Source of the DNA: a virus | Strand: one strand, 5' to 3' | Length of the DNA: 33,667 bases | Virus record (IMG/VR): IMGVR_UViG_3300032307_000457 | Span: 1 to 33,667 of that record | In this document: piece by piece, positions 1-33,667 of the stretch | Layout of the letters: each line of letters starts with the position of its first letter | Numbering within the stretch: the stretch's first letter is position 1 | Notes under the pieces: model-generated | What the model was told of the DNA's origin: nothing | Database searches by the model: none | The model's input: the letters and a program-made list of their open reading frames with translations, nothing else | Made by a program: the position numbers and the translations under genes

Positions 1-210
1 AAAGCATTTCATGCAGTAGTTCCTCCAAAAGGATTTGCTGTTGATCTAATTGATAATGATAATTTTCTTACAATCAAACTTGATGAAAAGCAGTTTGTAA
101 GAATGGTTCATGATGAAAAAATTGCAGCACTTCAGTATGTAGTGCAATTAAAAAATGCACTTGAGATGGAAGGCGCAATTGTACTAGTTACAAGAGAGGC
201 CTTAAAGTGA
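1..210 (+). CDS. 3' end of unidentified protein (partial)
   Basis: Open from the left edge to TGA at 208-210, giving the last 69 residues of a protein. The visible part is a mixed alpha/beta stretch with many acidic and basic residues, no cysteines and no membrane segment. The next reading frame starts at ATG 210 inside the stop (TGATG overlap), so it is probably translationally coupled. I do not recognise the family. Confidence 0.6.
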   Translation, partial: KAFHAVVPPKGFAVDLIDNDNFLTIKLDEKQFVRMVHDEKIAALQYVVQLKNALEMEGAIVLVTREALK

Positions 211-631
211 TGCTGCCAACAATCATTTCTTTAGTTGCTTCACTATTGCAATATCGTTTATTATTGCTTATTTTATTTTAAATAAAAAACTCAAAGAAGC
301 AAACTTTGCAATAATGAAACTATATCTAGCAAGCACTTCTGTTCAGGATTTACTAGATAATCCATCAATCTCTAATGAAGTTGCAGACAATGATATACAT
401 AAAGAAAACTTTATAAAGTTTCTATCTGACTCAAGAGATTGGGCATTTGAGTATATTGAGAGCGTTCAGTCTGGATTAACTGATTTTAATAAAGAGGTTG
501 GTCCGCTTATTGAGTATTTTGATAAGTACGGAGATGTACTATCTAATCAAAGACCAGACTATGAATCTATGAAGAAAATTTCAAAAGCATATAAGGAATT
601 AAAGAAACTACTTCCAGAGGAAAACAAATGA
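210..631 (+). CDS. Small membrane-anchored protein with an apparent frameshift
   Basis: ATG 210 overlaps the preceding stop and opens a hydrophobic N-terminus (MLPTIISLVAS) that hits a stop at 279-281. From about 239 the frame one base back continues as IAISFIIAYFILNKKLKEAN, a typical membrane helix followed by basic residues. It then runs uninterrupted through ATG 314 to the stop at 629-631. No ATG, GTG or TTG exists in that second frame between 206 and 314. The simplest reading is one protein of about 139 residues (N-terminal helix, then a charged helical cytoplasmic domain ending KKLLPEENK) broken by a one-base deletion in the sequence. If not, the gene starts at 314 (105 residues). Confidence 0.5.
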
Positions 632-786
632 AAGATATATTTTTATCAACACTAACAGGTTTTGGATGCGGAGTTGTGTTTGCTGCATTCAAATTGCCAG
701 TACCAGCACCACCAGTTTTTGCGGGAGTCGCAGGAATTATTGGGTTATGGATTGGCTTTACACTACTAACACAAATTATATCCTAG
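628..786 (+). CDS. XapX-domain-like small membrane protein
   Basis: Fifty-two residues, starting at an ATG that overlaps the previous stop (ATGA). The sequence reads GxGxGVVFAAFKLPVPAPPVFAGVAGIIGLWIG, matching the XapX pattern: a short helix, a conserved Pro-rich PxPAPPxxAG turn, then a second Gly-rich helix. Two membrane segments are expected, at roughly residues 8-20 and 30-50. XapX proteins are small membrane proteins of unknown function, found in bacteria and phages. The stop TAG is part of the AGGAGG ribosome site of the next gene, so the two are coupled. Confidence 0.6.
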   Translation: MKDIFLSTLTGFGCGVVFAAFKLPVPAPPVFAGVAGIIGLWIGFTLLTQIIS

Positions 787-794
787 GAGGAATA

Positions 795-1088
795 ATGAAT
801 AACTTACTAAACGAAAAGACAAAGGCAATGTTTGCATCATACGGAAGATCACTTCTTGGTGCAGTAATTGCTCTATACATGGCTGGAATCACGGATCCAA
901 AAGATCTATGGGCTGCAGTAGTTGCTGCAATTGCTCCAGTTGCACTGAGAGCGCTTAATCCAAACGATAAGGCATTTGGCGTATTGCCAGATACTGGCGC
1001 TGTATCAGATGCACTCAGCAAGATTGCACCTGCAAAGAAGAAGACAGCAAAGAAGGCTGTTGCCAAGAAAGCAACACCTAAGAAGTAA
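795..1088 (+). CDS. Holin-like small membrane protein with Lys/Ala-rich tail
   Basis: Ninety-seven residues. The start is chosen because AGGAGG (785-790) lies 4 nt upstream; an in-frame ATG at 666 has no such site and would overlap the XapX-like gene. Two hydrophobic stretches (residues about 15-33 and 40-56) are joined by a short polar turn (ITDPKDL). The C-terminal quarter is a run of AKKK, AKKA and PKK repeats. Two helices plus a charged tail at the end of a structural block suits a holin, but the family is not certain. A terminator follows at once. Confidence 0.55.
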   Translation: MNNLLNEKTKAMFASYGRSLLGAVIALYMAGITDPKDLWAAVVAAIAPVALRALNPNDKAFGVLPDTGAVSDALSKIAPAKKKTAKKAVAKKATPKK

Positions 1089-1102
1089 TAAAATAACACT
1101 TG

Positions 1103-1130
1103 GGGGGCAGAAAATAAAACTGCCCCCTTT
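1103..1130 (+). terminator. Intrinsic terminator
   Basis: An 8-bp perfect stem (GGGGGCAG, 1103-1110, with CTGCCCCC, 1120-1127) around a 9-nt A-rich loop, followed by TTTGTG. It closes the rightward block and is followed within 5 nt by the promoter of the next gene. Confidence 0.75.
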
Positions 1131-1131
1131 G

Positions 1132-1147
1132 TGCTATACTAAATATT
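1132..1147 (+). promoter_or_regulatory. Extended -10 promoter, leaderless type
   Basis: TGC-TATACT (-10 at 1135-1140) lies 7 nt before ATG 1148, so transcription should begin at or next to the start codon. There is no ribosome-binding site. The same design recurs at most first genes in this window. Confidence 0.65.
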
Positions 1148-1867
1148 ATGGCAGAAATTGGTATGTTGTGGATTGGTAATCCACTAACTAAAATTGAACT
1201 AATATCATTGCACTCATTCTTATATTATAATCATGATGTAACTGTGTACTTATATGATCAATCTATAGAATTACCAGTTGGGGCAAAGAAGGCTGATGCA
1301 AATATAATAATTGATAATTCAAAAATATTTAAAATACATAACACATATGCAACTTTTTCTGATCTATTTAGATACGTAATGATTAAAAAAACAGGAAAAA
1401 CTTGGGTTGATATGGACACAATATGTTTATCAAATGATTGGGATTTTGGATCTAAAACATATGCGTCTTACATAGGACAAGATGTTAATAACGCTGTATT
1501 ATCTATAGACAAAGATTCTGAAGCAATGGACTACTTGATTGAAAATGCATTAGATGTTTACAATAACTTAAATAATGAAACACTAAACTATAGATCAATT
1601 GGAAGCATATTACTAACAAATACTTTTAAAAAATTTAATTTAATTGATAATGTCTTTCCAGAACATGTTCTCACTGGTTTACCATATGGAGAATCAGAAA
1701 AATTATTTAGTATTAATAAAGTAGAAAATATTATAAATAGTAATTCTAAGTCTGTGGCAATATATAATTCAAACTTTCGTGGTAGAGAACATGAAAAAAA
1801 TAATCTACCTAAAAATTCCCCAATAGAGTATTTTTACAATAAATTTGTTATAGGAGTAAAAAAATGA
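1148..1867 (+). CDS. DXD-type glycosyltransferase (GT-A, TcdA/GT32-like)
   Basis: A protein of 239 residues. The N-terminus (MLWIGNPLT) and the block FSDLFRYVMIKKTGKTWVDMDT follow the pattern of DXD sugar transferases: an acceptor-side SDxxR motif near residue 71, then D88-x-D90, which binds metal and the nucleotide sugar. The substrate cannot be read. It is a clear paralogue of the gene at 8478, with the same length, same WIGN start and same WVDxDT. Its stop overlaps the epimerase start (ATGA), making a two-gene unit with a nucleotide-sugar enzyme. The start is set by the extended -10 just upstream. Confidence 0.75.
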   Translation: MAEIGMLWIGNPLTKIELISLHSFLYYNHDVTVYLYDQSIELPVGAKKADANIIIDNSKIFKIHNTYATFSDLFRYVMIKKTGKTWVDMDTICLSNDWDFGSKTYASYIGQDVNNAVLSIDKDSEAMDYLIENALDVYNNLNNETLNYRSIGSILLTNTFKKFNLIDNVFPEHVLTGLPYGESEKLFSINKVENIINSNSKSVAIYNSNFRGREHEKNNLPKNSPIEYFYNKFVIGVKK

Positions 1868-2760
1868 CTAAGAGTATAGTTACTGGAGGTGCGGGCTTTA
1901 TTGGCTCTAATTTAGTAAATCGCTTATTGGAAATTGGTCACCAAGTTATAGTTATCGATAATGAGTCATCAGATGCACATGATCATCCGTACTGGAACAT
2001 AAAGGCCGAAAACCATAAAAAAGATATTTGTGACTATATCAATACACGAGAATTATACGATGGTGTTGACTATGTATTTCATTTAGCAGCAGAGGCAAGA
2101 ATACAGCCAACAATTAATAATCCAGTAAAAGCAACGATGACAAATACACTAGGTACAAATGTTGTCTTGCAGTGTTCTCGTGAGGCTGGGGTAAAGAGGG
2201 TTATGTATTCATCTACCTCAGCAGCATATGGAAGAAATGAATTACCTAATGTAGAAACCCAGCCAGACGATTGCCTAAACCCATACTCAGTATCAAAAGT
2301 AAATGGAGAAAAATTATGCTCAATGTATACAGAACTATTTGGGCTAGAGACTGTTATATTTAGATATTTTAATGTCTATGGAAATAATCAGCCAGTTCGT
2401 GGACAGTATGCTCCAGTTATGGGAATATTTGGAAGACAAAAGTCTGAAGGAGATCTATTGACTATTGTTGGTGATGGTGAACAACGTAGAGATTTTATTA
2501 ATGTGTTTGATATAGTTAACGCAAATATTTTGGCTGCAGAAGCAGACATAAAAAAAGATTATCTTGGCACAGTATTTAATATTGGATCAGAAATTAACTA
2601 TTCAGTCAATCAAATTGCTGAAATGTATAATCATCCTAAAATAAATATACCTGCACGAATTGGAGAAATGAGAGAAACTCTTGCAGATACAACTAAAGCA
2701 AAAGAGATTTTAAACTGGAAAACAAGTGTAAATCTTGATGAATGGATAAGGAATATATAA
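1864..2760 (+). CDS. NAD-dependent epimerase/dehydratase (GalE-like extended SDR)
   Basis: A protein of 298 residues, close to the usual length of the family. It has the Rossmann motif TGGAGFIG (7-14), the HLAAEA segment (about 73-78), catalytic SST (116-118) and Y141-S-V-S-K145, and the RYFNVYG segment typical of UDP-sugar epimerases. It most likely interconverts or modifies a nucleotide sugar for the neighbouring transferases in the host cytoplasm. The ATG overlaps the upstream stop and has GGAG 8 nt before it, inside the previous gene. GalE-like is the closest guess; a dehydratase is possible. Confidence 0.85.
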   Translation: MTKSIVTGGAGFIGSNLVNRLLEIGHQVIVIDNESSDAHDHPYWNIKAENHKKDICDYINTRELYDGVDYVFHLAAEARIQPTINNPVKATMTNTLGTNVVLQCSREAGVKRVMYSSTSAAYGRNELPNVETQPDDCLNPYSVSKVNGEKLCSMYTELFGLETVIFRYFNVYGNNQPVRGQYAPVMGIFGRQKSEGDLLTIVGDGEQRRDFINVFDIVNANILAAEADIKKDYLGTVFNIGSEINYSVNQIAEMYNHPKINIPARIGEMRETLADTTKAKEILNWKTSVNLDEWIRNI

Positions 2761-2788
2761 TGAAAACTTATAAGATTGGAAATTTTAT

Positions 2789-3472
2789 ATGCTAGGTAAT
2801 AGAATTAAAGAAAACTTAAAATTAAAAACACCAAAAGGTAAAAATTTTGTTCGTTTTGGTAGAGATTTTGATGGAGGTTATGTTATTATAGATGACCTTT
2901 CTAAAGATGACTTCTTAGTATCTATGGGCGTATTTGATGATGTTTCTTTTGAAAAAGATACTCAAGAATTAGTGTCTGGAGTTCACTTGTATGATCACAC
3001 AATAGAGTGTTTGCCAGAAAAACTAGACAATGCTACCTTTTTTAAAGAAAAAATAGGAAACGAAAGTCATTATATTTTTAATAGAATTCCAGAAAATAAA
3101 GACATTATTTTGAAAATTGATATTGAGGGGTCTGAATGGGACTTTTTTAGGTCTTTATCTGATAAAGAGATGAACAGAATGAGACAAATTGCTATAGAAA
3201 TACATTGGTTTATCCCTGGTGGAGAGTTTGGGGTTTCGGATTGTCCTATTGATGTAATACAAAAAATAAACAAAACACACCAGTTAGTTGCAATACACCC
3301 TAACAATAATTGTAGAACAGTTATAGTTAATAAAAAACTTATAGTTCCTCAAGTAATGGAATTAACCTTTTTAAGAAAAAACTCTTATGATTTTAATGAT
3401 TACGGAAGCAATCCAACCAGTCTTTTTCAAGTAAATAATCCAGAATTACCAGATATAGAAGAATACTTATAA
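2789..3472 (+). CDS. FkbM-like SAM-dependent methyltransferase
   Basis: A protein of 227 residues. RFGRDFDGGYVI (22-33) and LKIDIEGSEWDFF (108-120) followed by IEIH (136-139) are the signature segments of the FkbM methyltransferase family, which O-methylates sugars or other small acceptors. The context behind the epimerase suggests sugar methylation. The ribosome site is weak. A tiny frame (ATG 2760 to stop 2793-2795, 11 residues) begins at the epimerase stop and could mark a displaced N-terminus. The 3' end overlaps the stop of the convergent gene at 3467 by 6 nt. Confidence 0.65.
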   Translation: MLGNRIKENLKLKTPKGKNFVRFGRDFDGGYVIIDDLSKDDFLVSMGVFDDVSFEKDTQELVSGVHLYDHTIECLPEKLDNATFFKEKIGNESHYIFNRIPENKDIILKIDIEGSEWDFFRSLSDKEMNRMRQIAIEIHWFIPGGEFGVSDCPIDVIQKINKTHQLVAIHPNNNCRTVIVNKKLIVPQVMELTFLRKNSYDFNDYGSNPTSLFQVNNPELPDIEEYL

Positions 3473-4285
3473 AATATTTTTTGCTTCTTTTTTCCACTGG
3501 ACATAGTTTTTATTGTTTTCTGCCCATTCTTCATTGCTTCCACCATACATATGCCTTACAGCCTTCATATTAAAAAATCCTAAATGTTTTTCTCCATAAA
3601 TATAAACATTATTTTTTAATGAATACTCGCTATTATTAATGTAGCCAGAGTTTGTACAAAGATTTAATTTTGGATCACTGTAATATTTACCATTTTTAAA
3701 TGACGCAAATCCCATCTCACTCAACACTGAGTATGAGAATATATTAGGTCCAGTGACATAATGAATTGCCTCAACCATATCTGTAACCTCATCCCACTTA
3801 ATTGTTTTTAGTGCATTATATACATTATCTACAATATTTTTAAATATAGGGTGATTCGGAGTAGCAGCAAAAGTCCATTGACAAATTCTGTCACCAATTA
3901 ATATATCCTTGCCAACTATCTCAGCAGCAAAGATAGCACTATAGTCTTTTTTATATTTATCTGGACCAGTTATCCAATTGTCTATTGGTATTTTGCAAAC
4001 TGTGTCAATGTCGCTATATATTCCACCATATTTATATATTACAAGATATCTAAAGATATCTGCACGTATAACTCCAAGAGGCACAGTGTTGAAAAGATCA
4101 TACCAATCTGGGCCATAATCTTTTAGAATAAGTTGACCAGCATCATAGTCATTATAATATCTATGCTCATAGCCTTTATTATTTACAACCCAAGAGTTAA
4201 CACATTTTTTCAATTGATCACTCGCACCATCCAAGTCATCCTTGTAAGTTTGCCAAATAATTTTTGGTATTGAAGATTTTGTCAT
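3467..4285 (-). CDS. GT32-like (Gly_transf_sug, OCH1-type) glycosyltransferase
   Basis: A protein of 272 residues. It opens with IPKIIWQTYK, has RADIFRYLVIYKYGGIYSDIDT (74-95) with the metal-binding D92-x-D94, and ends in a region compatible with the C-terminal part of the Gly_transf_sug fold. These are the hallmark blocks of the OCH1/GT32 group, which transfer hexoses to glycans. It is the second gene of a leftward pair, 11 nt after the stop of the gene at 5037, and has AAGGAA 8 nt before its ATG, unlike the leaderless first gene. Sugar and acceptor are unknown. Confidence 0.8.
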   Translation of the reverse strand: MTKSSIPKIIWQTYKDDLDGASDQLKKCVNSWVVNNKGYEHRYYNDYDAGQLILKDYGPDWYDLFNTVPLGVIRADIFRYLVIYKYGGIYSDIDTVCKIPIDNWITGPDKYKKDYSAIFAAEIVGKDILIGDRICQWTFAATPNHPIFKNIVDNVYNALKTIKWDEVTDMVEAIHYVTGPNIFSYSVLSEMGFASFKNGKYYSDPKLNLCTNSGYINNSEYSLKNNVYIYGEKHLGFFNMKAVRHMYGGSNEEWAENNKNYVQWKKEAKNIL

Positions 4286-4296
4286 TATTTATTTCC

Positions 4297-5037
4297 TTAT
4301 GAGTGCCATGCAAAAGATTTATATAAAATATAGATATTGTTGTATCCAAGCCTATGAAACTCATCACACAAAACAACCATTTCACAATCATGATGTCCTA
4401 AAGTTTTATTTAGCCAACCATGCCTTGCTCCCTTTTTAAAGGGTTCAGACTTATATAGACATATGCCATTTGATGTTGCGTAATATTTTTCATAGTTCCT
4501 ACTTTTCCATCCATCAAATAGCGTTCCCTTTAGTTCAACATTATCTCTTCTTGTGCCCCACGTATCATAATGAGACCCCCTTTTCCCTCTAAGAGATACA
4601 GAAGAAACTGCATCAAAATCTGGTTCATAATTTTTAAATTTAAGAATATTGCTGATAGATTTGATATCAAAAATCATGTCACCTTCAATGTGAAGAACAT
4701 AGTCACTTCTTTCCAAGAAATCTTTTGCTTCAATTGCCTTGTTCCTGGCATTAGCAAGAATGGAAACTCTTTCTTTTGACCCATCATCTGATGTAAAATA
4801 ATCAGTATTAATATTTTCCATTACTATACTGTTTTCCACAAAAGACCAATCTAAATTTTTTAAATATTCTTTTGTTTTATCATTAGAATCATTTTCATAT
4901 ATAGATAACAAAAAATTATATTCATGAAAAGTTTTTACTATATTTTTAATTTGTCTATAATAAGTTGGCATGTGCGATTCTCTATTTCTAATAATAGAAT
5001 ATATAAGAATTGTCGGCTTGTCTGATTTCCCCATCAT
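4297..5037 (-). CDS. GT-A glycosyltransferase, CAP59/GT69-like
   Basis: A protein of 246 residues. SIYENDSNDKTKEYL (45-59), ANARNKAI (95-102) and DYVLHIEGDMIFD (112-124) match the order of blocks in CAP59-type mannosyltransferases, where the last holds the metal-binding acidic motif (E118-G-D120). No signal peptide or membrane anchor is seen, so it probably acts in the cytoplasm. It is first in a unit with the GT32-like gene and is read from a leaderless-type promoter divergent from the gene at 5071. GT2-family membership is the alternative. Confidence 0.6.
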   Translation of the reverse strand: MMGKSDKPTILIYSIIRNRESHMPTYYRQIKNIVKTFHEYNFLLSIYENDSNDKTKEYLKNLDWSFVENSIVMENINTDYFTSDDGSKERVSILANARNKAIEAKDFLERSDYVLHIEGDMIFDIKSISNILKFKNYEPDFDAVSSVSLRGKRGSHYDTWGTRRDNVELKGTLFDGWKSRNYEKYYATSNGICLYKSEPFKKGARHGWLNKTLGHHDCEMVVLCDEFHRLGYNNIYILYKSFAWHS

Positions 5038-5043
5038 AATAAA

Positions 5044-5064
5044 AGTATATCACAATGATATACT
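5044..5064. promoter_or_regulatory. Palindromic divergent pair of leaderless-type promoters
   Basis: AGTATATCA-CAA-TGATATACT is a perfect 9-bp inverted repeat with a 3-nt centre. Each arm is an extended -10 (TGA-TATACT) ending exactly 6 nt before a start codon: ATG 5071 on the plus strand, ATG 5037 on the minus strand. Confidence 0.7.
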
Positions 5065-5070
5065 TAGTAT

Positions 5071-5757
5071 ATGGACTATGTATATACCTGCAGATCAGGG
5101 GATAATGAAGAACTTAGGTATTCTATCCGATCAGTAGTTAAAAACCTCCCAGAAGGGCGTATATGGCTAGTTGGAGGTAAGCCAGAATGGTATGTTGGGG
5201 ACTACATTGCAGTGCAAAACGAAAAAAATAAGTTTTACAGTATAAACAAATGTTGGGATGCAATAAGAAACTCATTGGATATTTCTAAGGATTTTGTTTT
5301 AATGAATGATGACTTCTATATTATTAATAAAATAAATAGTATTGAAACAATGCACGGAGGTCTTTTATCTGAAAAAATACAAAGGTACTCAGATCAGCAT
5401 GGAGTTAATAAATATTCACAAATATTATTTAGAGCAAATAGACAATTACAGTATATGGGAATAAAAGAACCGCTAGATTATGACATACATGTACCTATGC
5501 CAATTAATAAAAATAATATAACTGATAAAGTTCTTTCAGGTCTGGCTCCCAGATCATTATATGGTAACTTAAATAATGTTGGTGGAGTTTTAATTAATGA
5601 TGTTAAGGTCTATTCTAACTCAGACAACATAAATTATTCTTTTAAATATAAACAAGAAGAAACTAATTTTATATCTTCAGTAGATGGATCATTTAAAGAA
5701 ATGTATGAAACTATTTTAAAAGATATGTTTAATACTAAGACTCACTACGAGAAGTAG
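5071..5757 (+). CDS. Stealth-like sugar-phosphate transferase/glycosyltransferase
   Basis: A protein of 228 residues. YVYTCRSGDNEELRYSIRSVVKNLP (3-27), the IWLVGGKPEW segment (31-40), and FVLMNDDFYI (75-84) mirror conserved regions 1 and 2 of Stealth proteins: ELRYSLRS, then NDDxF. H140 in DIHVPMP may be the catalytic His of region 3. Stealth enzymes move hexose-1-phosphate onto capsular glycans in bacteria and include GlcNAc-phosphotransferase in animals. This version is shorter than bacterial Stealth proteins. The start follows the extended -10. The 3' end overlaps the convergent gene at 5735 by 23 nt. Confidence 0.6.
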   Translation: MDYVYTCRSGDNEELRYSIRSVVKNLPEGRIWLVGGKPEWYVGDYIAVQNEKNKFYSINKCWDAIRNSLDISKDFVLMNDDFYIINKINSIETMHGGLLSEKIQRYSDQHGVNKYSQILFRANRQLQYMGIKEPLDYDIHVPMPINKNNITDKVLSGLAPRSLYGNLNNVGGVLINDVKVYSNSDNINYSFKYKQEETNFISSVDGSFKEMYETILKDMFNTKTHYEK

Positions 5758-5989
5758 AATCAAGACCGCTTCCTGGGATAACCTCATTTTGTCCTCTAGC
5801 AATCGCTGCACATGCAGCAAAAGCAGCCCTAGTTCTTCTGCTTTTTACCCAACCCTTTTGTTCCCATAAAGGAACAGTTGCCTCAATATCTCTTGCAATC
5901 TGATCTCTAATTTCAGTAACAGTATAAACGATGAATTCCCAAACCTGTTCTTTTTCTTCGTCTGTAAGAGATTCTGTCCAATTTTTCAT
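5735..5989 (-). CDS. Hypothetical protein, 84 residues
   Basis: Helical N-terminus rich in Glu, then WEQKGWVKSRRTRAAFAACAAIARG, which resembles a basic amphipathic helix. The ATG overlaps the preceding stop (ATGA) and has GGGGG upstream. It is last in a leftward run of four small genes (6545 to 5735). I do not recognise the family. Confidence 0.6.
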   Translation of the reverse strand: MKNWTESLTDEEKEQVWEFIVYTVTEIRDQIARDIEATVPLWEQKGWVKSRRTRAAFAACAAIARGQNEVIPGSGLDSTSRSES

Positions 5990-6336
5990 AATTTTATTTC
6001 CCCCAAAATCTTAATAGCCTTATCCTTATCATACCATAACTCTTCTTCTGGCAGATTGATAACTTCCTCAAGATGAATTATGGCTTTTTCAAGTTCTCTT
6101 TCAAGTTTGTTTATTAGCCAAAGTTCTGCATCTTCAAGGGTATAACAATCAGGACTAGCCCAATCATCAATAATATACCCATTGTGATAGGCAAAATATT
6201 TTGGATCATCTCCATACGCATATTTAATTTCAATGCTCCATATACAGTCACGATCTTTGTGGTGATCTAAACTAACATAGTTATACCACTTATCTGTTAA
6301 ATCAACAATAGTCTTTTTATTGTTAATCTTCTTCAT
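5986..6336 (-). CDS. Hypothetical protein, 116 residues
   Basis: The start is placed at 6336 because GGAGGAG lies 8 nt upstream; an earlier in-frame ATG at 6366 lies inside the preceding gene. The middle is rich in Trp, Tyr and Asp (WYNYVSLDHHKDRDCIW), and the C-terminal half is a long acidic helix (LWLINKLERELEKAIIHLEE). No catalytic motif is seen. Confidence 0.65.
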   Translation of the reverse strand: MKKINNKKTIVDLTDKWYNYVSLDHHKDRDCIWSIEIKYAYGDDPKYFAYHNGYIIDDWASPDCYTLEDAELWLINKLERELEKAIIHLEEVINLPEEELWYDKDKAIKILGEIKL

Positions 6337-6424
6337 TTTCAAACTCCTCCAATGCATTTTTTGCATTAAAACAATTGTAGCAATCTCCGTTAACTAATCT
6401 TGTACCACATAAATCACAGAACAT
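6323..6424 (-). CDS. Zinc-ribbon microprotein, 33 residues
   Basis: The N-terminal half carries two Cys pairs (C3-x2-C6 and C15-x2-C18), the usual layout of a small zinc ribbon, and the tail is acidic. It overlaps both neighbours by 11-14 nt, as is normal in this run. The role is unknown; such modules often bind nucleic acid or protein. Confidence 0.6.
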   Translation of the reverse strand: MFCDLCGTRLVNGDCYNCFNAKNALEEFENEED

Positions 6425-6545
6425 CTTTTAACCTATTCTTTATTCTTTCTACCATATCATTTCTTTCTTCTTCAGTCAACACAGTATCGGTATCTATTTC
6501 AACCATGCTAATAGCCAAATGAATTTTAGAATCATCTATTTCCAA
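6414..6545 (-). CDS. Small acidic helical protein, TTG start
   Basis: Forty-three residues from TTG 6545, chosen because an AAAGGGG ribosome site lies 6-7 nt upstream and the frame ends in an overlap with the zinc-ribbon start. One long charged helix (LTEEERNDMVERIKNRLKDVL) is predicted. It is probably the first gene of the leftward run to 5735. Confidence 0.5.
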   Translation of the reverse strand: MEIDDSKIHLAISMVEIDTDTVLTEEERNDMVERIKNRLKDVL

Positions 6546-6561
6546 CTTATTCCCCTTTCAG

Positions 6562-6634
6562 TAGAGCAGGTAGGGATTGAACCTACGATCCTCAGTATAT
6601 AAGACTGATGCCTTAACCACTTGGCCACTGCTCC
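6562..6634 (-). tRNA. tRNA-Ile (anticodon TAT)
   Basis: A 73-nt cloverleaf. The acceptor stem GGAGCAG pairs with CTGCTCT, the anticodon stem TCAGT/ACTGA surrounds loop CTTATAT, and the T arm GTAGG-TTCAATC-CCTAC is intact; CCA is not encoded. Anticodon UAU reads AUA, frequent in this AT-rich DNA. Confidence 0.85.
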
Positions 6635-6635
6635 G

Positions 6636-6708
6636 TACCCCCAGCAGGAATCGAACCTGCGACGCTTGGCTTAGAAGTCCAACGTTCTATCCACTGAACT
6701 ATGGAGGC
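6636..6708 (-). tRNA. tRNA-Arg (anticodon TCT)
   Basis: A 73-nt cloverleaf: acceptor GCCTCCA with TGGGGGT, anticodon loop CTTCTAA, T arm GCAGG-TTCGATT-CCTGC. It reads AGA. The last pair of the anticodon stem (A-G) looks mismatched. The gap to tRNA-Ile is one base. Confidence 0.85.
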
Positions 6709-6727
6709 ATATAAATAAAACAATTCG

Positions 6728-6798
6728 TTCTCTCGTCTAGACTCGAACTAAAACTAAAGGCTTCAAAGGCCTCTGTGCTGCCATTACACCACGAGAGA
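6728..6798 (-). tRNA. tRNA-Gln (anticodon TTG)
   Basis: A 71-nt cloverleaf: perfect acceptor TCTCTCG/CGAGAGA, anticodon loop CTTTGAA, T loop TTCGAGT. It reads CAA. First of a three-tRNA leftward cluster. Confidence 0.85.
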
Positions 6799-6826
6799 TT
6801 ATGTTATAAAACGAAACTATATAAAA

Positions 6827-7333
6827 TTACTTAAATGTTGCATAAAAAACTCCTACGGTAGGATATATATCATGACTAACAATATCACTAAAGGTTTCTA
6901 ATACCTCTTTTTCAGACCAATCATCTTTTACATGCACTTGATATGGATTACCCTCACTTGTTCCTTGAGGAAAGTGTATTATTGGAATTGATATTATTGC
7001 ATGCTTTGCCATAGATGATGCCTTTTGCCAAACATCCACAGATTCTTCTTTTGTCATATGTTCCAACACATCGCCAAAAATTATTAAGTCATAATTAAAA
7101 TTTTCCCACTGTCTTATATCATATAAGAATATATTATTATATTTATTTTTTAAGTTATACCTTTCAATATATGGCTCCCAAACTTCAATTCCGTCAATTT
7201 TTTCTATATTGACATCTTTTAACAAGTCTGCATAGTTTCCTCTACCTGTGCCAACATCTAAAATTGTTTTTACGTTATTTCTAATAATCCAATTTTTTGT
7301 TTGTTCTTTACCTTGTGTTACCGAGTCAGACAT
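6827..7333 (-). CDS. Class I SAM-dependent methyltransferase
   Basis: A protein of 168 residues. Motif I is ILDVGTGRGNY (24-34), the SAM-binding loop; the post-I acidic residue lies in IDGIEVWEP (about 46-54), and DLIIFGDVLEHM (82-93) is motif IV. It fits the Methyltransf_11/23 fold. The start at 7333 is set by GGGAGG 5 nt upstream; an in-frame ATG at 7345 is less likely. Its closeness to glycosyltransferases suggests a sugar or lipid acceptor, but a nucleic-acid or protein target cannot be excluded. Confidence 0.75.
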   Translation of the reverse strand: MSDSVTQGKEQTKNWIIRNNVKTILDVGTGRGNYADLLKDVNIEKIDGIEVWEPYIERYNLKNKYNNIFLYDIRQWENFNYDLIIFGDVLEHMTKEESVDVWQKASSMAKHAIISIPIIHFPQGTSEGNPYQVHVKDDWSEKEVLETFSDIVSHDIYPTVGVFYATFK

Positions 7334-7396
7334 ATTTCCTCCCAAACTTTTCTTTTTTATTATGTCAATACTACTATTTTATATCTATAAAAATCG

Positions 7397-7470
7397 TACA
7401 CCAGGTAGGACTTGAACCTACGATAACCGAATTATGAGTTCGGGGCCTTAACCAACTTGGCTACTGGTGC
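7397..7470 (-). tRNA. tRNA with anticodon CAT (Met, or Ile2 if modified)
   Basis: A 74-nt cloverleaf: acceptor GCACCAG with CTGGTGT, anticodon stem CCGAA/TTCGG with loop CTCATAA, T arm GTAGG-TTCAAGT-CCTAC. Elongator Met and lysidine-modified Ile tRNAs cannot be told apart by eye. Confidence 0.85.
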
Positions 7471-7477
7471 CTGTTTA

Positions 7478-7570
7478 TCATTGGTTCTGATCTACGCCGT
7501 ATGTCATTTGAACATAACATACAAACCAACCAGCAACGAATGCTGGGATTAGAAATAATGCATGAATCAT
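7478..7570 (-). CDS. Single-helix membrane micropeptide, 30 residues
   Basis: ATG 7570 overlaps the stop of the preceding gene, with AAAGGAAG 6 nt upstream. One hydrophobic helix (ALFLIPAFVAGWFVCYV) fills most of the peptide. Its pairing with another one-helix protein at 7567 suggests a two-gene membrane unit. Confidence 0.5.
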   Translation of the reverse strand: MIHALFLIPAFVAGWFVCYVQMTYGVDQNQ

Positions 7571-7692
7571 TGATCTTCCTTTCTGTTTGGAATTTGATAC
7601 ATTGATGTGTACCCCTTTATAAATAAAAATTTTGCTATATAGAATGATGATAGCAGATATCCAGCCAACATACCATATAAAAATTTTAACAT
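7567..7692 (-). CDS. Single-helix membrane microprotein, 41 residues
   Basis: The start at 7692 is set by AAGGAG 6 nt upstream; the longer frame to 7794 lies beyond the promoter and is rejected. A hydrophobic segment covers residues 4-24, followed by a basic tail. It is read from a clear -35/-10 promoter (7711-7739). Confidence 0.6.
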   Translation of the reverse strand: MLKFLYGMLAGYLLSSFYIAKFLFIKGYTSMYQIPNRKEDQ

Positions 7693-7710
7693 ATTAACTC
7701 CTTTATAATA

Positions 7711-7739
7711 AGTATACTCTAGATGAATCAGTTTGTAAA
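7711..7739 (-). promoter_or_regulatory. -35/-10 promoter
   Basis: On the minus strand TTTACA, a 17-nt spacer and TATACT, about 20 nt before the first gene's start, with a ribosome site between. It contrasts with the leaderless type used nearby. Confidence 0.6.
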
Positions 7740-7745
7740 GTTTTG

Positions 7746-7760
7746 TGGTATTATTGAGGA
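7746..7760 (+). promoter_or_regulatory. Extended -10 promoter, leaderless type
   Basis: TGG-TATTAT (-10 at 7749-7754), 6 nt, then ATG 7761. Confidence 0.5.
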
Positions 7761-7928
7761 ATGTGCCCATCCTGTAATCAAGAACTAACTCCAATAATCT
7801 ATGGAAATATGTCTAAAGAGGTTATTGAATTAATTAATCTTGGCAAAATAATTTATGGTGGATATGAAAAGCCAAAAGATTTTGCAAACTGGTACTGTTT
7901 ACATTGTTTAGAAGATATAACTATTTAA
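7761..7928 (+). CDS. Zinc-ribbon protein, 55 residues
   Basis: C2-x2-C5 at the very N-terminus and C47-x2-C50 near the end make one zinc ribbon, with the LTPIIYG and IIYGGY segments between. Small proteins of this layout are common in actinobacterial phages. It is a lone rightward gene among leftward ones, expressed from its own leaderless-type promoter. The role is unknown. Confidence 0.65.
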   Translation: MCPSCNQELTPIIYGNMSKEVIELINLGKIIYGGYEKPKDFANWYCLHCLEDITI

Positions 7929-8048
7929 TTAAAAATCTGAATCAAGTTCTTTTTCAGCAATATGATCTAATTTGTTATATGCAGCATCCTCCATCCAAAC
8001 CCTATGACAATCTAAACAAATGCAAGATTGATCGTAATCGTGTTTCAT
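7929..8048 (-). CDS. Cys-pair microprotein, 39 residues
   Basis: C9-x-C11-x2-C14-H15 near the N-terminus could hold a metal. The C-terminal part is an acidic helix. Its start overlaps the stop of the gene at 8045 (ATGA). The 3' end abuts the stop of the convergent gene at 7928. Confidence 0.5.
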   Translation of the reverse strand: MKHDYDQSCICLDCHRVWMEDAAYNKLDHIAEKELDSDF

Positions 8049-8311
8049 TTTCTAGCCTTTGGTTTTGGTATTCTTTCTTTAATTATTTCTATTGCAGAAT
8101 CAATACCTTCTGCAAATGATAAAGCATCATCTTTAGCCCAATAAAGTGTGCCATCATCATTAAATGAAGATCCACGATAAATTAAATAGTTATTTTTTGA
8201 TTGCTCAAACAACTCAACCAGTTGTTTTCTTTCAAATGCAACAGCCTTTGCACAACCATTACAAGGGCATGCCCATTCACCTTGAGCAGGTGTTTGATTC
8301 GGATCAGCCAT
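8045..8311 (-). CDS. Hypothetical Cys-containing protein, 88 residues
   Basis: The segment WACPCNGCAKAVAFERKQL suggests a small metal site (C15, C17, C20) followed by a helix. The tail is basic (KPKARK). Middle gene of a three-gene leftward unit from 8417. Function unknown. Confidence 0.6.
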   Translation of the reverse strand: MADPNQTPAQGEWACPCNGCAKAVAFERKQLVELFEQSKNNYLIYRGSSFNDDGTLYWAKDDALSFAEGIDSAIEIIKERIPKPKARK

Positions 8312-8417
8312 TATGTTCTCTCTTTATGTGATTGTTTAGGGTAAAATGTGCAAAGGCAGACCTTACCTCTATTTCTGATTTACATATATCGCAAGTTACT
8401 GTTTTGTTTGATGCCAT
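8304..8417 (-). CDS. C2H2-like zinc-finger microprotein, 37 residues
   Basis: C9-x2-C12 and H30-x4-H35, separated by a helix-forming stretch, resemble a single C2H2 finger and end in KREH. The start is fixed by an extended -10 six nt upstream. It overlaps the next gene by 8 nt. Possible DNA or RNA binder. Confidence 0.55.
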   Translation of the reverse strand: MASNKTVTCDICKSEIEVRSAFAHFTLNNHIKREHNG

Positions 8418-8432
8418 ATGTCTATTATCTCA
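8418..8432 (-). promoter_or_regulatory. Extended -10 promoter, leaderless type
   Basis: Minus strand TGA-GATAAT, 6 nt, ATG 8417. Confidence 0.5.
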
Positions 8433-8462
8433 TACTTTAACAACTAAGTCAATCATACTATG

Positions 8463-8477
8463 TGATAACATATATAT
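8463..8477 (+). promoter_or_regulatory. Extended -10 promoter, leaderless type (weak hexamer)
   Basis: TGA-TAACAT (-10 at 8466-8471), 6 nt, ATG 8478. The hexamer is poor but geometry matches the others. Confidence 0.4.
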
Positions 8478-9197
8478 ATGAATAGCAAGATTAAGTTTGG
8501 TGCTTTATGGATAGGAAATCAATTAACTGAATCCCAAAAACTATGCTTATCTTCGTTCATATATTATGGTCATGAGGTTACCCTATTTGTTTATGACAAC
8601 AATATAGTTGTTCCAGATGGGGTAATAAGAAAAGATGCAAATGACATTCTTCCCGAAGAAAAAATATTTATTCATTTGGGATCTTATGCTGGATTTTCAG
8701 ATATATTTAGAATTCATATGATTAAAAAAACTGGTTTAATATGGGTTGATGTTGATACCTTATGCCTATCTTCAGATTGGAATTTTCCTACCCAATTCAT
8801 ATTTGGAAAAGGATCTGATGAAAATAATCACGTTGTACCTGGGGTTCTAGGTATTCCAAAAGATCATCCAGTTTTAGACCATATGATATTGTCTATGAAT
8901 CAAATTGATAGTAGTTCAACTAGTTGGACAGTCTACATGTTTGTTGTAACAAGATCTTTAAAAAGATTTAGACTGTTTAAATTATTTCAAAAAGCAGAAA
9001 TATTTAATCCTATAGACTGGACAGAAATAGACGTATTATATAAAAAAGAAAAGTTTGACTATGTTATGTCAAAAATAAAAAATAGCAAATGTATGGCTAT
9101 ATATAATTCATCATTAAATAAACTTGGCGTAGACCAAAATGTTTTCCCAGAAGGATCGGCAATTAAATATTTTTATGATAAATTTAATACAGTGTGA
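8478..9197 (+). CDS. DXD-type glycosyltransferase, paralogue of the gene at 1148
   Basis: A protein of 239 residues. FGALWIGNQLT at the N-terminus, FSDIFRIHMIKKTG (73-86) and WVDVDT (89-94) with D91-x-D93 repeat the layout of the 1148 gene almost block for block. This points to duplication within the phage and divergence of acceptor or donor preference. No membrane segment. The stop TGA at 9195-9197 doubles as the TGn element of the next gene's promoter. Confidence 0.75.
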   Translation: MNSKIKFGALWIGNQLTESQKLCLSSFIYYGHEVTLFVYDNNIVVPDGVIRKDANDILPEEKIFIHLGSYAGFSDIFRIHMIKKTGLIWVDVDTLCLSSDWNFPTQFIFGKGSDENNHVVPGVLGIPKDHPVLDHMILSMNQIDSSSTSWTVYMFVVTRSLKRFRLFKLFQKAEIFNPIDWTEIDVLYKKEKFDYVMSKIKNSKCMAIYNSSLNKLGVDQNVFPEGSAIKYFYDKFNTV

Positions 9198-9209
9198 TAT
9201 AGTTTTACT
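9195..9209 (+). promoter_or_regulatory. Extended -10 promoter overlapping a stop codon
   Basis: TGA-TATAGT (-10 at 9198-9203), 6 nt, ATG 9210. Its TGA is the stop of the upstream glycosyltransferase. Confidence 0.6.
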
Positions 9210-9884
9210 ATGATTGATAGAAAATTATACTGTTTCTGGTTTGGCCAAGAAATGTCTGAGAATAGGGCTAAATGTTATAAAACAATAGTAGAAAACTCAG
9301 GGGTAGAGGTAGTATTGGTAACTGAAGATAATTTAAATAGTTTTATAATACCTAATGATCCGATACATGATGGCTTTAAGTATTTATCAGACACTTTTAA
9401 GTCCGACTATTTAAGACCATACTTTATGCACCACTATGGTGGAGGATACACAGATATCAAGCAGAATTACTACGACTGGAATAAATATTTTAACATATTA
9501 GAAAAAAGCAACTTTGACTGTATTGGCTATAGAGAAAAGCAGCCATATCACGTACACTATAAGCCAGCACAAAAATATTTTAAGAGTCTTATAGGTTGCG
9601 GTTCATACATCCATAAAAGGGGATCATTTTTATCTGAGCAATGGCTAAAAAATGAAAACCTAGAAATGGATAAATACTACGATGAGTTGGTTAAGAATCC
9701 TGGTACATATCATCCAAGAGCAATTTTTGGCGGTATATTAGATAATGAAGTAGATTTTGCAGGTTCGAAATACCCATTTACATGGAGTCAACTATGTGGT
9801 GGGGTTTGGCATAGAACACAGTTTGAAAATCCTGGTAGATGGTCATTTGACCTGCCATATATTAATACTGAAGATTATAGGTAG
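9210..9884 (+). CDS. Capsular-polysaccharide-synthesis-like glycosyltransferase
   Basis: A protein of 224 residues. LYCFWFGQEMSENR near the start, KSDYLRPYFMHHYGGGYTDIK (64-84) and a WHRTQFENPGR block near the end match the order of motifs in Caps_synth and related DXD transferases. The usual DxD reads D82-I-K84 here, so metal binding may differ or another acidic residue may serve. The sugar is unknown. It is probably a single-gene unit read from its own promoter. Confidence 0.65.
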   Translation: MIDRKLYCFWFGQEMSENRAKCYKTIVENSGVEVVLVTEDNLNSFIIPNDPIHDGFKYLSDTFKSDYLRPYFMHHYGGGYTDIKQNYYDWNKYFNILEKSNFDCIGYREKQPYHVHYKPAQKYFKSLIGCGSYIHKRGSFLSEQWLKNENLEMDKYYDELVKNPGTYHPRAIFGGILDNEVDFAGSKYPFTWSQLCGGVWHRTQFENPGRWSFDLPYINTEDYR

Positions 9885-9919
9885 TTAAGTTCGGCGCAAA
9901 ATAGAACTAATAAACCACT

Positions 9920-10201
9920 TTATGACTCTAACGAGTCACTATCGGTTACTAATTCATACACTGTGCCCCATTTAAAATATGGTTTGTAAAATAGTTCTGA
10001 CATAAAAGAATGGTACTTATTGGCAAATCCCCAATCACCTGCTGCATCTAAACGCATAACCTTAATCAAGTGGTAGTTACCAAAAATCTCACAAGAGTTA
10101 GCGAACCATCTAAGCGGAAGTATCTTCGTCCTGTGCTGCTTGGTAAACTTCCCTAGGTACCCATCGTATTCTTCCATCTTTATACTCTCTTTCATATCCA
10201 A
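9920..10201 (-). CDS. Hypothetical protein, possibly the C-terminal part of a frameshifted gene
   Basis: An open frame of 93 codons whose first 30 codons overlap the frame at 10110-10241. The later part (residues about 30-93) is rich in Trp, Phe and Tyr and looks like a folded domain, while the first part reads like out-of-frame sequence. No ribosome site precedes ATG 10201. Either it starts late and weakly, or a one-base error near 10112 splits a single protein of about 105 residues. Family not recognised. Confidence 0.45.
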   Translation of the reverse strand: MDMKESIKMEEYDGYLGKFTKQHRTKILPLRWFANSCEIFGNYHLIKVMRLDAAGDWGFANKYHSFMSELFYKPYFKWGTVYELVTDSDSLES

Positions 10202-10241
10202 GTGACTTCCAATCCATCTTCATAATCTTTGGCTCTTTCAT
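10110..10241 (-). CDS. Hypothetical protein, 43 residues (or N-terminal part of a split gene)
   Basis: ATG 10241 overlaps the preceding stop (TAATG), the standard junction in this phage. It has a basic and aromatic core (WKSLGYEREYKDGRIRWVPREVY) then an acidic end. The stop lies where the frame at 9920 begins to look protein-like, so the two may belong together. Confidence 0.45.
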   Translation of the reverse strand: MKEPKIMKMDWKSLGYEREYKDGRIRWVPREVYQAAQDEDTSA

Positions 10242-10489
10242 TATTTAATGCACCAAATATTTCCTTTTTCCATTGTTTGATGAAAGTCCCAAAAATCGAG
10301 GGAACTATAATCATCTCCACAATTCTTACAAGATATAACCCATTCAGCCTTACATGTCCTATCCTTGCCATAATGATCTAACATAAACAATGCTATCTCA
10401 GCCTTATCATCTGAAATGATAAACTCTCCGCACCTAATACAGTCTTCAAATAGTTTCTCTGGTATTGGTTTGTCCCAATCAATAGCCAT
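10241..10489 (-). CDS. Zinc-ribbon protein, 82 residues
   Basis: C17-x2-C20 and C54-x2-C57 form a likely zinc ribbon spaced by a helical segment (AEIALFMLDHYG). Further Trp and His follow. It overlaps the upstream gene by 11 nt and the downstream start by one base, so it is translated in a leftward unit starting at 10685. Function unknown. Confidence 0.65.
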   Translation of the reverse strand: MAIDWDKPIPEKLFEDCIRCGEFIISDDKAEIALFMLDHYGKDRTCKAEWVISCKNCGDDYSSLDFWDFHQTMEKGNIWCIK

Positions 10490-10685
10490 TTAGACACTCA
10501 TTTCTGGTGTGGTAAAGACGTATCTTTGTCATGGTCTTTTTGTTTGGAGCATATAGTTCTTCCCCACAACATGCTGCTTTTAGATACCATTCTTTGGCAA
10601 AGAAATCATAAACTAAACCTTTAGAGTTGGCATACTTCTTGGCTACAAAGGTTTGGAATGGGTCTGGTATCTCCATATTTATCAT
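10479..10685 (-). CDS. Hypothetical protein, 68 residues
   Basis: Aromatic-rich N-terminal half with CC at residues 39-40 and a third Cys near the end. The start at 10685 is supported by an extended -10 (TGA-TAGACT) ending 6 nt upstream, whose TGA is the stop of the pyrimidine-dimer glycosylase gene. ATG three codons later is the alternative. Confidence 0.6.
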   Translation of the reverse strand: MINMEIPDPFQTFVAKKYANSKGLVYDFFAKEWYLKAACCGEELYAPNKKTMTKIRLYHTRNECLNGY

Positions 10686-10700
10686 ATAAGTAGTCTATCA
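10686..10700 (-). promoter_or_regulatory. Extended -10 promoter overlapping a stop codon
   Basis: Minus strand TGA (10700-10698) is both the stop of the upstream gene and the TGn of the -10 TAGACT (10697-10692); ATG 10685 follows 6 nt later. Confidence 0.45.
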
Positions 10701-11174
10701 AATCTTAAGCAATTTTTCAACATGGGTAGGCCAGTAATATAAACACTTATCGCAGCAAGGTTTGGCGGTAAAGGATTTATAGCCTGCATAAATAACAGAA
10801 TCCTTCCTATATAGATTGGCCTTATGGCTTTCTACTACACGAGATAAATGTTCTGGTTTTTGCCATACAGGAGTAGCCTTGCCCCATACATGACTAAAGG
10901 CTGACTTGAGGGTTTTAAGGTTTAAAACATTTTTATCTGTCTTGATGCCACGCCAGTCTGCTTCATAAACCATATGATCGATGTAGTCCATAAGGGAGTG
11001 CTCTGCACCTTTCCACATAAGAACTGCTGGATGGTTTCGCCAAGCACCAGACTCAGATGCGCCAGAGAGAACCTTCATAATCTGGTAGCCTTCTAGGATT
11101 TGTTTATTAAGGCGCTTTGAGTCAAGGGCCTGGGCTGAGTATTCATAATCACTTGATGGTAGAAATGTTTGCAT
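10698..11174 (-). CDS. Pyrimidine-dimer DNA glycosylase (endonuclease V / DenV-like family)
   Basis: A protein of 158 residues. MQTFLPSSDYEYSAQALDSKRLNKQILEGYQI and GAWRNHPAVLMWKG are the signature segments of the Pyr_excise family, which nicks DNA at UV-induced cyclobutane dimers by glycosylase plus AP-lyase action. The C-terminus adds a CxxC pair (PCCDKCLYYWP). It would protect phage DNA in sunlit water or repair it on entry. It is read from a full promoter: TTGACT, 17 nt, TGA-GACAAT, then ATG 6 nt later. Confidence 0.8.
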   Translation of the reverse strand: MQTFLPSSDYEYSAQALDSKRLNKQILEGYQIMKVLSGASESGAWRNHPAVLMWKGAEHSLMDYIDHMVYEADWRGIKTDKNVLNLKTLKSAFSHVWGKATPVWQKPEHLSRVVESHKANLYRKDSVIYAGYKSFTAKPCCDKCLYYWPTHVEKLLKI

Positions 11175-11209
11175 ATATCTATTGTCTCAAAAAAGGAAGG
11201 ATAAGTCAA
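11175..11209 (-). promoter_or_regulatory. Complete promoter, leaderless type
   Basis: Minus strand -35 TTGACT (11209-11204), 17-nt spacer ending TGA, -10 GACAAT (11186-11181), 6 nt to ATG 11174. One of the clearest examples because both hexamers are present. Confidence 0.65.
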
Positions 11210-11215
11210 ACACCC

Positions 11216-11229
11216 TGTATAATTATATT
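11216..11229 (+). promoter_or_regulatory. -10 promoter, leaderless type
   Basis: TATAAT (11218-11223) 6 nt before ATG 11230, preceded by TG without the extra base. Confidence 0.5.
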
Positions 11230-11910
11230 ATGACATATTATATAGGATTTGGGAAAGACTGCTATGTTGCAGATTTTATGGAAAATAGTGGGATGAGGTC
11301 TTTCTCATTTCCGTTTGACTGGATATTTGCATTCCCATGTACAATAAAGGAGTCTTTAGATAAAAACTTTGAAGACTGGCTAGACCCAAAATATTTAACA
11401 AATGTTTATAACCCAAACAGAAATCCAGAATGGGATCGGCTGGTCAGCACGAGCCACTGTTTGTATAATGCTCATATGGAAGAACTAGATATGTTATACA
11501 GTGATGATAGGCATGCTTTTTTTAATCATCATGACGTTTTATCTGAAGAAGGCAGGGCACTTTTTGAAAGAAGAATTCAGCGTTATAAAAATGTCATAGC
11601 GTCATCTGAAGATATAGTATTTATAACCAACTCTAGCGTAAACTCTTTTATAGAGGTTGGCCTATTAGATTATTATAAAGATAGAAATGCCAAAACAACA
11701 GTAATATTTTTAAATCCTGTATATAGCAAAGAGACTGGTATAAAATATAAAAACTATGATAGTCATCATGTTGTTACCTATAGTACAAAGCATAACACAA
11801 AAGAAATAGCAAAACAAATATGCCAAAAATTGGAAAAGCATTTTGGCAAGGCTAACCTAAAGGATCCAATAGGTCTCAAAATTTCGGGGGAATACGAAGT
11901 AAGTTCGTAA
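11230..11910 (+). CDS. DUF1796-like putative papain-like cysteine peptidase
   Basis: A protein of 226 residues. MTYYIGFGKDCYVADFMENSGMRSFSFPFDWIF matches the start of DUF1796 proteins, with C11 as the presumed nucleophile and the SxPFDW block at 26-31. A His (NHHDV) and an Asn/Asp pair later could complete a catalytic set. The family is found among surface-glycan gene clusters in bacteria and its substrate is unknown. An in-frame start at 11182 is rejected because the promoter -10 lies within that stretch. Confidence 0.6.
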   Translation: MTYYIGFGKDCYVADFMENSGMRSFSFPFDWIFAFPCTIKESLDKNFEDWLDPKYLTNVYNPNRNPEWDRLVSTSHCLYNAHMEELDMLYSDDRHAFFNHHDVLSEEGRALFERRIQRYKNVIASSEDIVFITNSSVNSFIEVGLLDYYKDRNAKTTVIFLNPVYSKETGIKYKNYDSHHVVTYSTKHNTKEIAKQICQKLEKHFGKANLKDPIGLKISGEYEVSS

Positions 11911-12864
11911 TACCTATATAACATATAACCCTAGTAAGAACATATCCCAGATATCCCCATAGCCCCAAAACCCCATAGCCAGAGGTTTGGATACCCTGGT
12001 TTTATAGAGTTATCCACAGGTTTGATATGTCCGATATGTGGTTTTATAACGTAAATATAACATAGTTATCCACAGTTTTAGCATAGTTATCCACAGATAA
12101 ATCTTACTGATATTATTTTAATATTTCAAGAGTGGAGGGTTGTGGAGGATAGTGGGTGATTGAGCACTTTTATTAAGGCGTTCGTAATGTTTTTTGCGGC
12201 CAAACCTCCTACCACCAAACCTTCATATTGTCAAACCATCATATCCCGATAGCGGATTATATCCCCAAACCTCCCATTTGTCAAGTCCAAACCACTATAT
12301 TCTCACTATAATTTGTACCAAAAAATGTGAGAAAAATGTGGAAAACCAGGATAAAAAGGTTTGAAACATATTGGAAATATCCAGAAAATAAAGGTTTTAT
12401 ATTGTTTCTTATATAGGGGTTTTGGATACTAGGGTTTGGTAGATCCCCTGGGCTTTTCGCCTGGGTGATTGACAAATGGTCTGGGATGTGGTAAACTTCG
12501 GGGAAATTTTTTGCCCCTTCGTAATGTCTTTTTATCCTATTTGACACGCCGTGTTGGGGTCTTGTAAAAAAGGCGGGGGATATAAAGGATAAAGTCTTTA
12601 ACCCTAGTATAAGTATTAGAGATACGAACCTCTGTCTCATACTCTTTTGTATTTATGAAATGTGGGTTTGAATGATAACTCTTAATACGAGGTTTAGAGA
12701 AATAATTCCTTGTCATACCTATAGTATATCATCGGATCTGGGAAAAATATGTGTCCTTCGTAATATCTGGTTTGACAAACCAAGGTTTTAGGATATCAAG
12801 GTTTGGGGAAAATAATTGATCCTTCGTAATAAGGTTTTGGGGAAATAAGGTTTGAGATCGTAAT
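11904..12864 (+). repeat. Six TTCGTAAT-type direct repeats
   Basis: TTCGTAAT at 11904, 12181, 12518, 12757 and 12823, and ATCGTAAT at 12857. Four are preceded by CC or G and followed by A/G, all in the same orientation. Iteron-like spacing is irregular. Confidence 0.55.
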
Positions 12865-12926
12865 AAGGTTTTTAAAATATGACCCCGTGCCCCAAGCCCA
12901 CCATTTTGTCAAGTGGGTTGAGATTT
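11911..12926. other. Repeat-rich noncoding region, candidate replication origin
   Basis: About 1 kb between the 3' ends of two converging units with no frame that looks coding. It holds three TTATCCACA DnaA boxes (12010, 12066, 12087), an AT-rich stretch after them (12096-12130), five TTCGTAAT copies in or at its edge plus one variant, about 18 GGTTTG-type repeats in both orientations, and a GGTTTGACAAACC palindrome near 12769. Such clusters mark replication origins in bacteria and plasmids. The assignment here is an inference. Confidence 0.5.
12010..12095 (+). repeat. Cluster of three DnaA boxes
   Basis: Perfect TTATCCACA at 12010-12018, 12066-12074 and 12087-12095, all in the same orientation. 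The last two sit 21 nt apart (two helical turns) inside a repeated CATAGTTATCCACAG. Confidence 0.65.
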
Positions 12927-13199
12927 TTATTTATCTAGTTTAGAAGCCTCGGCAAGCATCTCGTCAAGGTTATCATATTCCTTGTCCTCAACACCCAAAG
13001 CATAGACCAGCAAGTGGTAAGTTTCATCAACATACATTTCTGCTTGTGATGTTGGCTCAACCAACTCATTAAAAATAAAATATGCTAATGGCAAACCAAT
13101 ATCGTTATATTCTATAAAGTCGCCAAGGTCTTTGTCATCCCTGTAGTTCATCCATAACTCTGCAAGTATCCCTGCCTTATTATTTAAAGAACTTGTCAT
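12927..13199 (-). CDS. Hypothetical acidic protein, 90 residues
   Basis: The start at 13199 is set by GAGGGG 8 nt upstream, inside the previous gene (20-nt overlap). An all-helical acidic protein with AELWMNYRDD and LVYALGVEDKEYDNLDEMLAEA segments. It is the last gene of the leftward block. No known motif. Confidence 0.65.
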   Translation of the reverse strand: MTSSLNNKAGILAELWMNYRDDKDLGDFIEYNDIGLPLAYFIFNELVEPTSQAEMYVDETYHLLVYALGVEDKEYDNLDEMLAEASKLDK

Positions 13200-13419
13200 T
13201 GTAATACCCCTCGTTTCTAATCTCATCTAGCAGTGGTTGTTGAAATTCAGCAGAAGACAAAACCTCTGTCGCTCTACGGAAAATAGTATAAGGAGTTGAT
13301 TTTGCAAGATAATATCCAACCTTCTCTAAGTCAAGAGAAAAATCAGATAACAAAACACCCATACGCTCCGCAACTTTTTCTTCTTTGGTCTTGATTGTGG
13401 ATTTGCTAATTCTATACAT
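13180..13419 (-). CDS. Hypothetical protein, 79 residues
   Basis: Basic N-terminus (MYRISKSTIKTKEEK), then a helical body. The start is set by GAGGAG 6 nt upstream. An in-frame ATG at 13431 lies 5 nt after an extended -10 (TGA-TATACT, 13445-13437), so a leaderless start there is equally possible. Pairs with the gene at 12927 in a two-gene unit. Confidence 0.6.
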   Translation of the reverse strand: MYRISKSTIKTKEEKVAERMGVLLSDFSLDLEKVGYYLAKSTPYTIFRRATEVLSSAEFQQPLLDEIRNEGYYNDKFFK

Positions 13420-13444
13420 TATGCTCCTCATACTCCAGTATATC

Positions 13445-13489
13445 AAAAAAAGGTGTGGGGGGGCAAGACCACCGCAGAACCTGCCCCCC
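13445..13489 (-). terminator. Intrinsic terminator (minus strand)
   Basis: GGGGGGCA/TGCCCCCC 8-bp stem (13489-13482 with 13465-13458), then CACACC and seven T residues on the minus strand. The T-run also lies at the next unit's -10. Confidence 0.6.
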
Positions 13490-13495
13490 TATTGG

Positions 13496-13520
13496 ATGCT
13501 AGGGGACCCCTCCCCAGCAT
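13496..13520 (-). terminator. Hairpin just after a stop codon
   Basis: ATGCT-A-GGGGA pairs with TCCCC-AGCAT (10 bp, one bulged A, CCCC loop), 2 nt after the stop of the gene at 13522. It has no T-run of its own and probably stabilises the mRNA end or helps the terminator that follows. Confidence 0.5.
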
Positions 13521-13521
13521 G

Positions 13522-13869
13522 CTATTCAGTCAAGATTAAATGATAGGCCACATAGTCAGTAATTGAATGGGTACCTGAGTCATCAATAACTGTATTATTT
13601 CTTAGGTCAACAGTCACAGGGGTATACTGCTCTTCCCCACCCTCATCGCCAATAAAGATTCCATATCCTGTTTCTGAATCCCAATCTGATCCAATCAGTT
13701 GAGATACAATGATACGCAGCGCATATGAGGTGTCTCCCATAGATAGCCTGCTGCTGGCCTTATCAAGGGCCAAGGCTAGGTCCCTGGACTTAGAGTCCCC
13801 TCCCCAGTGGCTGTACAGTGTCAGGCTGCCTGTATCTGTAACAAAAGTAAAATTGGTCCTGGCTCCCAT
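13522..13869 (-). CDS. Conserved-looking phage protein, 115 residues
   Basis: The start at 13869 follows GAGGAA by 6 nt. The N-terminus (MGARTNFTFVTDTGSLTLYSHWGGDS) reads as paired beta strands, the middle as a helix (DLALALDKASSRL), and the end as acidic beta strands. I recall no enzyme motif. It is the last gene of a long overlapping leftward run that starts at 16463. Confidence 0.65.
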   Translation of the reverse strand: MGARTNFTFVTDTGSLTLYSHWGGDSKSRDLALALDKASSRLSMGDTSYALRIIVSQLIGSDWDSETGYGIFIGDEGGEEQYTPVTVDLRNNTVIDDSGTHSITDYVAYHLILTE

Positions 13870-13870
13870 A

Positions 13871-14206
13871 TTATTCCTCACCCTCTACGTTTGACTCAAA
13901 GTCGATAACAATCATTGAGGTTCGTCCATCGCTATTCATTAATGCATAGACAGGGTAGATACCATCGCCATATCCTGTTGAAAACGCAACAGCGCTTCCA
14001 TTATCAATCATTCCATAAGTATTGTTTAGGGTCATTGCTGATACTCCCTGATATGAGTATTCACCCTCTTTACCTTCAATTTCCCACTTATCATTTTTAT
14101 TTGTATCCCAGTTATCAAGATAGCAAGGGTCACCCACCATTGCTTGACCTGAGTCAACCGTAAATGAACCAATATAAGTTAAGTTCTCAATTAGGGTCTT
14201 GTTCAT
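13871..14206 (-). CDS. DUF4241-like protein, 111 residues
   Basis: The block VDSGQAMVGDPCYL (18-31) and the later FSTGYGDGIYPVYA (75-88) match the two conserved blocks of DUF4241-type proteins, which are small beta-rich proteins of unknown role found in phages and Actinobacteria. GGAG lies 6 nt before ATG 14206. Overlaps the preceding gene by 4 nt. Confidence 0.6.
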   Translation of the reverse strand: MNKTLIENLTYIGSFTVDSGQAMVGDPCYLDNWDTNKNDKWEIEGKEGEYSYQGVSAMTLNNTYGMIDNGSAVAFSTGYGDGIYPVYALMNSDGRTSMIVIDFESNVEGEE

Positions 14207-14637
14207 TTTTTCTCCATTCCGACTTGTTGTAGTTCTTCAATCGTAGCACATTCTGGACATTTTTCCAAATCCTGCTCATCAAACGCATCTCTAATTATAT
14301 TATCAGGGTCTTCGAATTCAGCATGGCAGTTCTCACAGAAGAACCAGTTATGGCTTACTCTGATTTGAATAGTAGTATTATCAGGGAAAGGAACCTCAGT
14401 GATAAAGTATCCTATTCGATTAACAAATCCCCAGCCGCTCCAGATAAAGGAACCACCATCATCTCCATCGCCATACATCCATATTTTATTTTCTGGGGCA
14501 GCCTTGACAAACTCTACCTCATCACCATAGGTTTCAAACATAGTCCCATCAAAGGATGCATTTGTATCTATATGATTAAGGATAGGCTTATATGTATCAA
14601 ACCATTCATCATAGTCCATCTCAATAAAGTTATCCAT
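14203..14637 (-). CDS. Hypothetical protein with C-terminal zinc ribbon, 144 residues
   Basis: The start at 14637 is inside the previous stop region (8-nt overlap). The centre is a beta-rich stretch with Gly and Trp (MYGDGDDGGSFIWSGWGFVN). The end has C-x2-C (CENC) and C-x2-C (CPEC) about 28 residues apart, a zinc ribbon. Function unknown. Confidence 0.65.
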   Translation of the reverse strand: MDNFIEMDYDEWFDTYKPILNHIDTNASFDGTMFETYGDEVEFVKAAPENKIWMYGDGDDGGSFIWSGWGFVNRIGYFITEVPFPDNTTIQIRVSHNWFFCENCHAEFEDPDNIIRDAFDEQDLEKCPECATIEELQQVGMEKK

Positions 14638-14911
14638 TAGCCTTAGCCCTATCTGCAATAGCAAATGCTAGTTGATATGTAAGAGCGTAGACACTAGACA
14701 AAGCGTCAATGTATCCTGAATTATATAGTCTTTCTACTGTGTCTTCATATTCCTCATCAGAGCCTAACTCATCAGAGTTTTCCAGCAGAGGCACGAGTAT
14801 CTTCTCACACTCATACATCATATTTTTTAGTTCACCATGGAGGATATCAGTTCCTGATTCCCCTAGGTCTACGAGTTTTTGCAGTCTTGGGTCTAGTTGT
14901 GTTGTTTCCAT
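14630..14911 (-). CDS. Hypothetical helical protein, 93 residues
   Basis: All-helical and acidic (ELKNMMYECEKILVPLLENSDEL), ending in a hydrophobic helix with ALTYQLAFAIADRA. The start overlaps the preceding stop by one base. No motif recognised. Confidence 0.65.
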   Translation of the reverse strand: METTQLDPRLQKLVDLGESGTDILHGELKNMMYECEKILVPLLENSDELGSDEEYEDTVERLYNSGYIDALSSVYALTYQLAFAIADRAKANG

Positions 14912-15072
14912 TACTCTATCATATCCTTTGCCACTGACAAAAGGTGGCGGGTATTATAAATCTCAGCCTCTTTAACCCTGTAGAAATGATGTTCATTAAC
15001 ATAGTCAATCTTCTCAAGGTCCTGCATAAGACTTATCTCGTGAATCTTCATATATTCAATGAAACTATTCAT
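14911..15072 (-). CDS. Hypothetical helical protein, 53 residues
   Basis: Start at 15072, the ATG that overlaps the end of the acidic gene at 15065 (GATGAATAG). It has His and Tyr in the centre (NEHHFYRVKEAEIYNTRHLL). Unknown role. Confidence 0.55.
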   Translation of the reverse strand: MNSFIEYMKIHEISLMQDLEKIDYVNEHHFYRVKEAEIYNTRHLLSVAKDMIE

Positions 15073-15250
15073 CTTCGTCTTCTTCATCCTCTTCTTCAGG
15101 TTCAGGTTGCTCATCTACCTCGATAGAATAAACCTCACCTGAATAAGCATAGTCTTCGTAATGCCAGCCTTGCTCTTCAGCCTCAGCCTCATTATCTGCT
15201 TCCACTTCATACATATATTCTACGATTACCTTAACATCGTAAATGGGCAT
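15065..15250 (-). CDS. Very acidic small protein, 61 residues
   Basis: N-terminal beta strands (YDVKVIVEYMYEVEADNEAEAEEQ), then a Tyr-rich centre and a C-terminal tail of almost only Glu and Asp. Such tails occur in DNA mimics and in protein inhibitors, but nothing else supports that here. AAGGAG lies 7 nt before ATG 15250. Confidence 0.65.
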   Translation of the reverse strand: MPIYDVKVIVEYMYEVEADNEAEAEEQGWHYEDYAYSGEVYSIEVDEQPEPEEEDEEDEDE

Positions 15251-15278
15251 TTTTTTATCTCCTTCTTAATGATATATA

Positions 15279-15509
15279 TTAATTATAGGGGTTTGAGTCT
15301 ATTTTTACAACTGTTGCTGGTGTGACCTTGCTCACATCTGTAATGATCGGAGCATAGGCCTCTTCGTAACTAATATAGTTTAACATTCTGCCACATGGAC
15401 ACTTCATCTCCACTACGCCCAGGGGAAAGTCATAGCCATCCCTGGCGGTAAATTCAACAAGGGCATCACACTCATCAGGGTCACAAACAAATGTATATTT
15501 ACTCCACAT
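15279..15509 (-). CDS. Zinc-binding candidate, 76 residues
   Basis: C9 and C14 near the start and C37-P-C39-G in the middle could share one zinc. The rest is beta-rich. GAGG lies 8 nt before the start. Function unknown. Confidence 0.6.
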   Translation of the reverse strand: MWSKYTFVCDPDECDALVEFTARDGYDFPLGVVEMKCPCGRMLNYISYEEAYAPIITDVSKVTPATVVKIDSNPYN

Positions 15510-15510
15510 A

Positions 15511-15717
15511 TTAGTCCTCTATATATTCTACTGATACTTGATGGATTACTTCATCATACTTAACAAGGGTATCAATGTCCTCAACAAAACGAGCAATAAG
15601 ATAATCAACCTTATCTTCAGTACTCATATCAGGTGGACCATAGAGTTCAAACCCTATATCATTAGACATTGCATCATCGATATCTACAATCTGCTCAATA
15701 GCAATTTTAACTTTCAT
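15511..15717 (-). CDS. Hypothetical acidic protein, 68 residues
   Basis: A beta strand at each end (KVKIAIEQIVDI, IHQVSVEYIE) with a helix between. The ATG overlaps the previous stop (TAATG). Unknown. Confidence 0.6.
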   Translation of the reverse strand: MKVKIAIEQIVDIDDAMSNDIGFELYGPPDMSTEDKVDYLIARFVEDIDTLVKYDEVIHQVSVEYIED

Positions 15718-15869
15718 TAGTCAAAGTACCCTTCTGCCCATAGGCCATCAAAGAAAGACATAGCCTTCTCTAAACCTTCTTCGATCTCAGCAGATAGTCT
15801 GCCTGATTTGATAGCATCTTCCATAGCATCTGTCATTACTGCAATATCAGTTTCAGTATAACCTAGCAT
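15717..15869 (-). CDS. Hypothetical helical protein, 50 residues
   Basis: Helical and acidic with an aromatic tail (SFFDGLWAEGYFD). Stop and start codons overlap both neighbours. Unknown. Confidence 0.55.
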   Translation of the reverse strand: MLGYTETDIAVMTDAMEDAIKSGRLSAEIEEGLEKAMSFFDGLWAEGYFD

Positions 15870-16021
15870 TATCCTACCTCTATCCCAGCATATTTAGCCA
15901 TTGTGTTTAGTGTAATGTGGATATGGCAATCGCAGTCTTCCCCACCCATATTTGCATCAAACTCTAGATGAGAGTAATTATCCTCATAGATTTCATTTAT
16001 TAGTTCATCTATGGTATTCAT
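15869..16021 (-). CDS. Hypothetical Cys/His protein, 50 residues
   Basis: The centre GGEDCDCHIHIT carries C30, C32, H33 and H35, a possible compact metal site. Overlaps both neighbours. Unknown. Confidence 0.55.
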   Translation of the reverse strand: MNTIDELINEIYEDNYSHLEFDANMGGEDCDCHIHITLNTMAKYAGIEVG

Positions 16022-16248
16022 CGTGTATGCCACTCTCCTAGTTCAGGTAAGTAAACATTTTCCATTACTTCCCAGTCAGCCTCATCCCAGCGGACTTCTT
16101 CTTCCATTATTTTAGATATACTATCTATGAAGGTTTGCATAACTGCTTCTGCGTGGTGTATATTCTTTGCCTCTATATTGACGATAGAAATACTAAGGTC
16201 GCAGGAGTAGTAGGGTTGTAGCATTGGGTCTGATATTGTTTGGGTCAT
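16018..16248 (-). CDS. Hypothetical protein, 76 residues
   Basis: A beta strand (CDLSISIVNIEAKN), a helix (HAEAVMQTFIDSISKIM), then Trp- and Glu-rich turns. AAAAGGAA lies just before the start. Coupled to the gene at 16463 by an ATGA overlap. Confidence 0.6.
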   Translation of the reverse strand: MTQTISDPMLQPYYSCDLSISIVNIEAKNIHHAEAVMQTFIDSISKIMEEEVRWDEADWEVMENVYLPELGEWHTR

Positions 16249-16463
16249 ACATATTCCTTTTCATAGGCGGTGGATGAGGTTACTATTAATTCTAACATTT
16301 CGTCAGGATATCTGTCAAGAACCCAATTAAGGGCTTCTCCAGCAGTCTTAAAATCACTAGCAGTACTACTAGTACCATAGCCATTGATAGTTGCTTCCCA
16401 GCAGTCAACACCACCAGGAGAGCAGGAGTAGTTCATTTCATATATTGCAACTTGTTGGGTCAT
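16245..16463 (-). CDS. Hypothetical protein, 72 residues; first gene of the unit
   Basis: Two Cys in the N-terminal third (CSPGGVDC), then a beta/helix pattern with an amphipathic helix (AGEALNWVLDRYP) of the kind seen in small beta-beta-alpha phage proteins. The start follows a leaderless-type promoter. It heads an 11-gene or longer overlapping unit reaching 13522. Confidence 0.6.
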   Translation of the reverse strand: MTQQVAIYEMNYSCSPGGVDCWEATINGYGTSSTASDFKTAGEALNWVLDRYPDEMLELIVTSSTAYEKEYV

Positions 16464-16498
16464 ATATTAATTCTACCAAAAACTGGGAAAAAATACAA
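16464..16498 (-). promoter_or_regulatory. Complete promoter, leaderless type
   Basis: Minus strand TTGTAT (16498-16493), 17 nt ending TGG, TAGAAT (16475-16470), 6 nt, ATG 16463. Upstream lies TTAAGAAGATTTG, also seen before the promoter at 20652. Confidence 0.6.
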
Positions 16499-16588
16499 AT
16501 CTTCTTAATAAGATCTTAAATGAATTATTGTACAGATAGTGACCCCCGTGCCGAATTTTTATTCATTGCAATGTATAAATATTCTTTG

Positions 16589-16662
16589 CGATTGCGATGG
16601 GACTCGAACCCACGATCTCCACAGTGACAGTGTGGTGATTTAACCGACTAATCTACGCAACC
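16589..16662 (-). tRNA. tRNA-Asp (anticodon GTC)
   Basis: A 74-nt cloverleaf: acceptor GGTTGCG/CGCAATC, anticodon stem CCACA/TGTGG with loop CTGTCAC, T arm GTGGG-TTCGAGT-CCCAT, discriminator G as usual for Asp. It sits between the DUF932 gene and the next unit. Confidence 0.85.
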
Positions 16663-16668
16663 AAATGG

Positions 16669-16699
16669 TGAGCAGTTTTAAATCTTGCTCAGGATTTTT
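16669..16699. repeat. Intergenic hairpin repeat, copy 1
   Basis: TGAGCA, an 11-nt loop GTTTTAAATCT, TGCTCA, then GGA and seven T residues on the plus strand. It sits just after the stop of the leftward DUF932 gene. Same element at 17906, 18628 and 21774. Confidence 0.6.
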
Positions 16700-16702
16700 T
16701 TG

Positions 16703-17725
16703 TTATGCTAAGGACATTACGCCTTGCACAACTTTTAGCAGACGATTTTTTTCTGCGTTGATAGCAGGGTCAAATCCGCTTGCAGAAGCATAAATGCTTT
16801 CATTATTACCGCCACGAGCAGAGCGATACCAGTCAAGGCGTTCAGTGAGAGCGTTAAACGCACCCCACGCATTACCAGCAATCATACCATTAAATTCGCC
16901 AGTGTAAATATCGTTGATGGTATCAACTTTATTTTCCCACTTCTTGATTGAACCCTTAGCGTCTTTTTCTGGCTTAGGATATGCAGCAAGAATAATGTCG
17001 TTAAATTGCTTAGCATTGACTTCCTTCTCGAACATAGCCTTAGCCATTATGTCGAATTCGTCCATATAAGCATTAGCAAGCCCAAGAGTTTCACGAGCAA
17101 TTTGCACTTTACCATTTGCGGTTTGCGTGTGGCGAATCTTGAATGATTGCTTGATACCCTTATTCTTCTTACGACCTACGCCACCAAGAGCAAGGTTAAG
17201 AGTATTAGCACACACAACACGAACAGGTGTAATGCTTGCTTGAATAGCGATTGAGCCATCGTGTGATGTGTTGATGAGCAAATAAGTTTTTACCTTATCG
17301 GCAACACCGCTAGGGTCAAGAACAGTTTCACGCTCTAGTGCAAGTGAGCCAAATACTACACGACCACCCTTAATTGAGCCAGCAGTTTCCCAACGACCGC
17401 CACCATCTAGAATGTTATCACCAAATGAAAATAAATCTTCATTTTGTAGTGGAACATAACGCTCACCGACAATTCCTAAAACATCAGTTTGAGATTTATC
17501 GGTAGGGTTAGTGCGTAAAACATATTGGTATGATTTATCGCTAACTAAATGATTTGGAATTTCCATATCTTCAAGACGAACATTCCACCCATTGAGATTT
17601 GCAGCCTCTAACATTTCTGCGGTTGTTTTTTCTTCGGTAAATACAGTTCCCAAATTATGCCAAGCAGGTTCTCTGAATGAGGCAAAAGATGTTTTACCAT
17701 TTTGTGTTTCTAAGTCGTGAGCCAC
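16703..17725 (-). CDS. DUF932 phage/plasmid-like protein
   Basis: A protein of 340 residues, the usual length for this family. MAHDLETQNGKTSFASFREPAWHNLG is the classic start; PVRVVCANTLNLAL and the C-terminal WYRSARGGN...A block also fit. DUF932 proteins occur widely in phages and plasmids; their activity is unknown, with suggested roles in DNA metabolism or replication. The start is GTG 17725 with AAGGAG 8 nt upstream. It is a single-gene unit with its own operator-bearing promoter. Confidence 0.85.
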   Translation of the reverse strand: MAHDLETQNGKTSFASFREPAWHNLGTVFTEEKTTAEMLEAANLNGWNVRLEDMEIPNHLVSDKSYQYVLRTNPTDKSQTDVLGIVGERYVPLQNEDLFSFGDNILDGGGRWETAGSIKGGRVVFGSLALERETVLDPSGVADKVKTYLLINTSHDGSIAIQASITPVRVVCANTLNLALGGVGRKKNKGIKQSFKIRHTQTANGKVQIARETLGLANAYMDEFDIMAKAMFEKEVNAKQFNDIILAAYPKPEKDAKGSIKKWENKVDTINDIYTGEFNGMIAGNAWGAFNALTERLDWYRSARGGNNESIYASASGFDPAINAEKNRLLKVVQGVMSLA

Positions 17726-17757
17726 GATTTTCTCCTTTTTGTTTGTTGATACTCTTA

Positions 17758-17786
17758 ATCATACACCACCCCACCGACAATTGCAA
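17758..17786 (-). promoter_or_regulatory. Promoter with wTGTCGGTGG operator
   Basis: Minus strand TTGCAA (17786-17781), spacer of exactly 17 nt beginning TTGTCGGTGG, -10 TATGAT (17763-17758). Confidence 0.65.
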
Positions 17787-17818
17787 ATCATACTGGCAGA
17801 CATAGGACAATTCGGACA

Positions 17819-17834
17819 GGTGATCAAAATCACA
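17819..17834. promoter_or_regulatory. CRP/GlxR-like palindrome
   Basis: GGTGA-TCAAAA-TCACA, one mismatch to TGTGA-N6-TCACA. It lies 33 nt upstream of the -35 of the DUF932 promoter. Confidence 0.5.
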
Positions 17835-17864
17835 CAGTCTTAATGCGTGTCTGACTTGACAAAG

Positions 17865-17873
17865 TTATCCACA
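17865..17873 (+). repeat. DnaA box
   Basis: Perfect TTATCCACA in the intergenic gap before the DUF932 promoter. Confidence 0.5.
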
Positions 17874-17905
17874 GGCGGCACGGGGAATTTTTGCGGGATA
17901 AAAGT

Positions 17906-17930
17906 TGAGCAGTTTACGTGGACGTACTCA
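17906..17930. repeat. Intergenic hairpin repeat, copy 2
   Basis: TGAGCA with TACTCA around a 13-nt loop. A diverged copy of the element at 16669. Confidence 0.45.
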
Positions 17931-17981
17931 GGTCCCTTACCTAGTTTAGAGACATTCGGTATGTCTATTAGTAGCCCCCTA

Positions 17982-18392
17982 CTAAAAATCAACCCTGTCG
18001 ACTGAAGCGCTAAGCCAAGTTATGTTATCAGAATTGTAAGACACTGATTCAAAATCAATATCATTTACCATTGACTCAACATCTTCATCGTGAGGAACCT
18101 GCAGTGTTAGATTATAAGTTACGGTAACCTCAACTTCAACTTCCTTGGTTAATTCGAAACCACAAATTTCTGCAATCTCTTCTGCTACGTCTTCACTAAT
18201 TCTCCCATTTTGCAATGCAGTAATAGTCCACTCGTGCATATTATCACGCATTGAAACAACTTCTGCTCTTGTTGCATAGTCACGCTGTGTTATGCGTTGG
18301 ATGTGCTCATCCTTGCTTTTAATTGATTCTTGCAACGCAGAAATCTGTGTTTGATAGAATTCTGTTGTTGCGGTTATTACGGTCTGGTCCAT
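17982..18392 (-). CDS. Hypothetical coiled-coil protein, 136 residues
   Basis: The start at 18392 follows GAGG; an upstream in-frame ATG at 18452 falls inside the promoter. The N-terminal half is a coiled coil (FYQTQISALQESIKSKDEHIQRIT). The C-terminal half has long alternating beta strands (VEVEVTVTYNLTLQVP) that resemble small beta-domain phage proteins. Single-gene unit. Function unknown. Confidence 0.7.
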   Translation of the reverse strand: MDQTVITATTEFYQTQISALQESIKSKDEHIQRITQRDYATRAEVVSMRDNMHEWTITALQNGRISEDVAEEIAEICGFELTKEVEVEVTVTYNLTLQVPHDEDVESMVNDIDFESVSYNSDNITWLSASVDRVDF

Positions 18393-18429
18393 TGGGGGCC
18401 TCTTTCTATTTTGTTGGTTTATATATTTA

Positions 18430-18459
18430 ATTGTATAAGGTACCACCGACAAATGTCAA
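18430..18459 (-). promoter_or_regulatory. Promoter with wTGTCGGTGG operator
   Basis: Minus strand TTGACA (18459-18454), 18-nt spacer with TTGTCGGTGG starting 17 nt before the -10 TACAAT (18435-18430). Confidence 0.65.
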
Positions 18460-18676
18460 GGGCCCTTGCGGGGGGCAGTTTTGGATCATACCCAGGATGT
18501 GTGGTTCTTGCAGGCTCCACGACCTGTGCTCTATAGTATTTCTATGATCGCCCTAATCAGCCTGGCGAATATCGGCAAGTAGGCACCTAGGTTAGTTTGA
18601 AACCCACTTCCAATTATTTAATTATTGTGAGCAGTTTTGTATCTTACTCAGGATAGTTGCATTAGCGTTGTGCTAA
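18460..18676. other. Intergenic stretch, mostly unexplained
   Basis: Together with the adjacent promoter this gap is 284 nt. It has a GC-rich portion near 18460-18530 (GGGCCCTTGCGGGGGG) unlike the AT-rich surroundings, and no convincing gene, tRNA or terminator. The hairpin repeat at 18628 lies at its right end. Confidence 0.35.
18628..18650. repeat. Intergenic hairpin repeat, copy 3
   Basis: TGAGCA, 11-nt loop GTTTTGTATCT, TACTCA, 27 nt after the stop of the leftward gene at 18677. Confidence 0.5.
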
Positions 18677-19102
18677 TTATAGGTAGCGAGCCACCGCATT
18701 GTATGTGGAAGTATTTACAACTTCCTCGTCGGTCATTTTGAGGATACGAATTGCGTTTGCAATTTCCTCTTTCTGACTTTCGTATTCGTGTCTATGCAAA
18801 ACTACATAGTCTTTTGTTGGCTCTGTTGGCAGTTCCTTTTCTGATACTGCTAGGTCAAAGTCAATGTTTAGGTTGTTGTTCCAAGAACGATATGAAGTGC
18901 GGAAGTTTGTTGCCTTCTTGATGTTTGCTACTGCATAGTCAATAAGTTCCTTCTTATACTTCTCATAAGCCTTTTGATATTTTGCTTCATTGGCTTCTTG
19001 TGATGTCCAATCAAGTTCTAGTTTGGCAAGTGCGCCTTCTAGTGCCTTGATTACCTTTGGTGTTGCGATTTTAACTGAGATTGCTTTGCCTCTTGTTGCC
19101 AT
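18677..19102 (-). CDS. Conserved-looking phage protein, 141 residues
   Basis: Mostly helical and lysine/glutamate rich with no cysteines: KVIKALEGALAKLELDW, a long charged helix (KYQKAYEKYKKELIDYA), then YDVLH-like and helical segments ending in VARYL. AAGGA lies 8 nt before ATG 19102. Single-gene unit. I cannot assign a function; a structural or nucleoprotein role would fit the charge pattern but is a guess. Confidence 0.7.
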   Translation of the reverse strand: MATRGKAISVKIATPKVIKALEGALAKLELDWTSQEANEAKYQKAYEKYKKELIDYAVANIKKATNFRTSYRSWNNNLNIDFDLAVSEKELPTEPTKDYVVLHRHEYESQKEEIANAIRILKMTDEEVVNTSTYNAVARYL

Positions 19103-19134
19103 TTGTTTTTTCCTTTTCTTTTGCGGTTATTTAT

Positions 19135-19163
19135 ATTATAGGGGGTGGGTCAGACATTTCCCC
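19135..19163 (-). promoter_or_regulatory. Promoter with variant operator
   Basis: -10 TATAAT (19140-19135, minus) with ATGTCTGACC starting exactly 17 nt before it. No good -35. A CCCCC-TTCG-GGGG tetraloop hairpin lies just upstream. Confidence 0.45.
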
Positions 19164-19241
19164 CGAAGGGGGGAGAGTTCTTACTTACGACATTGGGCTA
19201 GAACACTCTCCTAAACTGCCCCTGTTTCGATTTATTTTATT

Positions 19242-19406
19242 TTACTTGGCTGTCCAAGTTGTGTAGCGTGGCTTTCCATCTACCATTAACTTTACACGAA
19301 CATTACCATTAGCCTGTGGAATAATCTCCTCGATTGTTCCTGTGACCTTTGACTTCTGTGTTGTAAAGAGGTCGCCTACCTTGTATGTTGCATTTGATAC
19401 TGCCAT
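19242..19406 (-). CDS. Hypothetical small beta protein, 54 residues
   Basis: The start at 19406 is set by AAAGGAG 8 nt upstream; an in-frame ATG at 19448 lies within the promoter. KVGDLFTTQKSKVTGTIEEIIPQANGNVRVKLMVDGKPRYTTW reads as a five-strand small barrel like SH3 or KOW modules. Single-gene unit with an operator promoter. Confidence 0.65.
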   Translation of the reverse strand: MAVSNATYKVGDLFTTQKSKVTGTIEEIIPQANGNVRVKLMVDGKPRYTTWTAK

Positions 19407-19438
19407 TTGTTTTTCTCCTTTGTTTTGTTGATATATTA

Positions 19439-19468
19439 AGTGTAACATTTTCCACCGACATTTTGCAA
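19439..19468 (-). promoter_or_regulatory. Promoter with wTGTCGGTGG operator
   Basis: Minus strand TTGCAA (19468-19463), 18-nt spacer with ATGTCGGTGG starting 17 nt before the -10 TACACT (19444-19439). Confidence 0.6.
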
Positions 19469-19509
19469 CATTTTCCTGATATTTCTCAAATATTGAGACG
19501 CTCAGGGGG

Positions 19510-19525
19510 TGTGAGTTGCGTCACA
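19510..19525. promoter_or_regulatory. CRP/GlxR-like palindrome, perfect
   Basis: TGTGA-GTTGCG-TCACA, about 40 nt upstream of the -35 at 19468. Confidence 0.55.
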
Positions 19526-19588
19526 TTATTGACCTAAACCAGCCATTATGAGAATAAAGGCTAATAGGGCTATTACTGTCCACTCCAT
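19526..19588 (-). CDS. Membrane micropeptide, 20 residues
   Basis: MEWTVIALLAFILIMAGLGQ is almost wholly one hydrophobic helix. It has AAAGGAG 7 nt before the ATG and a textbook promoter upstream (19609-19637), so it is likely translated despite its size. Confidence 0.5.
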   Translation of the reverse strand: MEWTVIALLAFILIMAGLGQ

Positions 19589-19608
19589 TGGATTTCTCCT
19601 TTTATTAC

Positions 19609-19637
19609 ATTATAGCGATTTTACTGATTATTTGCAA
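19609..19637 (-). promoter_or_regulatory. -35/-10 promoter
   Basis: Minus strand TTGCAA (19637-19632), 17 nt, TATAAT (19614-19609). The -35 lies inside the 3' end of the upstream gene. Confidence 0.6.
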
Positions 19638-19773
19638 TTCTGCTTTTATCTATAATTAACTCATTAAAGTCATATCCAATATTATGACCTTGGCCAATAC
19701 AATCGTGATCTGTGCCTATGACTTGCGGTAGGCAACACTCATCACATATTTCTATTCCATCGGGAATTGACAT
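19621..19773 (-). CDS. Cys/His-rich microprotein, 50 residues
   Basis: C10-x2-C13-C14 then H23, C25 and H30 suggest a small zinc site in the first 30 residues. It follows the Gp88-like gene by 7 nt, so it is the second gene of that unit. Confidence 0.55.
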   Translation of the reverse strand: MSIPDGIEICDECCLPQVIGTDHDCIGQGHNIGYDFNELIIDKSRIANNQ

Positions 19774-19780
19774 CCTTACC

Positions 19781-20500
19781 TCATTTCTTACTACTAGAGA
19801 ATACTATATCAGATTTATTAAACACACATAGGCTACAAGACACACAAGCACTACCGCTAGTAGAGATAAGGGGGATAGCCTTCTTATTCTCAGGGCACTT
19901 AGCGCCAGGCTTATTAAACATTTCTTTCATCTCTGCTTGACCTACCGCAAAATTTTTGGCAAGGTATGCAAGTTTAATGCCCTCATCTTTCTTAAGACTA
20001 ATAGCAATATCTTTGTTATCACTGTCTGTAGAATAATATAAAGATAGATTAGGAATGTCTTTAAGAATGAGCGCAGCAGACTTAACTCTGGTATATACCC
20101 AGAATTGAATATCAGGATGATTAACTATTACATTTTTCCAGGCATATGTATAGAAATCATTAAAGAAATCGCCATCCCAGTGGATACGGAATAACTTAGG
20201 TGCGTCTTTCTTTTCACAATCTTTCTTGAAATCAACAATCATTTCATCTAGCATTGCATACATTGTCTCCATATCTGCATTGCGTAGTAGTTCCCAATTA
20301 TGTAGTAGATTAACCTTTACTGTTGGGAATACTTTTTCCAATTTGCCAGCATAACAAACACTCTCGCATACGCTAGTCGCTCCAGGGCAGGAATAATTCT
20401 TGCCTGCAGGGAGTCCGAATGTATTTGCAATTGCGGCTTGCTTTCCATTTTTTGTGACAAGATTAGCCACCTTTCTATCATTTGAGCGCTTTAGTTTCAT
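19781..20500 (-). CDS. Gp88-domain phage protein
   Basis: A protein of 239 residues. NTFGLPAGKNYSCPGATSVCESVCYAGK (26-53) is the Cys-rich signature of the Gp88 family known from actinobacterial phages, with C38, C45 and C49. WDGDFF (108-113), FWVYTR and a C-terminal Cys cluster (C202, C219, C222, C225) are also conserved-type blocks. The Cys sets could hold an iron-sulfur cluster or zinc; the activity is not known. AAGGAG lies 8 nt before ATG 20500. Confidence 0.75.
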   Translation of the reverse strand: MKLKRSNDRKVANLVTKNGKQAAIANTFGLPAGKNYSCPGATSVCESVCYAGKLEKVFPTVKVNLLHNWELLRNADMETMYAMLDEMIVDFKKDCEKKDAPKLFRIHWDGDFFNDFYTYAWKNVIVNHPDIQFWVYTRVKSAALILKDIPNLSLYYSTDSDNKDIAISLKKDEGIKLAYLAKNFAVGQAEMKEMFNKPGAKCPENKKAIPLISTSGSACVSCSLCVFNKSDIVFSSSKK

Positions 20501-20513
20501 AGGGGGTTCTCCT

Positions 20514-20651
20514 TTATTCCTTAGACAAGTCTAACATTTTTCTGGTGCTTTGTCTAATTCTTTTATATTGTTTTTTGGATGGGACCGAAGAGGCAGCATT
20601 AGATCTACGTAATTCCATTAGGCGTCTTAATTCTTCTGCTGTCTTTTTCAT
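20514..20651 (-). CDS. Small basic helical protein, 45 residues
   Basis: Almost every fourth residue is Arg or Lys (EELRRLMELRRS, KKQYKRIRQSTRKM), suggesting nucleic-acid binding. It is leaderless-type and directly precedes the Gp88-like gene. The stop is 13 nt before the next ATG. Confidence 0.55.
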   Translation of the reverse strand: MKKTAEELRRLMELRRSNAASSVPSKKQYKRIRQSTRKMLDLSKE

Positions 20652-20686
20652 ATAATAATCTTAGCAGAAATTGGAGAAAATATCAA
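20652..20686 (-). promoter_or_regulatory. Complete promoter, leaderless type
   Basis: Minus strand TTGATA (20686-20681), 17 nt ending TGC, TAAGAT (20663-20658), 6 nt, ATG 20651. Confidence 0.6.
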
Positions 20687-20731
20687 GTCTTCTTAATTTG
20701 GGCAATTCGGACATTTTGCCACGGGCCCCAG

Positions 20732-20956
20732 TTATACCTCTATGTATAAATAAAATTTTGCATCATCATCACAACGCAAAGATTCTTCTTCACCAAAATC
20801 ATTTACGTATTCTATTGAATACCCATCTGATAATGATTCTACACTTGTAACTGTCACAATATCTCCATCAACACCAATTAAATCACCTGGCTCTATTGAG
20901 TATGGTGTTAATATATCTACTTTGATTAGATCCATAGTTGCCATTGTAGCAGTCAT
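20732..20956 (-). CDS. Hypothetical beta-rich protein, about 74 residues
   Basis: The body (IKVDILTPYSIEPGDLIGVDGDIVTVTSVE) reads as a small beta barrel with a GD turn, acidic at the end. The start is uncertain: ATG 20956, just after the previous stop, is preferred over 20968, 20944 and 20935. Last gene of the unit from 21600. Confidence 0.55.
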   Translation of the reverse strand: MTATMATMDLIKVDILTPYSIEPGDLIGVDGDIVTVTSVESLSDGYSIEYVNDFGEEESLRCDDDAKFYLYIEV

Positions 20957-20957
20957 T

Positions 20958-21242
20958 TTAATATTCATCCTCTGGTAGCCAGAATGATAAGTGGTGAGCA
21001 TCTACAATATATCTTGCAGGTGCTTCCGCTTCTCCACGCCAACGAATCTGAAAGTCGCCCACTTTAGGCAACGCAATTAGTCGGTCATAGTCTTCCTCAT
21101 AGTATGCGTCAATAGCATCTATGCAAGGTTGCACCATTTCTGCGGGGACTGGAGGGTAGTGATTACCCTTCAAGTGATAAAGAATCTGTGTTTCCAAATC
21201 CAAGACTGTATCCTGTATTCCTAGTGCGGTTATGCTTCCCAT
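20958..21242 (-). CDS. Hypothetical protein, 94 residues
   Basis: Helical first half (DTVLDLETQILYHLKG), then VPAEMVQPCIDAIDAYYEEDYDRL and an Arg/Trp strand (FQIRWRGEAEAPARYIV). One-base overlap with the upstream stop. Unknown. Confidence 0.65.
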   Translation of the reverse strand: MGSITALGIQDTVLDLETQILYHLKGNHYPPVPAEMVQPCIDAIDAYYEEDYDRLIALPKVGDFQIRWRGEAEAPARYIVDAHHLSFWLPEDEY

Positions 21243-21454
21243 TACTTAACTACCACCCTTCCATCTCGATAGAATAACTTAGTGTAACACTTGCCAGTAG
21301 GCGTGTAAAGATTAACTGTGCGGTATTCATTAGCCATACCCCAGTCGGTAAACTTAAAAAAGTTTTCCCAAGCGCCAAATTCTAGTTCATAGCGTTGTGT
21401 CCAATGAGGTTCATTTCCGTCATATGCGCTGGTGATTACATATTCGTAGTCCAT
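21242..21454 (-). CDS. Hypothetical protein, 70 residues
   Basis: Very rich in Tyr, Trp and Phe, with beta-strand alternation (EYRTVNLYTPTGKCYTKLFYRDGRVVV). AAGGAG lies 8 nt before the ATG, inside the upstream gene. Unknown. Confidence 0.65.
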   Translation of the reverse strand: MDYEYVITSAYDGNEPHWTQRYELEFGAWENFFKFTDWGMANEYRTVNLYTPTGKCYTKLFYRDGRVVVK

Positions 21455-21600
21455 TAGTTATTCTCCTTTGTTAAAAATAGTTGGTCAATATAAGCATAGT
21501 CTATCATCGCTTCTACCTCTCGGTCAAGGTAGCAACGGAAGCAATAAAGTTCAGTTACATCTACTGCATTTTCATTACACTGCAAGCATACATCGGTCAT
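21454..21600 (-). CDS. Zinc-ribbon microprotein, 48 residues
   Basis: C5-x2-C8 and C20-x2-C23 in the first half form a compact zinc ribbon (CLQC, CFRC), followed by an acidic helix. AGAAGG lies 6 nt upstream. First gene of the unit reaching 20732. Confidence 0.6.
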   Translation of the reverse strand: MTDVCLQCNENAVDVTELYCFRCYLDREVEAMIDYAYIDQLFLTKENN

Positions 21601-21636
21601 AGGGAGCCTTCTTTCTTTAATTAACTTGATATAAAT

Positions 21637-21665
21637 ATCCTATCAGTTGGGTGCGACAAATACAA
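21637..21665 (-). promoter_or_regulatory. Promoter with partial operator
   Basis: Minus strand TTGTAT (21665-21660), 17-nt spacer starting TTGTCGCACC, -10 TAGGAT (21642-21637). Confidence 0.5.
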
Positions 21666-21705
21666 GCCAATTCTGGGAAAAGTCGCAAACTTTCTTAAAA
21701 ATTTT

Positions 21706-21721
21706 TGTGAGAAAAATCACA
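21706..21721. promoter_or_regulatory. CRP/GlxR-like palindrome, perfect
   Basis: TGTGA-GAAAAA-TCACA, 41 nt upstream of the -35 at 21665. Confidence 0.55.
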
Positions 21722-21736
21722 TCATTCTTAATTGCT

Positions 21737-21757
21737 TGTGGATAAGCCTGTGGATAA
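21737..21757 (-). repeat. Two DnaA boxes
   Basis: TGTGGATAA at 21737-21745 and 21749-21757 (TTATCCACA on the minus strand), 12 nt apart. Confidence 0.5.
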
Positions 21758-21773
21758 CCCCACGGGCAAATTT

Positions 21774-21807
21774 TGAGCAGTTTTAATTCTTGCTCAGGAA
21801 TTTTTTT
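21774..21807. repeat. Intergenic hairpin repeat, copy 4
   Basis: TGAGCA, 11-nt loop GTTTTAATTCT, TGCTCA, GGAA, then seven T residues (plus strand). It follows the stop of the leftward gene at 21806. Confidence 0.6.
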
Positions 21808-21958
21808 ATTTTTTTAATCGTTCTGTTCTTAGCGCAATTTGTAATCTGCGAACTTCTTTTTGCAATTTTACATTTTGTTGCCAGAATGAACCCATCACTA
21901 ACATTGAACTAGATAGTGCAACGATTAATCCTATTAGTGTTCCATTGTCCAAGATCAT
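21806..21958 (-). CDS. One-helix membrane protein with coiled-coil tail, 50 residues
   Basis: A hydrophobic segment at residues 7-25 (TLIGLIVALSSSMLVMGSF) is followed by a basic heptad-type helix (VKLQKEVRRLQIALRTERLKK). AAGGAG lies 6 nt before the ATG. The layout resembles small lysis or membrane-anchor proteins, but the location is in the early-type block. Unknown. Confidence 0.55.
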   Translation of the reverse strand: MILDNGTLIGLIVALSSSMLVMGSFWQQNVKLQKEVRRLQIALRTERLKK

Positions 21959-21967
21959 TTTTTCTCC

Positions 21968-22195
21968 TTATAGATTTTTGTTGTATCGTGTGCCAGATTG
22001 CATAAGTTCTAACTCTTGCGCCTCTGTTTTGGTGCAGGCTGCATAAAACTTATCAAATTTGAAATTTGGATTATCTGCAGAAAACATATCTGAAAATTCA
22101 TCTATTAAATCTTCGAATGTGTTTGTATCTATTTCATCTTTGAATAGATTTAAGATTTCAGCAATAACTACGTAGTCTCTGCGGGTCATTGGCAT
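21968..22195 (-). CDS. Hypothetical helical protein, 75 residues
   Basis: Helical and acidic (DEIDTNTFEDLIDEFSDMF) with a short basic start. MTRRDY two codons later is an alternative start. Unknown. Confidence 0.6.
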   Translation of the reverse strand: MPMTRRDYVVIAEILNLFKDEIDTNTFEDLIDEFSDMFSADNPNFKFDKFYAACTKTEAQELELMQSGTRYNKNL

Positions 22196-22300
22196 TTAGT
22201 TAAATCCATTCTCTTTGAAATCTTTGTATGCCATATATCCAAGCCTTAGAGATACCGCAACCAAAATAATTTGCACGATTGTTGTTAGTAGTCTGCTCAT
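22196..22300 (-). CDS. Membrane micropeptide, 34 residues
   Basis: A hydrophobic helix at residues 4-20 (LLTTIVQIILVAVSLRL) and a polar tail. TAATG overlap with the upstream stop. Unknown. Confidence 0.5.
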   Translation of the reverse strand: MSRLLTTIVQIILVAVSLRLGYMAYKDFKENGFN

Positions 22301-22557
22301 TAGTTATCACCTGCCAACTCTAAGAACATTTCAGTTCCGCCTGCATTAATTTCTTGAATTGCTAAGTCCAAGTCTTTCATTGAGTAGATAGTATCAAGAT
22401 TAATTAATTCATCTACTGCATCTTTGTTCATTTGGATAAACGCCTCACCCATTAGCATAATTGTAGGCAAGTGCCTGCAACTTTCTGAGATACGAGACAC
22501 GAATTTAATTCCCTTATGTGTAAAAGGGAATGTAGCGAATTTAATTGTTTGAGTCAT
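22300..22557 (-). CDS. Hypothetical protein, 85 residues
   Basis: The start at 22557 overlaps the previous stop (TAATG); an upstream in-frame ATG lies inside the neighbour. A beta strand, then RISESCRHLPTIMLMGEAF and an amphipathic C-terminal helix. Unknown. Confidence 0.6.
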   Translation of the reverse strand: MTQTIKFATFPFTHKGIKFVSRISESCRHLPTIMLMGEAFIQMNKDAVDELINLDTIYSMKDLDLAIQEINAGGTEMFLELAGDN

Positions 22558-22739
22558 TAGAGAGAAGCCTTTCCTCGTAGTGTTCCAGTAATTCCAAGAG
22601 TATCGCAAGCGATTTTTACGGATACGCCAACTGGTAATTGTGTTGGGTATTGTGAGATGAATTGAGCAACCGCACCCTTTGAGGGTAGTGCGATTGTTTT
22701 GACTGAGCCATTAAAAGACTCTAACTTAACTTTATACAT
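22557..22739 (-). CDS. Hypothetical small protein, 60 residues
   Basis: A short beta strand, then a helix (GAVAQFISQYP) and two strands ending in a basic tail. TAGGAA lies 8 nt before the ATG. It heads a unit of five genes to 21806, read from an operator promoter. Confidence 0.6.
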   Translation of the reverse strand: MYKVKLESFNGSVKTIALPSKGAVAQFISQYPTQLPVGVSVKIACDTLGITGTLRGKASL

Positions 22740-22780
22740 AGTTAGTTTCCTACTTTCTTTTTTGTTTGTTTGATTATTTA

Positions 22781-22809
22781 ATTATAGTGCAGGGCACCGA
22801 CATTTAGTC
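22781..22809 (-). promoter_or_regulatory. Promoter with wTGTCGGTG operator
   Basis: Minus strand GACTAA, 17-nt spacer beginning ATGTCGGTGC, -10 TATAAT (22786-22781). The -35 includes the stop codon of the gene at 22804. Confidence 0.6.
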
Positions 22810-23019
22810 GGATACCTTTACCGCTACTGTGCGATAAGTTCTGCGACCAAAATTGTTGTAGCCACTATTTGGTGCAACCTCTACCAAATAAGTTTCGCAA
22901 CCATCATACCAAATTGCTTGAGGGTGCTTTTCGGCAGATACGATTTCACCTTGCAAGGTGCGTGAATAGTAATTTGTTCCCACTAGTAGGGACTGGATTG
23001 AGTAGACATTTGCGGACAT
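22804..23019 (-). CDS. Hypothetical beta-rich protein, 71 residues
   Basis: Alternating strands with Tyr and Arg (VGTNYYSRTLQGEIVSAE, CETYLVEVAP, RRTYRTVAVKV) suggest a small beta fold. AAAGGAG lies 6 nt before ATG 23019. Single-gene unit. Confidence 0.65.
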   Translation of the reverse strand: MSANVYSIQSLLVGTNYYSRTLQGEIVSAEKHPQAIWYDGCETYLVEVAPNSGYNNFGRRTYRTVAVKVSD

Positions 23020-23060
23020 TAAGTTCTCCTTTCAAGAGACTTTCATTTTCTTACTATGTA

Positions 23061-23089
23061 AGTTTAGCATTTTTTCTAGATAATATCAA
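23061..23089 (-). promoter_or_regulatory. -35/-10 promoter with extended -10
   Basis: Minus strand TTGATA (23089-23084), 17 nt ending TGC, TAAACT (23066-23061). Confidence 0.55.
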
Positions 23090-23169
23090 ATCGAAAATCG
23101 GACATATCAGACAAATTGAATGTGAGGTTGGTCACACGCTTTTTGATACTTATTTAATTTTACTCCTCT

Positions 23170-23209
23170 AGAGTATCACATAAATCTTAAAAAGTCAAGA
23201 CGACACGCC
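23170..23209 (-). promoter_or_regulatory. Strong promoter with GGCGTGTCG upstream box
   Basis: Minus strand GGCGTGTCG (23209-23201), TTGACT (23198-23193), 17 nt ending TGA, TACTCT (23175-23170). The same box precedes a rightward promoter at 24361. Probably a second promoter for the gene at 23019. Confidence 0.55.
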
Positions 23210-23219
23210 GTAAATAAAA

Positions 23220-23235
23220 TGTGTTTTACATCACA
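23220..23235. promoter_or_regulatory. CRP/GlxR-like palindrome
   Basis: TGTGT-TTTACA-TCACA, one mismatch, just upstream of the promoter at 23209. Confidence 0.45.
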
Positions 23236-23285
23236 GGCGCCCCGTGTGATCCACGGGCTGCATTTTTATGCAGTGCAATTAATTT

Positions 23286-23390
23286 TTATGCGTAAGAACT
23301 TTTACATTCTGAACACACAAAATTAATTTTGCAATAGCAGCCAGCATATACTGGCTCTGGATTTTCATAGTAGTCATCATAGTAATTCAT
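23286..23390 (-). CDS. Cys-pair microprotein, 34 residues
   Basis: Acidic, Tyr-rich start (MNYYDDYYENPEP) then C18-x-C20 and C26-x2-C29, a likely zinc site. TAATG overlap with the upstream stop. Last gene of a five-gene leftward unit from 23996. Confidence 0.55.
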   Translation of the reverse strand: MNYYDDYYENPEPVYAGCYCKINFVCSECKSSYA

Positions 23391-23488
23391 TATGCACCCC
23401 AACAATCAGGGCACACAACAATATCATTTTCATCGAACCACATTGATTGTATTGGTTCATCGCAAGTGCGACAGTTAAGAGTTATCAT
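23390..23488 (-). CDS. Zinc-ribbon microprotein, 32 residues
   Basis: C6-x2-C9 and C26-x2-C29 with little else: a minimal zinc ribbon. AAGGAGG lies 7 nt upstream, the strongest ribosome site in this unit. Confidence 0.6.
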   Translation of the reverse strand: MITLNCRTCDEPIQSMWFDENDIVVCPDCWGA

Positions 23489-23652
23489 TACTTAACCTCC
23501 TTGTATAAAAAGTCCCAAGCCTTACGGCAGATTAGAATTGAGTTGCAGTTATCGCAACAGATAGACCCATTAGGGTTAGCGTTAATATCGAATGCATCGA
23601 CATATGAAATTGTTTTCCCACATACTGAGGGAAGTGAATATAGTGTATTCAT
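23488..23652 (-). CDS. Cys-rich microprotein, 54 residues
   Basis: C11, then C32-C33-x2-C36 and C42 could bind metal. The C-terminal helix is basic and aromatic. One-base overlap with the next gene. Unknown. Confidence 0.6.
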   Translation of the reverse strand: MNTLYSLPSVCGKTISYVDAFDINANPNGSICCDNCNSILICRKAWDFLYKEVK

Positions 23653-23814
23653 TTATTTATTCACCTTTCTTTTTAAGTTACTAATATTTTTAGAGCAGTT
23701 GCTCATATGTACGAAACAAGCGTACCCACACTCATCACAGATACTATCTGCTAAGCGTGTACGAATTTCATTGTAACTCTCGTGAGAGTTTCTATTTTCA
23801 AATATGGAATTCAT
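23653..23814 (-). CDS. Zinc-binding microprotein, 53 residues
   Basis: C26-x2-C29, C33 and H36/C40 follow a basic helix (YNEIRTRLADS). The same YNEIR string occurs in the unrelated-strand gene at 24555. Basic C-terminus. Unknown. Confidence 0.55.
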   Translation of the reverse strand: MNSIFENRNSHESYNEIRTRLADSICDECGYACFVHMSNCSKNISNLKRKVNK

Positions 23815-23996
23815 TATTTAGAGACCTTCCAATCTCTCCACATAGGGAGTCTTTCATCGTCAGTATCGTCATACCAACTTTCAATATTATTTTCACACAC
23901 TTCGCAAAATGTGTAACGCATATCTTCTACGATAGAGATAGCAGACTTATTAGGAGTGTGTTCTTTACACACATTGTTAATTGTTAATGTAGTCAT
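23814..23996 (-). CDS. Zinc-binding protein, 60 residues; first gene of unit
   Basis: C10-x-x-H13 and C31-x2-C34 look like a treble-clef or ribbon site; the end is Trp-rich. The leader AAAGAAAGGTGGTC before the ATG is the same as that of the divergent gene at 24555, and both proteins start MTTL. Confidence 0.6.
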   Translation of the reverse strand: MTTLTINNVCKEHTPNKSAISIVEDMRYTFCEVCENNIESWYDDTDDERLPMWRDWKVSK

Positions 23997-24046
23997 TTTA
24001 GACCACCTTTCTTTGAGATAACCTTTATCTCATCTTGATAGTAACT

Positions 24047-24075
24047 ATCCTAACATAGACCACTGACATTTTGAG
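24047..24075 (-). promoter_or_regulatory. Promoter with variant operator
   Basis: Minus strand -10 TAGGAT (24052-24047) with ATGTCAGTGG starting exactly 17 nt before it; -35 weak (CTCAAA). Confidence 0.5.
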
Positions 24076-24101
24076 GGGTATAAATCGGACATTATGGACA
24101 T

Positions 24102-24133
24102 TGTGATGTACGTCATATGTGATGTAAGTCATA
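24102..24133. promoter_or_regulatory. Two abutting CRP-like half-conserved sites
   Basis: TGTGA-TGTACG-TCATA (24102-24117) and TGTGA-TGTAAG-TCATA (24118-24133), a tandem 16-bp direct repeat. Confidence 0.5.
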
Positions 24134-24147
24134 CGAACATCTGTTCG
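24134..24147. promoter_or_regulatory. LexA (SOS) box
   Basis: CGAACA-TC-TGTTCG, a perfect palindrome matching the Gram-positive/actinobacterial LexA consensus. It abuts the CRP-like pair. Confidence 0.65.
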
Positions 24148-24172
24148 AAAGCCCCGTGTTGTCACGGGCCGA

Positions 24173-24188
24173 TGTGGTGTAAATCACA
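24173..24188. promoter_or_regulatory. CRP/GlxR-like palindrome
   Basis: TGTGG-TGTAAA-TCACA, 22 nt upstream of the -35 of the first rightward promoter. Confidence 0.45.
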
Positions 24189-24209
24189 CACGACACGCCG
24201 AGCCAGGAC

Positions 24210-24238
24210 TTGACTTTTTGATATTTCTATGCTAGTAT
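24210..24238 (+). promoter_or_regulatory. Rightward promoter 1
   Basis: TTGACT (24210-24215), 17 nt ending TGC, TAGTAT (24233-24238). Confidence 0.65.
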
Positions 24239-24300
24239 TCTACTATACAAAATTAAATAGCGTTAAAAAAAGAAGCAGGTCAATGCGCCTAGCAAATAAG

Positions 24301-24316
24301 TCGAACACTTGTTCGA
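24301..24316. promoter_or_regulatory. LexA (SOS) box
   Basis: TCGAACA-CT-TGTTCGA, a perfect 16-bp LexA palindrome between the two rightward promoters. Confidence 0.7.
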
Positions 24317-24332
24317 ATGAGCCTAGCAAATA

Positions 24333-24348
24333 AGTGACCTAAATCACA
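24333..24348. promoter_or_regulatory. CRP/GlxR-like palindrome
   Basis: AGTGA-CCTAAA-TCACA, 21 nt upstream of the second rightward -35. Confidence 0.5.
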
Positions 24349-24360
24349 CCAGAAATACAG

Positions 24361-24398
24361 CGTGTCGCCTTGACTTTTCAGGGTATCTATGCTAGTAT
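24361..24398 (+). promoter_or_regulatory. Rightward promoter 2
   Basis: GCGTGTCG ends 2 nt before TTGACT (24370-24375); 17 nt ending TGC; TAGTAT (24393-24398). A near copy of promoter 1. Confidence 0.65.
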
Positions 24399-24554
24399 TA
24401 CTACTATAAAATTAAATAAGAAATCCTAGTGAGCCTCTGAGCCTACCAAATAAACCTAGAAATAGGGTGAGCGTAGCAAATAAGAGCAAATAACCTAGGT
24501 CAAGGAAACCGATAGGCACAAGGTCTATCACATTAAAAGAAAGGTGGTCACACA

Positions 24555-24797
24555 ATGACTACACTAGATAACTACTATAACGAAATTCGTTCTGATATTG
24601 CTAAGGACTTTGGTCTAGAGGCTGCAGGTTATGCGCCTCGCCCTACATACGAATTGCCAATTCGTGTTGCTCAGCGTATTGCTGAGAAATATCCTAGTGA
24701 TTTCTCAAAAGGTAGATTTAACGCTACTCTAAACCCTATGGCTGTGCGTATCGCTAAGCGTTATGTAGCCCTTATGAAAGCAGGGGTGATTAAGTAA
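24555..24797 (+). CDS. Hypothetical helical protein, 80 residues
   Basis: Basic helical protein: YYNEIRSDIAKDFGLEAAGY, PIRVAQRIAEKYPSDFSKGRF and VRIAKRYVALMKAGVIK could form a helix-turn-helix-like bundle, though no classic motif is clear. It has a long leader (about 150 nt) from the second promoter, with GAAAGGTGG 8 nt before the ATG. As the first gene under the SOS/CRP-like control region it is a candidate regulator; this is inference. Confidence 0.6.
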   Translation: MTTLDNYYNEIRSDIAKDFGLEAAGYAPRPTYELPIRVAQRIAEKYPSDFSKGRFNATLNPMAVRIAKRYVALMKAGVIK

Positions 24798-24905
24798 ATG
24801 CAAATCTATCTATGCACTAACTGCGACACACTCGCTACAGTTATCCAAGAGGGTAACACAATTACAATTAACCAATGTCTATGTATTACTAAGGAGAATA
24901 AATAA
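24798..24905 (+). CDS. Cys-rich microprotein, 35 residues
   Basis: C6-x2-C9 and C27-x-C29 make a small zinc site. It follows the stop of the previous gene directly, and its own end supplies the AAGGAG of the next gene. Confidence 0.55.
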   Translation: MQIYLCTNCDTLATVIQEGNTITINQCLCITKENK

Positions 24906-25079
24906 ATGAGAATTACACTAACAACTATGGCAGGTAACACTCGCAATATAGAGTTACAATCTAAACAAGAAGTGTTTGACTTTATAGAATTATTTAAGTC
25001 AACACTACACAAGAGCCAGAGAGTGAAAGTTACTTGCGATATTCTTTCAATCGATGGATATATACAAGGTGAGGCATAG
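24906..25079 (+). CDS. Hypothetical small protein, 57 residues
   Basis: A beta strand (RITLTTMAG), a helix (QEVFDFIELFKSTL) and two more strands. AAGGAG lies 9 nt upstream. Last gene of this short unit. Unknown. Confidence 0.55.
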   Translation: MRITLTTMAGNTRNIELQSKQEVFDFIELFKSTLHKSQRVKVTCDILSIDGYIQGEA

Positions 25080-25205
25080 GGGAGAGATCCCTTGTGTGCT
25101 CACTAATTATTTTATTTATTTTTTTTAAATTCATACATCATACATAATTAAAAAAAAATCAGATTTTTATGAAAATGAAATTTTTTCAGATTTTCAGAAA
25201 TAGAC

Positions 25206-26012
25206 CTAGAAGTATCTAGCATCACCATATTTACTTATGGCTCTTGGGCTTAGATGATCACTAACGACAACCTCGCCTCTGGCAAGAGATTTTCTTATAT
25301 TGTGAAGATCCTGTGGAAGTCCTACAACATCCTCACGATAGTTTTCAAGTCTAACTATGTTATTAAAGTCATGATCAAAACTATCCATTCCTAAGAAGTT
25401 ATACACACTATCCATGGTTTCTTGCGGGGAAGATAATAGATCTTCATATTTGACAATATGTATAATTCCATCATTCTCTGGTTTGTCAATAGACTCAAGA
25501 GCCCATCTAAGATTACTACCAAAGTTACTATAATTTGAAAAAAGATAATCAGCAATATTATCATTTACTGACAACTCTATATCTTGAACAAAAGCACTAT
25601 TGTTCATTTCTGCAACAAGTCCATCTTTTGAGATTGCTATATATGAAGCCATCATCTCAAGAATAGGTCTTGTAGTAAAAACTATTTTTGGGGTTTGAGA
25701 AATATAGTCTTTTAGCATTTGTATATTTGCGGGATTGATCCAACCTTTAGTTCTATCAAAAATAACCTCTTTGTCGACATCCTTATAGTAAGCATCTATC
25801 ATGCTGGAAATTAAAGACTTTGATCTTTCATAGTTATCTAGGTTTGACACAGACGCTTGAAAATTTTTTAAAACTAGGTTTGATTGCCACATATGTTCGA
25901 CAAGACTGCTAATAGGGCTTGAGTAGACTTTCGGATTTTGATTAAGAATTGAGGATAGGACTGTATTTCCAGATCTAAAAAATCCAGACAAAAAGAAATA
26001 TTGTTTATTCAT
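25206..26012 (-). CDS. Sulfotransferase-family protein
   Basis: A protein of 268 residues. FFLSGFFRSGNTVLSSIL (6-23) fits the 5'-phosphosulfate loop of PAPS-dependent sulfotransferases, and KIVFTTRPILEMMASYI (109-125) the 3'-phosphate-binding region with R115; VKYEDLLSSPQETMDSVYNFLG is the usual late block. It probably moves sulfate from PAPS to a sugar or other acceptor. It diverges from the GT25-like gene at 26048, so a role in decorating the same glycan is likely. TATACT ends 6 nt before its ATG. Confidence 0.75.
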   Translation of the reverse strand: MNKQYFFLSGFFRSGNTVLSSILNQNPKVYSSPISSLVEHMWQSNLVLKNFQASVSNLDNYERSKSLISSMIDAYYKDVDKEVIFDRTKGWINPANIQMLKDYISQTPKIVFTTRPILEMMASYIAISKDGLVAEMNNSAFVQDIELSVNDNIADYLFSNYSNFGSNLRWALESIDKPENDGIIHIVKYEDLLSSPQETMDSVYNFLGMDSFDHDFNNIVRLENYREDVVGLPQDLHNIRKSLARGEVVVSDHLSPRAISKYGDARYF

Positions 26013-26024
26013 ATATCAAGTATA
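26013..26024 (-). promoter_or_regulatory. -10 promoter, leaderless type
   Basis: Minus strand TATACT (26024-26019) 6 nt before ATG 26012. Confidence 0.5.
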
Positions 26025-26031
26025 TACTACG

Positions 26032-26047
26032 TGCTAAAATATATAAT
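26032..26047 (+). promoter_or_regulatory. Extended -10 promoter, leaderless type, GTG start
   Basis: TGC-TAAAAT (-10 at 26035-26040), 7 nt, GTG 26048. Divergent from the sulfotransferase promoter. Confidence 0.55.
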
Positions 26048-26767
26048 GTGATCAAACTTGACGGCCTACCTAAAATATACTATATTAACCTGGACACAGC
26101 AATAGATCGTAATCAGTATATGCTTGGAATGTTTAAGAAAAACTCAATAACCAATTTTGAAAGGTTTGAAGCAAAGAGACATGTTTGGTCAAAACACGAA
26201 AAACTAAATCCATCAGAATATGGTTGTATGGTTTCTCATTTATCTGTATTAGAAATAATAGCCAACTCTGAAGATGACTATGCGATTATTGCAGAAGATG
26301 ATCTAGATATAACTACTATTAATCAGTGGTCATTTACTTGGCAAGAGTTTTTTGACAAACTTCCTAACTTTGATATTGTTCAACTTGTTAGACATCAATA
26401 CTTAGATCAGTTCTATGATAGAGGAAATAAAGTTAGAACTGGCGCTAAGTTTAAGGTTTGGGATAAGGGCGATGTTTCAACAGTGGCATATCTGGTTACA
26501 AAAGAATATGCAAAAAAAGCAACAGAACTTTATGAAAAAGATAAAGATGGCTTGAGTTATTTTTTAAACTATTCAGATACTGTTGGACCAGTATCGGATG
26601 TAGGGCTTTATGGTGGATTTAACTCTTACTCTACTTGCCTATTCGGATTTCAAATGTTTGAAAGCCAGACAGATGAGTCAAAGATTCCCAAAAAAGCATT
26701 TATTGATAACGTAAAATACATGAAAAAAATTTTTCAAAAAGGAATATCTCTTGATGACATATTTTAA
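26048..26767 (+). CDS. GT25-like glycosyltransferase
   Basis: A protein of 239 residues, GTG start fixed by the promoter. PKIYYINLDTAIDRNQYM (8-25), SEYGCMVSHLSVLE (56-69) and YAIIAEDDLDI (78-88) are the three marker blocks of glycosyltransferase family 25 (LPS and collagen galactosyltransferase type), with the EDD motif at 83-85. No signal peptide. Close paralogue of the next gene. Confidence 0.8.
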   Translation: MIKLDGLPKIYYINLDTAIDRNQYMLGMFKKNSITNFERFEAKRHVWSKHEKLNPSEYGCMVSHLSVLEIIANSEDDYAIIAEDDLDITTINQWSFTWQEFFDKLPNFDIVQLVRHQYLDQFYDRGNKVRTGAKFKVWDKGDVSTVAYLVTKEYAKKATELYEKDKDGLSYFLNYSDTVGPVSDVGLYGGFNSYSTCLFGFQMFESQTDESKIPKKAFIDNVKYMKKIFQKGISLDDIF

Positions 26768-26782
26768 ATTTTTACAAACTAC

Positions 26783-26797
26783 TGATATAATCTAATT
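26783..26797 (+). promoter_or_regulatory. Extended -10 promoter, leaderless type, GTG start
   Basis: TGA-TATAAT (-10 at 26786-26791), 6 nt, GTG 26798. Confidence 0.6.
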
Positions 26798-27484
26798 GTG
26801 GGAAAACTCGACGGTATACCAAAGATAGTCTACATAAACATGGATAGCGCTATAGAGCGTAGAAAACATATGGAATCTCAATTTGCTAATTACGGTATAA
26901 CTAACTACAAAAGATTTTCTGGTTTGAAAGCAATTAGGTCTAAAAATAGAAAAATGAAGCCATCCGAATATGGATGTATGATGTCTCACTTACGTATAAT
27001 CGAAGATTTCTATAAAAGCGGGGAAGATCAAATAATAATAGTAGAAGACGATATAGATATATCAGCAATAGAAAATTGGGACTTCACCTGGAAAGAACTA
27101 ATGGGTATTATTCCTGAATATGATATTTTACAACTAGTTCGAAATCGTGTAGAAGAAGATCATGCAAGATTGAGGGTTTGGGATTGCGAAGACAAGAGCA
27201 CTGGTGCATACTTAATAACAAGAGAATATGCTAAAAAAGTATTAGACATATATACCAAAGATCCAATCAGGCTATATGCATTTCCTGATCTTTCAGAAAG
27301 AGTTGGACCTGTAGCAGACTTTGCGCTATATTTTGGTTTTAATTCACTATCAATATCTGTATTTAAACAAAAACTATTTCCTAGCCAAATTGCAAGGACT
27401 GAGTTTCCAGAGTGGTTTGTCGAGCAACACATATCTATGGAAAAGTTTTGGTCTGAAAAACATTCAATTAGTGAGATAGTATAA
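26798..27484 (+). CDS. GT25-like glycosyltransferase, paralogue of the gene at 26048
   Basis: A protein of 228 residues, GTG start. IPKIVYINMDSAIERRKHM, SEYGCMMSHLRIIE and IIIVEDDIDI (79-88, EDD at 83-85) sit at the same residue positions as in the neighbour, so the pair arose by tandem duplication. A shorter central loop is the main visible difference. Each copy has its own promoter, so expression is not simply shared. Confidence 0.8.
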   Translation: MGKLDGIPKIVYINMDSAIERRKHMESQFANYGITNYKRFSGLKAIRSKNRKMKPSEYGCMMSHLRIIEDFYKSGEDQIIIVEDDIDISAIENWDFTWKELMGIIPEYDILQLVRNRVEEDHARLRVWDCEDKSTGAYLITREYAKKVLDIYTKDPIRLYAFPDLSERVGPVADFALYFGFNSLSISVFKQKLFPSQIARTEFPEWFVEQHISMEKFWSEKHSISEIV

Positions 27485-27488
27485 ATAT

Positions 27489-28097
27489 ATGATTCCTAAA
27501 ATAATACACAGAACAGTGCCAAGAGAAACAACCGAGTTAATGGACTATTGTTGGGAAACAGTTAAAAAATATACTCCAGACTACATACACATGACTCATT
27601 ATGATGATGATGAGTATAAATATATAAAAGATGTTTTGCCACTTTGCAAAAGAGGTGCATTTAGGGCAGACTTAATTCGTTTAGAAGTTTTGTATAGGTA
27701 CGGTGGTATATATATAGATAGCGACTTAGAACTATACAAAAACATTGATTCTTTTTTAAATAGCAATTTATTTGTTTGTAAAGAAGACAATTGGTACATC
27801 ATTAATGCAGTCATAGGTGCTTCACCACAAAATGAACACATATTAAATCTTTTAAAAATATCTAAAAACATTATTAAGCAGGGTGGGCTAGAGCCTCCAT
27901 ACTTATTTAAATCAAAAGAATTAAAAATAAAGATGGCTTTTGGGCCACATGTATTTCATAATTATTTAAAAAATAAAACTGGAATAAATGTTATTGATTC
28001 AGAAAATTTTGGAACATTTTGGCATAATGAAAAAATAAAAGGTATTTATGGAACACACATATGTGCTGGATCGTGGACAAAAGAGGAGGAAAACTAA
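27489..28097 (+). CDS. GT32-like (Gly_transf_sug) glycosyltransferase
   Basis: A protein of 202 residues, shorter than the family member at 3467. IPKIIHRTVP at the start, RADLIRLEVLYRYGGIYIDSDLELY (59-83) with D77-x-D79, and a later AFGPHVFH block fit GT32. The start lies 4 nt after the previous stop with no ribosome site; TGA-GATAGT 8 nt upstream could serve as a weak leaderless-type promoter, otherwise it depends on the upstream gene. Confidence 0.75.
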   Translation: MIPKIIHRTVPRETTELMDYCWETVKKYTPDYIHMTHYDDDEYKYIKDVLPLCKRGAFRADLIRLEVLYRYGGIYIDSDLELYKNIDSFLNSNLFVCKEDNWYIINAVIGASPQNEHILNLLKISKNIIKQGGLEPPYLFKSKELKIKMAFGPHVFHNYLKNKTGINVIDSENFGTFWHNEKIKGIYGTHICAGSWTKEEEN

Positions 28098-28253
28098 TTG
28101 GATAATAAGTCAATTTCTAGCGAAAGTGCTTGGGATGAGGAGTTTAAGTTTGAACACTCATCGCTGGCTTCAAAAATATTTTCAGATATTTGCTGTCATG
28201 GATGTTCTTGCAAATCCGAAAAAGATCACGAAAAAGATATCACCATTTCTTAA
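28098..28253 (+). CDS. Cys-rich small protein, TTG start, 51 residues
   Basis: TTG 28098 directly follows the previous stop with GAGGAGG 8 nt upstream. The cluster CCHGCSC (residues 32-38) in an otherwise polar helical protein suggests metal binding. It overlaps the 3' end of the convergent gene at 28240 by 14 nt. Confidence 0.55.
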   Translation: MDNKSISSESAWDEEFKFEHSSLASKIFSDICCHGCSCKSEKDHEKDITIS

Positions 28254-28443
28254 TAGGACATCTAGCATTCTCTAGTTTTGTCTTCAGGTTCATAAAGCAT
28301 CCACACTTAGCGCAACGGTCTCTATTTGGCCTATAGAACTCGCATGAAGAGCATATTTCGAGACGGTATGCAACCAGATCCTCTGGGCTGCGTGGCTGAA
28401 AAGGATTAATCAAATCCCAAGGCTTCATCTCTCTATCAGCCAT
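28240..28443 (-). CDS. Zinc-ribbon phage protein, 67 residues
   Basis: ICSSCEFYRPNRDRCAKCGCFMNLKTKLENARCPIKKW holds C31, C34, C44, C47, C49 and C62, a pattern frequent in small phage zinc-ribbon proteins that read CxxCxxY...CxxCGCFM. It follows the gene at 28444 without a gap. Role unknown. Confidence 0.7.
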   Translation of the reverse strand: MADREMKPWDLINPFQPRSPEDLVAYRLEICSSCEFYRPNRDRCAKCGCFMNLKTKLENARCPIKKW

Positions 28444-29202
28444 TTAGTTCCACTCAATCTCCTGGTTATAAGTAACAGAATACTCTCCTGAGTATATCTC
28501 AGCATATGAAATTATATCCGACATATATCGCATAGTGAAGTTTTTATCCATCTTTCCAGCCATATATTTGATACCCCTCGTCACTGGCGCAAATGATAAC
28601 TTTTCGTTATAAAGTGCTTCATTCATTTCTTCCAGGTAAATTTCCTTCTTGCGCCTACGAGATACAAACCCTTGTTTAGGATATTTGGTTTGGATACCAG
28701 ACATATCTAAGGTTTGATTAATAATCGGAGCAATATCGGAATACCTTAACCTTGTTGACCAGTTTCGCATATTATCGCCATACTTCTCCATATTCTTATA
28801 TGTTGAATCGGCGTGAGCCATGCGTATGAGGTCATAGTCGGTTAGTTCAGCCTCTATTGTCGCCGAGATCAAAAAGCACGTTGCGTATGGGAATTTCTCG
28901 AAATATCGCTTCGTTCCAAAGTGGCGATTTGGATTAAATGATTTGTCGGACATATTATCTTCTAGTTGTCGCATATGGTTTCCGATTGACACGTAGTCCG
29001 CCGAACTCATATCGCAATCCACAAATAGACATTCTTTTGGATTTACGTCGTCAGCCAGAGTTAAAATGTTTTTATCGTATGTTCCAACAACTACTGATCC
29101 AAACCTTCTATTCAATAATTCCGCTGACATAAAACCATCAATATCTGGAGAGATTATTAGTTGCTTAGAATACTCTAGTGTATTTAATATAGCACTTTGC
29201 AT
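28444..29202 (-). CDS. DHH-like phosphoesterase candidate
   Basis: A protein of 252 residues. LIISPDIDGFMSAELL (15-30) resembles motif I of RecJ/DHH enzymes (DxDG-x-SA), and LFVDCDM (59-65) the second metal-binding Asp motif; a true DHH triad is not seen, NHM taking its place. It could be a nuclease or nucleotide phosphoesterase, or a diverged relative. AGGGGG lies 10 nt before the ATG. It forms a unit with the zinc-ribbon gene. Moderate confidence only. Confidence 0.5.
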   Translation of the reverse strand: MQSAILNTLEYSKQLIISPDIDGFMSAELLNRRFGSVVVGTYDKNILTLADDVNPKECLFVDCDMSSADYVSIGNHMRQLEDNMSDKSFNPNRHFGTKRYFEKFPYATCFLISATIEAELTDYDLIRMAHADSTYKNMEKYGDNMRNWSTRLRYSDIAPIINQTLDMSGIQTKYPKQGFVSRRRKKEIYLEEMNEALYNEKLSFAPVTRGIKYMAGKMDKNFTMRYMSDIISYAEIYSGEYSVTYNQEIEWN

Positions 29203-29227
29203 TTTTAAATCTACCCCCTTAAAAATA

Positions 29228-29243
29228 TGTTATAATTGTGTTT
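29228..29243 (+). promoter_or_regulatory. Extended -10 promoter, leaderless type
   Basis: TGT-TATAAT (-10 at 29231-29236), 7 nt, ATG 29244. Confidence 0.6.
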
Positions 29244-29528
29244 ATGTCAGTACAAGAATGGGCTGGTTTAACACTCACAATACTTTCAATTGTAGCACTG
29301 GTTGCAGGTGCAGTCAAGTGGTATATTGGTCAACAAATTTCACCGATTAAAGAAGCGGTTGATGATATTAGATCAGAAACAAAAACAAATGGTGGATCTT
29401 CAATGAGAGATGAAATTAGATCCATAAAGAAGCAACAAGAAGAAGCAAAAGAACTTCGCAAGCAAACAAATAAAAAACTTGATCATATGTATGAAGTTCT
29501 GTTAGATTATATCGCTAAATCTAAATAA
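29244..29528 (+). CDS. Membrane protein with cytoplasmic coiled coil, 94 residues
   Basis: One hydrophobic segment (LTLTILSIVALVAGAVKWYIG, about residues 9-29) followed by a charged helical region with heptads (DEIRSIKKQQEEAKELRKQTNKKLDHMYEVLLDYI). The layout matches single-pass holin- or spanin-like phage proteins, but it is far from a recognisable endolysin, so the call stays structural. The start follows an extended -10. Confidence 0.6.
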   Translation: MSVQEWAGLTLTILSIVALVAGAVKWYIGQQISPIKEAVDDIRSETKTNGGSSMRDEIRSIKKQQEEAKELRKQTNKKLDHMYEVLLDYIAKSK

Positions 29529-29757
29529 CTACTATATATAATATATATTCTATTTATAAGTATATTACTTTTACAGTATATTCTTTTCTTTATATATTTT
29601 AAGTATACACCATCCAATACCCTGGCTAATTACACATAACAGTATAAAACGGACATTTGGTATTGTAACAATCTTGTAACAATTTGGTGTGCCTGGCTAA
29701 AAATAAAAAGTTATGCGTAAATGATAAATAGTCTTAATATAATGTTATAATTCAATG
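29529..29757. other. AT-rich intergenic stretch with promoters and short repeats
   Basis: No gene. It holds alternating TA tracts, two CCTGGCTAA copies, and TTGTAACAA twice (29663-29671 and 29674-29682) at 11-bp spacing. Candidate -10 hexamers TATAAT lie at 29738-29743 and 29746-29751, the latter with an extended TGT. Confidence 0.4.
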
Positions 29758-29758
29758 G

Positions 29759-29820
29759 CTAACACTCTAGGTTGCTTCAATCCCACCCCCACTGCCCCTA
29801 GAGTGTTAGTTTTATTATTT
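29759..29820 (+). terminator. Long-stem terminator or short hairpin RNA
   Basis: CTAACACTCTAGG (29759-29771) pairs perfectly over 13 bp with CCTAGAGTGTTAG (29797-29809); a 25-nt C-rich loop; then TTTTATTATTT. It ends transcription before the tail module. A TATAAT just upstream could also make it a stand-alone small RNA. Confidence 0.7.
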
Positions 29821-29821
29821 A

Positions 29822-29837
29822 TGGTATAATACTAAGT
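29822..29837 (+). promoter_or_regulatory. Extended -10 promoter, leaderless type
   Basis: TGG-TATAAT (-10 at 29825-29830), 7 nt, ATG 29838; begins at the end of the terminator T-tract. Confidence 0.65.
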
Positions 29838-30242
29838 ATGTCTTGCCACTCCTGTTCTCCAAGCACACATTCTTACGGCGCCAAGCCAGCAAACATACAA
29901 TGGAAGATTGTTCGTGGGGACACAGCAACATTAAAAGTAGAATTTTATGAAAAAGATGAGGTTACCTATTTGGATACAACAGGGTGGACCTATGAAGCAA
30001 CGGCATACGATGTAGATGGTTCTACATTGAGCACATTAGATGTTCAGGGTGAAGATGGATGGGTATCAATAACGGCACATCCAGAGATGACCGAAGACTG
30101 GGGTTCTGGATACAAGTCAGTTGTTAAAGAACTCCCATTTGATCTAGAAGTTACAATTCCTGGAACACCTGAAAATAAAATATGGACACCAGTTGTTGGT
30201 AACATATGTGTCCTAGGTGATGTTTCTCCAGGAGGGTTATAG
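29838..30242 (+). CDS. Tail-fibre-associated beta-rich protein, 134 residues
   Basis: Cys-rich start (MSCHSCSPS), then IQWKIVRGDTATLKVEFYEKDEVTYLDTTGWTYEATAYD, an all-beta pattern resembling the immunoglobulin-like or BppU-type N-terminal modules found before phage fibres. It ends only 2 nt before the collagen-like fibre and carries its GGAGG, so it is probably an adaptor or baseplate-side partner of the fibre. Confidence 0.55.
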   Translation: MSCHSCSPSTHSYGAKPANIQWKIVRGDTATLKVEFYEKDEVTYLDTTGWTYEATAYDVDGSTLSTLDVQGEDGWVSITAHPEMTEDWGSGYKSVVKELPFDLEVTIPGTPENKIWTPVVGNICVLGDVSPGGL

Positions 30243-30244
30243 TT

Positions 30245-33200
30245 ATGTCAGATGTAGTTGTAAAGATTGTTCCAATGGTAGGTCCAGAAGGACCAACAGG
30301 GCCACAAGGTCCAATAGGTCCATCAGGAGGTCCAGTAGGTCCACAGGGTCCAGTAGGTCCTGGCTATGCTCCAGTTACGCTATATCCAATTGCGGTTGGA
30401 AGCACATCTGACGGACTAAAAATCTTTGGTGGTGAAACTCTACCTATTTCATGGAGTGAAGGTAGTAGAGTTAGAGTTCTTCCATTAAATAATGGTTTAC
30501 CAATTCCCTCTATTTTTATGGATGGTCACATTCAAGTAATCACTCCTGAAAGAGACGAAATAAGGATTTACGTTGACTACTACGAAGGCACTTGGGGATC
30601 AGTCCAGTATGAAGAATGGCAGATGGTTCTTACTGGTCAACGTGGTGCTACAGGTGCAACTGGACCACAAGGAATACAGGGTCCAAAAGGAGATAAGGGA
30701 GATCAGGGTATCCAAGGACCAATAGGTCAAACTGGTGCAACTGGAATTAACTGGCAAGGATCTTGGAAATTTGATGTAGATTATGTAAATAATGATGCAG
30801 TTTTTTATAACCAATCTTCTTGGTTTGCTTCAGGTAATCCACCTTTAGGAGAGGTTCCATCTTTAACATCTTCTTACTGGTTCCCACTAGCAATAGAAGG
30901 TGCAACAGGTCCAGTAGGACCACAAGGCCCTATAGGATTAACTGGTGAGACAGGACCGCAAGGTCCAATAGGTCCAGAGGGAATTTTAGAATCACCAACT
31001 CCTCCAACAGATACAGATACTCTTTGGCTTGATACATCAGTCGAAGGTTTGACTGGAGTTGGAGTCCAAGGAGAAATTGGTTTTCCTGGATTTAAGTATG
31101 ACACCAGAAGAACATATACAAATCAATACGTTGTTGGCGAAATAATTGAATACAATGGAAACTATTTTATTTGTACTGCAAGCAACGATGCTATACCACC
31201 AACTGGTGGAGCAATTGGAGTTTATTGGTCACCATACTCTTTTGTAGGTCCACAAGGGCCAGTAGGACCACAAGGTGATCAAGGGCCACAAGGTGTTCCA
31301 GGAACAGATGCATCTGGTGGAGTTGTTTACTTAGGAAACTATGTTTCAGGTAATGGATACACTAAAGACATTGCAGTTGTAAGAGGAAGCGATAATAACT
31401 TATACATTGCAAAAGCAAATGGTGGTTTAGCAGATCCAGTTGGCAATACTGCAGAGTGGAATATATTCTCCAACAATGATAGTGAAACCGCAAATCTTGG
31501 AGACTTCCAGTTTACTGCAGCAACCGCTAATGTTAACAACTCGCAATCACTACGTTTAGAATCTAGAAGATATGACGGAACATCAGCAGGAGACTTAATT
31601 CTTAATCCAAACGATCCTTCTATAAGACTAAGAGCAAATGATCTGCGGAGTGAATATTTTAACAATCAGTGGTCTTCTGCTACTTGGAGCAATGAAATAG
31701 TTGATATTGTAGACACTCCAGATATTATTAACTTCTTAAATTCAATAACTGACTCAGCAGGTGTACAACGTGTTTCTATCAATGGGGGGCAGCCAATAAA
31801 TGTCACTGGTTTAAGTTGGACTCCAACAAATGTTCAGTTGGCTGTTGCTACACCAACAGAGAATACAACAACAATAACAGAAATTGTATTTATATATCAA
31901 ATTACGTCTCAAATAAGTCTTGATTATGACGATGGCTCTATTGATATTTTTGCAAATAGAATGAATATAAATATGACAACCACAGAGGGTAGAGATATTA
32001 ATATTATTTCTGCTGATGATGCAACTCTTAGAGCATCTGGAGATGACCTAAATCTTCATGCAAAGGATGATATTCGTTTTATTTCATCATGGGATAATGC
32101 CGATCATTCATGGACAATGGATTCGGAAGGAAGGCTACAACTTCCAGGTAACGGTTATATAGAAAACCCTGAAGACTCATCTGGAGATGGGTACCAAAAT
32201 GATACTATAAAAATAGTTCCAGATAGTCTTTTGCAGTCAGATCAATATTTAATAATTGATCCTACCGCTCCAAACCACATTCATATTCGTGCTGGTGGTG
32301 TTCAAGATTACTCCAACGCAGAACTTATTCTTGGTGGCGAAAGAGCAGGGGTACATGTATCTGATCCAACTGGAGATGTGTGGGTTCAGACAAAGAAAGA
32401 AGACTACAACTGGTCATGGCAAAATGTAAACCCTAATGATGGAACTACATATATTACAAACTCATCTATGTCAGAACCAGATATTGGTGACTTTACAGTT
32501 CAGGATGGCATTAAATATATTATCACTAGTGTATCTAGAGATGAACCAAACGGAAACACTGCATACATGGCAACAGGAAGCAATGGAGAACTTCTAAACT
32601 TTGTTTCTCTTGCATATTATACATTTACTAGAGACAATGGTAATTACACTTGGAAATTTGATGCTATTAATGATGCTCCAGTTCTTGTTCTTCCCCCAGA
32701 AGAGCCAATGATTACAAATCTAGCGGTGCCAGGAGATATTACTCTTAGTGCATATAATGGAATTAAGATTGCAGCATCACAAGGATTTGGAATTGAATTC
32801 CCCGATCAAACAATTCAGACAACTGCTTATATTCCAGGAGGAGATGCTCCAGCAGAAACATTGTTTACAGTAAATGGTGGAACCACTGCAGCACAGCCAA
32901 CATTTAACGGTGCCCCATTATTTAGCGGTAGTTATATTAAAACAGGTCAATTAATACACTTCCAAATACAGGTAGACATGGATAACATATCTGACTTTGG
33001 TACTGGACAGTTCTATGTAGATCTACCATTTGCAGCAAAGTATGGGTATCAGTTTAAAGAGGGATGTCTACATGACATATCAACAAGCAAACAATATGCT
33101 ATTGGTGGCCATGTCGCTGCAAATACAGAAAGATTGTTCTTAACATTTACTAACTCTGCTGGGCAAGATGAGTTGTTTGATCATAATAGTCCAATAACAT

Positions 33201-33250
33201 TAAATGCTGAAGACAACTTTCACATTGCTGGGACTTACATAACAAGTTAA
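30245..33250 (+). CDS. Collagen-like tail fibre / receptor-binding protein
   Basis: A protein of 1001 residues. Gly-X-Y collagen-like runs (GPEGPTGPQGPIGPSG and others) occur at about residues 13-40, 130-166, 218-248 and 335-355, split by small beta domains. Two of these (near 170-215 and 285-335) have the WxxGxxYxxGDxVxYxGxxYxA pattern of ChtBD3/CBM5-like carbohydrate-binding modules. A long beta-structured shaft follows, and a C-terminal domain from about residue 865. Trimeric assembly is typical of this design. It likely binds host surface glycans. Confidence 0.8.
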   Translation: MSDVVVKIVPMVGPEGPTGPQGPIGPSGGPVGPQGPVGPGYAPVTLYPIAVGSTSDGLKIFGGETLPISWSEGSRVRVLPLNNGLPIPSIFMDGHIQVITPERDEIRIYVDYYEGTWGSVQYEEWQMVLTGQRGATGATGPQGIQGPKGDKGDQGIQGPIGQTGATGINWQGSWKFDVDYVNNDAVFYNQSSWFASGNPPLGEVPSLTSSYWFPLAIEGATGPVGPQGPIGLTGETGPQGPIGPEGILESPTPPTDTDTLWLDTSVEGLTGVGVQGEIGFPGFKYDTRRTYTNQYVVGEIIEYNGNYFICTASNDAIPPTGGAIGVYWSPYSFVGPQGPVGPQGDQGPQGVPGTDASGGVVYLGNYVSGNGYTKDIAVVRGSDNNLYIAKANGGLADPVGNTAEWNIFSNNDSETANLGDFQFTAATANVNNSQSLRLESRRYDGTSAGDLILNPNDPSIRLRANDLRSEYFNNQWSSATWSNEIVDIVDTPDIINFLNSITDSAGVQRVSINGGQPINVTGLSWTPTNVQLAVATPTENTTTITEIVFIYQITSQISLDYDDGSIDIFANRMNINMTTTEGRDINIISADDATLRASGDDLNLHAKDDIRFISSWDNADHSWTMDSEGRLQLPGNGYIENPEDSSGDGYQNDTIKIVPDSLLQSDQYLIIDPTAPNHIHIRAGGVQDYSNAELILGGERAGVHVSDPTGDVWVQTKKEDYNWSWQNVNPNDGTTYITNSSMSEPDIGDFTVQDGIKYIITSVSRDEPNGNTAYMATGSNGELLNFVSLAYYTFTRDNGNYTWKFDAINDAPVLVLPPEEPMITNLAVPGDITLSAYNGIKIAASQGFGIEFPDQTIQTTAYIPGGDAPAETLFTVNGGTTAAQPTFNGAPLFSGSYIKTGQLIHFQIQVDMDNISDFGTGQFYVDLPFAAKYGYQFKEGCLHDISTSKQYAIGGHVAANTERLFLTFTNSAGQDELFDHNSPITLNAEDNFHIAGTYITS

Positions 33251-33261
33251 ATCATATGGTG

Positions 33262-33278
33262 TATAATAATCTAAGGAG
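33262..33278 (+). promoter_or_regulatory. -10 plus ribosome site
   Basis: TATAAT (33262-33267), then AAGGAG (33273-33278) 8 nt before ATG 33287. Unlike the leaderless genes, this start has both elements. Confidence 0.5.
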
Positions 33279-33286
33279 TTATATTT

Positions 33287-33667
33287 ATGAGCCAATTAAA
33301 GTATTTTGATGAGTCAACTAATCAGTGGGTACCAGCAATTGTTGGTGCTAGAGGAGAGACAGGTCCAGGCGTCCCACCAGGTGGCAATGCAAATAAGATT
33401 TTATCAAAACAAGACGGAACTGATTACAATACTAGATGGACAGATAGAGAAGTTAAAAAGTTTGGAGCCATTAATAATTCCCTAGGTAATGTTGCACACG
33501 ATTGCTCACTTTCTTATACCTTTAAGCACTCTGATATTCAAGATAACTTTATAGCAAAACTAAACAACCTATCTTTATTACAAGATGAGACTGTAGATGT
33601 TGTAATAATTCTTGAACAGGGATCAACTGCATATATTCCATACATGGTTACAATTAATGGATCATCT
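33287..33667 (+). CDS. Tail-fibre protein (partial, N-terminal 127 residues)
   Basis: The start MSQLKYFDESTNQWVPAIVGARGETGPG is a common fibre N-terminus: a short strand with a W-V-P turn, then a brief collagen-like G-x-G run. The NKILSKQDGTDYNTRWTDREVKKFGA segment also recurs in phage fibres and leads into the head domain. It runs off the right edge. Confidence 0.7.
   Translation, partial: MSQLKYFDESTNQWVPAIVGARGETGPGVPPGGNANKILSKQDGTDYNTRWTDREVKKFGAINNSLGNVAHDCSLSYTFKHSDIQDNFIAKLNNLSLLQDETVDVVIILEQGSTAYIPYMVTINGSS

Follow-up and report, generated by a model that had tools for sequence, protein, structure and literature searches.

Promoters of the host PafBC type probably drive a block of small genes in a lineage of actinophages

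Introduction

PafBC is described as a bacterial activator of DNA repair. The RecA-NDp promoter has the consensus tTGTCRgtg-8 nt-TannnT (PMC5656591), and the PafBC-dependent motif reads TGTCGG, TGTCAG or TGTCAC followed by N10-TANNNT (PMC8151990). In mycobacteria, PafBC bound to single-stranded DNA joins the sigma-A holoenzyme at the promoter where, as seen by cryo-EM, the winged helix of PafB reads the -26 motif and that of PafC holds sigma-A domain 4 (PMC11804915). With the contacts divided in this manner, the -35 element becomes dispensable.

In the middle promoters of phage T4, which work by MotA/AsiA sigma appropriation, an activator element replaces the -35 element and the activator engages sigma domain 4; the MotA box is centred near -30. 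The stoperators of cluster A mycobacteriophages (Gp71 sites, GGTGGMTGTCAAG) are asymmetric and found near -35 regions, and also away from promoters. Here, a decamer recurring upstream of minus-strand genes in a viral DNA of 33,667 nucleotides (IMG/VR record IMGVR_UViG_3300032307_000457; the whole stretch is called the window below) is compared with these systems.

Results

Decamer and -10 box in the window

The initial annotation had listed seven minus-strand decamers, each with its first base exactly 17 nt before a -10 hexamer. All were found (17780, 18452, 19461, 22803, 24069 with one change, 19157 and 21659) and the distance holds at 7/7, but an eighth site, at 14940, had been overlooked (Table 1). 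The combined pattern WTGTCRGTGS-N7-TANNNT has 6 matches in the window, against none for the reversed pattern and a mean of 0.004 over 500 Markov-shuffled windows; two further sites, 19157 (ATGTCTGACC) and 21659 (TTGTCGCACC), are degenerate. Enrichment of the bare decamer, two mismatches allowed, is weak in the window (34 vs 25.5 expected), placing the signal in the combination of decamer and -10 box. Every site has the same strand as the gene that follows it, and 6-50 nt separate the -10 box from the start codon. The 19157 site looks like a diverged but real copy, because 65/74 orthologues of the 19102 gene carry WTGTCRG-N10-TANNNT.

The decamer had also been described as lying directly after a -35 element. 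This is not general: a TTG-type hexamer occupies the -35 place at 4/8 window sites (17780 TTGCAA, 18452 TTGACA, 19461 TTGCAA, 21659 TTGTAT), and the information content of the -35 region does not exceed about 0.2 bit per position in 56 dereplicated sites. Since four promoters keep such a hexamer, some may act without PafBC.

Table 1. Candidate regulatory sites and selected genes in the window
Feature	Coordinates	Strand	Remarks
PafBC-type promoter TTGTCAGTGG-N7-TATGAT	14918..14940	-	before gene at 14911; 18/40 orthologues
DUF932-family gene (PF06067, phrog_1221)	16703..17725	-	first gene under 17780 promoter
PafBC-type (RecA-NDp) promoter TTGTCGGTGG-N7-TATGAT	17758..17780	-	upstream of DUF932 gene (16703-17725); WTGTCRG-N10-TANNNT in 60/63 orthologues
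CRP-type site GGTGATCAAAATCACA, 1 mismatch	17819..17834		centre -75.5 of 17780 promoter
PafBC-type promoter TTGTCGGTGG-N7-TACAAT	18430..18452	-	upstream of 136-aa gene (17982-18392); 20/25 orthologues
Degenerate PafBC-type promoter ATGTCTGACC-N7-TATAAT	19135..19157	-	upstream of 141-aa gene (18677-19102); intact core in 65/74 orthologues, commonest ATGTCAGACCCCCCTGCTATACT
PafBC-type promoter ATGTCGGTGG-N7-TACACT	19439..19461	-	upstream of 54-aa gene (19242-19406); 63/72 orthologues
CRP-type site TGTGAGTTGCGTCACA, exact	19510..19525		centre -85.5 of 19461 promoter
GP88-family gene (PF17338, phrog_1392)	19781..20500	-	PafBC-type promoter in 71/80 orthologues; window copy without one
Degenerate PafBC-type promoter TTGTCGCACC-N7-TAGGAT	21637..21659	-	upstream of gene starting 21600; intact core in 2 of only 4 orthologues found
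CRP-type site TGTGAGAAAAATCACA, exact	21706..21721		upstream of 21659 promoter
PafBC-type promoter ATGTCGGTGC-N7-TATAAT	22781..22803	-	upstream of 60-aa gene (22557-22739); 18/25 orthologues
PafBC-type promoter ATGTCAGTGG-N7-TAGGAT	24047..24069	-	upstream of 60-aa gene (23814-23996); 15/19 orthologues
Two adjacent CRP-type sites, 1 mismatch each	24102..24133		upstream of 24069 promoter
LexA (SOS) box ACGAACATCTGTTCGA, 1 mismatch	24133..24148		window scan
Actinobacterial LexA (SOS) box TCGAACACTTGTTCGA, exact	24301..24316		window scan

Conservation in related viruses

The fixed phasing extends to the relatives: in the window and 80 related viral loci together, TANNNT stands at +7 of 355/355 decamers. 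A search of the relatives for decamers outside promoters, or at variable distance from the -10 box, did not turn up that outcome. When all viral contigs of IMG/VR were scanned, spacing 7 gave 115 matches and every other spacing 0-6; the exact long pattern, too specific, had no match over IMG/VR. The core 6-mer TGTCAG occurs at -16 of -10 boxes 430 times against 4.0 expected. The element is retained upstream of orthologous genes: WTGTCRG-N10-TANNNT precedes 60/63, 71/80, 65/74, 63/72 and 64/70 orthologues of individual genes, as opposed to 1/66 orthologues of a gene located within an operon. Some orthologous promoters, a minority, are without the element, in the window those of the GP88 gene and the 23019 gene, and the variants TGTCAGACC/TCC/CC are common among phage copies.

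Repression, with RNA polymerase blocked at the decamer, would be compatible with a fixed position over the spacer and with the presence of two LexA boxes in the window. Repressor sites usually shift position, however, and none of the 355 does; moreover, as the -35 element is not conserved, the decamer looks necessary for promoter strength, and PafBC, known to read this sequence, is an activator (PMC11804915). A repressor operator is thus very unlikely.

TGTCRG promoters were above chance in 0/14 cultivated DUF932/GP88-bearing actinophages tested. The terminal repeats of Samistivirus phages of Streptomyces (NootNoot, Bmoc) have a TGTCC form in the equivalent place, TGTCC-N11-TAGACT.

Identity of the element

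Base for base and in its spacing, the phage element equals the RecA-NDp consensus, with a -26 motif, TGTCRG, at about -28 to -23. The phage promoters resemble the actinobacterial RecA-NDp and recA P1 promoters, those of mycobacteria included, in TGTCRG(TG), in the 10 nt from TGTCRG to TANNNT and in orientation with the gene; the known promoters need no -35 element, and the phage ones may not either. They differ in that the phage copies head one block of small genes with no assigned function, whereas the known ones stand at DNA-repair genes; in addition, the phage copies are frequently accompanied by a phased CRP-type site farther upstream (see below). Judged by this match, the decamer is a known element and not a new operator. 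It is highly probable that decamer and -10 box together are host PafBC-dependent promoters which the phage uses for a block of small minus-strand genes. The initial annotation had left the choice among a repressor, an activator and a phage-modified polymerase. Of these, an activator is the option supported, and contact with RNA polymerase and a regulon have stood up as well; a phage operator has not, the sequence being that of the host PafBC -26 element, present also at host recA and carD, and there is no sign of a phage-modified polymerase.

Other readers of the sequence were considered. WhiA (GACAC), reading the reverse complement, was ruled out, the core being TGTCRG and not GTGTC. A phage sigma factor was likewise rejected: PF04545 was above cut-off in 0/15 records, with two weak partial matches below cut-off. 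ClgR was once proposed for mycobacterial P1, and a report that it recognises the P1 region is cited in PMC5656591. P1 activity is nevertheless lost in a delta-pafBC strain (PMC5656591), and it is PafB that cryo-EM places on the -26 motif (PMC11804915), making ClgR instead of PafBC an exceedingly improbable reader.

The element and its reader in acI actinobacteria

Habitat, WhiB genes and actinophage homologues indicate that the hosts are likely freshwater acI actinobacteria. The recA gene of the acI strain IMCC19121 has the element as TTGTCAGTGCCGCCTGCTACCTT, and recA of three more acI genomes has TTGTCGGTGG-N7-TANNNT, each with an SOS box; in these four genomes a LexA box lies 0-30 nt downstream. 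A loose recA plus SOS-box pattern, discarded as mostly noise in the hosts, nonetheless pointed to the recA promoters of these three additional genomes. The element is also found at carD in six host genomes and at a VWA-protein gene in three. With the right spacing, the pattern gave 25 matches against 7 for its reverse; a wrong-spacing control, one base short and with a slightly different -10 part, gave 2 against 4 reversed in 151 genomes. WYL proteins are present in 20/20 hosts and 0/15 phages, and most of 20 acI-order genomes have tandem WYL genes. PafB and PafC of IMCC19121 match solved PafBC (6sj9, 7p5x) with E values of 5e-43 and 4e-23, and both recognition-helix arginines are kept.

The partial conservation of TGn before the -10 box at the phage sites could suggest that the sigma-A holoenzyme alone reads the decamer, which would be a spacer element in strong promoters of the extended -10 kind and belong to ordinary host grammar. 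Across the whole genome of IMCC19121, on the other hand, TGTC at -16 of -10-like boxes is not clearly enriched (10 vs about 6-7 on average), and we give this reading very little probability. A general host promoter grammar has no genome-wide support in this strain; TGTC marks few promoters in the acI genome, recA among them.

An activator encoded by the phage, for example its WhiB-like protein or some small DNA-binding protein that has escaped recognition, might also read the element; the likeness to the PafBC site would then reflect convergence, or a substitute that has taken over. Near-complete related phage records have a WhiB-family gene in 14/14 cases, two Streptomyces phages included; the site of action of Wbl proteins is sigma-A domain 4, and most of the phage proteins are without known function. 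Yet both the sequence and its exact spacing are those of a characterised host element, used at recA and carD by hosts of the same order, and the phages have neither a WYL protein nor a sigma-70 region 4 that passes the cut-off. We regard a phage activator as unlikely, and recognition by host PafBC as the preferred reading.

CRP-type and LexA sites

Allowing up to 1 mismatch, TGTGA-N6-TCACA occurs 781 times in the 80 loci, compared with 33-72 times for control palindromes. Of the exact sites, 359/434 are followed by a PafBC-type site within 150 bp, and 38/92 dereplicated promoters have a CRP-type site (0-2 for controls). The site centres are in helical phase, with steps of about 10 bp, at about -54.5, -64.5, -74.5 and -84.5. 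The E. coli CRP ladder runs -61.5, -71.5, -82.5. Class I CRP-activated promoters thus share with the phage promoters the upstream TGTGA-N6-TCACA at roughly 10-bp steps; the phage ladder is shifted by about 3 bp from that of E. coli, and below it stands a PafBC-type core promoter. HTH_Crp_2 proteins are found in 9/9 hosts and 0/13 phages. Given the pairing of PafBC-type promoters with phased CRP-type sites, the phage block appears to be wired to two host regulators, PafBC and a CRP-type protein.

The two LexA boxes of the window compare with 0.03 expected. Relatives have 7 in 1.27 Mb, mostly at one promoter; not being general, LexA boxes form no part of the regulon definition.

Discussion

New here is an actinophage lineage with a host PafBC-type promoter at up to 95% of each lead gene's orthologues, in one block. 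No report of phage use of PafBC was found in the literature searched, where neither the bare nine-mer nor early promoters of actinophages led to anything relevant. The proposed mode of working is that of the T4 middle promoters, an activator element in place of the -35 element and engagement of sigma domain 4. The decamer, at -29 to -20, lies nearer the -10 box than the MotA box does, and the activator would be a host protein rather than a phage one. Stoperators share with the decamer asymmetry, location in phage genomes and a superficial likeness of letters; their sequence is different, and the decamer is found essentially only 7 nt before a -10 box.

As in mycobacteria, PafB would read TGTCRG and PafC would hold sigma-A domain 4 at the phage promoters, so that host PafBC would drive them during infection. 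Single-stranded DNA, arising from infection or from host damage, may switch the promoters on, with a host CRP-type regulator assisting from the phased upstream sites. The host damage alarm, in other words, seems to turn on the block of small phage genes. The fuller scenario, to which we give somewhat less than an even chance, is that these freshwater actinophages, a widespread lineage, lack a transcription factor of their own dedicated to the block and rely on two sensors of the host for its switch: PafBC, acting by sigma adaptation, and a protein of the CRP family bound at the phased sites. Single-stranded DNA of the infection, or prior host damage, would turn the genes on, and the TGTCC form of Samistivirus would be an older or a parallel version.

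Should this hold, the host damage response would be a resource for phages that infect the most abundant bacteria of fresh water, and single-stranded DNA sensed by PafBC a likely signal of infection. The unknown genes of the block would gain a testable condition of induction, and hundreds of natural variants of the PafBC promoter would become available. Cultivated Streptomyces phages, with their TGTCC promoters, provide a laboratory system for the same question.

Promoter element in the phage and its relatives

The pattern WTGTCRGTGS-N7-TANNNT matches the minus strand at several positions in the 33.7-kb window (see the table), while the expected count in Markov-shuffled windows is a mean of 0.004 per window; the reversed pattern has no match in the window. 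All seven decamer sites of the initial annotation are present, each 17 nt before its -10 hexamer, together with one that had been overlooked. The accompanying proposal of a -35 adjoining the decamer holds for four of the eight window sites, which have a TTG-type hexamer there, but not for the other four.

The fixed distance extends to relatives. In 80 IMG/VR loci recruited via the GP88-family gene (PF17338), many in records of about 100-116 kb, plus the window, TANNNT lies at exactly +7 for 355 of 355 decamers; the reversed decamer occurs twice. When the gap was left free in a scan of all viral contigs, spacing 7 gave at least 115 matches and every other spacing at least 0-6. Two or more sites occur in 66 loci, and 65 of these have at least one gene in common with the window's phage group. 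In twelve long records, correctly spaced sites share a strand and fall within a single block of roughly 10 kb wherever a record has several of them. Dereplicated to 56 sites, the set gives the logo wTGTCRGTGS-N4-tG-n-TATAAT, and the -35 region carries no signal. When k-mers were counted relative to -10 boxes, TGTCAG stood at -16 in 430 cases where 4.0 were expected; its endings are TGG, ACC, TCC and CC.

The element also stays with its genes. Within 130 nt upstream of orthologues of the window's lead genes, WTGTCRG-N10-TANNNT precedes DUF932 (60/63), GP88 (71/80) and the remaining sets (65/74, 63/72, 64/70, 15/19, 20/25 and 18/25). For an operon-internal gene the figure is 1 of 66, and the chance level from simple base frequencies is about 0.0004 per gene.

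Features in the window and in related records
Feature	Record	Position	Strand	Remark
WTGTCRGTGS-N7-TANNNT	window	14940, 17780, 18452, 19461, 22803, 24069	minus	
Degenerate decamer	window	19157, 21659	minus	spacing to -10 retained
CRP/GlxR-type palindrome TGTGA-N6-TCACA	window	15321, 17819, 19510, 21706, 23121, 23220, 24102, 24118, 24173, 24333		four exact
Nonamer CGACACGCC/GGCGTGTCG	window	23201, 24191		
Glycosyltransferase-, epimerase-, methyltransferase-, sulfotransferase-like genes	window	1148-9884, 26048-28097		many; flank the block
Collagen-repeat tail-fibre gene	window	30245-33250		
TGTCC-N11-TAGACT promoters	NC_042009 (NootNoot)	1307-9252, 121606-129551		genome ends are terminal repeats
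carD promoter WTGTCAGNNNNGGCTGGTAGAAT	L231	7646		also L331, L332, L341, L327, L328
Tandem promoters, VWA locus	L233	1224-1620		also L241

Identity of the promoter and its use by actinobacteria

The decamer with its -10 is a RecA-NDp promoter, a class already known, whose activator is PafBC. The published consensus is tTGTCRgtg-8 nt-TannnT (PMC5656591), in M. tuberculosis TGTCGG/AG/AC-N10-TANNNT (PMC8151990); the type has also been reported outside mycobacteria (PMC8223512), including Streptomyces (PMC5087735). The HTH of PafB sits on the -26 motif and that of PafC on sigma-A domain 4, activation resulting from ssDNA bound at the WYL domains (PMC11804915).

In bacterial genomes the strict pattern has 36 matches overall, about the chance number. 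Three fall in freshwater acI actinobacteria, one directly upstream of carD and two in tandem before a VWA-protein gene. Across 151 genomes of the acI order, 25 matches have the correct spacing, versus 7 for the reversed pattern; five of the 25 are carD promoters. In strain IMCC19121 (1.50 of 1.51 Mb covered) recA is preceded by TTGTCAGTGCCGCCTGCTACCTT, with a LexA box directly after; recA of three further acI genomes has TTGTCGGTGG, identical to the window decamer, also with a LexA box. Neighbouring IMCC19121 genes match solved PafB (E 5e-43) and PafC (4e-23), and both PafB recognition-helix arginines (described in PMC6789036) are retained, within RMFERDK. All 20 acI-order genomes encode WYL proteins; the 15 phage records encode none. 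Beyond what is directly observed, namely the element, its spacing and conservation, its host use, and PafBC present in hosts and missing from phages, host PafBC would drive the phage promoters during infection, ssDNA would be the activating signal, and the block would be expressed early.

The carD promoter is conserved in six freshwater acI-order genomes. Its product is an RNA-polymerase-binding regulator, and carD is a candidate PafBC regulon member in this order, an assignment not found in open-licence PafBC papers. At the acI VWA locus, the two tandem promoters lead into a short leader ORF, a terminator-like hairpin and the VWA-domain gene; it looks like an attenuated damage-inducible operon, and has no convincing match in Rfam.

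CRP-type sites upstream of the promoters

In the 80 loci, TGTGA-N6-TCACA with at most one mismatch occurs 781 times, versus 33-72 for control palindromes. Of the exact palindromes, 359 of 434 are followed by a PafBC-type site no more than 150 bp downstream; those in the window are mostly upstream of minus-strand promoters. Such a palindrome is present at 38 of 92 dereplicated promoters (controls, 0-2). Taking +1 as 7 nt after the -10, the centres of the palindromes at these promoters form a 10-bp ladder (about -54.5, -64.5, -74.5 and -84.5), and a single three-base phase window holds 31 of 43. A CRP-type HTH protein is encoded by nine of nine hosts tested and by none of the phages tested. We infer that a CRP-family protein acts at the phage promoters as a second host input; it and PafBC would act jointly. 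In the open-licence literature we found no phage lineage using PafBC-type promoters as a regulon with phased CRP-type sites.

The nonamer CGACACGCC/GGCGTGTCG, which includes GACAC, the WhiA core, has 450 copies in the 80 loci versus about 10 expected by simple count, peaking at -54 and -46 from PafBC-type promoters. The window's LexA boxes are rare in relatives; its phage may carry the two arms of the host's response to damage.

Host and cultivated relatives

The host of the window phage is probably acI, because acI genomes have the same promoter variants, because a WhiB-family gene is present in all 14 near-complete phage records (Streptomyces phages included), and because phages of Streptomyces and Mycobacterium are homologous. 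WhiB-bearing actinophages from fresh water have been described, with acI as the predicted host of some (PMC6802176). By DUF932, the closest cultivated relatives are Streptomyces Samistivirus phages (Stanwilliamsviridae). These have no TGTCRG promoters above chance; they have TGTCC-N11-TAGACT, at the same position as the PafBC -26 element, in two copies, on a single strand and confined to the outer 10 kb or so at either end of the genome, with zero matches to the reversed pattern. Promoters of this form also lie at the genome ends of NC_055842, MF155946 and MF358541. A 112-kb phage record (G005; L208/L209) begins and ends with the same 3,269 bases, which take in a portion of the PafBC-promoter block and may be a long terminal repeat. 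The tail-fibre gene in the window adjoins the glycosyltransferase-, epimerase-, methyltransferase- and sulfotransferase-like genes that flank the promoter block.
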